Assembly: GCA_019248265.1 (NCBI GenBank)
Contig: JAEHGX010000002.1
Location: forward strand, 1-64,000
DNA length: 64,000 bases
Reading direction: 5' to 3'
Origin: Candidatus Falkowbacteria bacterium S5_I03
GTDB lineage: Bacteria; Patescibacteriota; Patescibacteriia; Patescibacteriales; UBA12465
Shown: positions 1 through 64,000 of the stretch, in pieces
Layout: the number at the start of each line of letters is the position of its first letter
Numbering within the stretch: position 1 is the first letter of the stretch
Position numbers and translations under genes: made by a program
The notes under the pieces: model-generated
Database searches by the model: none
The model's input: only the letters and a program-made list of their open reading frames with translations
Told to the model about the DNA's origin: nothing

Positions 1-405
1 TTCAATCGGTCCATCAAGATTAAAGGCTAGACGTTCATCGCGATATATTTTTTTTCCAAATTTAATTTCTTCGGCTATTTTAGCATCCATCTCCGCCAAA
101 CTGTCTTCAACTTTAATATCATCTTCGTTGGCACTCATAATAAGCATAGCGGTTTCAGCCGTTCTATCCATCGGGCTGGCACCGGCGACGGCCACCTTAA
201 TATCCGGATTCATTTTTAAGCCTTTCTCGTGAGCCAATTCTCTCCCTTCAGGCGTTAATAATAATTCTGAATTAGGACGGTTGGGATCGTTTTCTTTTTT
301 GCTATGGCGAAAAATTTCTAAACTAACTTTGGTTTCCAATGGTTTTTCTACTTCCACTTGTTGTTCCGAGTTTTTATCAGGTCCAAATTTTGGCGATCCA
401 AACAT
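1..405 (-). CDS. Histidine phosphatase superfamily protein (5' part only)
   Basis: This is the N-terminal 135 codons of a gene that runs off the left edge. The ATG is at 403-405. Residues 33-34 form the RH dyad that opens the histidine phosphatase (phosphoglycerate mutase-like) fold, in the context IFRHSKKE. An LTPEGRELA segment follows, then GASPMDRTAETA around residues 75-86, which matches the second conserved block with the phosphate-binding Arg. The distal catalytic His would lie beyond the window, so activity cannot be judged. Substrate is unknown: the family includes sugar-phosphate, nucleotide and protein phosphatases. It is divergent from the small RNA gene at about 455-650. Confidence 0.7.
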   Translation of the reverse strand, partial: MFGSPKFGPDKNSEQQVEVEKPLETKVSLEIFRHSKKENDPNRPNSELLLTPEGRELAHEKGLKMNPDIKVAVAGASPMDRTAETAMLIMSANEDDIKVEDSLAEMDAKIAEEIKFGKKIYRDERLAFNLDGPIE

Positions 406-442
406 AAATTTATATTTTATCTTGTGTTAATAATGATTTTGT

Positions 443-448
443 TATAAT
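443..448 (+). promoter_or_regulatory. -10 element of the tRNA-like RNA
   Basis: A consensus TATAAT lies 12 bases before the start of the tRNA-like fold. A weak -35 candidate, TTGTGT at 422-427, sits 15 bases upstream, which is shorter than ideal. Transcription would start near 455. Confidence 0.45.
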
Positions 449-459
449 AACTTTGCTGT

Positions 460-527
460 GGGCCCGGCCAGGTGGCAAATCTAAACTTAACAATTAGATC
501 TCCGGGGTTCAATTCCCCGCGGGTCCA
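460..527 (+). tRNA. Atypical tRNA or tRNA-like RNA, anticodon uncertain
   Basis: A cloverleaf can be drawn. The acceptor stem pairs 460-466 with 520-526 (7 pairs, one G-U). The T arm at 503-519 has a perfect 5-bp stem and a TTCAATT loop. The anticodon arm pairs 480-484 with 494-498 but leaves a 9-base loop. Centring the loop gives TAA, but a UUA-reading tRNA-Leu should have a long variable arm and here it has only 4 bases. The D arm is shrunken (GCC/GGC, 4-base loop). No CCA tail is encoded in the right place. The acceptor helix continues at least 4 more pairs outward (456-459 with 527-530), which a normal tRNA would not do. It may be a degenerate tRNA, or the 5' domain of a longer RNA ending at the terminator near 646. 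Confidence 0.45.
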
Positions 528-626
528 CAGTGGCTAGCTATATTGACCGCAAAACATAAATTTGCTATCATAACGGTATTGTTAAGTTTAGGTTCAAATA
601 AAACTACCTGGAAGAGACGATAAATT

Positions 627-646
627 CCCCCGAATAGGGGGTTTTT
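627..646 (+). terminator. Rho-independent terminator of the small RNA
   Basis: CCCCC, a GAATA loop, GGGGG and then TTTTT: a perfect short GC hairpin with a U tract reading rightward. The minus strand has no T tract after the hairpin, so it serves the plus-strand RNA and not the PEP-utiliser gene that ends at 645. Confidence 0.8.
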
Positions 647-1952
647 ATTTTGCCCTTTTTATTATTCTCACGATTCCTTTATTGGCATCTACTTCAACCA
701 GGTCGCCATCTTTAATAATTTTGGTGGCGATTTTAGTGCCAATGACGCAAGGCTTTTTCAACTCTCTGGCAATAATCGCCGCATGGCAAGTCAATCCGCC
801 CTCATTAGTCACAAAGGCAGCCGCCTTTTTCATAGCCGCTAAAAAATCAGGCGAAGTCATATAAGTAACTAGAATATCTCCCGGTTTAACTTTTGAAACT
901 TCTTTAATCCCAAGCACGACTTTAGCCGTTCCTTTCACGCAGCCCATCTGGGCAATCGTCCCTTTTACCTCAGAAATTTCCTGTTCGTTTTTATTTTTGG
1001 CAAAGATATCTCCATCCAACATACAAACTCCGCCCTCATAATCAATACAGGAAATGCGGTCGGAATATTTTTTTAGTTTTCCGGAAATTAAATCTTTGAA
1101 TTGATAATATTTTAAGTCTTGAAAACCAATACCATATTTTTTAGCCGCCTCTTTCAATATCGGGCGTGACAAAAAAATCAATTCATAAAAAACATCCGTT
1201 CTTCTGGTTCTTAAATAGACTAATTCCCTGGCTTCCTTATATAGATTTGCAAGTGGCTTGGGTATTTCTGGATAAATATGAGCTTTATGCTTTTTAAGAT
1301 TAGCTTTATGTTCCCGCAGTTCTTTCAGGCTATAGGGCGCGGCAAAACCATCGCGAACGCGCATCCAAGAATATTTCTTTCTGATTATATTCAAATCTAT
1401 GCCAGCGCGCATCTCGTCTTCCATCAGCTCCAGCATATTTTTTTTATCCGGATAGGAAGCATCGCCGATATATTTGTCTAAATCAGATTTAACATATTTT
1501 GGAGTTTTCTTTTTCAATTCGCCCCAAATAACATGCTCAAGCATGTGAGCAGACCAAATATAAGAACCGGTGCGATGGAAGACATCCTCTAATATTGATA
1601 ATTTTTTTACCAAAGGAATTTTTTTGTCGCTACATAGCGATAGGACACGGGCGCGGCTTTCAGCATAAAATATTTCCAAACTATCGGATATTTCGCTGAT
1701 ATGATGATGCTGGAGCCAGTTTTTTAAATTTGGAACAGCAGAATCAAAAATTTCATCCGACCAATACCAATGCCCCTCGGTAAAAATAAAAGATTTAAGT
1801 TCCCAGCCGGAAAGCCCGATTTTTACAAAAGCTTTTTTTGAACAAGTCTCTGTTAGAAGTGACATCATGAAAGCATAAAAATTTCTTTTCAACCATGGTT
1901 CCCATTCATATTTTAATGCTTTTTTTAAAACTTCTCTCTCTTTGGCGTTCAT
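645..1952 (-). CDS. Phosphohistidine-swivel (PEP-utiliser mobile domain) protein, paralogue 1
   Basis: A 435-aa protein. The C-terminal ~100 residues are the swivelling domain of PEP synthase, PPDK and rifampin phosphotransferase. They carry the EGGLTCHAAI motif, with His390 the expected phosphate carrier, followed by PCVIGT and DGDLVEVDANKG. The preceding helical stretch (RTRRTDVFYELIF and on) resembles the substrate-side helical domain of rifampin phosphotransferase-like enzymes. The N-terminal ~220 residues are unrecognised, and no ATP-grasp kinase domain is present, so the protein cannot phosphorylate its own His in the usual way. Three relatives lie in this window (pseudogene at 1954-3293, 3298-4680, 45383-46873). 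Only one base separates it from the broken copy upstream, so they probably share a transcript. Substrate unknown. Confidence 0.75.
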   Translation of the reverse strand: MNAKEREVLKKALKYEWEPWLKRNFYAFMMSLLTETCSKKAFVKIGLSGWELKSFIFTEGHWYWSDEIFDSAVPNLKNWLQHHHISEISDSLEIFYAESRARVLSLCSDKKIPLVKKLSILEDVFHRTGSYIWSAHMLEHVIWGELKKKTPKYVKSDLDKYIGDASYPDKKNMLELMEDEMRAGIDLNIIRKKYSWMRVRDGFAAPYSLKELREHKANLKKHKAHIYPEIPKPLANLYKEARELVYLRTRRTDVFYELIFLSRPILKEAAKKYGIGFQDLKYYQFKDLISGKLKKYSDRISCIDYEGGVCMLDGDIFAKNKNEQEISEVKGTIAQMGCVKGTAKVVLGIKEVSKVKPGDILVTYMTSPDFLAAMKKAAAFVTNEGGLTCHAAIIARELKKPCVIGTKIATKIIKDGDLVEVDANKGIVRIIKRAK

Positions 1953-1953
1953 A

Positions 1954-2523
1954 TTATTTTTTAATTATTCTTACTATCCCCTTATCGGCGTCCACTTCTA
2001 CAAAATCTCCGTTTTTTAATAATCTGGTAGCATTCTTCGTTCCGATTACGCAAGGCTTTTTCATTTCTCTGGCCAGTATCGCGGCGTGGCAAGTTATTCC
2101 GCCCTCATCGGTCACAAAAGCGGAGGCTTTCTTCATGGCCATCACCATACTCGGAGTAGTCATGGAGGCAACCAAAACTTCTCCTTTTTTAAAATTATCT
2201 AAATCTTTCGGTTGAGAAATTATTCTCACTCTTCCCTTGCTAAATCCGGAAAAAGCAATGCTGCCGGCAAGGCTGTTACCGATATTCTTCTCAGAACATA
2301 ACTTTTTAAATTTGTTAACCTGTTTACCGGAAACTATTCCAATTTGACCGTGGCTAAGAAAGGCTACAAAATCTTTTTTTCTATTTTCCAAAGTTTTAAC
2401 GCTCGGTATCTTACGGCTAAGAATTTCGTTATATAAACAATACGTCAAATCATCATATGATAAGCCAAGATCAGCGGCAAAACCATCTAAAGCCTCAAAC
2501 CAGGAAAAGAAAACTTGATTCAT
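1954..2523 (-). CDS. C-terminal fragment of broken swivel-domain paralogue
   Basis: A 189-aa open frame holding the swivelling phosphohistidine domain (EGGITCHAAI, His146 of the fragment; PCVIGT; GDFVEVDADKG). Its frame stays open upstream of the ATG to about 2568, and the extra codons read YYRTHRTDV, which matches RTRRTDV in the intact neighbour. The annotated ATG is therefore internal to an ancestral longer protein. It overlaps the upstream fragment by ATGA, so coupled translation as a separate small protein is possible. Confidence 0.6.
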   Translation of the reverse strand: MNQVFFSWFEALDGFAADLGLSYDDLTYCLYNEILSRKIPSVKTLENRKKDFVAFLSHGQIGIVSGKQVNKFKKLCSEKNIGNSLAGSIAFSGFSKGRVRIISQPKDLDNFKKGEVLVASMTTPSMVMAMKKASAFVTDEGGITCHAAILAREMKKPCVIGTKNATRLLKNGDFVEVDADKGIVRIIKK

Positions 2524-3161
2524 AACATCTGTTCGGTGAGTCCGGTAATAAATAAAAATTGCATCACGTCAATATAATAACTCTTATTTTTTAACAATTT
2601 CTTGGCCCTAATAATCGCTTTTTTAGTATCCAAGCGGCTACCGCCATCAAGAAAATCCTGGTCTTTCTTCAGGGATCTTAAAATTGCTTGCGCTTGTTGA
2701 CGAGTTAAAAATTTGCGGACGCCAAAACGGGAAAAATTCCAAGAATGATTCTTAATAAAATAATCTATATCTTCGGTTTTTAACAAACGTCTTTTGGCTA
2801 TTTGGTCTAAATTAAAATCAAGCGGCAAATTAATATGGGACATTAGGGCTTTAGCTTCGCTTTCAGTAGTTACTTTTAGTAGTTCCTGCCTAATCACATC
2901 TTCAATAAAATCATCACAAATATGATATAAAGATAATGTAGGCTGATATTCAAGATAGTTTTTAAAAAAATCGGCAAAATTAACTATCTTTTTTTTATTA
3001 ATATCTTTTAAAATCAGATTCTCTCGTCTTAAGGTCTCTTTCTTTAAATATAGAAAATTTTTTTTATCTTTTAAAATATGCCTAGCGGCTTTTTTGGCGA
3101 AGTTATCTAGATGATATTGCGGATAATAATATACGCCATCAATCTCAATAACATCCTGCAA
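2520..3161 (-). CDS. Middle fragment of broken swivel-domain paralogue
   Basis: A 213-aa open frame starting with TTG at 3161, helical and charged, with no domain of its own. Its N-terminal residues align with the region around residues 40-70 of the intact 435-aa paralogue (DGVYYYPQYHLDNF against EGHWYWSDEIFDS). The same frame continues upstream past an in-frame TAG at 3189-3191 to an ATG at 3293. It ends by running out of frame near 2570. Probably not an independent gene; see the pseudogene entry. Confidence 0.5.
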   Translation of the reverse strand: MQDVIEIDGVYYYPQYHLDNFAKKAARHILKDKKNFLYLKKETLRRENLILKDINKKKIVNFADFFKNYLEYQPTLSLYHICDDFIEDVIRQELLKVTTESEAKALMSHINLPLDFNLDQIAKRRLLKTEDIDYFIKNHSWNFSRFGVRKFLTRQQAQAILRSLKKDQDFLDGGSRLDTKKAIIRAKKLLKNKSYYIDVMQFLFITGLTEQML

Positions 3162-3297
3162 TTTGTATTTAAAACCGATAAATTCCCGCTATCTTTGTTC
3201 ATCGCTAAACCCCACAAAAAATAAAGAAGACATCAGCGGGCAATAAGGTCGATAAACGGTTTTAATAAATTTAACTCCTTTATAAGTAAACATCGGT

Positions 3298-4680
3298 TTA
3301 TTTTAAAATTTTAACTATCCCCTTATTGGCGTCAACCTCCACCAAGTCGCCATCTCGCAAAACCTTGGTAGCAATTTTAGTGCCGACGACGCAAGGAATT
3401 TTTAGCTCCCGAGACACGATAGCGGCATGGGAAGTTATTCCTCCCATATCGGTAACAAAGGCCGCGGCTAATTTCATGGCCGGCAATAATTGCGGGCTGG
3501 TGGAAACGGCAACCAAAATATCGCCTTTCTTTACCTTAGAATTATGCTGATAACCAAAAACTAATCTGACAGTGCCGCGGACTTTTCCCGGTTGCGCCAC
3601 TTGTCCGGATAATTCTTGAATATTTTCTTTTTGCTTAATGGTAATATCTAAATGAGTATTAAGAAAATTATTAATTTGTTCATCAATGGCTGTAATTTTA
3701 TATTTATCTAAAGAAACCGGAACAATCAAACTTCTCAACCAGCGTTGTTCTAAATTAATCGGGAGTTTCTTAACGTTTTTGATGCCGGCAATTAACTCCT
3801 GGGTCGACAAAACTTCTAAATATTTTGGTAAAATCCGCCAGCGTCTAGCCAAAACATCAATAATATTATTAGCAACAACATAAAGCGCTTGGCGAACATC
3901 CGCTCTGAGTGATTTTAAATAAACCATTTCAGCCGCTGAATTTAAAATATTCTTTTCGGGAGCGCTTAATTTTAATTCGGACAACACCGCCCCTCTTTTT
4001 GATTGATGATGAGAAAAGTTATTTTTATGATGCCGTTTAATTTCTTGAAGCTGTTTCAAGGTTAAGCCGCGACCGATATACCCCTGCTCTAACCAAAAAT
4101 ACTTATTTAGCAATAAACGATTATCTTTAACGGTGGAAATGTCTTGATAAGCCGCAGTAGTCAAGCTGGGTTTAGCAGGATTAGCTAAAATATCCAAATA
4201 AAAATTCAAAGGCTGTTTTAAATTTTTTCTTTTAGCAAATATGCCGGTCGTTTGGTTGGCTATTTCTCCATAAACATCCGCAAACGCAATAACCATACCC
4301 CAAGCGGCCAAATCTTTCTGCATTTTACGAATATTATTTAGCAACGAAATTATTTCTGAATCGGAAAGTTTTGGAAGAGGATAATATTTTTTAGCCAGTT
4401 TTAAAATACCGGCACTCAATTTCTCGGTTCGCTTTTTAATATTAGCTAGTAATTTTTTATCATAAACTACGTGCTGAGCACAGGTTTTAGAAAATTGCCG
4501 TGCTTGGCGCTGATTTTGAAAATAGTTTAAAGTCTCTCCTTTTATTAATTCACAAAATGAATCAGGAACACTCATGCCCACTTGTTTCTTCAGCAAAGAG
4601 CTGCGCATGCCTGTCCAGGTTGTTTCGATATTAAAAAAAGAGGTATTAATATCTTGGTTTAAAAGTGAATATTTGGCCAT
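3298..4680 (-). CDS. Phosphohistidine-swivel (PEP-utiliser mobile domain) protein, paralogue 3
   Basis: A 460-aa protein with the same plan as paralogue 1: an unrecognised helical N-terminal two thirds, a middle segment (EMVYLKSLRADV) like the RTRRTDV region of its relatives, and the C-terminal swivelling domain. The motif here is MGGITSHAAI. His418 is kept, but the Cys just before it in the other copies is Ser, and Glu before GG is Met. Canonical PEP synthase has Cys-His; PPDK and EI-type enzymes tolerate Ser/Thr. No ATP-grasp domain is present. It starts 3 bases after the stop of the nucleotidyltransferase gene and is likely co-transcribed with it. Confidence 0.75.
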   Translation of the reverse strand: MAKYSLLNQDINTSFFNIETTWTGMRSSLLKKQVGMSVPDSFCELIKGETLNYFQNQRQARQFSKTCAQHVVYDKKLLANIKKRTEKLSAGILKLAKKYYPLPKLSDSEIISLLNNIRKMQKDLAAWGMVIAFADVYGEIANQTTGIFAKRKNLKQPLNFYLDILANPAKPSLTTAAYQDISTVKDNRLLLNKYFWLEQGYIGRGLTLKQLQEIKRHHKNNFSHHQSKRGAVLSELKLSAPEKNILNSAAEMVYLKSLRADVRQALYVVANNIIDVLARRWRILPKYLEVLSTQELIAGIKNVKKLPINLEQRWLRSLIVPVSLDKYKITAIDEQINNFLNTHLDITIKQKENIQELSGQVAQPGKVRGTVRLVFGYQHNSKVKKGDILVAVSTSPQLLPAMKLAAAFVTDMGGITSHAAIVSRELKIPCVVGTKIATKVLRDGDLVEVDANKGIVKILK

Positions 4681-4683
4681 ATT

Positions 4684-5097
4684 TTAATCTTTTCTAAACA
4701 AGCTAGACTTATACTTCTCTGGGTGATAAGAAGTCAGTCTTTTTATCTCACAAAAAAAGCGCTCCGAAACTATAAGCTCGTCGAGCGCTTTTAAATCTAC
4801 TTGCTGATCATAACCTAAACAAATAATGTCCGGCCTTAATTCCCTCAAGAGCTGCCAGCGGTCTACCTTATTTCCCAGAATTACCCGACCCTTGAGGCCT
4901 AATTCCTTAACGGCATCTTCTACTTTCTGGCGGCGGACTTCTTCGTTCTCCTGCGGCAGACGGCCTTTGCCTTTTAAGACATTGACATCGCGCGCCACGA
5001 CCACTATCAACTCATCGCCAAAAACACCAGCCTGAGAAAGATAGGATAGATGGCCGGGATGAAGGTTGTCAAAGGTTCCAAAGGCAATCGCGCGCAT
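4684..5097 (-). CDS. Cytidylyltransferase-like nucleotidyltransferase (RibL/TagD type)
   Basis: A 137-aa single-domain nucleotidyltransferase. The N-terminus reads GTFDNLHPGH with the HxGH motif at residues 13-16, which binds the nucleotide triphosphate, followed by an FGDELIVVVARD strand. This small form is shared by archaeal-type FAD synthase (RibL) and glycerol-3-phosphate cytidylyltransferase (TagD). The GDELVVVVARD-like segment leans toward the RibL type, but substrate cannot be fixed from sequence alone. Closely followed by swivel-domain paralogue 3, which may be chance or a hint of a shared pathway. Confidence 0.75.
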   Translation of the reverse strand: MRAIAFGTFDNLHPGHLSYLSQAGVFGDELIVVVARDVNVLKGKGRLPQENEEVRRQKVEDAVKELGLKGRVILGNKVDRWQLLRELRPDIICLGYDQQVDLKALDELIVSERFFCEIKRLTSYHPEKYKSSLFRKD

Positions 5098-5125
5098 ATT
5101 TTTTATTTCAACCCTCTATCTTAGT

Positions 5126-6277
5126 CTACTTTATCGCTTTTTTCAAGGCTAAAGCTTTGTCGGTTTTCTCCCAAGGAAAACCAACGCGCCCAAAATGTCC
5201 GTAAGCAGCCGTCTTTAAAAAGATTGGCTTCTTAAGACCGAGTGTGTCAATAATTGCTTTCGGCCTAAAATCAAAAATGGCTTCCACGGCTTGTAAAATT
5301 TTAGTATCGGAATATTTATTAGTACCAAAAGTATCAATATAAATTCCCACCGGCTTAGCAACGCCAATGGCATAAGCAACTTGCAATTCGCATTTATCAG
5401 CTAAGCCCGCGGCCACAATATTCTTAGCGACATAACGCGCCATATAAGCGCCGGAGCGGTCTACTTTAGAGGCGTCCTTACCGGAAAAACAACCGCCGCC
5501 ATGACGAGCATAACCGCCATAAGTATCAACGATAATTTTGCGACCGGTTAAGCCGGTATCGGCTCCGGGGCCACCAAAAGTAAAAGCGCCGGTCGAATTA
5601 ATAAAAATTTTAGTTTTCTTGTCTAATAATTTTCCTAAAATCGGTTCAATCACTTGTTTTAAAATATCGGCGCGCACTTTAGCTAATTTTATTTTAGAAC
5701 TATGACAGGCGGCAATCACCACAGTTTCCACGCGCACCGCCTTCCCGTCATGGTATTCAACCGTAACTTGTGATTTTCCATCCAGTTTTAAATAAGGCAG
5801 AATTTTCTTGTGGCGAACTTCAGCCAAGCGGGCAGCGAGCTTATGAGCTAAAACAATCGGCAAAGGCATCAACTCCTTAGTTTCATTGGTCGCATAACCG
5901 TACATTAAGCCTTGATCACCAGCTCCCTGTTCTTTATGTTCGCCGTTACCTTCATCCACGCCCTGAGCGATTTCCTGGCTTTGCTCATGCAGAGCGGAAA
6001 CAATTCCCACACTATCACAATCAAAACCCGATTCGGCATCGCTATAGCCGATTTTCTTTAAGGTGCGGCGGACAATTTCATCAACTTTAACATATTCTTT
6101 AGTTCTGGCTTCGCCGCCGACTACAACCAAGCCGTTAGTCACGAAGCATTCCACGGCCGCATGACTCTCGGGGTCATGGGTTAACATCTCATCAAGAATG
6201 CTATCGCTAATCTGGTCGCAAACCTTATCCGGATGGCCTTCGGTCACTGACTCGGAAGTTATTAATTTAATATCCAT
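5126..6277 (-). CDS. metK: S-adenosylmethionine synthetase
   Basis: 383 aa, the usual length. It makes SAM from methionine and ATP. All family signatures are present: [12 protein letters not shown] at residues 14-25 (His15 is the ATP-binding His), [12 protein letters not shown] in the first third, and [18 protein letters not shown] in the last third, where the usual Ala of GGGAFSGKD is Cys. The start is clear because [11 protein letters not shown] sits where it should. The other SAM-cycle genes (ahcY and a PfkB kinase) lie just upstream on the same strand, separated by an inserted exported-protein gene. A plausible promoter with an overlapping palindrome precedes it. Confidence 0.97.
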
Positions 6278-6326
6278 ATTTTTATATGTCCGCTCGGGTA
6301 ACGGAATTAGTTTAAAAAATTAACTT

Positions 6327-6355
6327 ATTTTGTTGGCCTGGTTCAAGCCTGACAA
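6327..6355 (-). promoter_or_regulatory. Candidate metK promoter
   Basis: On the minus strand, TTGTCA (6350-6355) and CAAAAT (6327-6332) are separated by 17 bases, giving a leader of about 43 nt before the metK ATG. The -10 is weak (4 of 6). The -35 overlaps the palindrome at 6353-6366. Confidence 0.35.
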
Positions 6356-6377
6356 TATATATATTGTAATATATTAC
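6353..6377. promoter_or_regulatory. Two abutting palindromes upstream of metK (possible operator)
   Basis: CAATATATATATTG (6353-6366) and GTAATATATTAC (6366-6377) are both perfect palindromes and share one base. They overlap the putative metK -35. They could be a repressor site, but AT-only palindromes arise easily in such DNA. Confidence 0.3.
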
Positions 6378-6393
6378 TATGGCAAATACAATG

Positions 6394-6422
6394 AAAAAGG
6401 ACATCCGTGAGAATGCCCTTTT
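6394..6422 (-). terminator. Terminator of the T9SS-domain gene
   Basis: On the minus strand an 8-bp stem (AAGGGCAT with ATGTCCTT, one G-U) and an 8-base loop are followed by TTTTT. It lies about 35 bases past the stop of the gene ending at 6457 and closes that unit before metK. Confidence 0.65.
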
Positions 6423-6456
6423 ACTTGACAGAGGAATGTCTTTATTGGTTAGCAAG

Positions 6457-7797
6457 CTATTGCTTGATAAGCTTTAAAGTTTGTTTTTTATTTGTTAAAA
6501 AATAGATTCCCTGCTTTAAACCAACCAGGGAAATGCGGTTATCTCCAGGTTCTATGCGAATCTGTTTGATAACTGTTCCAAGAACATCGCTGAGAGTGAC
6601 AATCGCTTCCGAACTGGTTTTAATAGTCAATTCGGAATTGAAAGGATTAGGATAGGCTGAAAAATTATCAGCTTTTTCCCAACCAATAACGGCATCAGGA
6701 ATGGCCTGAGCTAAATCGGTGCGAGTAGAATAAATCTTCCCGTTATTACCGATGGCCAGGATGGCGTCAGCATTATTACTATCAGAAATATCAATCATCA
6801 TGTTCAAGCCGGAGCTTTGAATTCTTTGGACAATGATCCGGTTTTTAATAATAAATCCATTTTTACCATTAGGATCACCACCGACATGCCAAAACTGCGA
6901 ATGTCCTGAAGTAATTAATGAAGATTTAATAGATTGATCCGGTGTTAAATCGGTAAATTGATAAAAATTAGTAAATTCATTGAACTTGGCAGATGGTTCA
7001 ACTGTGGATTCATAATTATAACTACCCGCTCTTTGACTGTGAAATGAAACTAAGCATTTTTTCTGATAAGAAGCGACACTGGAAATAGAATCAAATGATG
7101 ATACGGAAAACTTAACGTCAACATAAGAGTCTGGTCCTGTAAGTTGAGCAAAACCCAAACCAAATATTGGAAAATAACCATTAGTTCCATGACTAATTCC
7201 TCGAGCATAAGTAATAATACAATCACCATCTTTATGCCCGCCTAAAAAAGCCAGTTGCGCAAAACTCCAGTCAAATAATCCATAGCCCTGAACAGGAAGC
7301 CCGGAATTCATAAAACGAAAATCTTGCCAAATGGCAAATTGGTTAACTTGCATGAAGGCAACAATTGAATAATACCAGTTATCCATCGGGATTATGGCAC
7401 AAATTGGAGTGTCATGAAGTTTCCCAGAGGCATCCAGGGCTTCAAAAGGAAAATCCTTAAAAGTCGCGCCGTTATCGGTGCTGTATTTCAATAAGTCATT
7501 TTCCTTTCCTCCGGAGAGGAAAATTAGAGAGTCGTTCACGCGCGTAGCCAAATTAATGGTGCGTTTTTTAATGGGGTCTATATCGAGCTGTTTCCAGCTC
7601 TGACATTTATCTTTGGAAACAAAACCGAGGCCTTGTTCGCCGAAGATATAGATAGTAGGAGAACTGGCCCCTCCTACTGCGGGCGTGTTTATGGCACATT
7701 TTAGATTAACGGCTGTCGGAGAGTTTACTTCCAACACCTGGGCGGTGGCAATCTGGGTTATAAACCCAAAAAACGCCAAAAATAACAGATTTTTCAT
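6457..7797 (-). CDS. Secreted protein with type IX secretion C-terminal sorting domain
   Basis: A 446-aa exported protein. Residues 1-19 are a clear signal peptide (KNLLFLAFFGFITQIATA, cleaved before Gln). Residues from about 382 to the end form a T9SS type A sorting domain: YPNPFNSELTI, LSDVLGTVIKQ, GLKQGIYFL and a terminal LKLIKQ. The middle part has sialidase or photosystem-stability-factor-like WD/Asp-box flavour (repeated short strands with SxDNGxTF, and a GNNGKIYSTRTD segment), suggesting a beta-propeller; this is an inference. T9SS is a Bacteroidota system that uses an outer membrane. The gene has its own promoter and terminator and splits the SAM-cycle genes, consistent with insertion or transfer. 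Confidence 0.8.
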   Translation of the reverse strand: MKNLLFLAFFGFITQIATAQVLEVNSPTAVNLKCAINTPAVGGASSPTIYIFGEQGLGFVSKDKCQSWKQLDIDPIKKRTINLATRVNDSLIFLSGGKENDLLKYSTDNGATFKDFPFEALDASGKLHDTPICAIIPMDNWYYSIVAFMQVNQFAIWQDFRFMNSGLPVQGYGLFDWSFAQLAFLGGHKDGDCIITYARGISHGTNGYFPIFGLGFAQLTGPDSYVDVKFSVSSFDSISSVASYQKKCLVSFHSQRAGSYNYESTVEPSAKFNEFTNFYQFTDLTPDQSIKSSLITSGHSQFWHVGGDPNGKNGFIIKNRIIVQRIQSSGLNMMIDISDSNNADAILAIGNNGKIYSTRTDLAQAIPDAVIGWEKADNFSAYPNPFNSELTIKTSSEAIVTLSDVLGTVIKQIRIEPGDNRISLVGLKQGIYFLTNKKQTLKLIKQ

Positions 7798-7853
7798 TTT
7801 TCATCCCTTTTTGTTGGTTTTTATTTATTATTGTTAATTTACGAATTCTTTTA

Positions 7854-7882
7854 ATAATATAATATTACTCAAAAAATGTCAA
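7854..7882 (-). promoter_or_regulatory. Sigma70-type promoter of the T9SS-domain gene
   Basis: On the minus strand a consensus TTGACA (7877-7882), a 17-base spacer and TATTAT (7854-7859, 5 of 6). The leader would be about 50 nt. This is one of the best housekeeping promoter matches seen in the window. Confidence 0.7.
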
Positions 7883-7914
7883 TATTAGACCTTAGGCGCG
7901 AATTAGCAAGAAAA

Positions 7915-9168
7915 TTAGGTTCCTGACTCCCAACCGGCGAGATATTCTGCCTGTTCTTTGGTTAATTTATCAATCTGGATGCCTAAGGATTTTAATTTCA
8001 AAGCAGCCACTTTATTTTCAATCTCTTCGGAGACGTTATGGACTTTAATATCTAATTTTTTCTTGGCGGTCGCGACCGCTTGCGCGGCTAAGGCTTGAGT
8101 GGAAAAACTCATGTCCATCACGCTCGCCGGATGACCTTCGGCGGCGGCTAAATTAACTAAGCGTCCTTCGGCAAGCAAATAAATTCGTTTGCTGCCGACT
8201 AAATATTCATCAACATTTGTCCGAACTTGTTTAGTTATCTTCTTGGACATTTTAGCCAGTGCCGGAATATCAATTTCTACGTCAAAATGGCCAGAATTAC
8301 AAACCATCGAGCCGTCTTTCATGTTTTTAAAATGAGTAGCGGTAATAACATGCTTGTCGCCAGTAATTGTACAAAAAATATCACCAACCTTAGAAGCTTC
8401 ATTCATAGTCATTACTTGGAAGCCGTCCATGGCCGCCTCAAGAGCTTTAATCGGGTCAACTTCGGTCACAATCACTTTAGCCCCCATACCACGGGTGCGC
8501 ATAGCAAAACCCTTACCGCACCAGCCATAACCAGCAACAACCATATTCTTCCCTGCCAGTAGAACGTCAGTCGCTCTAATAATCCCGTCTAAAGTTGACT
8601 GCCCAGTACCATAGCGATTATCAAACATATTTTTGGTCTTGGCGTCATTAACTGCAATCACCGGCAATTTTAATTTCCCTTTCGCCTCCAGAGCGCGCAA
8701 ACGAATAACCCCGGTAGTTGTTTCTTCCATGCTACCTAAGATATTTTTGGCGTCTGCTTGATATTTGTTATGAAGCAAGGAAATTAAATCAGCGCCATCA
8801 TCCATCGTAATCTGGGGTTTATTTTTTAAAGCCAAATTTAGATGCTCATAGTAAGTTTTATTATCTTCCCCACGAACAGCCATTACTTTTATGCCATGGT
8901 TCTTAACTAAAGCGGCCGCAATATCATCTTGAGTTGATAAGGGATTAGAAGCAACTAAAGTAACATCAGCTCCACCAGCTTTCAAAGTTAGCATTAAATT
9001 AGCCGTTTCTGCGGTCACATGCATACAGGCGGAAATTCGCTTATTTTTAAAAGGCTTGGTTTTAGAAAATTCCGCTTTGATAATATTTAAAACCGGCATA
9101 TCCTGCCCCGCCCATTTTAAACGCTTTTCTCCGGCCGCGGCCAGTCTAATATCTTTAAGGTGGCTCAT
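7915..9168 (-). CDS. ahcY: S-adenosylhomocysteine hydrolase
   Basis: 417 aa. It splits SAH, the product of SAM-dependent methylation, into adenosine and homocysteine, using bound NAD. Visible features are DDGAD (substrate-binding Asp), [26 protein letters not shown] with the catalytic Lys/Asp/Asn, and the Rossmann GYGWCGKG with the acidic residue after it (VTEVDP). The end, [16 protein letters not shown], is of the short archaeal/Thermotoga-like type, not the KPxxYRY tail of longer bacterial forms. It overlaps the PfkB-type kinase gene by ATGA. That pairing fits removal of the product adenosine. Confidence 0.95.
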
Positions 9169-10142
9169 AAAGTTATTTTATCTTTAAAATTTTTATTATA
9201 TCTTTTTATAAAATCTTGAGGCGTAAAACGATGAGTTTGGGTGCCGTATTTTTCAACCGTATAAACCGCCGTCGTGGCCGCTAATTGCCCGCAGGTCTTT
9301 AAATTATAGCCTAATAAGAGGCCTTTTATCAAGCCAGCGCGATAAGCGTCGCCCGCTCCAGTCGGGTCGGAAGTGTTTACCGGTTTAGCAGCTTTAACTG
9401 TAATTTTCTGGCCGCCTTGGTAAATTTCCGAACCTTGGCTGCCTTTGGTAATGATGAGGATTTCGACTTTTGAACTAAGCTCTTCTATTTTTAATTTTAA
9501 TAGCTTGGCAATCTGTACTATTTCATAATCATTACCGATTAAAATACGAGCACCCTTAATAGCTTGCTGCAATTCAATAGCGGAGAAGGTTGGAGTCATC
9601 TGGCCGGGGTCAAATATATAAGGGATATGCCGTTTTTGATAAACAACCGCATATTCCAGCATCCGCTGTTTATCATCAGGGGCAATAATGGCTAAGGAAA
9701 TTTTATATTTTTCACAAATTGCTTTAACCGATTTAGCGACATAGTCGATGACTGGTTTACAGGGATAAAAAGCAGAAATTTGATTATCTTGCTTATCAGT
9801 AATAATGTGCGCCGTGGAAGTCGGCGAGTCTTTTAATTCTTTAAGAAAGCTGACATTAATTTTATTTTTTAAAAGCCAAGCGCGATAAGACGCAAAATCA
9901 AAACCAGTCACCCCGAGGATGATTGGTTTTTCTTTTAAAAGCGAGAGATTGTAAGTAATATTTCCGGCCGTGCCGCCAAAACTGGTTTGCAGATTATTGA
10001 CGACGAGCGAGAGATTTAATCTATGGGTTAATTTAGGAAGTCCGGTGCTGATATTATCTGAAAAATTCCCTGGGAAATCCATAATCTTATCAAAAGCAAT
10101 AGAACCGGAAACCGCGATTTGCGGTAATTTATCTTTTGGCAT
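9165..10142 (-). CDS. PfkB-family carbohydrate kinase, probable adenosine kinase
   Basis: 325 aa, ribokinase fold. The C-terminal signature [12 protein letters not shown] starts at residue 259, with Asp265 the expected catalytic base. An N-terminal GG-containing block ([14 protein letters not shown]) fits the sugar/nucleoside site. The ATGA overlap with ahcY suggests it phosphorylates adenosine released by AhcY, pulling that reversible reaction forward. Within PfkB, ribokinase, fructokinase or adenosine kinase activity cannot be told apart with certainty from sequence alone. Its start overlaps the end of the next gene by 14 bases. Confidence 0.8.
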
Positions 10143-11133
10143 TTTTGCGAGCTTCAGTTTTTTTAAGACGCATGATTTCTTGGCTGATAGCTTTATATTC
10201 CAAACTGGCCGGAGAATAGCTATCTAAAATTTCTTCCAGCTCGGTCGTGCGAGGTATATTTTTTGGTTTTTCGGGGACGGCGGGAGTTTCAGGAGAAGAT
10301 GGAGCTTCAACAGGTAAATCTTTGCTGACAGTAGAAATTGGTTTTACGTCTGATAGGACGTCATCGCTCTCAATACCAGTCGGAATAAATTTTTCTGTTG
10401 GTGAATAATTTTTTAAGGCTTCTTCAACCGCCTTGCTTTCATGAACTGGCTCTAAAACACCTTTTCTAAAAATATGTAACTTGCCGTTAATCATCATGGC
10501 GTATTCTTCTTCAAGACCACCAGGGGTATCTGAGGAAGAATTTAACTTATCAAAGAAATCAAATAAAATTTTTAAATGCTCATACTCTTCTGCGCTTATA
10601 TTCTTGTTGCCTTTTAGCCCCATCATATACTGAGCGCGCGCTAACTTATCGCTGGCTTCTAGACCAATTTTGGAAGTATAATTTTTCAGCCAATCCTTAA
10701 CTGTCTTAATTTCAAAATTTTTAGTTATTTCTTCAACATTTTCTAACAATGATTTTTTTAATTCTTCTTTTAAATTATTACGATCTTCTATCGGTAAAAT
10801 TGATAAAAATTTTGTGTTAACTCGTCTTTCTAAACTATAATCATCTAAGTTAAATTGATAGCAAAAATTATTTTTAAATAAAGATAACATTTCTTTTTCG
10901 TCTAATGATGGCAAAGCAATAAACTCTAATTTCAAAATTAGATCTTGATAGAAGTTAGATAAAGCGCCATCATCTTTTAATTCCTGTGAATTAGCTTCTA
11001 GAGCTTTCTCCAGAATTCTTAAATATTGGAAAGCTTTAGGCTGATCATCAGTAGCAATAATGCCAGCAACAACATCGGCTGCTAAATCTTGATAACTTTT
11101 TTCTAATATTTTTTTGTATTTATTGTCAGACAT
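10129..11133 (-). CDS. Hypothetical helical protein of the T4SS-like cluster
   Basis: 334 aa, with no signal peptide or membrane segment visible. Residues 1-210 are helix-rich and charged. Around residues 215-240 is a compact segment (YAMMINGKLHIFRKGV). Residues ~265-300 are a Pro/Ser/Glu linker (SSPETPAVPEKPKNIP), and the C-terminus is a basic helix. I do not recognise the family. It follows the VirB6-like gene by 2 bases and is probably in the same operon, so it may be a cytoplasmic partner of that membrane protein. Confidence 0.6.
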   Translation of the reverse strand: MSDNKYKKILEKSYQDLAADVVAGIIATDDQPKAFQYLRILEKALEANSQELKDDGALSNFYQDLILKLEFIALPSLDEKEMLSLFKNNFCYQFNLDDYSLERRVNTKFLSILPIEDRNNLKEELKKSLLENVEEITKNFEIKTVKDWLKNYTSKIGLEASDKLARAQYMMGLKGNKNISAEEYEHLKILFDFFDKLNSSSDTPGGLEEEYAMMINGKLHIFRKGVLEPVHESKAVEEALKNYSPTEKFIPTGIESDDVLSDVKPISTVSKDLPVEAPSSPETPAVPEKPKNIPRTTELEEILDSYSPASLEYKAISQEIMRLKKTEARKNAKR

Positions 11134-11135
11134 AA

Positions 11136-13733
11136 TTAACTTTGAAAAGACGAGGCTTTATTATATTTATCATCAAAATTTTTAATAGCGGTAATTTTCC
11201 CTAAACGTTCAGCAATCGTTTGATCTAAGCTTTTTGTGGCGCCCGCGGGAACAATACTAAACTCAGCAAGCAACCTGGCATTTTCCGGTTTATGAATAGC
11301 ATCATAAACATATTTGGCGGCACTTTCATTCATGGTTTCAATATTTTTCATACCTGGTCCATTATTAATCGATTGTAGCTTTAAAATACCGCCTAAGTCT
11401 AAATGAAAATCGCCTTTTTCATCATGATAACCATATGCTAAACGATTATTATTTCTAATAAAGGCTTGTAACTGCTGCTTTCCGGTTTCAATATCCCTAA
11501 TTTCATGATGTTCTTTGTCTGTAGTTTCACGCCACTTGCCATTATCCATCGAATAAGCGCTAGTTGCTCCCCAATGATTTGTCCCTTTGTTTATTTCAGC
11601 AATTTGACTACCTAAACTAAAAGCCTCTTGCTGGTTAAATCCAGCGTAATTTTTAGATTTCTTATCAGACAAGTCCCTCATCATCTGCTTTAAGCCGATG
11701 TGATCAGTCCTGCCAGCGAGTGGCTGCAAAAATTCATTATCGTTACCATCTTTAGACATTTTAAGCATCACAGCTTTTACCATATTGCGATCATGGGAAG
11801 CTATGGCCCCTTTTAACATGCGCAACAACTCGGTAGGATCATCAATATCGCGTAGATCACCCATTTTCTTTTGAACAGCTGTCTGTTCAGCCAATCGGGA
11901 TTGTCGATTATATTTAGGAATATTAGCCGCAACTTTTTTATCCAACTCATCAATATTACTTTGTCTACTTTTAATTTCTTCCCGAGCCGCAAACTTTTCT
12001 TGATCACTGAAATTCTTGCGCAAATTATTACCAGCAAACCTGGTTTGTTCGGAATACTTGCTTTCCTTTTCTTCAATTGCCAAATATTCATTATCAGCCT
12101 CATCTTTTTTGGCCTTAAGCTCAGCAATTTTATCAACATCCTTAAATTGTCCCCTGGCTTCTTCAGCTGATATCTGAGTCTCTAGCGATTGGCGCCGATT
12201 ATTAACAGCGGCCTTATCTTCCCGAGCAATTTCATTCTCCAAGATGCTTTCATCAAGCATCTTCTGTCTATCTTCAGCATTGGCATTTATAAATTTATTT
12301 TCAAACACACTTTGATCCAATCTTTTTTTTTCATCGCTTTTTTTAGAAAGGGCTGCTTCTTTGGCCACATTCATTCTTTTTTCTCCCTTCAACTGTTTGA
12401 TAATTCCAACTGGTTTTATGCCTTTCCAGTCAGAAAGCCTATCCCAAGCATCGGCCGGTCCGGCGGTCATTGCCATTGCTCCAGCAAATCCACCCTTGTT
12501 CATTCTGTCTCCAGCAGCTGTTAAACCGCGAACATACTGATCGTTTTTCTTTTCTTTACGACGCGCTTGCATGCCAGCCCAGGCGCGCTTTAAATTTAAA
12601 TCAACAATTCCTTTTTCTTGTAAAAATTTGTCATTAGCCCAACTAGCCGGGGTTTTGACCCCCTTCCAAGCCAATAAACCAGCTCCCGCGGCTGCGCCAA
12701 TCGCTAATTTATTGCCCGCACTGGATATCTTCCCAGCCACACCAGCGGCCGCGCCGCCGATTTCTTGAGCAATCTTCATACCGCCCAAGAGCATGGCGAT
12801 AGAAATCACAAACTTAATCATGATATCAGTAGTTCCCTTTTTACAAACACCACTCTCATCTTGCTGACAAGTAATCTGATTAGGGTCTTGCAGGCTACCG
12901 TCGATATCTAAACTTTGATTATTAAAACTAACGAGAGAGGTAAATGACAACCAAATAAAGAAGGCTAGAACTGGACCGACAATTAAGTTCTTGGTAAAAT
13001 CGCTCCACCACATTGAGGAATATTTGGAACCGCCCGGAAAAGCTGCCAGTAAATATGCGAAGGGAGACAAAACAACATAAACCCAAATCATAATAATGCG
13101 CATCACGAGCATTCCTAACATGGCTGTTACCGTAATAAGCGCAATGGCCGAATAAATAACTGATAGAACAAAGGCCCCGGCTACTTCCCAACTGCTAACA
13201 TCTTCAAACCCGTCCAGTTTCTGCCAACCGGTAATGCCCAACATATCAACCAAGCCGCCGGCCATCACATCCTTAAAAGCATTAACAAAAGTTAACATTA
13301 CTACTTGAGCAACATCAATTAATAGTCCACAAATAGTCTTGGAAAAATTTATTAAGATTGCCATCAAAATCAACTTCGGCAACCACTTCTTATAACTATA
13401 ATTTTCCAAACGTAAAATTGTGCCAAAAGCGATAACCAAAAGAATTATCACAAAAAACATATTGGAAATATCGCGGGCAATCACCCAGCCATTAGCGACC
13501 GCGGCTGCATGGATGAAGTTGTTATACTGAGCAATATAAACCAAAACAGCCATTACTTTCGCTAGAATCCAACCCAGGACTGATGCTATACCGGAAGCTA
13601 AACCTCCGACCACCGTGGTCACCCAATCGGCGTGCGCCGCCTGCGGCAAGAGTAAAACTAAAGCCGCCAAAAACAAAATTACCGACAGGGCTTTCTGGTG
13701 ATTATTAAATTTTAGTTTCCGTTTGAAATTCAT
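11136..13733 (-). CDS. VirB6/TrbL-like polytopic membrane protein with long cytoplasmic tail
   Basis: 865 aa from the ATG at 13733; a TTG 18 bases upstream is possible but would overlap the previous gene. Residues ~15-35 are a signal-like hydrophobic segment, and six or more further membrane segments follow to about residue 350, including long runs such as FFVIILLVIAFGTIL. The pattern resembles VirB6/TrbL channel subunits of type IV secretion systems. After a Gly/Ala-rich stretch (AAGVAGKISSAGNKLAIGAAAGAG) the remaining ~500 residues are charged and partly coiled coil (many K/E/D/Q-rich heptads), presumably cytoplasmic. It sits in an operon with the giant Cys-rich protein. Similarity to VirB6 is by topology and context, not a catalytic motif. 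Confidence 0.65.
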   Translation of the reverse strand: MNFKRKLKFNNHQKALSVILFLAALVLLLPQAAHADWVTTVVGGLASGIASVLGWILAKVMAVLVYIAQYNNFIHAAAVANGWVIARDISNMFFVIILLVIAFGTILRLENYSYKKWLPKLILMAILINFSKTICGLLIDVAQVVMLTFVNAFKDVMAGGLVDMLGITGWQKLDGFEDVSSWEVAGAFVLSVIYSAIALITVTAMLGMLVMRIIMIWVYVVLSPFAYLLAAFPGGSKYSSMWWSDFTKNLIVGPVLAFFIWLSFTSLVSFNNQSLDIDGSLQDPNQITCQQDESGVCKKGTTDIMIKFVISIAMLLGGMKIAQEIGGAAAGVAGKISSAGNKLAIGAAAGAGLLAWKGVKTPASWANDKFLQEKGIVDLNLKRAWAGMQARRKEKKNDQYVRGLTAAGDRMNKGGFAGAMAMTAGPADAWDRLSDWKGIKPVGIIKQLKGEKRMNVAKEAALSKKSDEKKRLDQSVFENKFINANAEDRQKMLDESILENEIAREDKAAVNNRRQSLETQISAEEARGQFKDVDKIAELKAKKDEADNEYLAIEEKESKYSEQTRFAGNNLRKNFSDQEKFAAREEIKSRQSNIDELDKKVAANIPKYNRQSRLAEQTAVQKKMGDLRDIDDPTELLRMLKGAIASHDRNMVKAVMLKMSKDGNDNEFLQPLAGRTDHIGLKQMMRDLSDKKSKNYAGFNQQEAFSLGSQIAEINKGTNHWGATSAYSMDNGKWRETTDKEHHEIRDIETGKQQLQAFIRNNNRLAYGYHDEKGDFHLDLGGILKLQSINNGPGMKNIETMNESAAKYVYDAIHKPENARLLAEFSIVPAGATKSLDQTIAERLGKITAIKNFDDKYNKASSFQS

Positions 13734-13740
13734 ATTTATA

Positions 13741-14421
13741 TTAATTGGCAATAGCGCTAGTAGCTACGCCCCAGATAAGACTAAACTCAGAGGCATAAAA
13801 TCCTATTGGGTCTTCAATTAGTTTTACTAAAAGAACAATAACAGCGACGATGGCAATAATTACAATTAATAAAAGCAAATCTAAACCAACTAATACCATC
13901 GACTCGCCAATATTGGCGCAACTACTTCCATTTTTAATAGTTATATAACCAGACTGTCCGCCAACAATAGCATTAACTGATTTAGCTCCACCCGATATAC
14001 CTCCGGTCGTCCACTCATCTCCCAATTTACAGAAAACATCTTTACCTACTACTAGACTCAAGAAAACATGAATATTTATCCAGATTAGCGTTAGCCCCCA
14101 ACTGGGGATTAAGTTAATCCAAGCATCTTGCAATAACTTACTGGTTCCCTGGCGCATCGGCACGGCTGCTTTTTGTTTTAAGCCGCCACCAGATTTAGAT
14201 TCCTCAGCCGCTTGTTTTCTTTTTTCAGCAATAACGGCTTCTCTTAAAGTTTGTGGCTCCGTAGCCGATCCATCTTCAACGCCGGCGCTATTCCTTTTGG
14301 CCTCATTCAAAGCCCCGGCTTTAGCCGCACTGTTAGCATCGCCATCCTTTCCCATTAGGCGACTATCAAAATTGGAATCAAAGCCGGTTCCGGAATTGGA
14401 GCGGTCGTCGCTGGTCGCCAT
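13741..14421 (-). CDS. Hypothetical membrane protein of the T4SS-like cluster
   Basis: 226 aa. The N-terminal ~95 residues are polar, low complexity and probably cytoplasmic. Two membrane segments follow: one around LIPSWGLTLIWINIHVFLSLVV, and a strongly hydrophobic one (LLLLIVIIAIVAVIVLLV). Between them are a few Cys residues and a Gly-rich stretch, likely outside. No known family is recognised. It lies 6 bases from the giant Cys-rich gene and 7 bases from the VirB6-like gene, so a structural role in the same assembly is likely but unproven. Confidence 0.6.
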   Translation of the reverse strand: MATSDDRSNSGTGFDSNFDSRLMGKDGDANSAAKAGALNEAKRNSAGVEDGSATEPQTLREAVIAEKRKQAAEESKSGGGLKQKAAVPMRQGTSKLLQDAWINLIPSWGLTLIWINIHVFLSLVVGKDVFCKLGDEWTTGGISGGAKSVNAIVGGQSGYITIKNGSSCANIGESMVLVGLDLLLLIVIIAIVAVIVLLVKLIEDPIGFYASEFSLIWGVATSAIAN

Positions 14422-14427
14422 ATTTAA

Positions 14428-17400
14428 TTAATTACTCTTATTATCCCAATTGTCCCAGATGTTAACGATAATATTTTTATCAGGGTTTGAATTTCCACTC
14501 TTAGGGCTAATGGCATCCGGACCATAATAATGATAGAAGACATGCGGATTATTAGAATCACTTCTTTGGTCTTGGCCGGTAATGGCCTGCTTACTGCCAT
14601 CACCCCAATTAATATAAATCATCTTGAGCGGCTGCTGTTCAGGGTTGACTACAGTGTTAAATTCTAAGCTGTAGACACCGGAAGTGCTGACTGTCATGTT
14701 TTGGTCTGCGCCATTAAATTTTAGTTTTACATTACTAACAGTTGGCAACGTCCCATTCTGCCCAGCTGGCGGCAACCAACCACCGTTATCATCCGGCAAA
14801 TAGCTGCCGGCTTGATACTTAAAGGCACCGTAAGATTGTAGAAAAAGCTCGCTTAAGATTTTCTTGGTAGTCGTAGAATCGGGTGCTGATGTCCATAATG
14901 GTCGGCAGACACCGAAGCCACCATCAGAACAAGTCTTTCTATTTATATAATCACTATCAGCTTCGGTAGTCTGAATAGTCGTTGTACAGCTCGTAGTTTC
15001 TGTTTTACAAGTACCATTCTGATCAACAACCCAGGTGCACGCACCATCAATATCACAGTTATAAAAGTCATAACCCCGGCACAAATAATTACTAGTATTG
15101 TTCAAGTCTTCGCAATGAGCATTTTCGCCTGTACAAACCATATTGCTGGTTGAACAATTATCATAATAACTATTGCAGCTAACTCCGGAATCCGTATAAG
15201 TTGTTGAACAATTCTGGCTAGAAGTAACTCCTACAGGATTAAACACACACATAACGCTCGGATTTTCACTGCAGTAACCGATGTTATTGCAGGAGGTGCC
15301 CGTGCAGCCATAAGGGCGACCACCAAATGCTTTAGCGTTATCTTTTTGATAATACTGATTTTGCAGATAAACCGGGCCGCTATTTAATAAGTCATAGCTG
15401 CTTGGTAAAACCGAGGAGCCAAACGGCACGCCATTACGCAGGCGCCCATACAAATTCAAACCATTGGCGGCGGCAACATTATTAAAGAAAGCCGGGGTAT
15501 TCGTAGCATAAGCGGGGTCAGCTAAGATTCCGGTTCTGCCGGTCCAAGCTTTATTATCGCCATTACCGGCAACTACTTGCGCAAAACTACTACAAGTAAA
15601 ATTAAAGACATCACTGCGGTCACCATTAACAGACGCTAAATATTTCAAACCAGATTCATCAAAAGCGGGATAATTATTATCATAGATTCTAATTGGAGGA
15701 TCGGCATTTTTAGCTTCATCAATTGGTTCGCACTGGCCGGAAGCAGAATCACTACATTCCCGAACAGTTTGAGTAATAAACTTACCGTCATATTTTACCC
15801 AAGCGGATTCAAAAAACTTAATGTTAGCGCAGGTGGTGCCGGCAATACCGCCAGCAAATTTTAATGATTGCGCGTTAGTTTCCGGTCCGACGCCAAAAAG
15901 GAAATTGGTGCCGCCCTTGGCAGTTTCTCTGGGGACACAATAAAGATAATAATTATTCCAATTATCACTGCCCTCAACGTCATCTAATAAAATCCCCCGA
16001 TAATTTACCGAGTCACCACAATAGGCGGCCACAGTACTAGTCGCCAATTCTTTACACTGTTCGCTTTGGACGCCATCAATCAATGTCCAGCCGTCTTTAA
16101 GCTGACGATTATAAATAAGCTTGGTCGTAATTTTCTTAGCAAAGGAAATATTAGAATCAACATTTGTACAATAGCTTAAACTTGTCGGACCGGAATAGCC
16201 TAAACTTTGGCGGCCCAAAACCGAGGAACTAACCCTATCAGCCGGATACCAACTAGTACAAACTGAAGGATTATCTTTATCATGTTCTAAACAATACCCT
16301 TCTAAACCATCTTTGATAACATTAGTGCTTTGATTTTTACAGCTCAAACTGTCGTTGGTTGGATACAGACGACATTCACGCGCCGCATACTGATTATTTC
16401 CCATATCCAAAACCGGTTCAATATTAATATCGTCAAAATAAATTTCCCCAGCCTGAGTATTGTCAGAGGAAAGCCTAATTCTTACTTGAACATTATTAGA
16501 ACCGGCATTACCGGAGTTAAACTTACTTATCTTTCTAGCCCAACCATTAGGGCTTTCAACTGTAAATTGGGTAGTTGTGACCGAGCCCTTAACTTCAATA
16601 GTAATTTTAGCGCCAGCACTGGAATTTTTGGTGTTCACTAAATAATTCAAATAATAATCCTGATTAGGAGACAAGTTAATCCAAGAGTTAGCGGACATCG
16701 GATAAACATTATAGGTTGAAGGCACTTTCAAATAGCTCTTGCCGGAAACAGGGTAATCAACCGTCGCTTTTTCCGGCTCACGAATTATTAAATTCTTAAC
16801 AATACTATCAAACAAACAAGGACCACCAGTAACAGCACGAACACAAGATAAGGGCGGAATAATTTCTTCGAAATCATAGTGAGCTTCACTATTCAAACCA
16901 ACTTCCTTCATGTTGCCAATATTATTTGGCGTCAAGGAGCCAGCACTCAGAGAGGAATAGCCGGTAGCATTTTCTAAAGGCGGAGGGGTGGCATTAGGAA
17001 TAAAGTTGTTACATTCGCCTTTATCGTTAAGACTGTTGCATTGCTGCAAGGAATAACAAATCTTGGCTCCAGTTTCGGGGTCGGTGGCGTAAGTGGTGCA
17101 TCCTAACCAGCTAGCACAAACTCTATCCGGTCTAACTTTTATCAGCTGGTTGGCGGCGCAAGAACCACTAATGGCCGAGTCACATTTTTCCGGAGAACGT
17201 TTTTCCAGCGTTGCATACGGGTCAAAAGCGCCGGTTAATTTGGAGTAGCTAATGGCCGCCGGGGTGCTACTGGAGCTGGAAATTGTTCTTTCGTTAAACA
17301 AAATACAACCGTTACTAAAATCTTCGATACCATTACAACTTCCTTTATCTAAAGCATTTTCCAATTGATAGCCAATAGCTGCCTCTCTCAAATCAGCCGA

Positions 17401-20400
17401 GTTAGGGGATACTGTAACTGTAGTATTTTCAAAAGAATTAAAGACAATCGCCTTAGTAGTGGCGCTGATTGATAAGCGGGTAACTTCACCGCTATAATTA
17501 TTATCAGCGAGAAGATACCTGACGGGAGACGTAAATGTTATAGCCGGAATACTTGAATTATTCTTACGCTCTATAACATAAAGGGTGTTCTTTTTTAATT
17601 TTGTCGGCTCGTTAGTAACCGAGATATTCAAATTAGGATTAAGCTTGCTTACCGGATCAATATATTCACTGCAGGTTGAGGCTTGGATTTCACACAGCGC
17701 CGCTTCCTTGCTTGGAACCGGAACCCGATTGCCCTCGCCGCCTAAACCGATAGTTTTCAAATAAGAAATCTCGCAAGGATAATCGTTATTATCAATAATA
17801 CAAGGTTTGCCGGCACAATCATTAGTGCTTAAACAGCTTGGATAATTCTTTTCAGTGCCAGTAATTTGACCGTTGGAATCAGCATCGCAACGTTTAACTG
17901 GCGCTAAATACCAACTCTTCTGGGAAGCGGTGGTAGCCGCAGTTCCTGCCGAAGCATTACGATAAACGCAAACTTTATTTCCCGGGTCGCGGAAATAGCT
18001 CAAACCGCCATCTTCAACGTCCTTCCATTCCTCGCAGCCAACGCCTTCTTGGCCGCACAAAATAGTATCATATTTATTAGGATTGTTTTTCTTGAAGACA
18101 TCAGAATAAACTTTGCCGGAACCGGAAACTTGAGATTGACCCAATAAGCTACAGCCTAAGTCAGCCTGATTACACTGCTTGCTCTTATCATAGATAACAT
18201 ACATCGCACTATCCGCCTTAACTTTAGTACAATTCAGCTCGCTAGCATCGCATTGGCCATTGCGATTATCATCACCCCAAAGACCGGCGCCGTAGGGGGT
18301 ATAATTTTGGGTGCCAATTACCTGTTCGCAGCCGACCGAAGCTGAATCGCAGATACCGGAGAAAGAGCGGAGATTATGATTGACGCTGGCACGGTCAGAA
18401 TAAGCCGCGCACCCTAGATTATAATCCGCACCCTGATAAGTATCATAAATATCGTAGAAACAAACATTAGGGATTTGGCTGGAATTCTTAATCAAATAAT
18501 AACGATCGGTAATTTCCGTTAAAATAAAGTTATCCAAATAGAAATTACCATTAGCGGTTACCGCTAAAATTTCGGTGGCCGTCACTTCATGATCTAAATT
18601 ATCTAAATTAGCGGAGTAAACTTGCCAAGCACCGCCGGCAGCCACTCGAAGCGTATTTCCATTATTAAAGGAGGCTTTGGCGCCAGTATCTTTATTATAG
18701 AAATAAAGCTTAAGATCCGCACCGCCAGCCGAACTCGCTAAGAACTTAACACTGTATGATTTTCCTTGAGAAACGCCATTACCGACTTTTAGTTGAGCGG
18801 CCATATTATCACCGGCAAAAATCTGCTTAATAAGCGGACTGCTCTTAGCTAAAACGTGGGTATCGTTACCAATCGCCGAACAAGCGCTAGCGCTATTATT
18901 ATATAATAATGAATGACCATTTTTGCTGTTGGAAATAGCGGCTAAGCTAATGCCATTAGTACAATTGGATGTCCAAGCGCTAGTATTATTTTCAAAATCA
19001 TAAGAAGAAACTAAGCGGACATTATTACCGGTGTTACCATTATATTCACGGCAACCATTATCAGCCGCGCTACAAGTTTTCCCTTCTCCGGGGATACCTT
19101 GATAAACACAGGCTTGATGAGTATTGTCCCAAACTCCGCCATTCACGCAGACAGCGCAAGCGCCCGCGGCGCTATCCCAATGTTTTTCAACACCGGTACA
19201 TTGAGCCTGCGGAAATTGAGGATCATAATTTTTATCGGTCATGCGATAAGCGCGGCAATCGTCAGAACAAGTAATTACTCGGGAATTTAAGTGATAGAAG
19301 ACTTGGCCGGCAGCATTATAAAATTCACGGCAATCAGCATTGTAAAGAGCGCTGGTGACCGGGGCATTGTAAATAGCGGCGTTACACAAAGCGCTATCGT
19401 TAGAAGTTACGGCCGGTCCGTTATTGTTAGTATCTTGTTTTAAGTTGGATAATTTTAATTGATAGCCATTATCTGTGCCCTCCCAAGAATAGAAACTAGC
19501 GCAAGTTGTTTGGTTTGGTTTAACACATTGTTTTAAAGCCGAGTAGTATTCTTTCTGTTCGCCTCCGGCTGCAACATCGTCCAAATTAGTAAACTCGTTG
19601 CAACCAACCGCTTCTGCATTACAAGTCTTGGCGGTTTTAGGAATTAAATTCTCGGCTGTCGGGGGGTTAAAATAAGTTTGTCGAGAAACATAAACATCAT
19701 AACCGACACATTCTGAAGGACAATAATCAACATTGGAAACTTTGGCCGGAACCGAGAAGACGTTATTTTTAACTGACTTAAAGAGTTCGCAGCCAACTTC
19801 TTCCGAAGAACATTTACGGGCATAATTTGCGCATTTGGCTGGGGCATTCGCTTTCAAATGATAACTTAAACCGTCAGCGCTGGTTTCATAACAAGCACTT
19901 TCCAAATAAGGAGGCAATAATTTTTGATAAATCTTGGAAGCGCCGTAAGAGCTATAACCGGTATCCCAATCGCTCATTTCGAACTTAATATTCTTAACAT
20001 ATACGACTACTTGTCCGGAGGCTGAGGCAGTTATGGAAAACATTAGCTGACTGAGGCTGCTGGCCTTTCCGACAACGCTCGCGTGCTGCCAAGAACCTCT
20101 GGTGCTTGTTTGATAAACCGCTTGGTTAACGCCGGCCGGACCGATAGTGAGCTTAACATTATTACCAGTCGCTAAATAAACATCAGCGCTTAAAGTATAA
20201 GATTGGCCGACAACCAAATCCAAATTAGCCGGCAACAAGGAATTGCTGGAATCGGAAAATACCGAGACGACGCCGGTGTTACTGGATAATTTTAAGGCCT
20301 TACCACTAGCAGCGCCTGGTTCAACCGCGCTGTCAACAATTACAGCCTGGAAGGAACCGCCAGCAGCTAAAGGCCAAGAATTCAAAAAAGAATTGGTTGA

Positions 20401-22599
20401 AGAGGCTCCGAGCGCTTCGCCGCTAAAATCGGAGTCCATCACTAAATTGGCGCCCCAAGTAGGCTTAATTCTAATAAATTCGGAACAGCCCTCATCTTTA
20501 GAAGAACAATTTTCAGCATTTTTATTCAAATAAACATTTTGGGCCGGATTCCAAGTAATGATGCCGCTAGCTGAACTATAAGAACCATTATTAGAATATT
20601 CCTTACAACCGGCATTTTCTAAACTACAATTACCATAATCAAGGGTATTTTCCAAATACGCAATTTTTTGGTTGGAGGAGGTGTTGGTAAAAGCCTGGCA
20701 AGTATTGTTAACCGGGGCGCAGGAATCGCCATCAAAACTCCAAGTTCTCTTCTCTTCATTACAATAACCGAAAGCATCGCAACCGCCACTGCTGTTTTCT
20801 TTGATACAGCTTTGGTTATCGGCACAATAATCTTCCGCGCGCACTACTGAAACTTGGCTAGCAACATATTCGCTATATTGAGTAGCCGCCTGTGAAGGAG
20901 TGACATTTTTATTTAAAATTTGAGCGCTAACACCATCTTTTTTACAAAAATTAAGCGGCGCTTTCAAAACCCAATTAGGGTCGACCAGGCCGGTGCACCA
21001 AGCCTGATTAGTCGCATCAAAGTCAGAACTAAAGGTGCTATATTCATCATCAGGCGCAAAACAAGAAACTAAATCTCCCAAAGTTGCCTTGGTTTTATTA
21101 TCCGGGTTAGCAATATTATAATTTTTAATTTTTTGCAAAGCGGTTTCCCAACTGAGTGGCAAAATACGGAATTCTCTTAAAATAGCAATATTACGCCAAG
21201 AATAACTGCTTTCATAACTGCCCGGTAAACTATCAACTGTTAATTGCCAGTCACCATGAAGGTAGCCGCTAGCAATCGCTTCAGCGACAGTCTTTTTCTC
21301 GGTTATTCCCTGCATTAATTTATTGTCGATCACGCAGTTAGTTGGGCCCGGATTATTTTTATCGGGACAAGTAGCTAATTCTGATAAAACATCGTATTGG
21401 GAACCGTTGCCGAAGTTAGGCGTAATAAGTTTAGTAGTCACGGCCTTAAGCGCCACTTCGCCGCCGCCGGAACCAGGGTCGCTTTCATTAGTGGTCCCGG
21501 TAATAGCAGCCGTGCCGGCAGTTTTCTTGCCGATATTCTGCATTAAATTATTGAAAGCAGAAATTGCGAGTTGATTTAGAAAGACATTGGCAGCATCAAC
21601 AAAAGCATCGCCGGTATATTTACCAAAATTAGCGGCGTATTCAGCCGATTTAGATTCAACCTGAAGTTGGGCGGCATTAGGCAGAGTTTTGGAAGTGCCG
21701 CCAATAGATAGAGAGTCAAGCCAACCACCTTTACCTACTAAGGTAGTATTGGCCACTGATTTAGCCTCAATTTTTTCACCCATCATGTCAGTGCTCGCGG
21801 TCCAATAAATTCCTAAATCGCTGGAAGTTGGGTCAAACAAGCTAGGCAAAGTTTTTTCCAAGAAATCAGGACTGGTAACATCTTTATATTTAGCGGCGGC
21901 ATCGCTCCAATTCTTAACCATTTGCGAAGCGGTACAGCTTGGTCCTTGAGGACGATTTTGGTTAGCTAAGCCCAGACCGATTTTAACCTTAGACTCTAAA
22001 GATGAAGGCTGGCAAAAATTAACGGTGAGACCGCTTGATTTAACGCCGGCGGCGCAACTGTTAGCCGTTTTTTGACAAGCGGCATTACAATTTAAAGCTT
22101 CTGTAGAATTTGATTGTCCTAAATAACGACTAGCGCATTTACTGAGACAGCTTTGATAATCCTCGGTACAACCGGCCGTGCTGTTACTGCCCTCGGAATA
22201 ATTGTTAGCAAAATTTTCTAAAAAGGTTCCCGCTGCTTCATCGCCGATTTGCGCCATATAGGCTCCCCAATCCTGAGTAACAAATAATGGCTTTTGCCCT
22301 TGCCCACCGGAACCAACCCAATTGGCGGTATCGTAGGCCATTTTGTTCAAAGCGGTTCTAAGTGTTTGCTGGAAAGCGAGTGAAGCGCTTTTTTTCAAAA
22401 GATCTCCCGATATCTTGGTGATCTTGTCCCAAATTAATTTGGGGATATCAGTGACGACCATCTGCGCTCTGGCGACTTTTATTGGAACCAGCGCGACAGT
22501 AAAGATTAAAACACAAAACAGCACAAAAACTTTAATTTTTTGGCTTAAAGCTTGATGCTGCTTCTTTGGAAATAAAGAAGGCTTCATTTTATTCTTCAT
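14428..22599 (-). CDS. Giant Cys-rich secreted surface protein (2723 aa)
   Basis: The largest gene here. Residues ~20-45 are a signal peptide ending in ARA-Q. A helical region follows with a CxxxC-rich segment near residue 150, then a very long Cys-rich, Gly/Ser/Asn-rich ectodomain. At least eight copies of C-x5-G-C followed by an acidic or polar residue and an aromatic (for example CSSKDEGC, CNAEAVGC, CDSASVGC) lie between about residues 655 and 1525. Three beta-rich segments look like CBM-type carbohydrate-binding modules (about residues 720-880, 1190-1370, 1900-2065). Near the C-terminus, INWGDGS marks a PKD-like domain. It ends in a short polar tail without an obvious anchor. It is adjacent to VirB6-like genes. 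A surface adhesin or host-contact protein is an inference. Confidence 0.7.
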   Translation of the reverse strand: MKNKMKPSLFPKKQHQALSQKIKVFVLFCVLIFTVALVPIKVARAQMVVTDIPKLIWDKITKISGDLLKKSASLAFQQTLRTALNKMAYDTANWVGSGGQGQKPLFVTQDWGAYMAQIGDEAAGTFLENFANNYSEGSNSTAGCTEDYQSCLSKCASRYLGQSNSTEALNCNAACQKTANSCAAGVKSSGLTVNFCQPSSLESKVKIGLGLANQNRPQGPSCTASQMVKNWSDAAAKYKDVTSPDFLEKTLPSLFDPTSSDLGIYWTASTDMMGEKIEAKSVANTTLVGKGGWLDSLSIGGTSKTLPNAAQLQVESKSAEYAANFGKYTGDAFVDAANVFLNQLAISAFNNLMQNIGKKTAGTAAITGTTNESDPGSGGGEVALKAVTTKLITPNFGNGSQYDVLSELATCPDKNNPGPTNCVIDNKLMQGITEKKTVAEAIASGYLHGDWQLTVDSLPGSYESSYSWRNIAILREFRILPLSWETALQKIKNYNIANPDNKTKATLGDLVSCFAPDDEYSTFSSDFDATNQAWCTGLVDPNWVLKAPLNFCKKDGVSAQILNKNVTPSQAATQYSEYVASQVSVVRAEDYCADNQSCIKENSSGGCDAFGYCNEEKRTWSFDGDSCAPVNNTCQAFTNTSSNQKIAYLENTLDYGNCSLENAGCKEYSNNGSYSSASGIITWNPAQNVYLNKNAENCSSKDEGCSEFIRIKPTWGANLVMDSDFSGEALGASSTNSFLNSWPLAAGGSFQAVIVDSAVEPGAASGKALKLSSNTGVVSVFSDSSNSLLPANLDLVVGQSYTLSADVYLATGNNVKLTIGPAGVNQAVYQTSTRGSWQHASVVGKASSLSQLMFSITASASGQVVVYVKNIKFEMSDWDTGYSSYGASKIYQKLLPPYLESACYETSADGLSYHLKANAPAKCANYARKCSSEEVGCELFKSVKNNVFSVPAKVSNVDYCPSECVGYDVYVSRQTYFNPPTAENLIPKTAKTCNAEAVGCNEFTNLDDVAAGGEQKEYYSALKQCVKPNQTTCASFYSWEGTDNGYQLKLSNLKQDTNNNGPAVTSNDSALCNAAIYNAPVTSALYNADCREFYNAAGQVFYHLNSRVITCSDDCRAYRMTDKNYDPQFPQAQCTGVEKHWDSAAGACAVCVNGGVWDNTHQACVYQGIPGEGKTCSAADNGCREYNGNTGNNVRLVSSYDFENNTSAWTSNCTNGISLAAISNSKNGHSLLYNNSASACSAIGNDTHVLAKSSPLIKQIFAGDNMAAQLKVGNGVSQGKSYSVKFLASSAGGADLKLYFYNKDTGAKASFNNGNTLRVAAGGAWQVYSANLDNLDHEVTATEILAVTANGNFYLDNFILTEITDRYYLIKNSSQIPNVCFYDIYDTYQGADYNLGCAAYSDRASVNHNLRSFSGICDSASVGCEQVIGTQNYTPYGAGLWGDDNRNGQCDASELNCTKVKADSAMYVIYDKSKQCNQADLGCSLLGQSQVSGSGKVYSDVFKKNNPNKYDTILCGQEGVGCEEWKDVEDGGLSYFRDPGNKVCVYRNASAGTAATTASQKSWYLAPVKRCDADSNGQITGTEKNYPSCLSTNDCAGKPCIIDNNDYPCEISYLKTIGLGGEGNRVPVPSKEAALCEIQASTCSEYIDPVSKLNPNLNISVTNEPTKLKKNTLYVIERKNNSSIPAITFTSPVRYLLADNNYSGEVTRLSISATTKAIVFNSFENTTVTVSPNSADLREAAIGYQLENALDKGSCNGIEDFSNGCILFNERTISSSSSTPAAISYSKLTGAFDPYATLEKRSPEKCDSAISGSCAANQLIKVRPDRVCASWLGCTTYATDPETGAKICYSLQQCNSLNDKGECNNFIPNATPPPLENATGYSSLSAGSLTPNNIGNMKEVGLNSEAHYDFEEIIPPLSCVRAVTGGPCLFDSIVKNLIIREPEKATVDYPVSGKSYLKVPSTYNVYPMSANSWINLSPNQDYYLNYLVNTKNSSAGAKITIEVKGSVTTTQFTVESPNGWARKISKFNSGNAGSNNVQVRIRLSSDNTQAGEIYFDDINIEPVLDMGNNQYAARECRLYPTNDSLSCKNQSTNVIKDGLEGYCLEHDKDNPSVCTSWYPADRVSSSVLGRQSLGYSGPTSLSYCTNVDSNISFAKKITTKLIYNRQLKDGWTLIDGVQSEQCKELATSTVAAYCGDSVNYRGILLDDVEGSDNWNNYYLYCVPRETAKGGTNFLFGVGPETNAQSLKFAGGIAGTTCANIKFFESAWVKYDGKFITQTVRECSDSASGQCEPIDEAKNADPPIRIYDNNYPAFDESGLKYLASVNGDRSDVFNFTCSSFAQVVAGNGDNKAWTGRTGILADPAYATNTPAFFNNVAAANGLNLYGRLRNGVPFGSSVLPSSYDLLNSGPVYLQNQYYQKDNAKAFGGRPYGCTGTSCNNIGYCSENPSVMCVFNPVGVTSSQNCSTTYTDSGVSCNSYYDNCSTSNMVCTGENAHCEDLNNTSNYLCRGYDFYNCDIDGACTWVVDQNGTCKTETTSCTTTIQTTEADSDYINRKTCSDGGFGVCRPLWTSAPDSTTTKKILSELFLQSYGAFKYQAGSYLPDDNGGWLPPAGQNGTLPTVSNVKLKFNGADQNMTVSTSGVYSLEFNTVVNPEQQPLKMIYINWGDGSKQAITGQDQRSDSNNPHVFYHYYGPDAISPKSGNSNPDKNIIVNIWDNWDNKSN

Positions 22600-23240
22600 T
22601 ATTGATTATTTAAAACTTCTTGATAACTTTTTAAAAGGTCGGCGTCAGTAATCGCATCCAGCATGGTTTTATCGGCGCCGTTGTCTAATAAAATCTGTCT
22701 AAGCGTTGCGGCATCAACTTGACCGGCAAGCGCATTTCTTAAATCAGTTTCACTGGTGCTGGAAGAAACATTAATTGTTCCCAGACCGCCAGAAGAATAA
22801 TCGGTACTGCTAGCATTGCTGATTGTTGAATCAGTACCAGTGGCCACTTCAATTGCAAAATTATTACCACCAATACAATCTTGGCCGAGCGGACAATTAG
22901 GATCAGTTCCATTTTTAGTTTCCACGCTATCCGATAAGCCATCACTATCTGAGTCTTCTAAATAAGGCGAGGTTTGATAAACATTAAATTCATCATAATC
23001 CGACAAGCCATCGCTATCAGTGTCTTTATTGGCGGTATCGACGGCGCTATCGGCCGTTGCCAATCCACTAATATCAACCTGGAAAGGGCTGACAACTCTA
23101 TTTCTAAATTGCAAAGCGCCAAAAAATAAGATTACTACTCCTAAGCCTAGCAAAAGAACCACAGCCGTTTTTTGCGGGCGCGGCATGTTCTTAAAACTGA
23201 AATCGGAAGAGTTATTGTCTGAAAAATTAGACCCGGGCAT
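22599..23240 (-). CDS. Membrane-anchored protein with thrombospondin type 3-like calcium repeats
   Basis: About 213 aa from the ATG at 23240; an upstream TTG would overlap rsmA and is less likely. One membrane segment (VVLLLGLGVVILFFGAL) lies near residues 30-45. Two DxDxDGLSD units follow (DTDSDGLSDYDE and DSDSDGLSDSVE), typical calcium-binding loops of thrombospondin type 3 repeats. The rest is Ser/Thr-rich with a helical C-terminus. The stop overlaps the ATG of the giant Cys-rich gene by one base, so the two are probably translated together and may act together at the cell surface. Confidence 0.7.
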   Translation of the reverse strand: MPGSNFSDNNSSDFSFKNMPRPQKTAVVLLLGLGVVILFFGALQFRNRVVSPFQVDISGLATADSAVDTANKDTDSDGLSDYDEFNVYQTSPYLEDSDSDGLSDSVETKNGTDPNCPLGQDCIGGNNFAIEVATGTDSTISNASSTDYSSGGLGTINVSSSTSETDLRNALAGQVDAATLRQILLDNGADKTMLDAITDADLLKSYQEVLNNQ

Positions 23241-23283
23241 AAATGAAATCTCAGCACTCTTAAAGAGCGGCTGATTGATTTTA

Positions 23284-24123
23284 TTATACCATAAACGCGC
23301 TAAGCTCCGCAAATAATTTATGCCAATCAGCGAGACTTAAATCTTCCGCGCGCACTTTAATATCCAGACCAATTTTATTTAAAGTATTAATAATTATTTC
23401 CGGCTTGATTTTTAGGCCGCCAACCAGATTATTTTTCAACATTTTGCGCTTAGCGCTAAAACCAGCCTTAGCCATTCTAAAAAATAATTTATCAGTCTCG
23501 GCATCATGTAATTCGGGGCGCACCACAATTTTAATGATAGCGCTTTCTACTTTCGGTTCCGGCCAAAAATTACCGGCCGGGACGTTTTTAATAATAACGG
23601 CGTCGGCATAATACTGAATCGAGAGTGCCAATAAGCTCATATCCGGAGCGGTCGCGACAATTCTTTCGGCGACTTCCCTCTGAAGCATCAGTACTAATAA
23701 CTCCGGACGACAAGCACTGGACAAAACCATCCTTAAAAAAATTGAAGTGATGTTATAGGGTAAATTGGCGACAATTTTATAATTCCCTGAGAACTCCGCC
23801 GGCAAATTGAACTTTAAAATATCTAAATTTACAACTTTCACTTTCTCTTCGTCGCTAGCGCCAAAACCGATTTTTAAATAATCAGCCAATTCGTCATCAA
23901 GCTCCACGGCCACGACGCGAGCCGCTTCTTTTTTTAATTTAACCGTTAAAAATCCTAAACCGGGCCCGACTTCCAAAACTTCATCCGTCTTTTTTAAGTC
24001 GGCCGCGTTAATAATATCATTATAAATTTTTTCATTAATCAGAAAATTCTGTCCCTTGGAACGCTTGGGGTTAATGCCGATTAGGCGGCAAATTTCTCGA
24101 GTTTTAGATAATAAATCTTCCAT
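23284..24123 (-). CDS. rsmA: 16S rRNA dimethyladenosine transferase
   Basis: 279 aa. It dimethylates two adjacent adenines in the 3' hairpin of 16S rRNA during 30S assembly, using SAM. Signatures: KRSKGQNFLI at the N-terminus, LEVGPGLGFLTVKL (SAM-binding loop), and NLPYNITS, the catalytic NLPY motif. The C-terminal helical domain is complete. It sits 8 bases after leuS and before the surface-protein cluster. Confidence 0.95.
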   Translation of the reverse strand: MEDLLSKTREICRLIGINPKRSKGQNFLINEKIYNDIINAADLKKTDEVLEVGPGLGFLTVKLKKEAARVVAVELDDELADYLKIGFGASDEEKVKVVNLDILKFNLPAEFSGNYKIVANLPYNITSIFLRMVLSSACRPELLVLMLQREVAERIVATAPDMSLLALSIQYYADAVIIKNVPAGNFWPEPKVESAIIKIVVRPELHDAETDKLFFRMAKAGFSAKRKMLKNNLVGGLKIKPEIIINTLNKIGLDIKVRAEDLSLADWHKLFAELSAFMV

Positions 24124-24131
24124 CTAACTTT

Positions 24132-26558
24132 TTATTTAACCACAATATTAAGCAATTTTCCGGACACAAATATTTTTTTGATAACTTCTTTATCCACTAA
24201 CCATTTCTGGACGTTTTCTTGAGTATTGGCCAAAGCAAAGGCCTCTTCCTCAGAAATTCCCGAAGCCACTTCCAAAGAAGCTCTTAATTTGCCATTAACC
24301 TGAATAATTAAATTAAAAGTTTCGTCCTTTATTTTTGACTCTTCATATTGAGGCCAAAGACTGATAAAGATGCTGTTCTTTTGAGTCAACTTTTCCCAAA
24401 TTTCTTCGCTTAAATGTGGCGCAAACGGAGACAAAACTTGAATAAGCTTCAGGAAATCCTCCCGGGAAAACGGCAAAGCCTTATTTTTAGTTTTATAATC
24501 GCTAATTTCATTAACTAAAATCATCATCGCCGAGACCGCGGTGTTCAGTCGGAAAGATTCAATATCTTCAGTTACTTTCTTAATCGTTTTATGAAGCAAG
24601 GAAATTATTTTAGCATCTTCTTGATAACTATTAATTTCAGTCAGGCCTAAAACTTTTTCCAAAAATTTCCGAGCTCCGACAACTCCGCTAGTATTCCAAT
24701 TACAGGCCTGTTCAAAGGGGCCCATAAACATTTCATAAACCCGCAAAGCATCGGCACCGGATTTTTTGACCATATCATCAGGATTAACTACATTCCCCCA
24801 GCGCTTACTCATCTTACGGCCGTCTTCCCCCATGATTAAACCGACGTGTTTTAATTTAGTGAATGGTTCTTCGTAAGCAACCGCTCCGATATCAAACAAA
24901 AATTTATGCCAAAATCGCGCATAGATAAGATGGCGCGTCGCATGTTCGGCGCCGCCGACATAAAAGTCAACCGGCGACCAGTATTTCTCCAATTTTTTAT
25001 CAACTAAAGCTTCGGAATTTTGAGGATCAATATACCGCAAATAATACCAGCAAGAACCGGCCCATTGAGGCATGGTGTTAGTTTCGCGCTTGGCGGCTCC
25101 GCCGCATTTCGGACAAGCAACATTAACCCAGTCGGAAATTGCCGCTAGCGGTGATTCTCCTGTCCCCGTGGGCTCATAACTTTCAACCTCCGGCAGACGT
25201 AACGGCAATTCGTCTTCCGGAACCCCCACTACTCCGCACTGAGCACAATGAATAAGCGGAATCGGCTCTCCCCAATATCTTTGACGCGAAAAAACCCAAT
25301 CTTTAATTCGATAATTTATTTTACCGATTCCCAGTTTATTACTTTCCAGCCAAGAAATCATTTTTTTTCTAGCTTCAGCCGATTTCAAACCACTAAACTC
25401 GGCGGAATGAAATAAGGTCCCATCGTCAGTAAAGGCCGCCTTGCCTTCAAACGGAATTTCGCCATCCATCGAAATTACTGATTTAATTCTTAAGCCATAT
25501 TTCTTGGCAAATTCGTAATCCCGCTCATCGTGTGCCGGCACGGCCATTACCGCTCCGGTGCCATAAGAATTTAAAACATAATCAGCGATAAAAACTTCCA
25601 CCTCTTCCCCGGTAAACGGGTTAATGGCTTTGACTCCTTTTAATTTCACACCGGTTTTTTCTTTGCTGGCGCTAGTTCTTTCTATCTCTGAAATTTTATC
25701 CAAAGATTCAATATATTCAACCGCTTCCGACCAATTAGCTATTTTTGTTTTTAATTTTTGTACCAATTGATTTTCTGGAGCTAATACTAAGTAAGTACAG
25801 CCGTAAATTGTATCGATTCTGGTGGTAAAAACGGTAACCGTTTCCTCGGTGCCGGCAATTTTAAAAATTGCCTCCGCGCCTTCGCTCTTTCCAATCCAGT
25901 TTCTTTGCATTTCTTTAATTGACTCTTCCCAGTCCGGCAATTTTTCCAAATCATTAAGCAGCCGCTCAGCATAATCGGTAATTTTTAAAACCCATTGTCG
26001 AATCGGTTTTTGCTCGACTTCAGAACCACAGCGTTCGCACTTCCCGTCTTCCAAATCTTCATTGGCTAAACCAGTTTTACAAGACGGACACCAATTTATC
26101 GGTTCATTAGATTCAAAAGCCAAGCCCTTTTCCCACATCTTTAAAAAAGTCCACTGCGTCCATTTATAATAATTTGGATCGGTAGTATTTACTTCCCGTT
26201 CCCAATCGTAAGAAAACCCTAAAATCTCTAACTGACTCTTAAAACGAGCTACACTTTCTGCAACCGAAACCTTGGGATTAACTTTATTTTTAAGGGCGTA
26301 GTTTTCCGCCGGCAAACCAAAAGCATCAAAACCCATCGGATGTAAAACATTATAACCCTGCATGCGCCGCATTCTGGCAAAAATATCGGTGGCAATATAA
26401 CCCTTAGGATGGCCAACATGAAGCCCGGCACCGGAAGGATACGGAAACATGTCTAAAATATAATATTTGGGTTTGCTAGCATCATTACCGGTTAAATAAA
26501 GGTTATCTGCTTGCCAGCGCGACTGCCACTTTTTTTCAATTTCTGCATGATTATACAT
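24132..26558 (-). CDS. leuS: Leucyl-tRNA synthetase
   Basis: 808 aa from the ATG at 26558, which gives the usual MYNHAEIEKKWQ start. A further upstream start would run into the exonuclease gene. Class I motifs: YPSGAGLHVGHPKGY (HIGH) and GRKMSKRWGN (KMSKS). A zinc-type segment has CPSC and CERC around residues 150-180. The CP1 editing domain shows TTRIDT (usually TTRPDT) and GTGAVMAVPAHDERD. The anticodon-binding and C-terminal domains are present, so the enzyme appears complete and editing-competent apart from the Pro-to-Ile change. Confidence 0.97.
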   Translation of the reverse strand: MYNHAEIEKKWQSRWQADNLYLTGNDASKPKYYILDMFPYPSGAGLHVGHPKGYIATDIFARMRRMQGYNVLHPMGFDAFGLPAENYALKNKVNPKVSVAESVARFKSQLEILGFSYDWEREVNTTDPNYYKWTQWTFLKMWEKGLAFESNEPINWCPSCKTGLANEDLEDGKCERCGSEVEQKPIRQWVLKITDYAERLLNDLEKLPDWEESIKEMQRNWIGKSEGAEAIFKIAGTEETVTVFTTRIDTIYGCTYLVLAPENQLVQKLKTKIANWSEAVEYIESLDKISEIERTSASKEKTGVKLKGVKAINPFTGEEVEVFIADYVLNSYGTGAVMAVPAHDERDYEFAKKYGLRIKSVISMDGEIPFEGKAAFTDDGTLFHSAEFSGLKSAEARKKMISWLESNKLGIGKINYRIKDWVFSRQRYWGEPIPLIHCAQCGVVGVPEDELPLRLPEVESYEPTGTGESPLAAISDWVNVACPKCGGAAKRETNTMPQWAGSCWYYLRYIDPQNSEALVDKKLEKYWSPVDFYVGGAEHATRHLIYARFWHKFLFDIGAVAYEEPFTKLKHVGLIMGEDGRKMSKRWGNVVNPDDMVKKSGADALRVYEMFMGPFEQACNWNTSGVVGARKFLEKVLGLTEINSYQEDAKIISLLHKTIKKVTEDIESFRLNTAVSAMMILVNEISDYKTKNKALPFSREDFLKLIQVLSPFAPHLSEEIWEKLTQKNSIFISLWPQYEESKIKDETFNLIIQVNGKLRASLEVASGISEEEAFALANTQENVQKWLVDKEVIKKIFVSGKLLNIVVK

Positions 26559-26565
26559 ATAAGTA

Positions 26566-27333
26566 TTAGTTAATTTCCAGTCCGACCGGAGCATGGTCAG
26601 AACCGGTCTGTTCATCTAAAATATAGGCTTTTTTTAGGTGTTTTTTAAGTTTATCCGATACACAGAAATAGTCAATCCGCCAACCGACATTGCGCGCCCG
26701 GGCACCGGCGCGAAAACTCCACCAAGAATATTGAATTTTATCACCGTTTAAAGCGCGATAGGTGTCAACGAAACCGGCCGCTAAGAACTTATCCATAGAA
26801 GAGCGTTCTTCGGGAGTAAAACCGGGGCTGCCGACATTCTCTTTGGGCCGCGCCAAATCAATTTCTTGATGAGCAACATTAAAATCGCCGGTAATTATTA
26901 CTGGTTTCTTTCTTTCTAATTTCTTGGCATATTTAAGCAAAGCCTCATTAAACTCAATTTTATAACCCAAGCGGCTAAGTTCATGATTAGAATTCGGGAA
27001 ATAAACGTTCAACAAATAAAAATCTTTAGTTTCCAGAGTTTGCACTCGACCTTCAATATCAAATTTTTCAATTCCGAAACCATTTTTAATGTCTAAAAAA
27101 ATCGATTGGCCGCTCTTAATTAAAATGGCCGTACCGCTATACCCCGGCCGCCGAGCGCTATTCCAATACTCTTCGTAACCGGCAAAATCGAACTCTGTTT
27201 GCTCTCTGGCACTATCGGAAATTTTTATCTCCTGGACACACAAAATATCCGGTTTTTGCTTAGACAAAAAATCCAAGAAACCCTTCTTCGCTACCGCTCT
27301 AATTCCATTAACATTCCAGGAGATTATTTTCAT
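26566..27333 (-). CDS. xth: Exodeoxyribonuclease III / AP endonuclease
   Basis: 255 aa. It cuts DNA at abasic sites and removes 3' blocks in base-excision repair. The EEP-nuclease motifs are all visible: WNVNGIRA at the N-terminus, LCVQEIK (metal-binding Glu), GDFNVAH (Asp/Asn), the WWSFRAGARARNVGWRIDYF block and SDHAPV with the catalytic Asp-His. Length and order match the ExoA/XthA family. It is first in the leftward unit with leuS and rsmA and is divergent from the DsbA-like gene. Confidence 0.93.
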   Translation of the reverse strand: MKIISWNVNGIRAVAKKGFLDFLSKQKPDILCVQEIKISDSAREQTEFDFAGYEEYWNSARRPGYSGTAILIKSGQSIFLDIKNGFGIEKFDIEGRVQTLETKDFYLLNVYFPNSNHELSRLGYKIEFNEALLKYAKKLERKKPVIITGDFNVAHQEIDLARPKENVGSPGFTPEERSSMDKFLAAGFVDTYRALNGDKIQYSWWSFRAGARARNVGWRIDYFCVSDKLKKHLKKAYILDEQTGSDHAPVGLEIN

Positions 27334-27342
27334 AAATTATGT

Positions 27343-27348
27343 TATAAT
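27343..27348 (+). promoter_or_regulatory. -10 element for the DsbA-like gene
   Basis: A consensus TATAAT sits 46 bases before the ATG at 27395 in the divergent gap. I see no convincing -35. Confidence 0.35.
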
Positions 27349-27351
27349 AAC

Positions 27352-27380
27352 AGCATACTGGAAACTAGATATTTTTTCAA
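27352..27380 (-). promoter_or_regulatory. Candidate promoter of the xth-leuS-rsmA unit
   Basis: On the minus strand TTGAAA (27375-27380), 17 bases, then TATGCT (27352-27357). Transcription would start near 27345, with a leader of about 12 nt before the exonuclease ATG. Confidence 0.4.
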
Positions 27381-27394
27381 TTTGCCAAAAAAAT

Positions 27395-28147
27395 ATGAGC
27401 TTAGAAGAAAGAGTCCAATACGCGGCCATGAAGGCGCGCCATGTAAAAAAATTACGCCCCTGGTATCTCAAATGGTGGGGCATAATTTTATTAGCCATCG
27501 CCTCCCTGATTTTAATCTTTGTAATTGCTTCCGGAATTTATGTGGTCAAGCAAGTTCAAATAATAAACAGTGGCGTGAGCGGACCCAGCGCCGAAGAACA
27601 GATGCAAACTTATTTAACAGCCATCAGTGGTGAAAGTGATAATTCTTGGGGACCGAGCAATGCCAAGGTAACCATTGTGGAGTTTGCCGATTTTGCCTGC
27701 CCTTACTGTGAAGAGTCATATCCGGCTATTAAAAATATCCAACAAAACTACGGCGGACAGGTTCGCATCATTTATCGCGATTATCCTTTACACGACAATT
27801 CAATTTTTCTAGCCTTATCAGCGCGTTGTGCCGGCGAACAAGGAAAATTTTGGCAGATGCACGATGTCTTTTTCGAAAATCAAGATAAATTCAACCTAAC
27901 TCAAGAAGAATTGGCTGTTAATATTCCGGCACTAGCCGAAACTTTGGGGCTAAACTCCGACCAATTTAAAACCTGTCTTGATAGCCAGAAATATTTCCCG
28001 AGAATAAAACAAGATTATGATGACGGAACTTATCTGCAAATTCAAGGAACCCCCACTTGGTTTATTAATAATAAAATGTTCACCGGAGCCATGGATAAAG
28101 AAGGTTTACAGACAATCGTTGACGGCTTGCTTAATATAATAAAGTAA
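27395..28147 (+). CDS. Membrane-anchored DsbA-family thiol oxidoreductase
   Basis: 250 aa. Residues 28-51 form a single membrane anchor; the rest is outside. The thioredoxin-like domain starts near residue 90, with the active site CPYC at 102-105 (context FADFACPYCEESYP) and the cis-Pro loop QGTPTWFIN near the C-terminus. The helical insertion between them fits DsbA/BdbD. It would form disulfides in exported proteins. It lies immediately upstream of the por genes and close to several Cys-rich exported proteins, which are natural candidate substrates. Confidence 0.88.
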   Translation: MSLEERVQYAAMKARHVKKLRPWYLKWWGIILLAIASLILIFVIASGIYVVKQVQIINSGVSGPSAEEQMQTYLTAISGESDNSWGPSNAKVTIVEFADFACPYCEESYPAIKNIQQNYGGQVRIIYRDYPLHDNSIFLALSARCAGEQGKFWQMHDVFFENQDKFNLTQEELAVNIPALAETLGLNSDQFKTCLDSQKYFPRIKQDYDDGTYLQIQGTPTWFINNKMFTGAMDKEGLQTIVDGLLNIIK

Positions 28148-28149
28148 AT

Positions 28150-28689
28150 ATGGAACAGATAAGAATACACGGCCGCGGCGGACAAGGAGTGGTTACCGCT
28201 GCTGAATTAATTGCCATCGCCGCTTTTAAATCCGGAAAATACGCCCAAGCATTTCCTAATTTTGGCGTGGAAAGAAGCGGTGCTCCGATTCAATCTTATG
28301 CGCGAATTGCCGACGAACAAATTATTACCCGCGAACAAGTTCATAATCCCAATATTCTAATTATTCAAGATGCTAGCTTATTGGAAAATAGTGATATTCT
28401 CAAAGGCACAGATAAAAATACTTTATTCATAATTAATGCTCCTGATAATTACCAGGCGCCGATTAAATTACCGTCTAAAAAAGTGTTTTGTTCGCCGGCG
28501 ACGGAAATCGCCTTAAAGATATTTGGCAAAAATATCGTCAACACGGTTATTTTAGGCTCCTTCGCCAAACATTCCGGATTGATAACTTTGGAGTCGCTCA
28601 AATACGCGGTGGCGGAAAAATTTGCCGATAAAGGCAAAACTATAATCAAAAAAAATATCCAAGCAATTGAAGTTGCTTTTAACGACTAG
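28150..28689 (+). CDS. porG: Pyruvate/2-oxoacid:ferredoxin oxidoreductase, gamma subunit
   Basis: 179 aa, the single-domain gamma subunit of the four-subunit archaeal-type enzyme. The start IRIHGRGGQGVVTAAELIA and the FPNFGVERSGAPIQSYARI block are diagnostic. Two bases follow the stop of the DsbA-like gene, and the delta subunit follows with a one-base gap. Whether the substrate is pyruvate or another 2-oxoacid is decided by the alpha and beta subunits and context; pyruvate is most likely. Confidence 0.93.
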   Translation: MEQIRIHGRGGQGVVTAAELIAIAAFKSGKYAQAFPNFGVERSGAPIQSYARIADEQIITREQVHNPNILIIQDASLLENSDILKGTDKNTLFIINAPDNYQAPIKLPSKKVFCSPATEIALKIFGKNIVNTVILGSFAKHSGLITLESLKYAVAEKFADKGKTIIKKNIQAIEVAFND

Positions 28690-28690
28690 T

Positions 28691-28948
28691 ATGAAAAAAC
28701 TGACTACCAAGGCCAACACTTCCCTCGCCAATAAAACTGGGGCTTGGCGTACCCACAAACCAATAACCGATAACGTAAAATGTATTGGCTGTTCTTTGTG
28801 CGCCAAATTATGTCCGGAAGATTGCATTGAAATGAGACCGCTAGAAAATAAGCTGAAACCGCAAACCGATTATGATTACTGCAAGGGCTGCGGCTTATGC
28901 GCGCACGAGTGCCCGGTTAAAGCAATTTCCATGAAAGAAGATTATTAA
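28691..28948 (+). CDS. porD: Pyruvate:ferredoxin oxidoreductase, delta (ferredoxin) subunit
   Basis: 85 aa from the ATG at 28691, directly after the porG stop; an upstream in-frame start would overlap porG. Two complete 4Fe-4S motifs are visible, CIGCSLCAKLCP and CKGCGLCAHECP, so it carries two clusters and passes electrons from the catalytic subunit to ferredoxin. A conserved GAWRTHKP lead-in is typical of PorD. Confidence 0.93.
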   Translation: MKKLTTKANTSLANKTGAWRTHKPITDNVKCIGCSLCAKLCPEDCIEMRPLENKLKPQTDYDYCKGCGLCAHECPVKAISMKEDY

Positions 28949-28955
28949 AAATAAC

Positions 28956-30125
28956 ATGAAAGCCAAAAACAAAAATCAACATCAAGGCCAAGAAATTTTG
29001 GAAGGTTCCCGCGCCATTGCCTTAACGGTTAATAATATCGGGCCGGAAGTCGTTTCCGCTTATCCGATAACGCCGCAAACTCATATTGTCGAAGACTTGG
29101 CTAAGTTTAAAGCCAACGGCCAGGCGAATTTTGAATATGTGCGCGCCGAAAGCGAATTTGCCGCCGCTTCAATTGTTCTTGGAGCGAGCGCCGCCGGAGC
29201 GCGTGTTTACAGCGCTACCAGTTCCCAGGGATTATTGCTCATGGCTGAAGTTTTATACAACATTTCCGGCATGCGCTTGCCGATAGTAATGACTTGCGCT
29301 AATCGAGCCATATCTTCACCTATTAATATTTGGAATGATCATAGCGATGCGATGGCTGTCGCTGGCAGCGGCTGGTTGCAATTCTTCGCCGAAAATCATC
29401 AAGAAGCCGTTTATCAACATTTACTCGCTTATAAGGTCGCAGAAAAAATGAATTTGCCGGCACTCGTTAATGTTGACGGTTTTATTTTAACGCATTCTTA
29501 TGAACCGGTAGCTATTCCCAACAAAAGTTTAATTAAAAAATATCTGCCGGCCAGAAAATTGGAAGCAGGAACTTTTTTAGATACCAATAATCCGGTGACT
29601 ATGGGTGGCTTTTTTTCGCCTAATGATTATTTAGACACCCGAAAGGATATCTGCCAAGACTTTGACACTAGTTTGGCAATTATTAAAAAGGAGTATCTTA
29701 ATTTAAAAAAAATATTTAAGTTCAAAAATAACGGCAATGGGCTAGTTGAATATTCAGGTGCCAAAAAACCAAAAATAATTTTAATCTGCATGGGCTCGCT
29801 TGCGGGGACTATTAAAGAAACCTTAAAAAAATATGCCGACGTCGGCTTATTAAAAATAACTACCTTCCGCCCCTTCCCGGCCGAAGAAATAAAAAAGGCG
29901 ATTGACCATTGCGTGAATATCGCTGTCATTGAAAAAGCAATTAATCCCGGAAGCGGCGGTCCTTTATATTTAGAAACGAAAGCGGCTATTTTTGGACACG
30001 AAAAAATAAATATCCAAAATTATATTGCCGGTCTGGGCGGGCATGATATCAGTGAAAAAATGATAGCTAAAATTATTAAAGAAATGCGCGGCCGCACAAC
30101 AAACAAAATAAAATTTGTTAATTAA
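28956..30125 (+). CDS. porA: Pyruvate:ferredoxin oxidoreductase, alpha subunit
   Basis: 389 aa. With PorB it binds thiamine diphosphate and oxidatively cleaves pyruvate to acetyl-CoA and CO2. Signatures: AYPITPQTHIVEDL near the start, AESEFAAASIVLGASAAGARVYSATSSQGL, and the domain II end with FRPFPAEEI and NPGSGGPLY. Its beta partner is not next to it: a pilin-like gene starts one base after its stop and separates porA from porB. Confidence 0.94.
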   Translation: MKAKNKNQHQGQEILEGSRAIALTVNNIGPEVVSAYPITPQTHIVEDLAKFKANGQANFEYVRAESEFAAASIVLGASAAGARVYSATSSQGLLLMAEVLYNISGMRLPIVMTCANRAISSPINIWNDHSDAMAVAGSGWLQFFAENHQEAVYQHLLAYKVAEKMNLPALVNVDGFILTHSYEPVAIPNKSLIKKYLPARKLEAGTFLDTNNPVTMGGFFSPNDYLDTRKDICQDFDTSLAIIKKEYLNLKKIFKFKNNGNGLVEYSGAKKPKIILICMGSLAGTIKETLKKYADVGLLKITTFRPFPAEEIKKAIDHCVNIAVIEKAINPGSGGPLYLETKAAIFGHEKINIQNYIAGLGGHDISEKMIAKIIKEMRGRTTNKIKFVN

Positions 30126-30126
30126 T

Positions 30127-31101
30127 ATGAAAACTAAACTGCCAAAATTAGTAATTAATTTAAGTTTTGGACTATTGGTCGGTTTTTCCTTATTGTTTCT
30201 GCCGGCCAGCTTAGCTCTTGCAGCCGATGCGATAAAATTCACGCCGCAAGTGGCTATTCCCGGATTTGCTACTGGGGCGGTTGATGTCGGTACAACCGTG
30301 GACGGCAAAATGACCAGTGATTTATTGGCTAGATATATCAAGGCAATGTACGACTACGGCTTAAAGGCCGCGGGGATTTTAGCAGCCGTGATTTTAATGG
30401 GCGGCGGTTTAATCTGGCTTACTTCCGCCGGCAATGAATCAAAAATCGGCCAAGCCAAGGAAATGATAGTTGGCGCGATTAGCGGCTTAATAATCTTATT
30501 TAGTGCTTGGTTAATTTTAAATACGGTTAATCCGGCGCTGTTAAGTTTGACGCCGATGAGCTTAACAAAGTTAACAGTTAACGCTGATTACTTAATAACT
30601 AATCTAGAAAATGCGCCAGCAGACATGAAATATGGCTGGATATGTATGAACAGTGCTGACCAGCGATGCGAAGATAATATTCCCCCGTCTATAAACTTGG
30701 ATACAAGTATTTGCCGATCTGGTAACCCCGCAAATCAGGAACCGACTGATTGTCTGTATAATCAAAAAAAATGCTGTGGCCAAAGCGCCATAGTAACCCA
30801 AACTGCGGATAATTTCTGTAAAGGCAAAGGTGATTATACCCCCTGCACATTAAATTCAACGGCTGTTAAAAAGGGATATTGCTACCAAGAAAAATGCATC
30901 AATACTAAAGTTTGCTGCCAGTGTGGACAAGGAGAGGTGGCAGGCGTTTATGTTTACGTGACTTGTAAAAATGACATTCTGCCAGACGAATGCGCGAGTT
31001 GGTGTGTAAACGGCTGGGTTGGTTCAAGTTATAAAATGTATGTGCCAAATTCGTCCTATTCTTGTGATGGCGGAGCGATGAGCTATTGTCAACAACAATA
31101 A
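30127..31101 (+). CDS. T4SS pilin-like (TrbC/VirB2-type) membrane protein with Cys-rich tail, copy 1
   Basis: 324 aa from the ATG at 30127, one base after porA. Residues 1-33 are a signal peptide ending ALAA. Two membrane segments at about 81-100 and 113-133 enclose a short polar loop (SAGNESKIGQAKEM), the layout of VirB2/TrbC and the Patescibacterial T4SS-pilin family. Unlike a normal pilin, ~190 further residues follow, with many Cys residues including CC and CxC pairs. The core is highly similar to the second copy at 31989-33575 (AAGILAAVILMGGGLIW against IAGILAAVMLMAGGLLW). Its location inside the por operon is unusual. Confidence 0.75.
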   Translation: MKTKLPKLVINLSFGLLVGFSLLFLPASLALAADAIKFTPQVAIPGFATGAVDVGTTVDGKMTSDLLARYIKAMYDYGLKAAGILAAVILMGGGLIWLTSAGNESKIGQAKEMIVGAISGLIILFSAWLILNTVNPALLSLTPMSLTKLTVNADYLITNLENAPADMKYGWICMNSADQRCEDNIPPSINLDTSICRSGNPANQEPTDCLYNQKKCCGQSAIVTQTADNFCKGKGDYTPCTLNSTAVKKGYCYQEKCINTKVCCQCGQGEVAGVYVYVTCKNDILPDECASWCVNGWVGSSYKMYVPNSSYSCDGGAMSYCQQQ

Positions 31102-31105
31102 AATT

Positions 31106-31987
31106 ATGCAAAATAAAAAAACTCAAGAATATAAAAAACTCGCTCCTGGCCATAATGCTTGTTCTGGTTGCGGACAATTATCGGCGGTTCACGCGGTCAT
31201 GCGTGGCCTGACTAAAGATACCATTATCGCCAATGCCACCGGCTGTCTAGAAGTGACCACGACCGCTTACCCGCAAACTTCTTGGGGGCTGCCTTGGATT
31301 CATTCCCTGTTTGAAAATGCTTCTTCGGTCGCCTCGGGAATTCAAGCGGCTTTAAAAAATCGCGGCGATAACAATACTAAAGTTTTAGTCCAAGCGGGAG
31401 ACGGCGGTACTTTTGATATCGGTCTAGGTCTCGTCAGCGGCATGTGGGAACGGGGTGAAAATATTCTTTATATTTGTTATGACACGGAATCATATTCTAA
31501 TACCGGCATCCAAGCTTCCGGCTCCACACCTTATGGCGCCTCCACTACAACCACTCCTAGTGGCGCTCAGTCTATAGGCTCCAACCAAGTAAAAAAAGAT
31601 ATGCTGGCAATTGCGCTCGCCCACGGCTTAAAATATGTCGCGCAATCAGCTGCCGGTTTTCCGGATGACATTACCAATAAAGTTAAAAAAGCTTTAGCCA
31701 CTCCCGGGCCTTCTTATATTCAGATTTTGAGTCCCTGTGTCCCTGGTTGGGGTATTGGTTATGATGAAGCAGCGATGATGGGTAAATTAGCGGTTAAAAC
31801 TGGCTTGTATCCCTTATTAGAATATACTGACGGCAAATTAAGTGCCTCCAGCATCAACGCTAATTTTAAAGCCGAACCGGTTAATAGTTATCTTAAAGCT
31901 CAAAGCCGCTTCAAGCATCTAGGCGAAGCGGAAATTAATCATATTCAGATGTTGGCCGCGGATAATATAAAAAAATATCAAATTTAA
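31106..31987 (+). CDS. porB: Pyruvate:ferredoxin oxidoreductase, beta subunit
   Basis: 293 aa, the thiamine-diphosphate-binding subunit. HNACSGCGQLSAVHAV carries the CxxC that helps bind a 4Fe-4S cluster, with a further Cys in LSPCVPGWG. GDGGTFDIGLGLVSG is the ThDP/Mg motif, and NTGIQASGSTPYGASTTT is the usual POR-beta block. Gaps of four bases upstream and one base downstream place it between the two pilin-like genes on one probable transcript. Confidence 0.95.
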   Translation: MQNKKTQEYKKLAPGHNACSGCGQLSAVHAVMRGLTKDTIIANATGCLEVTTTAYPQTSWGLPWIHSLFENASSVASGIQAALKNRGDNNTKVLVQAGDGGTFDIGLGLVSGMWERGENILYICYDTESYSNTGIQASGSTPYGASTTTTPSGAQSIGSNQVKKDMLAIALAHGLKYVAQSAAGFPDDITNKVKKALATPGPSYIQILSPCVPGWGIGYDEAAMMGKLAVKTGLYPLLEYTDGKLSASSINANFKAEPVNSYLKAQSRFKHLGEAEINHIQMLAADNIKKYQI

Positions 31988-31988
31988 T

Positions 31989-33575
31989 ATGAGAATCAAA
32001 AAAATATTTTTAAGTTTATCTCTGCTGGCAACGCTTTTCGTCCCCATGGCCTTTGCGCAAGCAGCTTGTACTATTAGAGAACAGCGAACCGCTACAATGG
32101 CTGGCGTAGCTTCTATGCCCGCTTGTAATGCCAAATTAGGAGAGACGCAATCTGATAACAGCAATTGTCCAGGCATTAAAACTACCATTAGATATGCCAT
32201 TGGAGAAAATATTCAGGATGTCTGTTGCTGCGAACAAGAAAGCAGTGAAACCACAATCAGCACAGTGCCTAAATTTGAAATTCCCGAACTGCAAATAGAT
32301 CTTCCCGGATTAAATCTTACGCAACCGCAATGTACTCAAGGTGGCAATGGAGAATATACTTGTAAAGTAAACTGGCTGGGGGAATATTTAAATTGGATCT
32401 ATAATTATGCACTTAAAATCGCTGGAATTCTGGCGGCCGTCATGCTGATGGCCGGCGGTTTACTCTGGCTTATTTCTGGAGGCGATGCCGGTAAAGTCGG
32501 ACAAGCGAAAGAAATAATTATTGGCAGTATTACCGGATTAATAATTCTTATGAGCTCTTATGTTCTTTTAGTTCAAGTAAACCCTAATCTAGTAAAATTT
32601 CCGGCGATTACTTTAGGTGCCCTAAGCAACCAAGAAGTCGCCGAGTTAGTTAAATCGAAAGATTCCGGCGGCGCCAGTAATTATATGGGAGCTGCCTGCG
32701 CTACGGATGAAGAGCTTAAAAACGGAACCGCCTTCTTTGCCACCGGTTATTGCCGGCCAACCTGGGCCAACACCGACAAATTTTTCTGCTCCATAGCTAT
32801 GAATTGCAGCTGTCCGGATGGAGTCGGTTTAGACACTTCCAAAAATTGTGATGATATTTATAAAACTTTAGCCAGTCAAGGAAAGCACTATTCTCCATGT
32901 AAATATTTTCCCAAAGATACCGAATACTGCAATCACACCAAAAGCGGTTCGGCTCCTTATGACGGTTCTATTGCCGGTCCGGTAAATGATTGTTCAAATT
33001 TAAAACTCGGTGATCAAGTTTGTTTTAATAACAAGACCTACACTATCACCGATAGCGGCGGTTTAATAAAGGGTAAACGTATTGATATTTGGACTGAAGA
33101 CTGCGGCGGTGTGGCGACGGTGACTGGTACCGGGATTCTAACAAAGGGCGAATGCGGCTCCAATCCTTCGGCAATTTTTCAATCAACCTTGGTTACTACC
33201 GGCTGGTCTTTTGATCCGGGAATAATTAATCAGGTTGGTGATGCTAGCGCCGAATTAGGTCAATTACTAAACTGTATGCGCGCCCAATTACCAAATGGCA
33301 TTGGGAAAATATCCTCAATTAGCGATAGCAACTTCATCGGTAATCTATATCAGTGCAACGTAAGCAACTGCCTAAGGCCGCCCTGCGTTCATTCATGTGG
33401 CTCCTGCCACTATGGCGGCGGACTAGCAACTAATAAATCTTACGCGGTTGATTTTGGCGATGAAACAAATGCCGCTGCTTTAACCGCCGCGGCTAAAGCC
33501 TGTGATTCCGGAGCCTATGTTTTAGATGAGGGCAACCATCTGCATGTTAGTATTTCCGCTTGTCCGCGCCAATAA
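31989..33575 (+). CDS. T4SS pilin-like protein fused to a peptidase-like Cys-rich domain, copy 2
   Basis: 528 aa. Residues 1-25 are a signal peptide (ending AFAQA). Residues 26-130 form a Cys-rich segment with a CCC run. Membrane segments at about 143-163 and 175-196 match copy 1 closely. The exported C-terminal ~330 residues are Cys-rich. Its last 60 carry His474 and Asp488 (HYGGG to YAVDFGD) and a terminal HLHVS with His517 and His519. This His..Asp..HxH order resembles LAS-type (M15-like) D,D-peptidases, though the His-Asp spacing is wider than usual, so the fold is an inference. It follows porB by one base and ends before a strong terminator. Confidence 0.7.
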   Translation: MRIKKIFLSLSLLATLFVPMAFAQAACTIREQRTATMAGVASMPACNAKLGETQSDNSNCPGIKTTIRYAIGENIQDVCCCEQESSETTISTVPKFEIPELQIDLPGLNLTQPQCTQGGNGEYTCKVNWLGEYLNWIYNYALKIAGILAAVMLMAGGLLWLISGGDAGKVGQAKEIIIGSITGLIILMSSYVLLVQVNPNLVKFPAITLGALSNQEVAELVKSKDSGGASNYMGAACATDEELKNGTAFFATGYCRPTWANTDKFFCSIAMNCSCPDGVGLDTSKNCDDIYKTLASQGKHYSPCKYFPKDTEYCNHTKSGSAPYDGSIAGPVNDCSNLKLGDQVCFNNKTYTITDSGGLIKGKRIDIWTEDCGGVATVTGTGILTKGECGSNPSAIFQSTLVTTGWSFDPGIINQVGDASAELGQLLNCMRAQLPNGIGKISSISDSNFIGNLYQCNVSNCLRPPCVHSCGSCHYGGGLATNKSYAVDFGDETNAAALTAAAKACDSGAYVLDEGNHLHVSISACPRQ

Positions 33576-33591
33576 AATTTTGCCTAACAAA

Positions 33592-33621
33592 AAGAGACTT
33601 GATTATTCAAGTCTCTTTTTT
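33592..33621. terminator. Bidirectional terminator between por/pilin unit and rnhA
   Basis: AAGAGACTTG, an ATTATT-centred loop and CAAGTCTCTT form a perfect stem. A T tract follows on the plus strand and an A tract precedes it, so it can end both the rightward por/pilin transcript and the leftward rnhA transcript. Confidence 0.85.
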
Positions 33622-33636
33622 ATTATCTAATAAATT

Positions 33637-34050
33637 TTAGAGGGTTCCCTTGTCCATTGCCTCATTAGCCAACCTATCGGCCTCCTTATTCTGCTCACGC
33701 GGGATATGGGTATAGGTTATCTGTTTGAACTTAAAACTTAAATTATGAATCTCCAGAAACAAAGGCGCCAAGTCCTTATTTTTTACTTTATATTCCCGCT
33801 TTAACTGCTTGACCACCAATTCACTATCTAAATAGCATTCCAATTCACTCGCCCCTAGGCTGGCCGCTTTTTTCAAAGCCGCAATTAAAGCTTTATACTC
33901 GGCCTGGTTATTCGTGGCTACGCCCAGATATTCCGAAATCTCGGCTAATACTTGTTTTTGGCTGTCGTATAATATCGCTCCAATTCCCGCCGGTCCTGGA
34001 TTGCCCCGCGCTCCACCATCCGTGAAAATTATTATTTTTTCTAAGCTCAT
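33637..34050 (-). CDS. rnhA: Ribonuclease HI
   Basis: 137 aa. It degrades RNA in RNA-DNA hybrids. The fold opens with IFTDGGARGNPGPAG (first catalytic Asp). Then come AEYKALIAAL (Glu), LDSELVVKQL (Asp) and EADRLANEA (last Asp). It lacks the basic handle insertion of the E. coli enzyme, like many short bacterial and archaeal RNase HI forms. It is the last gene of the long leftward unit. Confidence 0.92.
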   Translation of the reverse strand: MSLEKIIIFTDGGARGNPGPAGIGAILYDSQKQVLAEISEYLGVATNNQAEYKALIAALKKAASLGASELECYLDSELVVKQLKREYKVKNKDLAPLFLEIHNLSFKFKQITYTHIPREQNKEADRLANEAMDKGTL

Positions 34051-34065
34051 ATATGTTTAACTAAT

Positions 34066-35853
34066 TTATTTTGTTGATAAACGTAAATCAATAATCTTAA
34101 GCTGCGCATCGCGACGGCCATTAAATTCGTTAACCTCCAAATAATAAACAATATCTACGCTGTCACCGATTTTGAATTGTTTATATTGTTCTGCCGCTCC
34201 AAAAGCTAAAGCCCAAAAGCCTGATAATCTCAATTTAATATGTTGATTATCAAAACCCATTACGGAAATATCTTCAACCAGCATATTATAACTTACTAAG
34301 CGCGGCTGCTGATTGTTTTGGCCGAAAGGCTCGAGTTTACTGATTTCATCCGCCAAATTTAAACTAATTTCTTCCGGTTTCAAAACGGCTTCAATTTCCA
34401 ATTTAGGCACCAAGCTTTTACCGGCCAATTCTTTAGAGACTAGCGCTCCTAATTTTTCTTTAAAAATTCTAAGTTTATCCTCTGATTTTACTGAAAAGCC
34501 GCACGCCATGGGATGTCCGCCATATTTATCAAGCTCTTCCGAACAAGCTTCAATCGCTTTAATCAAATTTAGTTCCGGAATAGAACGTCCCGAACCCTTG
34601 AAAGAAACTTTCTTAGGAACCAGTTTCTTTTTTTCGATATCAAATTCTGCTTCTTCAATCAAACGAGTAACAATTAAAGTCGGCCGATAATATTTTTCGG
34701 CAATACGGCCGGCGACCAAGCCGATCACGCCTTCGTTCCAAATTTCATCTTCACCGGCAATACCAATAATAATATCGGGGATATTATTAATATCAATTTG
34801 TTTTTCAACTTGTTCGCTTATTTCTTTAGTTATCTGCTGGCGACTTAAATTACGCTGGTTGAGCTCTTCGGCTAAGGTCTCCGCTTCACCGACTTCCTCG
34901 CAAGTTAACAAGGCAAAAGCGGTATTGGCATGACTTAAACGGCTGGCGGCATTAAGGCGCGGGCCAATTTGCCAACCGACATTCCAAGCCTCTAATTTTT
35001 TACCGACATTAATTTTAGCGGATTTAACTAAAGCGTTTAAACCTAAACGTTTATTTTGATTAAGAATCTCCAAACCCTTTTTTACTAATAAACGGTTTTC
35101 GCTTAAAAGCCCGACCATATCGGCGATTGTGCCGACGGCGACTAAATCTAAGCTTTTTTCTAAAATTAATTTTTTTTGCGCTTCCGGCAAATTGGATTTT
35201 ATAAGCAGAGCACTAATCAATTTAAAAGCCACGCCGACGCCCGCTAAAAACGGGCAAGGATAGGCGTTACGGCTATCGGCCGGATTAATTAACAGACAAT
35301 CCGGTAAATCATTAAGCTCCGGTAAAACATGATGATCAGTAATTATAATATCTAGGCCTTTACTCTTGGCATAAGCGACTTCTTCCTTATTGCGGACGCC
35401 ATTATCAACCGTAACTACCAATTTAAAACCATTAGCCAATATCTGATTAATTGCCATTTTATTAAGACCATAGCCCTCGCTTACTCTATCAGGCAAATAA
35501 ACTTCCACTTTAGCATGGAGAATTTTTAAAGTTTCTAAAAGAACCACCGAGGAAGTTACGCCATCAGCATCGTAATCGCCATAAACAACGATGCCATTCC
35601 CCTGCTTGATATGGCTGATTATCAAATCAACCGCCGCGGCCATATCTTTAAAAATAAAAGGATCATAGAAGCTTAAATCATTGCCAAAACTGACAGTATT
35701 TTGGCTAGCAAGCTCTCCACTTAAAAAAGTTTTAATCGCCGACTCTTCCTTTAAACCGCGATTAAAAAGCAGCTGTAAAAAAATACGGCTGATATTGGGA
35801 TATTTAGCAGCTGTTTCCTGATCAATGCCCGGCAAGACGCTCCATTCTTTCAT
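34066..35853 (-). CDS. recJ: Single-stranded-DNA-specific exonuclease RecJ
   Basis: 595 aa. A 5'-3' exonuclease in recombination and repair. DHH-family motifs are visible: GDYDADGVTSSV, VTVDNGV, TDHHVLPE with the DHH triad, and INPADS. The DHHA1 domain shows KYGGHPMACGFS, and an OB-fold C-terminus follows. Length is typical. It lies 15 bases from rnhA and after a tiny membrane-protein gene. Confidence 0.94.
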   Translation of the reverse strand: MKEWSVLPGIDQETAAKYPNISRIFLQLLFNRGLKEESAIKTFLSGELASQNTVSFGNDLSFYDPFIFKDMAAAVDLIISHIKQGNGIVVYGDYDADGVTSSVVLLETLKILHAKVEVYLPDRVSEGYGLNKMAINQILANGFKLVVTVDNGVRNKEEVAYAKSKGLDIIITDHHVLPELNDLPDCLLINPADSRNAYPCPFLAGVGVAFKLISALLIKSNLPEAQKKLILEKSLDLVAVGTIADMVGLLSENRLLVKKGLEILNQNKRLGLNALVKSAKINVGKKLEAWNVGWQIGPRLNAASRLSHANTAFALLTCEEVGEAETLAEELNQRNLSRQQITKEISEQVEKQIDINNIPDIIIGIAGEDEIWNEGVIGLVAGRIAEKYYRPTLIVTRLIEEAEFDIEKKKLVPKKVSFKGSGRSIPELNLIKAIEACSEELDKYGGHPMACGFSVKSEDKLRIFKEKLGALVSKELAGKSLVPKLEIEAVLKPEEISLNLADEISKLEPFGQNNQQPRLVSYNMLVEDISVMGFDNQHIKLRLSGFWALAFGAAEQYKQFKIGDSVDIVYYLEVNEFNGRRDAQLKIIDLRLSTK

Positions 35854-35868
35854 AATTTTAGCTTATTA

Positions 35869-35976
35869 TTAAAATCCGCCCACACCACCCATCATGAGCG
35901 GAAAAACAATCATGGAAATTGTCACCAAAATAGAAATTGCCAACCAAATGGCGCGAATAATTTTTTTTCTTTTCAT
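35869..35976 (-). CDS. 35-aa single-span membrane microprotein
   Basis: An ATG one base after the lepA stop opens a 35-codon frame ending TAA. The peptide starts MKRKKIIRAIW, then a hydrophobic run of about 20 residues, and ends MMGGVGGF. The positive-inside start plus one membrane span and tight packing between lepA and recJ make a real gene likely. SecE- or YidD-like small proteins come to mind, but the sequence gives no family match. Confidence 0.5.
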   Translation of the reverse strand: MKRKKIIRAIWLAISILVTISMIVFPLMMGGVGGF

Positions 35977-35977
35977 A

Positions 35978-37798
35978 TTATCTTTTTAAAATTTTAACAA
36001 AAGTGTCCGGCGGAATCTCGACGCTTCCCTTGCCGGCAGCCATCATCTTCTTTTTACCCTTCTTCTGCTTTTCCAATAATTTACGCTTGCGGGAAACGTC
36101 ACCGCCATATAATTTAGCGGTTACATCTTTACGCATTGCCGACAATTTTTCGGCGGCGATGACTTTAGCCCCAATTGCCGCTTGAATTTTAACGGCAAAC
36201 ATCTGGCGCGGCAAGCTATTTTTTAAAATATCCACGACCTCTCGGCCTTCACGGTAAGCGTCATCACGATAAACAATTGTGGCTAGAGCTTCAATAATAT
36301 CTTCAGCTACTAAAATATCCATTTTGACAACATCAGCCGGACGGTAATCTAAATAATCATAATTAATAGAAGCATAACCGGCGGAAACGCTTTTTACCTT
36401 ATCATAAAAATCGGTTAAAATCGCCGACAAAGGAATTTCATAATGTAAAATAACGCGACTGTCTTCGCCTTCGGCTGAAATATATTCAGTATTTTTATAA
36501 ATTCCCCGCTTCTCTTGCGCCAACTTAATAATATTTCCCATGTAACCCTTAGGGCTAACGATGTCTAGCGCCACCCAAGGCTCCTCAATTATTTCTAATT
36601 GATTTTGATCGGGTAATTTTTGCGGCGTTCTGATTGTTATCTCCTCGCCGTTAGTTTTAACAACTTTATAAGCTACGCTCGGAATAGTGACAATTAAATC
36701 CAAATTATATTCTCGGCGTAAACGTTCTTGAAAAACTTCCAAATGCAACAGCCCTAAGAAACCGCAACGAAAACCGAAGCCCAAAGCGTCCGAGCGCTCC
36801 GGCTCATAAGATAAAGCGGCGTCATTCAACTTTAATTTATCCATCGCTTCGCGCAATTCTTTAAAATCATTGCCTTCGCGCGGAAAGATACCGGCAAAAA
36901 CCATGGGCTTTACTTCTTTATAGCCCGGCAACCTATCCAGACTGTCAAAATCGGCATTAGTGCCGGCAATTAAAGTATCACCGACGCGACAATCGGCCAC
37001 TTGCTTGAAACCAGTAACAACATAACCGATTTGCCCGGCTTGCAATTCGCCAGTCGAAACATAACCTGGTTTAAAAATTCCGCAATCCAAAACTTCACTC
37101 TCGGCGCGGACGGAAGCTAATTTTATTTTATCGCCTTTTTTAATCTTGCCATTAAAAACACGGATATAGGCAACCACGCCGCGATAAGTATCATATTTGG
37201 AATCAAAGATAAGCGCGCGCGCATAATTGCCGCCTCCGGCAATTACCGGCTCTTTAGGTGCTTCACTGCGCTTGATAATTTCATCTAAAACTTCGGCTAC
37301 CCCCACACCAGTCTTACCAGAGGTGCAAAAAATTTCATCTTCATGACAACCGATAAGTTTAATAATTTCTCTTTTAGCTTTCGGGACATCGGCGGCCGGT
37401 AAATCAATTTTATTGACTATCGGGATAATCGTTAAATTCTGCTCCAAAGCTAAATATAAATTAGCGAGCGTCTGCGCTTGAATTCCTTGAGTAGAATCAA
37501 CTAATAACAAAGCTGTTTCCACCGCCGCCAAAGAACGAGAAACTTCATACGAAAAATCAACATGACCCGGGGTATCAATCAAATTAAGATTATAACCCTT
37601 ATACTCCATATTCACCGGGGTTAACTTAATAGTTATTCCCCGTTCGCGCTCAATATCCATGCCGTCAAGCAGTTGCGCTTTCATGTTGCGTTTTTCAACC
37701 GTGCCGGTAATTTCCAACATTCTGTCGGCCAGAGTGGATTTACCATGGTCAATATGAGCAATAATGGAAAAATTTCTAATTTTATTAATATCTAACAT
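35978..37798 (-). CDS. lepA: Elongation factor 4 (back-translocating GTPase)
   Basis: 606 aa, full length. G-domain motifs AHIDHGKSTLADR (P-loop), DTPGHVDF and NKIDLP are present, followed by EF-G-like domains. The family-specific C-terminus is visible around GKKKMMAAGKGSVEIPPDTF. It acts on stalled ribosomes. It lies 8 bases after murJ. Confidence 0.97.
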   Translation of the reverse strand: MLDINKIRNFSIIAHIDHGKSTLADRMLEITGTVEKRNMKAQLLDGMDIERERGITIKLTPVNMEYKGYNLNLIDTPGHVDFSYEVSRSLAAVETALLLVDSTQGIQAQTLANLYLALEQNLTIIPIVNKIDLPAADVPKAKREIIKLIGCHEDEIFCTSGKTGVGVAEVLDEIIKRSEAPKEPVIAGGGNYARALIFDSKYDTYRGVVAYIRVFNGKIKKGDKIKLASVRAESEVLDCGIFKPGYVSTGELQAGQIGYVVTGFKQVADCRVGDTLIAGTNADFDSLDRLPGYKEVKPMVFAGIFPREGNDFKELREAMDKLKLNDAALSYEPERSDALGFGFRCGFLGLLHLEVFQERLRREYNLDLIVTIPSVAYKVVKTNGEEITIRTPQKLPDQNQLEIIEEPWVALDIVSPKGYMGNIIKLAQEKRGIYKNTEYISAEGEDSRVILHYEIPLSAILTDFYDKVKSVSAGYASINYDYLDYRPADVVKMDILVAEDIIEALATIVYRDDAYREGREVVDILKNSLPRQMFAVKIQAAIGAKVIAAEKLSAMRKDVTAKLYGGDVSRKRKLLEKQKKGKKKMMAAGKGSVEIPPDTFVKILKR

Positions 37799-37806
37799 AA
37801 TTTTTA

Positions 37807-39444
37807 TTAAACACCGCGCGCCTCGCCCTGATCTTCAACTTTAACTTTTTTAAACGGCAAATGCCTCTTCATAGTTGATAGCAGTGAAAAAAATTCTTCA
37901 CTATTAAGCAGATAACAAAAGAAAGCGTACATTAACAGGCCGGAGCTAAAAGAAGCAGTCAACTGAATAAAGACGCCACTAAATTTATCCATGCTTATAA
38001 AGGGCCAAACGACCACTTTCATTATCTGAGCCGTCAATCCGGCGGCAATAGCCGCGACTACAAATTTGGCGCTCGCGCTTAAAATATTAACTAAATCCAA
38101 GGCTCCCACTTTAACATAAAGCCAGCCCCAAAGCAAGATTAAATTAAGAATGCTGGCTACGGAAAAAGCGAGGGCTAAACCGGCGACTCCCATAATTTTA
38201 CCTAGATAAAATGAGAGAATAATATTGATAATAATTGATATTAAACCAAAATACAGCGGGGTGCGCGAATTATGGCGCGCATAAAAAACTCGGACTACCA
38301 GAGGAATTGTCGCTTGGGCAAATAAGCTCAAAGAAAAGAAGGCGAGCGCGTCCATAGTCATAAAAGTAGAACGCCAATCAAAGTTCCCTGTTCCTAAAAC
38401 GACGCGGATAATCTGAGCGCGGAGCGTCACAATTAAAACGGTAGCCGGAATAATAAAAAAGAGAATCTGACGCATAGTGCTAGAGAAATGCGCCGTTAAT
38501 TTATGTTTACTGTGGGCGTGTTCGGATAAAGCCGGAAAAGCGGCGATGGCAAAAGAAATCCCAAAAATTCCCACCGGAAAAGATTGTAAATTATTAGCAA
38601 AATTAAAAGCGGTTAAAGAGCCGCTAGGAAGAGTAGAAGCAATAATAGTAATCACTACTAAGTTTATCTGGGAAATTGCCAAACTCATTGTTCGCGGCAC
38701 CATCATCCGGCCAATCTTAACCGTATTAATGTCATGCCAGGTTAACTTAAATAAATAGCGATAACCCAAATGATAAACAGCTGGCAGTTGCACGACAAAA
38801 TGCATAAATGCCCCCAAAACAACGCCCCAAGCCAAGCCATTAATTCCTAGATGCTCGGTGAAATACAAGGCACCGATGATAATTCCTAAATTATAAAAAA
38901 TGGGGGCAAAAGAATAAACCAGGAAACGTTTAAAAGATTGTAGGATACCACCCAAGACACCGGACAAGCCTAAGAAAACCGGAGACAAAAACATAATTCT
39001 GGTAAGCATGGTGGTTTTTAATTGTTCTTCCGGGCCAAATCCGGGCGTGATTAAACGGGTCAGTAACGGAGCAAAAATTATTCCTAAGATTGATAAAAAA
39101 GCGAGTCCCAAAATTAAAAAATTTAAAACATTGCTAGCCAGCGCCCAAGCTTCTTTATTAGACTGGCGGCGTTCGCCATGATCGCTTTGCGAGTCCTTAA
39201 TCAAAGAAGTAAAAATCGGGATAAAGCCTGCCGATAAAGCACCTAAAACAATCAAATTAAAAATTAAATCCGGAATCCTAAAAGCCGCATAATAAATATC
39301 CAAAGTGGAACCCGCCCCAAAACGGCCGGCTAAAATACGATCACGCACTACCCCTAATATCCGTGAAATAAGGGACGAAAAAGCCACCAAAGCAGCCGCA
39401 ACGGTAATATTATTTATTTGGCGATTAAATATCCTTTTAAACAT
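37807..39444 (-). CDS. murJ: Lipid II flippase MurJ
   Basis: 545 aa with about 14 hydrophobic segments. MurJ moves lipid II across the membrane for cell-wall synthesis. The N-terminus LVAFSSLISRILGVVRDRILAGRFGAG and FRIPDLIFNLIVLGALSAGFIPIF are the conserved MOP/MurJ blocks, with the Arg residues of the central cavity. The cytoplasmic C-terminus is short and basic. It supports a peptidoglycan wall together with murE and ftsK in this window. Confidence 0.93.
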   Translation of the reverse strand: MFKRIFNRQINNITVAAALVAFSSLISRILGVVRDRILAGRFGAGSTLDIYYAAFRIPDLIFNLIVLGALSAGFIPIFTSLIKDSQSDHGERRQSNKEAWALASNVLNFLILGLAFLSILGIIFAPLLTRLITPGFGPEEQLKTTMLTRIMFLSPVFLGLSGVLGGILQSFKRFLVYSFAPIFYNLGIIIGALYFTEHLGINGLAWGVVLGAFMHFVVQLPAVYHLGYRYLFKLTWHDINTVKIGRMMVPRTMSLAISQINLVVITIIASTLPSGSLTAFNFANNLQSFPVGIFGISFAIAAFPALSEHAHSKHKLTAHFSSTMRQILFFIIPATVLIVTLRAQIIRVVLGTGNFDWRSTFMTMDALAFFSLSLFAQATIPLVVRVFYARHNSRTPLYFGLISIIINIILSFYLGKIMGVAGLALAFSVASILNLILLWGWLYVKVGALDLVNILSASAKFVVAAIAAGLTAQIMKVVVWPFISMDKFSGVFIQLTASFSSGLLMYAFFCYLLNSEEFFSLLSTMKRHLPFKKVKVEDQGEARGV

Positions 39445-39448
39445 ATTA

Positions 39449-40903
39449 TTATCTTAACTGGTTTTTCAGAATAAGCAAATCCTGAAGATTGGCAATTGCT
39501 CTATCATATCCGGGGTTAATTTCCAGCTCTTTTCTGAACTCCGTTTCCGCTTCTGCCAGCTTACCCTGATTTAAATAAATAACCCCAATATTGTTATGGG
39601 CCATCGGTTCCTTAGGGTTTAATTCCAGGGCGCGGCGATAAGCAGCGATGGCCTCGGCAGAACGATTATCAAAATAAAGCATAACACCTAAATTACGAGC
39701 CGGCATTGGCGCCGATGGAGAGCGATTGACGGCGCTCTGCCAAAATACCAAGCGATTTCTGAAGTTTGGCAAATGAAAAGCCGAAAGCGTAGAGAATAAT
39801 ATTAGCAACGCCAGTCCGATTCCATAAACTATCGGACGGCGATAGTAAATTTTTTGAAAAAATTTAATTTGCGCTATTATTATCAATAAGCCAACAAATG
39901 GTAAATAAAGACGATGTTCTAAAAAATAATAAGAGGTTTTGGGGTCAGGATTTATTAAGGACGGCAATAAAAATAACAAATACCAGAGTAAACCAAAAGC
40001 TAAATATTTTTTAGAGACCCCGTTTTTAAAAATAGCAATTGCTACTAAGATCGCTACCGCCAGTAAACCAAAAACTAAATTAGCATCCTTTAAAACGGAC
40101 ATAATAGCTAAATCAAAAGGCAGAAAAAATCTTCCCAAGCCAACAATCAGGGCCGGCGAATTAGCTAGAATTGAAGAAATCATTATCGACAAACCGCTAC
40201 CGCCATTAATCGCCAAACTGCGGAAAAAGGTCCATATTAAAATTCCCGCAGTCGCCCCAATTATCCATGACCACTTATCGGCAATATTAATTTTTTTCTC
40301 AGAAATAAACAGGTAATAAAATAAAGCCAATACCGGAAAAACCAAGGCAGTTTCTTTGGTAAACAAGGCGGCTGAAAAAAATAAAAGGCTAGCAATATAA
40401 TCGGCTAAACGCGGTTTTTCTAAAAATTTTAAAAAATAAATAAAAGCCGCCATGATAAAAATAGCCAAGAGCGAATCATTACGTCCCGGTATCCAGGCAA
40501 CCGCCTGAACCAGCGCCGGATGAACTAAAAATATCAACGCTAACCAAAAAGCTAAAGGTTCCGGTGACTTTAATTTTTTAAGCAACCCAAAAAGCAAACA
40601 AGCCGCCAAAATATGCAATAAGACATTGGTCACATGAAAAAACCAAGGCAGTTGTCCGGAAATAAGCGTATCAAAAAATAAGGATATACTTAACAGCGGA
40701 CGATAATAAAAATCATTACTAGAGAAAAAAACATCATTAGTAAAAAAATTGCCAATCTGGGAAGCCTGGCTGATTATTGAATAGTTATCTAAAATGAGTG
40801 TATTGTCGTCCAAATAAGAAAAATCAAAAAAAGAGCTTGCCAAATAAAGAATCAGCCCCAGCAAAACAATCACTAAATATGGTCGATACCTATTACTGAA
40901 CAT
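39449..40903 (-). CDS. Polytopic glycosyltransferase-like protein with C-terminal TPR repeats
   Basis: 484 aa from ATG at 40903 (a GTG 18 bases upstream is in frame). About ten membrane segments fill residues 10-400. After the first comes FSYLDDNTLI, an acidic DD pair typical of GT-C transferases such as the TMTC/PMT O-mannosyltransferase group. The last ~90 residues are two TPR units (AIAAYRRALELNPKEP and EAETEFRKELEINPGY). This layout, GT-C plus TPR, suggests glycosylation of an exported protein or lipid. It follows a dolichol-phosphate-mannose-synthase-like GT2 gene that could supply its lipid-linked sugar. Confidence 0.75.
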   Translation of the reverse strand: MFSNRYRPYLVIVLLGLILYLASSFFDFSYLDDNTLILDNYSIISQASQIGNFFTNDVFFSSNDFYYRPLLSISLFFDTLISGQLPWFFHVTNVLLHILAACLLFGLLKKLKSPEPLAFWLALIFLVHPALVQAVAWIPGRNDSLLAIFIMAAFIYFLKFLEKPRLADYIASLLFFSAALFTKETALVFPVLALFYYLFISEKKINIADKWSWIIGATAGILIWTFFRSLAINGGSGLSIMISSILANSPALIVGLGRFFLPFDLAIMSVLKDANLVFGLLAVAILVAIAIFKNGVSKKYLAFGLLWYLLFLLPSLINPDPKTSYYFLEHRLYLPFVGLLIIIAQIKFFQKIYYRRPIVYGIGLALLILFSTLSAFHLPNFRNRLVFWQSAVNRSPSAPMPARNLGVMLYFDNRSAEAIAAYRRALELNPKEPMAHNNIGVIYLNQGKLAEAETEFRKELEINPGYDRAIANLQDLLILKNQLR

Positions 40904-40932
40904 AAATTTACATTTCCGCACTCAATAAGCGA

Positions 40933-41646
40933 CTAAAATCTAAAGCCAAAAAAATATTTTAAACCCGTCCACAAAGTAGCCAACCCGTATTTCAAACTTC
41001 GCCAAAAATTTATGGAAGAAGCTTCTTTAAAATACCTAACCGGAACGGGAATCTCACCAATTCGATAATTAGCCCCGGCAATCTTAAATAACATTTGGCT
41101 ATCAAACACAAAATCATCAGAATTTTTCAGCCAATTAATCTTTACTAAAACTTCGCGCTTATAAGCGCGCATGCCGGTGTGCCATTCGGAAAGATTCAAG
41201 CCGCTAACGAAATTTTCAAAAACCGTTAAGGCGCGGTTGGAGACATATTTATATAAAGGCATGCCGCCAGCTAGAGTTTCCCGGCGGCTACGGATGCGCG
41301 TTCCCAGCATTACATCAAAGTAATCATCAGCAATAAATTCCGCAAAATATTTAATCAATTTTGGATCATACTGATAATCAGGATGAATCATTACAACAAT
41401 ATCCGCTCCTTTATCCAGCGCTAATTGATAACAAGTCTTTTGATTGCCGCCATAGCCTTTATTTTTAGCATGTTCAAAAACCGTTAAGCCCAAACGTCGG
41501 CCAAGAGCGGCGGTCTCGTCAGAGCTCTTATCATCAACCAAAATAATTTCGTCCACAATTGCCGGAATATCGGCCACAGTTTGTTTTAAAGTGTGTTCCG
41601 CGTTGTAAGCCGGCATCACCACGATAATTTTTTGGTTATTATACAT
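40933..41646 (-). CDS. Family 2 glycosyltransferase (dolichol-phosphate mannosyltransferase-like)
   Basis: 237 aa, GT-A fold. [27 protein letters not shown] and [11 protein letters not shown] (the D-x-D-like region) mark a DPM1-like enzyme that moves a sugar onto a lipid phosphate. There is no membrane segment long enough to anchor it. It is paired with the downstream GT-C/TPR gene, which would use such a lipid-linked sugar. The sugar is not known. Confidence 0.85.
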
Positions 41647-41652
41647 ATAAGA

Positions 41653-43626
41653 TTAAATGATGGCGCGAACATCTCCAGCCAGCGCTCCTTCAGTTCTTAA
41701 AAATAAGGGATTGATATCAAATTCTTTTATTTCCGGATGTTCATTGGCTAGCTTGGATAAAGCCACTAAGATGCTGGCTAATTGTTTAATATTATATTTT
41801 TTACCGCCGCGGGCGCCGGTTAAAATCGGATAAAATGGCAAACTCTTAATGAATTCCAAAGCTCGCGCCGTATTTAAATCGGCAATTACCGTGCGGAATT
41901 CTTTAAAAATTTCCGCATAAATGCCGCCAATGCCCACCAAAATCAAGGGGCCGAAAGAAACATCGCGCTTGAAGCCTAAAATGATTTCTAGGCCGCTTTT
42001 AATTTGTGGCTGAACTATTAAATAATTGCCGGGGTTATTTAAAATCTTTTTATTATTTTTAGAAAAGTTAGCAGCCGCCTTATCTAAAGCTTGGCGATTT
42101 TCCAAATTCAACATAATTGCGCCTTTATCCGTCTTATGAAGAAAATCGGGCCCGACAGCTTTTAGAACCGCCGGATAAGAAGCTTGAACCGAGTTGGAAT
42201 ATTTTAGAGTTTTAACAGTCGGAAATTTATATTTATTCAACAAATTAAATAAATAAAGATAATCGGTTTTAGCCTTACCGTCCGGAAACTCGCTCTTCCG
42301 AAAAGGAGTTAATGATTTAATAGTCGTCTGCCTATCGGTTAATTTTTTAATCGCCCGGATAGCTCTTTCCGGATAGTTAAAGGCCGGAACATTGTTCTCC
42401 AACAAAAAATCTTTAGCCTTAGAGACTGCCACTTCCCCCAAAAAACTGGCGACCACCAAACGCTTAGCGTATTTCTGATCAACTTTGATAATTGATTTAG
42501 CGGTCAACATCGGCTCGGTCGCCGTTTGCGGCGTCAGTAATACTAAAACATTATCGCCGCTGGAACTGCGCAATATTTTGTCCAAAGCTTGTTCATATTT
42601 AAGCGCGCTGGCATCGCCCAAAATATCCAAGCTATCTTTTAAATTCAATTTCTGCCGCGAAATCTCATCGGCGGACAAAACGGCGATACCGCCAGCGTTC
42701 GTCAAAATATGCAAATCACCATTAATCTTGCCAAAAGCGCCTCGGGCCTGAAAAACCAATAATAAATCAAAAAGCTCCTCTAAGCTTTCAATCATAATAG
42801 CGCCCGCGCGCTCAAGCCCCGCCTTAATGGCTGCTGCGCCCCCAGCCATCGCGCCGGTATGCGATTTAGCCATCTGACCACCGCGTTCACTCATCCCTGA
42901 TTTTAAAACGACAATTGGTTTTTTAGGAGAAATTTTAGAAACCAAAGACATAAATTTTTGGCCATCTTTAATATCCTCCAAATAAAAGAAAATTGCGCTC
43001 GTTTTTTTATCAGCCGCTAAATATTCCAAAAAGTCATTTTCATCCAACGCCGCCTTGTTCCCTAAGCTGATAAAATACCCCAAGTTAAAACTCTTATTAC
43101 GGAGCCAATCCAAAACCGCGCTGCCAATCGCTCCTGATTGCGATAAAAAAGCAATCTGCCCGCCGCCGGTGCCGCTATCGGCAAAGCTGGCGTTAAGGCG
43201 ATTATTATTATTGATAAATCCTAAACAATTAGGACCTAGAATATTTAATTTATGCTGACGGGCCAATTTTGCCAGCGCCACTTCCCGCTCAATTCCCTCC
43301 GATCCCGACTCTTTAAAGCCGGCGCTGATAACAATAATATTTTTTATACCCAAACTCGCGCATTTCTCAATTTCTGCCAAGACAAAAGGCGCCGGAATGA
43401 CAATGACCGCTAAAATTGCCGACTTGTTCTTAACCGGAATCATTTCTAAACCGGCAAAAGCTGGACGCCCGGCCACGATTTTATTTTCACGATTAATCGG
43501 ATAAATCTGACCGGCATAACCGTTTTTAATAATACTATCCAGAACTTGGCGGCCGACTTTATGCTTATCTGAAGAAGCGCCGACAACCGCTACTCCCGAC
43601 GGATTGAAGAAATTTTTTAAATCCAT
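41653..43626 (-). CDS. acd: ADP-forming acyl-CoA (acetyl-CoA) synthetase, fused alpha-beta
   Basis: 657 aa. It converts acetyl-CoA, ADP and phosphate into acetate, CoA and ATP. The CoA-binding domain starts FFNPSGVAVVGASSDKHKVG. The succinyl-CoA-ligase-like part carries AKSHTGAMAGG with the His that is phosphorylated. The last ~200 residues are the ATP-grasp beta domain (AVGPDFLHKTDKGAIML, then the IGGIYAEIF and GARGGKKYNI blocks). It is somewhat shorter than the usual ~700 aa. With the por genes it would complete an acetate-forming, ATP-yielding route. Confidence 0.88.
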   Translation of the reverse strand: MDLKNFFNPSGVAVVGASSDKHKVGRQVLDSIIKNGYAGQIYPINRENKIVAGRPAFAGLEMIPVKNKSAILAVIVIPAPFVLAEIEKCASLGIKNIIVISAGFKESGSEGIEREVALAKLARQHKLNILGPNCLGFINNNNRLNASFADSGTGGGQIAFLSQSGAIGSAVLDWLRNKSFNLGYFISLGNKAALDENDFLEYLAADKKTSAIFFYLEDIKDGQKFMSLVSKISPKKPIVVLKSGMSERGGQMAKSHTGAMAGGAAAIKAGLERAGAIMIESLEELFDLLLVFQARGAFGKINGDLHILTNAGGIAVLSADEISRQKLNLKDSLDILGDASALKYEQALDKILRSSSGDNVLVLLTPQTATEPMLTAKSIIKVDQKYAKRLVVASFLGEVAVSKAKDFLLENNVPAFNYPERAIRAIKKLTDRQTTIKSLTPFRKSEFPDGKAKTDYLYLFNLLNKYKFPTVKTLKYSNSVQASYPAVLKAVGPDFLHKTDKGAIMLNLENRQALDKAAANFSKNNKKILNNPGNYLIVQPQIKSGLEIILGFKRDVSFGPLILVGIGGIYAEIFKEFRTVIADLNTARALEFIKSLPFYPILTGARGGKKYNIKQLASILVALSKLANEHPEIKEFDINPLFLRTEGALAGDVRAII

Positions 43627-43630
43627 ATTT

Positions 43631-43810
43631 TTATTTTTTGATTAATAAATAGATTCCGGAAATAAGTATCCCCAATAACAAATAATTAAGATTAAAATAA
43701 GCTAAAACAATATTGGGTGAAATAATCTCTAAAAAAATTAAAATTAAGTACAACAAAAATAAAAAGTAAAAAATCTCCCGTACTATTATTTTATCGCTTA
43801 ATTTTTCCAT
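43631..43810 (-). CDS. 59-aa two-span membrane microprotein
   Basis: The ATG at 43810 opens a 59-codon frame ending at TAA 43631, 4 bases before the acd start and 7 bases after the exported-protein gene. After MEKLSDKIIVRE come two hydrophobic runs (about residues 14-32 and 43-57) and a KK end. No family is recognised. Position and clean frame in a packed operon support it as real. Confidence 0.5.
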   Translation of the reverse strand: MEKLSDKIIVREIFYFLFLLYLILIFLEIISPNIVLAYFNLNYLLLGILISGIYLLIKK

Positions 43811-43817
43811 ATTGAAT

Positions 43818-45308
43818 CTATTGGCCGCGTCCTAATAATTTTTGCCAGATAGTGCGGCCGGAAAATTCCATTTTTATTTCGCTAATTTCTAAATAGTCGC
43901 TGGCCGCATCATCGTTTTTAAGGCCGGGAATGGAAATCATAAAATTATATTTTCCCTTTTCTCGATAAACACCGATTAAATTAAATTCCGCTGAAGCACT
44001 CGTTTCCTCATCATGAACGCTCGGCGCCTGATAATCGCTTAATACATATTTAACCCCGGCACCTAGTTTAAAAAATTGATTAACCTTGGACAGCGAAGGG
44101 TTAAAGACCATATTTTTATTGAACGAAAAAACTCCGCCATTTTCCAAGATAACATCGTCTTTGCTTAATCTTATTTCCTTAACCGGAGGACTACCGTCAA
44201 CTTGAAAATTAAATTGCTTATAGGGTTCGCTAACCGAAAAAACTCGGCCTCCGAAATTAATATCTTGAACGCTGGCGGGAACGAATGCCTTGGCTTGAAG
44301 ATAGTTAGAGTCGGTATAAATATTTAATGGCCTAGCAACGGAAACCGGCCAAACTCTACCCGCAAAAACGAAGCGGTCTAATGAGCTTTGAATGCTTTTA
44401 ATAACCGTATCATCACTAACCTTAATCTCTACTTTATACAAACCGGGGCTCAAGGTTCTTTCTTCCAAAATTAATGATTTATTTTCCTCTTGGCCGCTGA
44501 CGGGATTAAGATTTTCATCGGCTAAATTCGCCTGTTGAATAACCTTCCCGTCTTTAGACAGGATAATCGCCAGTGGATCGGCCGCCCTATCCTGATTTAA
44601 ATCAACAAACTTTAATTCCAGGCGCAGGGGTTCATTATTTACATAGAAAAATAAAGTATGAGCGCCTCGCAAAGGAATATCGACAAGCGTCGGTAGCGAA
44701 TCCTTCAAACCCTTAAACTGGAAATTAAAATCTGGATTATAATTATAAACCGCCAAGCAAGAAGCCGTGCTGCCGGGGCAAGCTTCTAAATTATTGGTTT
44801 TTAAATCAGTAAAAAAGTCTTCTAAGTTATTATAATCATTCCCTTCTTGCCACAGCGTTAAACCTTTTTCTTCCAGGCGTCGGCCGGAAAGCTGTAAGTT
44901 GTCTAAAATCTTATTATCCAAGGGCTGTAAGTCATAACGCCAAACAATTCCATCAGCCAAAACCCCGGCTTCTATCAAGGGCGTGCTTGAACTCAGCTGT
45001 GATTTATATTTAACAGTTAGCTTAACTTTAGAAAAAGTTCGGGGCGTAAATACGGAGAAATAAACCGGGTCGCCGATAAGGCGCGGCAGACGACCGCTTT
45101 TAATATCAACTCTTTCCGCCGGGCTAAAGTTGTAGATAAACCCCTTACCGGAACGCAGCCACTGGGAATAATTCTTAGTGTAGCTAATCTGTCCGCCAGG
45201 GACCACTTTAAAAAACAAAACAACCAAAACAATCAGAAAAATAACAGCAATTCCCGACAAGCGCAACCTAAATAAGGCGGATTTTTTAGTAATAAACGGT
45301 AAAAACAT
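43818..45308 (-). CDS. Membrane-anchored exported protein of unknown function
   Basis: 496 aa. A basic N-terminus is followed by one strong membrane span (IAVIFLIVLVVLFFKVV), then ~460 residues rich in beta-strand and Ser/Asp, with two Cys in ACPGSTASC. No catalytic motif or known domain is visible. Pieces such as GLYKVEIKVSDDTVIKSIQ read like immunoglobulin-like or jelly-roll modules, which is only an impression. It is the first gene of the leftward unit that runs to rnhA. Confidence 0.65.
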   Translation of the reverse strand: MFLPFITKKSALFRLRLSGIAVIFLIVLVVLFFKVVPGGQISYTKNYSQWLRSGKGFIYNFSPAERVDIKSGRLPRLIGDPVYFSVFTPRTFSKVKLTVKYKSQLSSSTPLIEAGVLADGIVWRYDLQPLDNKILDNLQLSGRRLEEKGLTLWQEGNDYNNLEDFFTDLKTNNLEACPGSTASCLAVYNYNPDFNFQFKGLKDSLPTLVDIPLRGAHTLFFYVNNEPLRLELKFVDLNQDRAADPLAIILSKDGKVIQQANLADENLNPVSGQEENKSLILEERTLSPGLYKVEIKVSDDTVIKSIQSSLDRFVFAGRVWPVSVARPLNIYTDSNYLQAKAFVPASVQDINFGGRVFSVSEPYKQFNFQVDGSPPVKEIRLSKDDVILENGGVFSFNKNMVFNPSLSKVNQFFKLGAGVKYVLSDYQAPSVHDEETSASAEFNLIGVYREKGKYNFMISIPGLKNDDAASDYLEISEIKMEFSGRTIWQKLLGRGQ

Positions 45309-45316
45309 ATACCTCT

Positions 45317-45345
45317 ATTTTACGTTATTTGCCCTAAAAAAACAA
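45317..45345 (-). promoter_or_regulatory. Promoter of the 45308-to-33637 leftward unit
   Basis: On the minus strand TTGTTT (45340-45345), 17 bases, then TAAAAT (45317-45322). The start would fall near 45310, two bases before the ATG, giving an almost leaderless message. Confidence 0.5.
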
Positions 45346-45347
45346 TT

Positions 45348-45376
45348 AAGACACCGGGCTTATTTTTTGCTATAAT
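45348..45376 (+). promoter_or_regulatory. Promoter of swivel-domain paralogue 4
   Basis: AAGACA (45348-45353), 17 bases, then consensus TATAAT (45371-45376). Only six bases separate the -10 from the ATG at 45383, so the transcript should be leaderless. It is interleaved back to back with the divergent promoter. Confidence 0.55.
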
Positions 45377-45382
45377 ATTTAT

Positions 45383-46873
45383 ATGAAAAATAAAAAATTG
45401 GCAAAAAATCAAATCAAATCTCCGGCTCAAAGTTTTATTTATGACTTACAAGGAGAAAAACCGGCTCCGGCAATCTCCGGATATTCCCTGTTTATTTTTG
45501 GATCAGGCTACAATACCGCTAAATATTTTCAGGATGTATTTAAGACGGAAGCCAATTATAGCCTCATCAATTTCCGTCATAACGGGCAAACAAAACTATT
45601 TTTAGCCGAAGGTGCTTGGAAGCGATATAATCGCGAAGTTTTTGCTAATTATCTGAAAAACAAAAAATATGTAAAGATGGTGGAAAAAAAATTCTATCAT
45701 CATTTTCCAAAAATAAATCAATTATTCAAAAAATACAATTATCAATTCATAGAAAAAACCGACAACCGACAACTACTCAAAGCCGTTGAAGAGACCTTTG
45801 ATTTATTCTGGGAAAGCAATGCCTGGTCGCATTTTTCCATCTATTTTGATATTGAAACTTGTTTTTCCCTAGTGAAAGAGGCACGCCCGAAAACAAAATA
45901 TCAAGAAATAGAAAAAATCTGGCACCGAGCAACATCTCTCAGCGCCGAATCCTTTGATAAAGAGCAAAAACGGGATATTTTAAAAAAAATTGCCGCTAAT
46001 CAAACTAGTAAACTTGCTGAAAACTGCCAATATTTCTGGACTTCTTATAAAAACGTACTCCCGCTTAACGAAATCGAGAAAAAAATAAAAGACACTTACG
46101 GAAAATTTTTGAATAATCCTAAAATGGCCCGGGCTGAATTAAAGCGAATGGATAAGGAGCTATCCGAAAAAAAGAAAAAGTTTTCTCTTTGGCGACGAAA
46201 ATTGACGCCGACACAGAAAAAAATAGTTGATTTCTGCCAGACTATCATGGAAATCCGCGATAAGCGCAAAAACCATTTTGCTAAGGGAATTACCGTTGCT
46301 TGGCGGGTGGCGGAAAAAATATTTTCTGAAGCCGGAGTCGAAAAAGATTTGATAGAGAACGTCCTCGTATTTGAGGAATTGTTAAAGGGGTCTAAATTCA
46401 TTAAAACTATCAAGGCTGATTTGAAAAAGAGAGAAAAAAGCTATATTGTTTATGTCCCTTACCGTGGCGCCAAAAAAATATCATACAATGAAGTGAAGAA
46501 GAATTATGATCTAATCAATAATTACTTCTTGGCGGGTGGAGACAAAAATGACAAGGAAATAAAAGGCCAAACCGGCAATAAAGGAATAATCTCCGGACGA
46601 GCCAGAGTTATCTATTCAAGTAAAGATTTTCACCTTTTTAAAAAAGACGAAATTCTGGTTACCGGCATGACTAGACCGGAATTTGTACCGCTAATGAGAC
46701 TGGCCAAAGCCATCATCACTGATGAGGGCGGAATAACCTGCCATGCGGCTATCGTCTCCAGAGAGCTTAAGAAGCCCTGTATTATCGGCACTAAATTTGC
46801 CACCAAAAAAATAAAAGATGGGGATAAATTAGAAGTTAATGCTAATAAGGGCGTGGTAAAAATTTTAAGTTAA
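45383..46873 (+). CDS. Phosphohistidine-swivel (PEP-utiliser mobile domain) protein, paralogue 4
   Basis: 496 aa, the longest of the family here and the only one away from the 645-4680 group. The N-terminal two thirds are basic, helical and unrecognised, with GAWKRYNREVF echoing the N-terminal region of the other copies. The C-terminal swivelling domain has EGGITCHAAI with His454, KKPCIIGT and DKLEVNANKG. No ATP-grasp or PEP-binding domain is present, so a partner kinase domain must be encoded elsewhere if the His is phosphorylated. It has its own promoter and terminator. Confidence 0.75.
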   Translation: MKNKKLAKNQIKSPAQSFIYDLQGEKPAPAISGYSLFIFGSGYNTAKYFQDVFKTEANYSLINFRHNGQTKLFLAEGAWKRYNREVFANYLKNKKYVKMVEKKFYHHFPKINQLFKKYNYQFIEKTDNRQLLKAVEETFDLFWESNAWSHFSIYFDIETCFSLVKEARPKTKYQEIEKIWHRATSLSAESFDKEQKRDILKKIAANQTSKLAENCQYFWTSYKNVLPLNEIEKKIKDTYGKFLNNPKMARAELKRMDKELSEKKKKFSLWRRKLTPTQKKIVDFCQTIMEIRDKRKNHFAKGITVAWRVAEKIFSEAGVEKDLIENVLVFEELLKGSKFIKTIKADLKKREKSYIVYVPYRGAKKISYNEVKKNYDLINNYFLAGGDKNDKEIKGQTGNKGIISGRARVIYSSKDFHLFKKDEILVTGMTRPEFVPLMRLAKAIITDEGGITCHAAIVSRELKKPCIIGTKFATKKIKDGDKLEVNANKGVVKILS

Positions 46874-46895
46874 GTTAAATTATTGCTAATATTAC

Positions 46896-46927
46896 AAAAA
46901 ACACCACGGAATTACCCGTGGTGTTTT
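46896..46927. terminator. Bidirectional terminator between paralogue 4 and rpoC
   Basis: AAACACCACGG and CCGTGGTGTTT pair perfectly around an AATTAC loop, with T tracts on both outgoing strands. It ends both converging genes. Confidence 0.88.
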
Positions 46928-46942
46928 TAATTTTTTATCTAT

Positions 46943-49900
46943 CTATTTTTCGTATTCAAAACGTTTTTTCTTGCCCTTATAGCCGGTTCCGGCTGGGATT
47001 AAACAACCAATGATAACGTTTTCTTTCAAACCTTCTAAATAATCAATCTTGCCGTTAACCGCCGCATCGATTAAAACGCGGGAGGTTTCTTGGAAGGAGG
47101 CGGCTGACAAGAAACTGTCGGTAGTTAGAGATGCCTTGGTAATACCCAGTAATAGCATTTCTCCGGTCGCTAATTTTTTAGCATTCTTATTCGCTTGATA
47201 GAAGACTTCGTCTTCAACCGTTTCTCCAGGCAATAAATTAGTATCACCGGCATCGGTCACGAAGAAACGCGAGAACATTTGACGCGCGATAATTTCCACG
47301 TGCTTATCATTCAAAGGCTGACCCTGAGAAGAATAAACATATTGAATCTCACGGATAATATATTTTTGGGTCTCAAGCTGTCCTTTCAATTTATAAAGTT
47401 CACGCAAATCTAAACTGCCTTCAGTTAGCTGAGTGCCTCTTTCAATCAAATCGCCATCTTTAACTAGCATCATTGTCCCCTTAAGGATTGAAAATTCCTT
47501 CACCTTTTCAACTTCCTTAGAAACACTGACAAATTTTTCGGTCACTTTAGCTAACCCAGCAGCCTTAGCCTTAACCATTTCGCCGCCGACACTGAATAAA
47601 TCGGTATTCTTGGAAACTTGTTCATTGTCTTTAACAAGTACCTTGACTTCTAATTTTTTCTTATCTTTAGTAGTTAGGCCGCCAGCTAATTTAAGTTCAT
47701 TAACTTTTTCTGAAAAATAATATTTATCGCTATCTTCGCCTTTATAGAAAATGCTCAAAATCTTAGCCTGAGGATTATCAACTAAAATCTCTTTGCCATC
47801 CTGATCTTTAATTGTCTTCTGAGCAAATTCAACTTTAACGCGACCGGCAACATCGGAAATCAAGGCTTTTTTCTTAGGGCTGCGCGCTTCAAAAATTTCT
47901 TCAACGCGAGGCAAACCTTGAGTGATATCGTCCTGACCGGCAACACCTCCAGTATGGAAGGTTCTCATCGTTAACTGCGTACCTGGTTCACCGATAGATT
48001 GAGCGGCAATAACACCGACAGTCGAACCCAATTTAACCGGCTTATTATATGCCAAGTCCCAACCATAACATTTAGCGCAAATACCCTTATGCATTTTACA
48101 GCTAAGAACGGAACGGATTCTAACTTCCGACGCTTCACTGGCTTTCAAAAGTTTAATATTTTCTTCATCCAACATCTCGCCAGCTTTCAAAACCGCCTTA
48201 CCCTTAGGATTCAAAACATCAGTGGCCAAATAACGACCGGTAATTTTCTTGAAGAAATCTTCACCGGTTGCTTCGGCGTCCGTCTTCTTCATAATAATAC
48301 CATCTTCGTCGCCGCAATCTTCTTCAGCTACAATAATATCTTGGGAAACATCAACTAAACGACGGGTTAAATAACCGGCATTAGCCGTTCTTAAGGCGGT
48401 ATCGGACAAACCTTTACGCACACCGTGGGTAGAAATAAAATATTCCAAAACGCCGAAACCTTTCTTAAAGTTACCTTTAACCGGCAATTCGATAATGGCG
48501 CCGGATGGTGAAGTTACCAAGCCTTTCATACCTAAAATCTGTACCGGCTGAGCCCAGGAACCACGGGCACCGGAGTCAATCATGGAATAAACCGGCAAAA
48601 CGTTAGTTAAGCCTTTCTTACAAATTTCCCCAATTTTATCTTTAGTATTGGTCCATTCTTCAATAACTTTAGCATAACGTTCACTCTCAGTGAGCAAACC
48701 TTCTTCATATTGCTCTTGAATGACTTCAATCTTCTCATTCGCCTCGTCAATCAAGCGATCCTTCTCCGGTAAATTAGGCAAATCACCAAAGCCCCAAGAA
48801 AGTCCAGATTTAGTGATAAAGGCAAAGGCTCGGTTTTTCAGGCCATCAATAAACTTAACGGTTTCGTCCTCGCTATATAAGCGCAGACATTCACGAATTA
48901 AATCCTTCAATTTACTCTTACCGACAACGTCATTAATAAAACGTAATTTTTCTGGAAGCAAAGAATTAAAAATCAAACGACCAACCGTAGTCTTTAACAT
49001 CTCGCCGTTATACTTAACAGAGATTGGGGCGTGCAAATCAATAAAATTATTGTCATAAGCCAAATAGGCCTCGTCTTCATTATAGAAATAAGGCATCTCT
49101 TCCCTTTTCTTGTCTGTGAAATCTTTACTGATAGAAGTTAAATAATAAGTTCCCCAAACAATATCTTGCGCGGGAGCAATAATTGGGTCGCCGGTCGCTG
49201 GTTTTAACAAGTTATGGCTCGCAAGCATTAAATGCTCGGCTTCCCATTTAGCCTCCTTAGTTAAAGGAACGTGAACGGCCATTTGGTCACCATCAAAGTC
49301 CGCGTTAAACGCCGTACAAACGAGCGGGTGAATCTGAATCGCCTTACCTTCAATCAAAATCGGACGGAAAGCTTGGATACCTAAACGATGCAAAGTTGGA
49401 GCGCGATTCAATAGTACGAAGGCGCCGCGGACAATCTCTTCCAAAATATCCCAAACTTCATCATGTCCAGCCTCGATATAACGAGAAGCGCTACGCACAT
49501 TATGAACTATTTCTCTCTTAATCAATTGGGAAATAATAAACGGCTTGAATAATTCCAAAGCCATAATCTTCGGCAAACCGCACTGATCAAGATTTAACTT
49601 TGGATTAACGACAATAACGGAACGGCCAGAATAATCAACGCGCTTACCCAATAAATTCTGACGGAAACGACCCTGCTTACCCTTTAAGGTATCGGCTAAA
49701 GATTTCAATTGTCTCTTTTGTCCGGTGGAGGCAGTAACAGTTTTAGTATGGCGGGCAGAATTATCAATTAAAGCATCAACCGCTTCCTGCAACATTCTTT
49801 TTTCATTGCGGCAGATAACTTCCGGAGCATTCAAATCTAATAACTGCTTTAAGCGATTATTACGATTAATAACGCGGCGGTATAAATCATTTAAATCGGA

Positions 49901-50863
49901 AGCGGCAAAGCGGCCACCATCAAGCGCGACCATTGGGCGCAAATCAGGCGGGACAACCGGCAGAACAGTCATAATCATCCATTCCGGGCGCAAATCGTTA
50001 TTTCTAAAACTCTTTAAAAGCTTTAAACGTTTAACTAATTTCTCTTTCTTGGATTCAATCGCGTCTTGTAATTTTTCTTCCAAATTAACGATACTCTTTT
50101 CTAAATCAATCTTGCTGAGCAATTCTCTAATCGCTTCAGCGCCGATAGAGGCTTCAAAAATATGACCGAACTTTAAACTCAAACTTTGATATTGATGCTC
50201 TGATAAAATTAACAACGGCTTCAATTCCTTAAGTTCTTTCTGGGTGCTCGCAAAATCTTCATCTAAGCGTGCCAACTTTTCCGTTTTGTCTTTTAAAGCA
50301 TCCTTAACATCACTTTCGCTGCCGCCGGCATCTTTGATTTTTTTAAGTTCATTATTATATTCATTTTCAAAACCCTTAACCTTGCTTTTGTATTCGGCTT
50401 TAATTTGGTTAATGGTTACTTCTTTTAAACTTTCATCAACGTCCGTCACGATAAAACTGGCATAATAAATAACTTTTTCCAAAGACTGAATGCCTAAATT
50501 CAAAAGCAAACCAATCTTAGAAGATAAGCCTCTTAAAAACCAAATATGGGATGCTGGTACTTGTAAAGTAATATGTCCCAATCTTTCGCGTCTAACAATG
50601 CTTCTGGTTACTTCCACGCCGCACTTATCGCAAACAATCCCTTTGTAGCGAATTTTTTTATATTTGCCGCAAGCACATTCCCAGTCCTTGGTCGGACCAA
50701 AAATCTTTTCGCAGAATAAGCCGTCCTTTTCCGGTTTCTGGGTGCGGTAGTTGATTGTTTCCGGACGCGTTACTTCTCCGTGAGACCAAGATAAGATTCC
50801 ATCCGGGCTGGCCAGTTTAAGGCGGATAGCGTCAAAGTCGCTGGTTTTAATTGGATTTAACAT
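46943..50863 (-). CDS. rpoC: RNA polymerase beta' subunit
   Basis: 1306 aa. The catalytic NADFDGDQMAVHVPL loop holding the active-site Mg is present. So are both zinc sites: CACGKYKKIRYKGIVCDKC near residue 60, and the C-terminal CKMHKGICAKC. The rudder/clamp and bridge-helix regions are recognisable (GTQLTMRTFHTGGVAG). It is about 100 residues shorter than the E. coli subunit. It follows rpoB by 26 bases. Confidence 0.98.
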   Translation of the reverse strand: MLNPIKTSDFDAIRLKLASPDGILSWSHGEVTRPETINYRTQKPEKDGLFCEKIFGPTKDWECACGKYKKIRYKGIVCDKCGVEVTRSIVRRERLGHITLQVPASHIWFLRGLSSKIGLLLNLGIQSLEKVIYYASFIVTDVDESLKEVTINQIKAEYKSKVKGFENEYNNELKKIKDAGGSESDVKDALKDKTEKLARLDEDFASTQKELKELKPLLILSEHQYQSLSLKFGHIFEASIGAEAIRELLSKIDLEKSIVNLEEKLQDAIESKKEKLVKRLKLLKSFRNNDLRPEWMIMTVLPVVPPDLRPMVALDGGRFAASDLNDLYRRVINRNNRLKQLLDLNAPEVICRNEKRMLQEAVDALIDNSARHTKTVTASTGQKRQLKSLADTLKGKQGRFRQNLLGKRVDYSGRSVIVVNPKLNLDQCGLPKIMALELFKPFIISQLIKREIVHNVRSASRYIEAGHDEVWDILEEIVRGAFVLLNRAPTLHRLGIQAFRPILIEGKAIQIHPLVCTAFNADFDGDQMAVHVPLTKEAKWEAEHLMLASHNLLKPATGDPIIAPAQDIVWGTYYLTSISKDFTDKKREEMPYFYNEDEAYLAYDNNFIDLHAPISVKYNGEMLKTTVGRLIFNSLLPEKLRFINDVVGKSKLKDLIRECLRLYSEDETVKFIDGLKNRAFAFITKSGLSWGFGDLPNLPEKDRLIDEANEKIEVIQEQYEEGLLTESERYAKVIEEWTNTKDKIGEICKKGLTNVLPVYSMIDSGARGSWAQPVQILGMKGLVTSPSGAIIELPVKGNFKKGFGVLEYFISTHGVRKGLSDTALRTANAGYLTRRLVDVSQDIIVAEEDCGDEDGIIMKKTDAEATGEDFFKKITGRYLATDVLNPKGKAVLKAGEMLDEENIKLLKASEASEVRIRSVLSCKMHKGICAKCYGWDLAYNKPVKLGSTVGVIAAQSIGEPGTQLTMRTFHTGGVAGQDDITQGLPRVEEIFEARSPKKKALISDVAGRVKVEFAQKTIKDQDGKEILVDNPQAKILSIFYKGEDSDKYYFSEKVNELKLAGGLTTKDKKKLEVKVLVKDNEQVSKNTDLFSVGGEMVKAKAAGLAKVTEKFVSVSKEVEKVKEFSILKGTMMLVKDGDLIERGTQLTEGSLDLRELYKLKGQLETQKYIIREIQYVYSSQGQPLNDKHVEIIARQMFSRFFVTDAGDTNLLPGETVEDEVFYQANKNAKKLATGEMLLLGITKASLTTDSFLSAASFQETSRVLIDAAVNGKIDYLEGLKENVIIGCLIPAGTGYKGKKKRFEYEK

Positions 50864-50889
50864 AAATATGTAAATGTTTATTTAATTAT

Positions 50890-53800
50890 TTATTCCGCTT
50901 TACTATCTTTATCTTCGTCTAAGGAAACAATTATTTCCGGCTTCTCATAATCAAGCGCTTCTTCCTTTTCCATTTCTTCGTCCAAATCAGTCATTACTTC
51001 GGAGGCGGTTAAACCGCTAGCGCCATTTAAGAGCTCAACATTCAAACCCAAACCTTTCAATTCTCTGATTAAAACGTTGAATGATTCCGGAACATTTAAT
51101 TTTTCAATCTCTTCGCCCTTGATAATGGATTCGTAAGCCTTGCTACGTCCAGGAATATCATCGGATTTAATGGTTAAGATTTCTTGTAAAGTATGGGAAG
51201 CGCCATAACCCTCCAAAGCCCAAACTTCCATTTCTCCGAATCTCTGGCCGCCGAATTGAGCTTTACCGCCTAAAGGCTGTTGAGTAATTAAAGAGTAAGG
51301 ACCAATTGAACGTTGATGAATCTTATCTTCAACCATATGGTTGAGCTTCAACATATACTTATAACCAACAGTAATTTGATTATCATAAGCGCTACCGGTC
51401 TTGCCGTCATATAAAGTAACTTTTCCGTTCTCCGGCAAACCTGCTTTTTTCAACTCCCCTTTAATCTGTTCTTCGCTCACACCGTTTAAAGCCGGAGTCA
51501 TAATACGATAACCTAATTTCTTAGCCGCAAAGCCAAGATGAGTTTCTAACAACTGACCCAAGTTCATACGAGAAATAATACCGAGCGGAGATAGAATAAC
51601 ATCAATCGGAGTCCCGTCAGCCATATAAGGCATATCTTCAATCGGGACAATTTTGGAAATAACACCTTTATTGCCGTGGCGTCCGGACATCTTATCGCCA
51701 ACCTGAATCTTTCTTAAGTTAGCCACTGAAACCTGAATGGATTGCAAAACGCCGGCTGATAATTTATCACCTTCTTCACGAGAGAAGATTTTGATATCTA
51801 CGACTTTACCGTGTTCGCCATGCTCTAGATATAAAGAGGAGTCGCGGACATCTTTAGCTTTCTCGCCGAAAATCGCACGTAATAATTTTTCTTCAGCCGA
51901 TAAGGTTGTTTCTCCTTTAGGGGTAATCTTACCAACCAAAATATCGCCGGAAGAAACTTCAGCGCCAATTCTGATAATACCTTCGTCATCCAAGTTCTTT
52001 AATTTTTCTTCACTGATATTTGGAATATCGTTAGTCACCACCTCCGGACCAAGCTTGGTATCGCGCACATCAATAGTATAATTTTCAATATGAATGGAGG
52101 AATAAATATCTTCCTTAACTAAACGTTCAGAAATAATAACCGCGTCTTCATAGTTAAAACCTTCCCAGGTCATAAAGGCTACCAGCGCATTTCGGCCTAA
52201 AGACAATTCGCCATTATCAATCGCCGGTCCATCGGATAAAACCTGGCCCTTCTTAACTTTCTCGCCGACATCAACTGTCGGATGTTGATTGATACAGGTG
52301 GAGGAATTGGAACGTAAAAATTTATTTAAATTATAAGTTACAATTTGGTTCTTCTTAGTAGTCAATTCGATTAAGCCCGCTTCTGACTTGGTAATTACGC
52401 CGTCATCAGCCGCTAAAACTACATGGCCGCTATCGCGAGCGGCACGCTCTTCAACGCCCGTGCCCACAACTGGCGCCTCACTCTTAACTAAAGGCACAGC
52501 CTGACGTTGCATGTTTGTTCCCATCAAAGAACGCTGTCCATCATTATGTTCCATGAACGGAATTAAACTGGTAGCGATGGAAATAATTTGATTGGCAGCC
52601 ACCCCGACAAAATCAATCTTATCGACTTCTTCCATGCCAGGCTGGCCATATTTTCGGCCTTCAAATTTAGATACCAAAAAGTACCCGTTTTCATCAGTCG
52701 GGATGGTAGAGTCAACGGTAATATATTTTTCTTCTTCAAAGGCGTCCAAGTAAACAATTTCGTCAGTCACGCGCGGACCCTTTTTATCTTTAACAACTTT
52801 ACGATATGGAGTTTCCAAGAAGCCATAGCTATTCAATCTAGCATAGCTGGCTAAGTGGCCAACCAAACCGATATTCGGACCTTCAGGGGTAGCAATCGGA
52901 CAAATGCGGCCGTAGTGAGTGGTGTGCACATCACGAACATCAAAGCCCGCTCTTTCTCTGGTTAAACCGCCAGGACCCATCGCCGATAAACGACGCTTGT
53001 GCTCCAATTCGGCGAGCGGATTAGTTTGGTCCATGAATTGGGAAAGCTGAGAAGACATGAAGAATTCTCTAACAACACCAATCACCGGACGCGCGTTAAC
53101 TAATTTGGAAGGAGTAAGTGAAGTAATTTCCGAAGTGGACATTCTATCCTTGATAATTCTCTCCATTCTGGCTAGACCGACACGGAAACGGTTTTGAATC
53201 AAACCGCCAATCGCGCGAATACGACGATTACCAAGATGATCAATATCGTCTTCCGGCTCTTTGGTAATATTTAATCTGATAACTTCTTTAATAATCAAAA
53301 CCAAATCTTCTTTTCTTAAAATGCGGTATTCTTTTTTAGTTGCCGGTAAATCTAAAGAAAAACGACGATTAAGTTTATAACGACCAACGCGTCCAAAGTC
53401 ATAGCGGTCAAAACGGAAGAACATGGAATAAATTAATTGGCGGGCATTTTCTACCGACGCCAAGTCTCCCGGACGAATACGGCGATAAACTTCCTGCAAA
53501 CCTTCCGCCTCATCTTTGGCGGCGTCTTTTTCGATAGTTGCTTCAATAAAAGTTTTTTCATCCTTGCTCTTTACCAGGTCAACGTCAGCAAATAATTTTA
53601 AAATTTCTTCATCGCTGGAATAACCAAAAGCCCGTAAAAGCGAAGTTACCGCTACTTTACGTTTGCGATCGATTCTCACCCAGAGAACTTTATTAGAATC
53701 CGATTCTATTTCCAACCAAGCGCCGCGATTCGGGATAATCTTGGCACCGTAGCATTTTTTACCCTTAATAAATTCAGCAGTGAACATAACACCGGCGCTG

Positions 53801-54192
53801 CGAATTAACTGGGAAACGACTACTCTCTCAATGCCATTGATGATGAAGGTGCCCTTATCGGTCATCAAAGGAAAATCACCCAAGAAAACTTCTTGGTTAT
53901 TTGCTTGACCGGTCTTTTTATTTAATAAGCGCGTCTTAACGCGTAAAGACGCTTCGTAAGTAATATTTTTTTCTCGACTTTCAACTTCGGAAAATTTTGG
54001 TTCGTCTAAATTATAATCTTCGAAATAAAGTTCTAAATCACGACCGATAAAATCAGTGACGGGATTAATTTCGTCGAATAGCTCCGCTAAGCCTTCTTTT
54101 AAAAACCAAGTATAGGAATCCTTTTGAATCTCTATTAAATCCGGCATCGGCAGGACTTCTCTAACCTCGGAGAATGATTTGCGTTTAGACAT
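50890..54192 (-). CDS. rpoB: RNA polymerase beta subunit
   Basis: 1100 aa, shorter than the E. coli subunit (1342), as in most Gram-positive-type and Patescibacterial forms. The rifampicin-pocket region is visible (SSQLSQFMDQTNPLAELEH, then HKRRLSAMGPGGL), as are GDKMSGRHGNKGVIS and FGGQRFGEMEVWALEGYGA near the C-terminus. The acidic tail (EEMEKEEALDYEKPE) is short. Ribosomal-stalk genes rplJ and rplL, usually upstream, are absent; murE is there instead. Confidence 0.98.
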   Translation of the reverse strand: MSKRKSFSEVREVLPMPDLIEIQKDSYTWFLKEGLAELFDEINPVTDFIGRDLELYFEDYNLDEPKFSEVESREKNITYEASLRVKTRLLNKKTGQANNQEVFLGDFPLMTDKGTFIINGIERVVVSQLIRSAGVMFTAEFIKGKKCYGAKIIPNRGAWLEIESDSNKVLWVRIDRKRKVAVTSLLRAFGYSSDEEILKLFADVDLVKSKDEKTFIEATIEKDAAKDEAEGLQEVYRRIRPGDLASVENARQLIYSMFFRFDRYDFGRVGRYKLNRRFSLDLPATKKEYRILRKEDLVLIIKEVIRLNITKEPEDDIDHLGNRRIRAIGGLIQNRFRVGLARMERIIKDRMSTSEITSLTPSKLVNARPVIGVVREFFMSSQLSQFMDQTNPLAELEHKRRLSAMGPGGLTRERAGFDVRDVHTTHYGRICPIATPEGPNIGLVGHLASYARLNSYGFLETPYRKVVKDKKGPRVTDEIVYLDAFEEEKYITVDSTIPTDENGYFLVSKFEGRKYGQPGMEEVDKIDFVGVAANQIISIATSLIPFMEHNDGQRSLMGTNMQRQAVPLVKSEAPVVGTGVEERAARDSGHVVLAADDGVITKSEAGLIELTTKKNQIVTYNLNKFLRSNSSTCINQHPTVDVGEKVKKGQVLSDGPAIDNGELSLGRNALVAFMTWEGFNYEDAVIISERLVKEDIYSSIHIENYTIDVRDTKLGPEVVTNDIPNISEEKLKNLDDEGIIRIGAEVSSGDILVGKITPKGETTLSAEEKLLRAIFGEKAKDVRDSSLYLEHGEHGKVVDIKIFSREEGDKLSAGVLQSIQVSVANLRKIQVGDKMSGRHGNKGVISKIVPIEDMPYMADGTPIDVILSPLGIISRMNLGQLLETHLGFAAKKLGYRIMTPALNGVSEEQIKGELKKAGLPENGKVTLYDGKTGSAYDNQITVGYKYMLKLNHMVEDKIHQRSIGPYSLITQQPLGGKAQFGGQRFGEMEVWALEGYGASHTLQEILTIKSDDIPGRSKAYESIIKGEEIEKLNVPESFNVLIRELKGLGLNVELLNGASGLTASEVMTDLDEEMEKEEALDYEKPEIIVSLDEDKDSKAE

Positions 54193-54252
54193 AGATATAT
54201 AGTGTAATTATTTAACTATTTTTATCGAATTAAAATGACGAAAGAGCAAAAA

Positions 54253-54282
54253 AAGATAGCCAGATTAAGTGGTTTTTAACAA
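54253..54282 (-). promoter_or_regulatory. Candidate rpoBC promoter
   Basis: On the minus strand TTGTTA (54277-54282), 18 bases, then TATCTT (54253-54258). The leader would be about 55 nt. The 207-base gap before rpoB otherwise holds only AT-rich DNA and a weak hairpin at 54349-54371. Confidence 0.4.
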
Positions 54283-54348
54283 AAAAATCCCAATCCCAAA
54301 TTGGCTTGAGTTTCGGTACGTATTAAATTAATTATTTTCTTTATATAT

Positions 54349-54371
54349 CACTTTTTTTAAGTAAAAAAGTG
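54349..54371. repeat. AT-rich inverted repeat downstream of murE
   Basis: CACTTTTTT and AAAAAAGTG pair around a short TAAGT centre. It may be a weak terminator for the murE unit, but no T tract follows it on the minus strand. Confidence 0.35.
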
Positions 54372-54399
54372 TTAATGTATCCTAATAATATGATAATAA

Positions 54400-55833
54400 T
54401 TATTTTTTGTCAATACACATTTTGTCCACAATCGCTTGACGCAGTTGCTCCCGGTCATCCCAGGGAGTTTTAGAGCCATCCGGGCCACAAATATATTGTT
54501 CGGCGCCTTTGCCGGTAATCAGTACTAAATCGCCTTCTTTGGCTAATTCTAGTGATTTTTTAATAGCCTCACCACGATCTAGGATTAAAAATAAGTCTTG
54601 GTTTTCTTTCTTTCCGACCATTTTAGCCCCAGCGGCCACATCCCTGATAATCATCCCGGGGTCCTCATCATAGGGATCTTCATTGGTGACAATCACCACA
54701 TCGGCTTTTTCAGCCGCCATTTTACCTAAAATCGGCCGACGCGATTTATCACGCCCGCCGCCGGTTGAACCTAATATATGGATTAGGCGGTTATAGGGTA
54801 AAATTGTAATAGTCTCATATAATTTTTCTAAGGCCCGGGGTTCAAAAGAATAATCAACCATAGCCGCAAAGTCCTGGCCAACATTAATAATTTCCATTTT
54901 TCCGGCCAGCCCGGAAACACTTTCCAAACCAACTTTAATTTTTTCAAGCGCAATTCCCTGACTTAAACCGACGGCGTAAGCGGCCAGCGCGTTAAGCGCG
55001 TTAAATTCTCCCAAAAGATTAAGATGAATATCTTGGTTATTAATATTTAAATCCAAACCGGAAATACCGGTCGACTTAAGCTCTCCGGCAACGCTAATAA
55101 AATCTAAGCCCGCAGACTCGCTCCCGAGCTTAGTTTTAAATTTTTCCAGTTCGGCCAAGCCGCGCATTGAATAAACTATTTTTGATTCGCTCCAAAATTC
55201 TCCAAAATAATCAGCGTGCTCATCATCACCATTAATGATGGTTGTTTTTTTAACGCGCGATAAATCTAATTTTTTTAAACCGCTTCTAGCCTGGCAAACG
55301 ATTTTATTGTCGCTGACATATTTATTTTTAAAGCGGCGAAGATGAGAAAATAATAAACCTTTAGCTTGTTTATACTTTTCAAAACTGCCATGAGACTCAA
55401 TATGTTCAGGATACAGGCCGGTAAAAACCAAAACATCATAATTAATAAAGCGATGCCGAAATTGTTTAATGCCCTCGGAAGTAGTTTCTATAACTGCATA
55501 GCGACAACCATTTTTAAGCATCTTTTTAATTAACTTCTGGATAAATACTCGACCGGGCATGGTCATCTTTTTATCATTAAGCCATTCTTGGTTGCCATCA
55601 GAAAAAATCGTCGTCGAAGTATAGCCGGTCTTATATCCGGCTTTCTCCAGCATCTTGGCAATTAAATAAACGGTGGAAGTTTTGCCGGCCGTACCGGTAA
55701 CGCCGATGATAATTAATTTCTTACTGGGAAAACCGCTGATAAGCGCCGCTAAAAAACTCATTAAAAAATGATAAACGGGCTGAAGCGCTCTAAACAAACG
55801 CTTAGGAATTATTTTTTTAAGCTTGTCGGCCAT
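54400..55833 (-). CDS. murE: UDP-N-acetylmuramyl-tripeptide synthetase-type Mur ligase
   Basis: 477 aa. It adds the third amino acid to the peptidoglycan stem peptide. The ATP loop is GVTGTAGKTSTVYL. TTSEGIKQFRHR and LNLLGEFNALNALAA fit the central domain, and STGGGRDKSRRPILG begins the C-terminal ligase domain. At the position of the DNPR motif that selects meso-diaminopimelate in E. coli it reads TNEDPYDEDP, so the added amino acid cannot be assumed to be DAP. MurE is the best match; a MurE-like ligase in another wall pathway is a minor alternative. Confidence 0.85.
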   Translation of the reverse strand: MADKLKKIIPKRLFRALQPVYHFLMSFLAALISGFPSKKLIIIGVTGTAGKTSTVYLIAKMLEKAGYKTGYTSTTIFSDGNQEWLNDKKMTMPGRVFIQKLIKKMLKNGCRYAVIETTSEGIKQFRHRFINYDVLVFTGLYPEHIESHGSFEKYKQAKGLLFSHLRRFKNKYVSDNKIVCQARSGLKKLDLSRVKKTTIINGDDEHADYFGEFWSESKIVYSMRGLAELEKFKTKLGSESAGLDFISVAGELKSTGISGLDLNINNQDIHLNLLGEFNALNALAAYAVGLSQGIALEKIKVGLESVSGLAGKMEIINVGQDFAAMVDYSFEPRALEKLYETITILPYNRLIHILGSTGGGRDKSRRPILGKMAAEKADVVIVTNEDPYDEDPGMIIRDVAAGAKMVGKKENQDLFLILDRGEAIKKSLELAKEGDLVLITGKGAEQYICGPDGSKTPWDDREQLRQAIVDKMCIDKK

Positions 55834-55835
55834 AA

Positions 55836-56222
55836 TTAATTATTGAAAGTTTTCGAATCAATCTTATTGCTTGTTGGTTGATTTTCTCTATTCAAAGAAT
55901 CATTAGCGAGGCTAGACTTTTTAAGTAAGCTGGCTAAATCAGCTTGCGCTGCTTTAAGCTCTAAATTTTTTTCTTCAAGACTCTGTCCTGGATATTTAGC
56001 GTCGTCCTCAGCCATAAACATAATTTCTTTTTCCAGCTCGGCGACTTTGGCTTCTGCCAATTTAATTAATTCGTCATTATATCTTAATTTTTCTGCTTTA
56101 TCCTTTTCACCATTCATATCCTCAGGCAATTCCTTTGCCAAAAAATTAAGATCCTCTTTCTTTCCCAATCTATCAAATTGTTCGTTAGGGGAGTTTACCC
56201 CTTCAAAATATTCAAATTTCAT
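55836..56222 (-). CDS. Small coiled-coil protein between ftsK and murE
   Basis: 128 aa, highly charged. There is no signal peptide or membrane span. Residues ~35-100 are strongly helical with heptad character (KLAEAKVAELEKEIMFM, LEEKNLELKAAQADLASLL), and both ends are polar. No family is recognised. It lies 23 bases after ftsK and 2 bases before murE, so it is co-expressed with cell-division genes. Confidence 0.6.
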   Translation of the reverse strand: MKFEYFEGVNSPNEQFDRLGKKEDLNFLAKELPEDMNGEKDKAEKLRYNDELIKLAEAKVAELEKEIMFMAEDDAKYPGQSLEEKNLELKAAQADLASLLKKSSLANDSLNRENQPTSNKIDSKTFNN

Positions 56223-56245
56223 ATATTTATAGATTTAATTAATTA

Positions 56246-58789
56246 TTATTTAGAAAAAAACATTTCGTCGTCGTCATCCGGCGGAAAAGCTGGCTTTTTA
56301 GATTCTGAGATTGCGGGTGATTTTTTTTCAGCCTCCGCGTTCTCTCTTATCTCTTCTAAAATTTCATCTTCATCATTTATAACTTCGTCTTCCTCCTCGG
56401 GAGTAAGTGTTAACTCTTCTGCAACTTCATCTTCTGTTTCCGCAGCTTCTTCCGCCTCCTCCTCTTCGCGACCAAAATCTAAGACTCCGTCATCGCCTTC
56501 TTCCTCTTCAGTGCTATCATCGCTACCGCCAAAATAATTTTCTGGAGCTTGTGCGGTGGCGCGATTATGAATTGGGATGCCACTTAAACCGCCCTGCTCA
56601 TCATACTCTTCTTGAGAAAGCATTACTTCGCGCGGTTTAGAACCATTTGAGGGGCCAATAATCCGCGCTTCTTCCAGCATATCTAAAATCTTAGCGGCCC
56701 GGCCATATCCGATAGACAGCCTTCTTTGCAACATTGAAGTTGAGGCTTTACCGGCGCGCACAATTATTTCCTTGGCTTCTTCAAATAATTCATCTTCGTC
56801 GCCATGATTGCCGTCTAAACCAACACCGGCGACACCGCCAACTTTTTGGCGGTCAGTAATGCCTTCCAGATATTCAGCGGCTCCACTTTTATCTTTAATA
56901 TAATTAACAACATCGTTAATTTCATTATCACTAAGATAAGCACCTTGAATACGTTTCGGTTTCGCCAACTCGGCGGTAGAAAATAACATATCCCCCTGCC
57001 CTAACAATTTTTCTGCACCCGAAGCATCCAAAATAGTTTTAGAATCAACCAGCGAAGCAACGGAAAAAGCAATTCTAGTCGGAATGTTGGCTTTAATCAA
57101 ACCGGTAATAACATCAACACTCGGACGTTGAGTAGCTAAAATTAAATGAATACCAATCGCGCGCGACATCTGCGCCAACCGGATAATAGCGGCTTCCATT
57201 TCTTTACCGGCAGTCATCATAAAATCGGCGAGTTCATCAATAATATAAACGATGTACGGCAACTTTTCTTTGGCGACTAAATTATAAGCTTGAATATTTT
57301 TTTTGCCGGATTTATTTAATAAATCATAACGTCTATCCATCTCGTTCAAGCACCACTTAAGGGAATTAATGGTTTTTGAAACCTCAGTAATGACCGGGGT
57401 TAAGAGATGAGGGATGCCATTGTAAGTCGGGAGTTCCACGCGCTTAGGATCAACCATAATAAAACGTAAATCGTCAGGATTATTTTGATAAAGCAGAGAG
57501 ACAATAATCGCGTTTAAACAAACAGACTTCCCTGAATTAGTCGCGCCGGCAACCAATAAGTGCGGCATCTTGGTCAAATCATATAACCAAGCGGTACCGG
57601 CCACATCTTTACCTAAAGCAATATATAAATTATTTTTGCGCTGCTTGAAAGCCTCGTCTTCTAAAATTTCGCGCAAACCAACAATCGCTTTAGCGCGATT
57701 AGGCACCTCCACGCCAACTAAAGATTTTCCGGGAATCGGAGCTTCAATTCTAATCGGATGCGCGGCCAGCGCCAAGGATAAATCATTACTAAGCGTTGTA
57801 ATGCGCGAAAGCTTAACGCCTTCGGCCGGTCTAAAGGTATATTGGGTAACAGTCGGACCGACCTTAGTTTCTCCCATCTCCACTTCAATCCCAAATTTAT
57901 TTAAAGTGTTATGAATTTTTTGCTGGTTCAAATCGGTATCGCCGCCGATGGCTTTAGAAAATTTATTATTCAAAAGTTCCAGAGGCATATCAATCTTAAT
58001 GGAATTTTTCGGCCAGGTAATTTTTTCTTGAACCGGCTTTTGATTTTTAGGTTTAACAATCGGAGCCGGATTTTCTTCCTCTTCATCTTCTATTTCAGCC
58101 ACCGCACTCACATCACGCTTCTGCCAAGCGCTTAACACCTCTTCGCGAGCCGAAGTAATCAATTCCTCCCGCTCTTCAGTAATATCATCTGTCTCGGATT
58201 CCGATTTAGAAAACAAGGCCTTAAAAAACAAGGCAAAAGGTTTAAAAATTTTAGCCAAAATACTTTCGCGGCCGACAATTCTTTCTAGTGAAGTGTTAAA
58301 GACCAGCACTAGAGAAATAAGGAAGAAAGCAAAGAGTACGATTACTCCTCCCCAAAATCCAACGACATATAAAAATAAACGGCTTAAATAATAACCGACA
58401 TAACCGCCGCCCTCTCCCAGTTTAACCATCGCTAACCAATTCTTTTGGTCAATAAAAAAATGAAATAAAGTTTGATAAGAAACAAACAAGAGGCCGAGGC
58501 CGAGATAATCACTAAACTTTAAGGTTTTTTTAGATCCTCTTATTAGGACAAAGGCCCAATATAAAAGCAGGATTGGCACTAGCCAGCGGCCATAACCAAA
58601 TCCTAAAGTAAGCATTTTAGAAACGAATTGGCCAAAATGACCGGAGAGATTTAGCAACCCCAAGAAACTAATGATTCCCAAGGCTAAAATTACAACAATA
58701 ATAATACTGCGCTTGGCGCGGTCATTAATTTCAAAATCCGGCAAAGTAACATAATCCATTGGATTGCGACTCTTCTTTTTTCTGCCCAT
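56246..58789 (-). CDS. ftsK: FtsK/SpoIIIE-type DNA translocase
   Basis: 847 aa. It pumps chromosomal DNA at the division septum. Four N-terminal membrane segments lie within residues 25-170, followed by an acidic linker. The alpha-beta motor starts near residue 260 with Walker A GATNSGKSVCLN, Walker B (YIVYIIDELADFM) and ILATQRPSVDVITGLIKANIPTRI in order. The gamma winged helix (SMLQRRLSIGYGRAAKILD) reads DNA polarity sites. After gamma there is an extra ~100-residue tail dominated by Glu and Asp, ending DDDDEMFFSK. Confidence 0.95.
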   Translation of the reverse strand: MGRKKKSRNPMDYVTLPDFEINDRAKRSIIIVVILALGIISFLGLLNLSGHFGQFVSKMLTLGFGYGRWLVPILLLYWAFVLIRGSKKTLKFSDYLGLGLLFVSYQTLFHFFIDQKNWLAMVKLGEGGGYVGYYLSRLFLYVVGFWGGVIVLFAFFLISLVLVFNTSLERIVGRESILAKIFKPFALFFKALFSKSESETDDITEEREELITSAREEVLSAWQKRDVSAVAEIEDEEEENPAPIVKPKNQKPVQEKITWPKNSIKIDMPLELLNNKFSKAIGGDTDLNQQKIHNTLNKFGIEVEMGETKVGPTVTQYTFRPAEGVKLSRITTLSNDLSLALAAHPIRIEAPIPGKSLVGVEVPNRAKAIVGLREILEDEAFKQRKNNLYIALGKDVAGTAWLYDLTKMPHLLVAGATNSGKSVCLNAIIVSLLYQNNPDDLRFIMVDPKRVELPTYNGIPHLLTPVITEVSKTINSLKWCLNEMDRRYDLLNKSGKKNIQAYNLVAKEKLPYIVYIIDELADFMMTAGKEMEAAIIRLAQMSRAIGIHLILATQRPSVDVITGLIKANIPTRIAFSVASLVDSKTILDASGAEKLLGQGDMLFSTAELAKPKRIQGAYLSDNEINDVVNYIKDKSGAAEYLEGITDRQKVGGVAGVGLDGNHGDEDELFEEAKEIIVRAGKASTSMLQRRLSIGYGRAAKILDMLEEARIIGPSNGSKPREVMLSQEEYDEQGGLSGIPIHNRATAQAPENYFGGSDDSTEEEEGDDGVLDFGREEEEAEEAAETEDEVAEELTLTPEEEDEVINDEDEILEEIRENAEAEKKSPAISESKKPAFPPDDDDEMFFSK

Positions 58790-58837
58790 ATTAGTAAAAC
58801 CTATTAATTGAGCTTAAAACAGCTCGGATATGTTTAA

Positions 58838-58846
58838 ATTATAGCA
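58838..58846 (-). promoter_or_regulatory. Extended -10 promoter of the ftsK-murE unit
   Basis: On the minus strand TGCTATAAT (TGn plus a consensus -10 at 58838-58843). No good -35 is seen, which an extended -10 can do without. The leader would be about 42 nt. Confidence 0.5.
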
Positions 58847-58882
58847 CAAAATGAAAATTAGCTTTAAACCGGCTAATTTCGA

Positions 58883-59908
58883 TTAATTAATCTCCATATC
58901 AATAAAGACCGCTTCCGGTACTTTAACGCGAATCTTCTTTTCCAAATCATCAATTTTTTGTCCGACTAAGCGCGGCACTCGATCCATATAGTCAACCGAA
59001 AACTTCAAAAAGTTCTCATAGCTTTCCTTAACTTCCTCATACTCATTTTCCAAAAAGTGATGTTTATTAAACTCTTTCATTAAAGCGGAGGCGTTAAATT
59101 CGATATCGCATTTGATTAGATATTTATCAACGTCTAAGACTGCTGATTTAAAATCCAAAACTTTTTCAATTGCTGGGTCGCTATTTAAAACCTCCAAAAC
59201 CAATTCTTCCGCCTCCGCCGGAATACACCTGGTAATCAGATAATTACGATTTTTGGCGATTAAAATAATGGCCGCGATTCCCAAAGAAGTGCCGATGGCG
59301 ATGGAGCCGACGGCATCCCAAAAAATCTGGCCGGTAATCTGAGATAAAATAATACTGAAACCAGCTAAAGCAACGCCGATAACGGCTAGTCCGTCTTCAT
59401 AAATAACCGCCAAAGTTGTCGGATCGGCTTTTCTAAAAATGGCTTTCCAGGTATCATTAGGAAAATGTCGGCGCACATCTTTAAACGCCAACCATAAAGT
59501 AAAAGATTCAATAATAAAAGCCGCCAGCAGAATATAAAGGTTCCAGGCGTTGAAATGAATCTCCGGTTTATTGATTAGGGCTTCAACTCCATGATAAATA
59601 GTGACGCCGGCACCGATAAAAAAGATGCCACAGGCGGAAATAAGCGCCCAAATAAAACGCTCGCGGCCATAACCGTAGGGAAAAAGATGATTGGGCTGCT
59701 TTTTGGTTTTTTTAACACCGATGATAAGCAGGGATTGATTGGCGGTATCGGCAAAACTATGGACTGCCTCAGAAAACATCGCGCCCGAACCAGTCAGGGC
59801 AAACCCGGCGAACTTAGCAACGCAGACCGTGGCGTTTCCGAAAAAAGCGGCAATCACCGGCAAGAGCCCGGAAATTTTAGTATCATCAGTCGTGGCGGCA
59901 GAAATCAT
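58883..59908 (-). CDS. Cation diffusion facilitator (CDF) family transporter
   Basis: 341 aa. It exports divalent metal ions such as Zn, Mn or Fe by proton exchange. Five or six membrane segments occupy residues 15-215. The metal site is formed by SEAVHSFADTANQ in the second span and DAVGSIAIGTS in the fifth. The cytoplasmic C-terminal domain is longer than in YiiP. The metal cannot be named. It lies 3 bases after the pyruvyl transferase gene. Confidence 0.88.
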   Translation of the reverse strand: MISAATTDDTKISGLLPVIAAFFGNATVCVAKFAGFALTGSGAMFSEAVHSFADTANQSLLIIGVKKTKKQPNHLFPYGYGRERFIWALISACGIFFIGAGVTIYHGVEALINKPEIHFNAWNLYILLAAFIIESFTLWLAFKDVRRHFPNDTWKAIFRKADPTTLAVIYEDGLAVIGVALAGFSIILSQITGQIFWDAVGSIAIGTSLGIAAIILIAKNRNYLITRCIPAEAEELVLEVLNSDPAIEKVLDFKSAVLDVDKYLIKCDIEFNASALMKEFNKHHFLENEYEEVKESYENFLKFSVDYMDRVPRLVGQKIDDLEKKIRVKVPEAVFIDMEIN

Positions 59909-59911
59909 AAT

Positions 59912-60979
59912 TTATAGATTATTTTTTATAAACTTTAAATAGTCGGCAAAGCTGTCAGTAATTTTTTGACGGCGAAGCCTAAACTTGGATTGATATTTTT
60001 TTCGATTTTTAAAAACTACTTGGGAGCGCTTAAGCAACTCGCCGCTCTTAAGCTTATCCAAATCAACTACTAACTCCGGATGACCGATAAATTCTGCAAA
60101 TCCGTAGTTACGAATATCGTAAGCAACACTAATTTCTGGAGTCAAAGCCCCAAAAGACATCACGCCGACATGGAGCATCATGCCAATCACTAAATCCAGT
60201 TTCCCATAAATATACTTTTGTTCACTGGACTTTAAATCTACAATTTTTAAATTTTTTATTCCCAGTTCCGGATAAATATTATTTTCGCCGGGATGATGTT
60301 TTAAATAATAAATCTCGGCGCCAAACTCTTGCTGAAAATATTCCGCCGTTTCCCGATAAGCGCGCAGAATATCTTCCCGCCATTTTCCAAAACCCAACCA
60401 CCCTGAATAATTAAGGTTGAGGCCGATTTTAACGCCACGCGACGGAAACTTTAATTTATTCATCGCCCTAATTGCCGGTTTCTTTTCTGACAATAAAGCT
60501 GCCGGATCGCCAATAATTTTGATAGTGGCCGGTTTTATCCCGCCGGCAATCAAAAAGCGCTTAGTATTTAAATCACGCACGCCAACGCCGCGCGCCCGTT
60601 TAACTAAAGCGATAACGCTAGCGCTTTTATCTTTAGCCCATAGCGGGGCGTCAACTTCTTTGATATAACCGAGGCCGAACAAAAAAATCGGCTTCTTAAG
60701 CGCCGCTATCATTTCTTGGCTAAAAGGCAAAAAATAAGAATAAAAAATTCCACCGCCGCCAATAACAATCAAATCGGCGCGATTTAATTTAGCGGCCTGC
60801 GCCCTATCATAACTCTTTAAAACCTCCACCGGAAAATTATTAATCACTGCTCCGGGGAATTTTTTAAGCAATAATTCTTGCACCGCCAACACAATGGCAT
60901 AATCGCCTTTGTTATTTTTATCCCAAACATGAATATGGGCAATTTGATAATGCTTGGTTTTAACCGCTGCTTTTTTCAT
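59912..60979 (-). CDS. Polysaccharide pyruvyl transferase family protein
   Basis: 355 aa. The N-terminus HVWDKNNKGDYAIVLAVQELL has the N-x-GD block, and VIGGGGIFYSYFL the GGGG block, both typical of the family, which adds pyruvate ketals to surface sugars or acts as a glycosyltransferase-like enzyme. A His-rich end piece (GMMLHVGVMSFG) matches the conserved RxHxxI-like region. There is no signal peptide, so it acts in the cytoplasm. It sits among carbohydrate genes. Confidence 0.8.
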   Translation of the reverse strand: MKKAAVKTKHYQIAHIHVWDKNNKGDYAIVLAVQELLLKKFPGAVINNFPVEVLKSYDRAQAAKLNRADLIVIGGGGIFYSYFLPFSQEMIAALKKPIFLFGLGYIKEVDAPLWAKDKSASVIALVKRARGVGVRDLNTKRFLIAGGIKPATIKIIGDPAALLSEKKPAIRAMNKLKFPSRGVKIGLNLNYSGWLGFGKWREDILRAYRETAEYFQQEFGAEIYYLKHHPGENNIYPELGIKNLKIVDLKSSEQKYIYGKLDLVIGMMLHVGVMSFGALTPEISVAYDIRNYGFAEFIGHPELVVDLDKLKSGELLKRSQVVFKNRKKYQSKFRLRRQKITDSFADYLKFIKNNL

Positions 60980-62005
60980 CTAGGCAATGTTTAAATTAAC
61001 TTTCACCTGGTTAAACAAGAGTTCCGCTTTATAAGGATCGCTTTCGTGTTTTAAAAATAAAAAAGCGGAGGTTCTAATGGCGGTCCAGTTATAATATAAT
61101 TCGATTCTTTTTTCCAGGTCAGCATTCATTTTCAAACCAGCCGCTTCGAGATAAGAGGACAAGAATATATCTTTTAATTCCGTCGCGATTTGCTTATCGC
61201 CAATTTTAACGATTACTTTATATTCCAACTGCTGTAAAAAGGTTCCTAAATCACGAGCAAAATCTCCCAAACAAAAATCAGTAAAATCGATTAGACCGAT
61301 TCGATCTTCCCCGGTTTTAATTAAATTTTCTGTATGGGCGTCGCCGTGAATTAAACTGAGATTAAGTTCGCGCGCAAAAAACTTTTCTTCTTGGGAAATA
61401 AAATAGTCGTACATTCTCTTTAAAGATTCATCGAACTTCCCTTCATAGCGCAGCGACATTTCTTTTAAAATATTATCAACTCCGGGAATAACCGTTTTAA
61501 TTCGAGAATTCATCGGATTGAAATTAGCGGCGGTCCCGGCCGGTAATTGATGCAATTTAGCAAATAGGCGGGCGGCCAATCGCAACAGCTTCTTAACCTC
61601 TTCGTAGTCTTTATTTTTTATATAATGGAGTAAATTTTCACCATGCAAACCGCGATAAAAAGCGCCGCGAAAATATTCGGAATAAAAAAGTGGATGCGGG
61701 ATATCAATATCTCCCTGATTTAAATTATGGTCCCAGAGATAGCGCATGGCATCAAAAACATTTTCGCGCGGTTCATCGCTGTGTGCCGAACAAACTACTA
61801 AAATTTTAGTATCTTCTTGATTGGATCCGGAAAGATAAACATCATATCCAACAACAACATGATATGTTGTCGCCCAAATTAACTTTTTATAAGGGATGAT
61901 TTTAATTTTTTCTATTTTAGAAAAAGTGGGGTATAAAGGTAATAGCTTACGGCGGAACATCGCCAAAACGTATTCTTCATCAAATAACTGTAAAATTTTG
62001 TTCAT
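60980..62005 (-). CDS. Aminoglycoside-phosphotransferase-fold kinase
   Basis: 341 aa from the ATG at 62005, which clears the upstream gene; a further upstream start would overlap it by 43 bases. LSLIHGDAHTENLI is the HGDxHxxN catalytic loop, and IGLIDFTDFCLGDFARD provides the metal-binding Asp. Family members phosphorylate sugars, choline, homoserine or antibiotics. Between a GH57 gene and a pyruvyl transferase gene, a sugar kinase is more likely than antibiotic resistance, but this rests on context only. Confidence 0.78.
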   Translation of the reverse strand: MNKILQLFDEEYVLAMFRRKLLPLYPTFSKIEKIKIIPYKKLIWATTYHVVVGYDVYLSGSNQEDTKILVVCSAHSDEPRENVFDAMRYLWDHNLNQGDIDIPHPLFYSEYFRGAFYRGLHGENLLHYIKNKDYEEVKKLLRLAARLFAKLHQLPAGTAANFNPMNSRIKTVIPGVDNILKEMSLRYEGKFDESLKRMYDYFISQEEKFFARELNLSLIHGDAHTENLIKTGEDRIGLIDFTDFCLGDFARDLGTFLQQLEYKVIVKIGDKQIATELKDIFLSSYLEAAGLKMNADLEKRIELYYNWTAIRTSAFLFLKHESDPYKAELLFNQVKVNLNIA

Positions 62006-62022
62006 ATAATTTAACGGCTGAA

Positions 62023-63204
62023 TTAATCGATATTTTTCCAATGATTTTTCCAATGTTCTTCCCAAATGAGCTTCTTGGTTTTTAGATAATATTTTTCGGC
62101 TTCCAATTTAACCTTTTTAGTTCTTTTATCGTTAAGCGATCTGACGGCTCTGATTAAATCTTCCAAACCGCGTTCAATGCCGTCCGGATTCCAAGCGTAG
62201 GGTCCAAAAATTTTGGAAAAGTCGCGCGCGCTTGCCCACCAAAAAGTACAGCTGGCGATTCCACGCACTAAGTGCCAATAGTACCAGGCGTGATTTTTGT
62301 CATTTTTGTATTTGTCATGCAGAGAAATGGCAATCGCTGTTAATTTCCAAAGATTGAGATGAATTTTATTTTTCTTATCTTGCCAAAGCTTAAAGGGTTC
62401 ATTTTTTTCCAATTCCTTTTTATTTGATTCCCAAGAACAAGCTACAATTTTTATTTTTTGCGGCTTAATTTTGGAAACCGCTTTTAAAAATAAAGAAATC
62501 GTCTCGGTTTCCAATTTTTTATGACCGGCCAGCTTTTCCATTTCCGCGGTCGGGTCTTCATGTCTTAAACCATAAAGCTCAGCATCAGTCGCGGTAATTA
62601 TTGTTTCATTAATAGCGGTCTTCACTGTTAATTTAGCCATTAATTTATCCGGCGGATAAGCGCTGGAAGCGCTGCGACTGCGGAAAATAATTTTTAACCC
62701 GGAATTAACATCAATATAATTACCAAAATCATCCGGATGATGACGGCCGCCATCATAAGCAATTTCATCTAGAATTAACCATTTATAGCCAAGCTTTTTA
62801 ACAATCATGGCGACTGACGGAGTGTAAGCCATTTCCGGCAAGAAAAATCCTTGAGGCTTAAAAGCTTTGCCAAAATATTTTTTTAAAATCTTTTCGTTAG
62901 TTTTTATTTGGCGGATAACCTCCTCTTCCGGCAGTAGCGGCAAAAATCCATGATAAGCTGCCGAACCGACCAATTCAACTCGTCCGGATTTTACCAGGCT
63001 AGCCAAACGCTTAATAAAGTCTAGTTTATTTTCATCTTCTAGACGAACTAAAAGACAGCCGGAAACATTCCAAGTCATCCGTAAATTAGGATGCTCTTCC
63101 ATTAAACGCAATAAGCGATAATAGCTTTTGTCGAGCGCCTTGCTAATGCTATATGATTCGATATTGGCCGGTTGATAAAAATGTAGAAAATTTATCCATT
63201 TCAT
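62023..63204 (-). CDS. Glycoside hydrolase family 57 protein
   Basis: 393 aa, (beta/alpha)7-type. The start INFLHFYQP matches the FHxHQP region, with a His near the N-terminus. GFFLPEMAY holds the nucleophile Glu124 (usual PE). TATDAELYG carries Asp207, the likely acid/base. GH57 members act on alpha-glucans as amylases, glucanotransferases or branching enzymes; the exact type is not clear. There is no signal peptide, so it works on an internal glucan. It lies 4 bases after glgA. Confidence 0.88.
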   Translation of the reverse strand: MKWINFLHFYQPANIESYSISKALDKSYYRLLRLMEEHPNLRMTWNVSGCLLVRLEDENKLDFIKRLASLVKSGRVELVGSAAYHGFLPLLPEEEVIRQIKTNEKILKKYFGKAFKPQGFFLPEMAYTPSVAMIVKKLGYKWLILDEIAYDGGRHHPDDFGNYIDVNSGLKIIFRSRSASSAYPPDKLMAKLTVKTAINETIITATDAELYGLRHEDPTAEMEKLAGHKKLETETISLFLKAVSKIKPQKIKIVACSWESNKKELEKNEPFKLWQDKKNKIHLNLWKLTAIAISLHDKYKNDKNHAWYYWHLVRGIASCTFWWASARDFSKIFGPYAWNPDGIERGLEDLIRAVRSLNDKRTKKVKLEAEKYYLKTKKLIWEEHWKNHWKNID

Positions 63205-63208
63205 AAAA

Positions 63209-64000
63209 TTATTTCTTTAATACTTTATGATAAAGTTCCACATATTTCTTGGCCGGAATTTCCCAACTGTTTGATTGCTTCATGGCTCTTTTGACCAAGC
63301 TCTTCCAAACAGTTTTATGCTTATAATTTTCCAGAGCCCTAATAATCGCCGCATAGAATAAATTGGCATCCTCGGTTTTAAAAGTAAAACCGGTTCCCTG
63401 TTTGAGCGTCGGATTAAAATTATCAACCGTATCATATAGGCCGCCGATTTCTCTAACCACCGGGATGCAGCCATAGCGCATAGCGATTAACTGGTTAATG
63501 CCGCAAGGTTCATGATTAGAAGGCAACAAGAATAAATCGCTGGCCGCATATAATAAAGTTTCCAATTTTTGATCAAAGGGCAACCAAATAATGCGGTCGG
63601 GGAATTTCCGCTGCAGTTTTTTAATCGGTTTAATATATTCCTTGCTGCCATCGCCCATAAAAACTAATTGGACGTCAGTCTTAAGCAGCAACTCAATAAT
63701 TTTTAAAATTAAATTAAAACCTTTTTGAAAAGTTACCCGTGAAGTTGTGCAGAGTATCGGCACCTGCGCTTTTACCGGCAGACCAATTTTCTTTTGCAAA
63801 TAAGTTTTGTTGGTCGCCTTACGCGCAACAGTCGCAGCCGAATAAACCTCATGAAGAGTTTTATCTTTTTCCGGATTATAAGTGTTGTAATCAATCCCGT
63901 TAATGATGCCGAATAATTTTCCGGAGCGATTTTTTAGAATACGATTTAAATCTTGACCGAATTTCTTGGTCATGATTTCTTGCCGATATTGTTCGCTGAC
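63209..64000 (-). CDS. glgA: Glycogen synthase (GT5), C-terminal part; 5' end outside the window
   Basis: 264 codons are visible and the frame is open to the right edge (VSEQYRQEI before the first internal Met), so the gene starts beyond 64000. It adds glucose from ADP-glucose to alpha-1,4-glucan. LFGIINGIDYNTYNPEKD is the linker block. VTFQKGFNLILKIIELLL follows, and PSNHEPCGINQLIAMRYG has the EPCG and donor-binding Glu. Paired with the GH57 gene, it suggests internal glucan turnover. Confidence 0.9.
   Translation of the reverse strand, partial: VSEQYRQEIMTKKFGQDLNRILKNRSGKLFGIINGIDYNTYNPEKDKTLHEVYSAATVARKATNKTYLQKKIGLPVKAQVPILCTTSRVTFQKGFNLILKIIELLLKTDVQLVFMGDGSKEYIKPIKKLQRKFPDRIIWLPFDQKLETLLYAASDLFLLPSNHEPCGINQLIAMRYGCIPVVREIGGLYDTVDNFNPTLKQGTGFTFKTEDANLFYAAIIRALENYKHKTVWKSLVKRAMKQSNSWEIPAKKYVELYHKVLKK

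Follow-up and report, generated by a model that had tools for sequence, protein, structure and literature searches.

How does a gene whose product ends in the sorting tail of the type IX secretion system (T9SS), a tag regarded as having meaning solely for bacteria with an outer membrane, come to stand among the SAM-cycle genes of a Candidatus Falkowbacteria genome, and what could such a tail do there? The gene lies in a stretch of 64,000 nt, here called the window. The first-pass annotation had taken the genome for a Patescibacterial one, which it is (Patescibacteria, Falkowbacteria), and had described the gene as interrupting the SAM-cycle genes with a promoter and a terminator of its own. 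Both descriptions hold: ahcY and metK flank the gene, and promoter-like and terminator-like sites are present and are matched at the orthologous locus of a second genome of the same genus. We designate the genome of the window G000 and the second one G003; the latter is CP066698.1, a complete 977-kb Candidatus Falkowbacteria chromosome (locus identical over 7 kb). The features of the locus are as follows.

5126..6277, minus strand: metK (methionine adenosyltransferase), downstream flank; TIGR01034, 551.8 bits.
6395..6422, minus strand: terminator-like hairpin and T-run, with a 12-pair stem; the G003 counterpart also has 12 pairs.
6457..7797, minus strand: gene for a T9SS-tailed exported protein, an ORF of 446 aa with an ATG start, assigned from profiles and a syntenic orthologue in G003.
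6460..6672, minus strand: T9SS type A tail plus the six residues preceding YPNP, 71 aa, assigned from profiles and an AlphaFold2 model.
6673..7737, minus strand: passenger, with a weak sortilin/BNR-propeller likeness in residues 46-115.
7738..7797, minus strand: signal-peptide-like N-terminus MKNLLFLAFFGFITQIATA/QV, residues 1-20, assigned by inspection.
7854..7882, minus strand: promoter-like site TTGACA-17-TATTAT, 11/12 matches; the same site lies 5' of the G003 orthologue.
7915..9168, minus strand: ahcY (adenosylhomocysteinase), upstream flank; TIGR00936, 626.6 bits.

The tail occupies the extreme C-terminus of the protein (residues 382-446 of 446), where it matches TIGR04183 with 37.8 bits (cut-off 23, E 1.3e-9) and PF18962 with 34 bits (cut-off 27); since both scores exceed their cut-offs, the match is above chance. 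A structure of the full protein predicted from two sequences reached a pLDDT of 31, and we used the model of the tail alone, for which AlphaFold2, given the tail together with 33 relatives of the class, produced a seven-strand sandwich with a pLDDT of 95.4. The five solved structures closest to this model are all T9SS tails (mirolase, NucA, PorZ, FspA and PorU; Z 9.3-10.6), the first structure from outside the system following at Z 8.9, and T9SS tails also come first when the sequences of the PDB are searched with a profile of the tails. The likeness to T9SS cargo noticed at the outset is thereby borne out and, by sequence and predicted fold, the tail is confirmed as a genuine T9SS type A sorting domain (TIGR04183/PF18962). 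At the other end of the protein, the start reads, as judged by eye, as a Sec signal peptide with a typical ATA/Q end. The passenger between them resembles PF15902 over residues 46-115 with an E value of 3e-4, which is under the cut-off of that profile.

Comparison with related genomes shows the gene to be inserted. Five sibling species (G002, G004, G007, G008 and G011) have metK immediately after ahcY, and the tail gene stands between them in G000 and G003 only; because the two genes are adjacent in those five siblings, the tail gene is an insertion that predates the split of G000 and G003, and the simplest history is one gain in their common ancestor and inheritance since then. The empty site supports the transfer proposed in the first-pass annotation. 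The neighbours on both sides are the same in G003, with metK, ahcY and a nucleotidyltransferase 94-97% identical to those of G000; the two orthologues of the tail gene are 71% identical, a value that is made up of 85% for the signal-peptide-like N-terminus, 67% for the passenger and 88% for the tail. Among 145 relatives, a full-length orthologue of the passenger was found in G003 only, one more weak match spanning 85 residues. The gene is therefore not ancestral to the phylum, and the close vertical homologues throughout Patescibacteria that had been named as a possible refutation of transfer do not exist among these relatives. A scan of genome contigs for homologues returned CP066698.1 alone, a plasmid search for outside homologues of the window gene returned none, and a palindrome suspected of being shared 5' of metK is absent from the window. 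Elsewhere in the window, a gene of the PEP-utilizer mobile-domain type is split into two frames (1954-2523 and 2520-3161, minus strand) and corresponds to a single 445-aa ORF in G003 (L040:4859-6196).

An assembly chimera, named in the first-pass annotation as a possible refutation, or bin contamination deserves practically no credence and is refuted for the window gene. Some tail genes of relatives do come from contigs just 3-5 kb long, so that contamination is possible for them, although several others are carried on contigs of hundreds of kilobases. For the window gene, however, gene, neighbours, promoter and terminator are all the same in a complete 977-kb chromosome, and the presence there of an orthologue with the same neighbours excludes chimerism.

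The synonymous divergence of the window gene between G000 and G003 equals that of its neighbours (dS 0.98, against 1.06 for metK and 1.17 for ahcY). In the window gene the Nei-Gojobori dN/dS ratio of the tail (0.134) is below that of the passenger (0.22), as it is in a second tail gene shared by both genomes (0.081 against 0.20). Differences between the two species are rarer among the residues of the tail than among those of the passenger in the window gene (Fisher p 0.0004); the same contrast is not significant for the second gene alone (p 0.12) and gives p 5e-5 for both genes pooled with residues treated as independent, these Fisher values and the permutation value given below ignoring part of the relatedness of the genomes. 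Tail conservation was measured on these two species only, and what they show is purifying selection that is strongest on the tail. The first-pass annotation had also suggested a comparison of codon use with the neighbours; the codon use of the gene is not atypical, with an ordinary z score of -0.37, those of the other two tail genes of G000 being low (-1.98 and -1.84). Codon use is thus uninformative on transfer for the window gene, and the case for transfer rests on the empty site and the patchy distribution.

We then asked what the cell could do with such a tail, and found no component over cut-off of the secretion system to which it belongs. Omp85 (PF01103) matched over cut-off in none of the 145 relatives and in 7 of 14 control genomes; neither the genome of the window, which is 89% complete, nor the complete chromosome G003 had a match. 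G079 gave an Omp85 fragment of 18.8 bits with one stop, which we took as noise. PorU was likewise over cut-off in 0/145 relatives, two control genomes matching it, both under cut-off, and the sub-threshold matches in relatives were confined to model positions 892-1094, in its C-terminal part. For SprA/Sov and for PorV the count was again 0/145 over cut-off, with 0 control genomes matching either profile; a PorV fragment in G126 (26.5 bits against a cut-off of 250) was set aside as noise. The expectation that Patescibacteria have no T9SS thus agrees with the absence from 145 relatives of Omp85 and of any T9SS part over cut-off, SprA and PorV having been searched without a positive control and PorU without a true one. 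The outer membrane on which a functional T9SS cargo depends in its own cell, as judged from Omp85/BamA, was not found, and without Omp85 or a T9SS part over cut-off the tail cannot be a signal for export across an outer membrane there. We found no paper on a T9SS in Patescibacteria in the open-licence literature; PMC5596340, considered as a precedent from Parcubacteria, was discarded, as the tails that it describes are from SAR406.

The window gene had been treated as a singleton, which it is not. G000 carries three tail genes on three contigs: the window gene, one for a 264-aa protein, which adjoins a lipoprotein-like gene, and one for a GH16 enzyme with cadherin-like domains. Tails over cut-off occur in 42/145 relatives, compared to 11/381 genomes across the phylum. 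Tails from the same genome whose passengers have no detectable homology show a mean identity of 0.371, against 0.260 after shuffling the genome labels (p 0.0005, to be read with the reservation on relatedness made above), and the mean identity of tails between other genomes of one genus is 0.293. In the tail tree, both tail types of G000 and G003, which are attached to unrelated passengers, form one group (support 98/91). This likeness within genomes would be produced equally by a single donor or by adaptation to a single partner. The second tail gene (L006:11439-12859 on G000 contig C63, and L041:9082-10526 in G003) adjoins a lipoprotein gene of Bacteroidota style; this pair is syntenic in both genomes and evolves faster than its neighbours.

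A recurrent neighbour of tail genes in the class is a giant surface-protein gene, which in the window heads a cluster with genes of 226, 871 and 334 aa. The parts of the cluster that bear on the argument are these.

11136..13751, minus strand: membrane protein of 871 aa, VirB6/TrbL-like in appearance, with homologues at other tail-gene loci.
13741..14421, minus strand: 226-aa gene of the same cluster, the far-side marker of a variable slot in relatives.
14428..22599, minus strand: giant Cys-rich surface-protein gene, 2723 aa, with homologues in about 90 relatives.

A tail gene is the immediate 3' neighbour of the giant gene, in the same orientation and after a gap of 78-184 bp, in seven genomes that belong to three other genera (G073, G084, G088 and G101; G022 and G029; G019), and in G134 a tail gene is the convergent neighbour of the giant gene. 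About 0.08 such adjacencies are expected by chance (75 tails, 900 genes; within-genus relatedness ignored), and counting by genus gives P 3e-5. Within the family to which the genome of the window belongs, 13 genomes have in the same slot a short lipoprotein-like gene of Bacteroidota style, recognized by SC-[KEQ]-K-D following a hydrophobic stretch (12/13 by pattern, G038 by eye). Other members of the class have nothing in the slot or unrelated (small) genes, which makes it in part a general landing site; a recurring small protein with a start like MANIIPLEKIENKILLIRGQKVMLDRDLA fills it in many other genera (among L177-L222). The window tail gene is outside the slot, 6.6 kb downstream of the giant gene. 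Profile comparison of the slot passengers between genera gave no significant whole-length match, just a weak propeller-like stretch, and we therefore do not claim common descent for them. In G101, a BNR-propeller protein with no detected tail (L042:10040-11080), possibly a tail-less paralogue, is encoded two genes from the tail gene of the slot. No T4SS profile reaches its cut-off with the 871-aa protein; of its homologues, only that of G084 weakly matches the CD3337/EF1877 mobilome membrane protein (E 0.0013, under cut-off). Two T4SS_pilin (PF18895) genes over cut-off lie at 30115-31101 and 31989-33575, plus strand, interleaved with oxidoreductase genes.

The explanation that we favour, and hold to be somewhat probable, is that the gene encodes a horizontally acquired surface protein of Bacteroidota type in a cell that exports through Sec and lacks an outer membrane, and that its tail has been retained for a function outside the T9SS. 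The gene for a surface or secreted protein would have been taken up, with a bacterium of Bacteroidota type (FCB) as the most likely donor, and would have entered between ahcY and metK before the lineages of the two Falkowbacteria species parted. As the cells presumably have one membrane, the Sec pathway alone would suffice to carry the protein outside, where the tail would be neither a secretion signal nor a target for removal by PorU, and would remain as a folded Ig-like module binding a partner. This putative partner may lie in the surface layer of the same cell, where the giant-protein cluster is the leading candidate neighbourhood, or else on a partner cell. The class would have acquired proteins of this sort again and again, some with T9SS tails and some as Bacteroidota-style lipoproteins, and this recurrence, often beside the giant gene, hints at contact with Bacteroidota-like partner cells. 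In groundwater Patescibacteria, Bacteroidota are among the main outside donors (PMC12455944), and one sorted Falkowbacteria cell was accompanied by Cloacimonetes contigs (PMC8241940); these reports and the published facts on Bacteroidota surfaces make a role at a partner cell thinkable.

Selection could instead act on the passenger only, the propeller being wanted and the tail persisting as a folded C-terminal cap that stabilises it with no particular binding. We regard this as unlikely, if worth serious consideration: Ig-like modules are frequent C-terminal caps, tolerance predicts just such repeated uptake of different tail types, and tails of one genome could resemble each other through one donor, but a tail that serves just as a cap would be expected to change no more slowly than the passenger, whereas in both gene pairs no other part is as well conserved as the tail. 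It is more doubtful that the tail is read by a sorting machine of the Patescibacteria themselves, for example one linked with the giant surface protein and the VirB6/TrbL-like protein encoded next to it. The direct adjacency of tail gene and giant gene in three genera, far above the chance expectation, the clustering of tails by genome and the generality of a T4SS-like apparatus in Patescibacteria (PMC12102498) agree with such a machine; however, the slot also receives unrelated genes, most tail genes are elsewhere, and a sorting step at an outer membrane is needless in a cell with a single membrane.

The tail might also face a host, so that after Sec export the exposed PorV/PorU complex of a Bacteroidota-type host would bind the protein and perhaps cleave and anchor it. 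PorU and PorZ are located on the outer face of the Bacteroidota outer membrane (PMC8545088), both retain their own tails uncleaved, and substrates with uncleaved tails accumulate bound on PorV (PMC5562754); the conservation of the tails, their uniformity per genome and the association of Falkowbacteria with Cloacimonetes fit as well. Tails are known, however, to reach PorV from the side of the translocon and not from outside, and we consider this reading very improbable. Still less credit goes to its boldest form, in which an epibiont displays or sheds proteins bearing the host's own sorting tag, and the host's PorV/PorU docks them or anchors them covalently as glue; if this were true, the tail type of each Patescibacterium would name the phylum of its host.

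Returning to the acquired surface protein with a retained tail, which we prefer, a known tag is found here in cells that cannot put it to its known use, and is kept under selection where no outer membrane is detected. A tail that acts on a partner cell would help to trace the hosts of Patescibacteria from sequence; one that acts at the surface of its own cell would be a case of a T9SS tail with a different function. On both readings, calling a T9SS from the tail domain alone is an unsafe annotation, and the slot next to the giant gene is a concrete place for seeking host-interaction genes.

Compared with known systems, the window tail shares with the T9SS type A sorting domain the PNP start, the central G, the GxY motif, the K-rich end and the seven-strand Ig-like fold; it differs in being short, with a loop absent in comparison to most relatives, and in belonging to a cell with neither Omp85 nor a T9SS part over cut-off. 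The FlgD Ig-like C-terminal domain (PF13860) has a related fold, and the tails of some relatives overlap weakly with its profile, but the window protein matches PF18962 and has no match to PF13860 at E 0.001. The giant cluster recalls the monoderm-type T4SS of Patescibacteria (PMC12102498) through its VirB6/TrbL-like polytopic membrane protein, and the window holds the two T4SS_pilin genes; the resemblance of the 871-aa protein is one of appearance, and a connection between tail and T4SS is hypothetical. A parallel in architecture is the PorZ type of Bacteroidota cargo, in which a propeller-like passenger is likewise followed by a type A tail; the passengers of tail genes in relatives are PSII_BNR/sortilin-like, and the window passenger shows no sequence match to PorZ. 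PorZ, with two propellers and an uncleaved tail (PMC8545088), is a precedent for a tail that is retained, although it acts within an attachment complex of the outer membrane.
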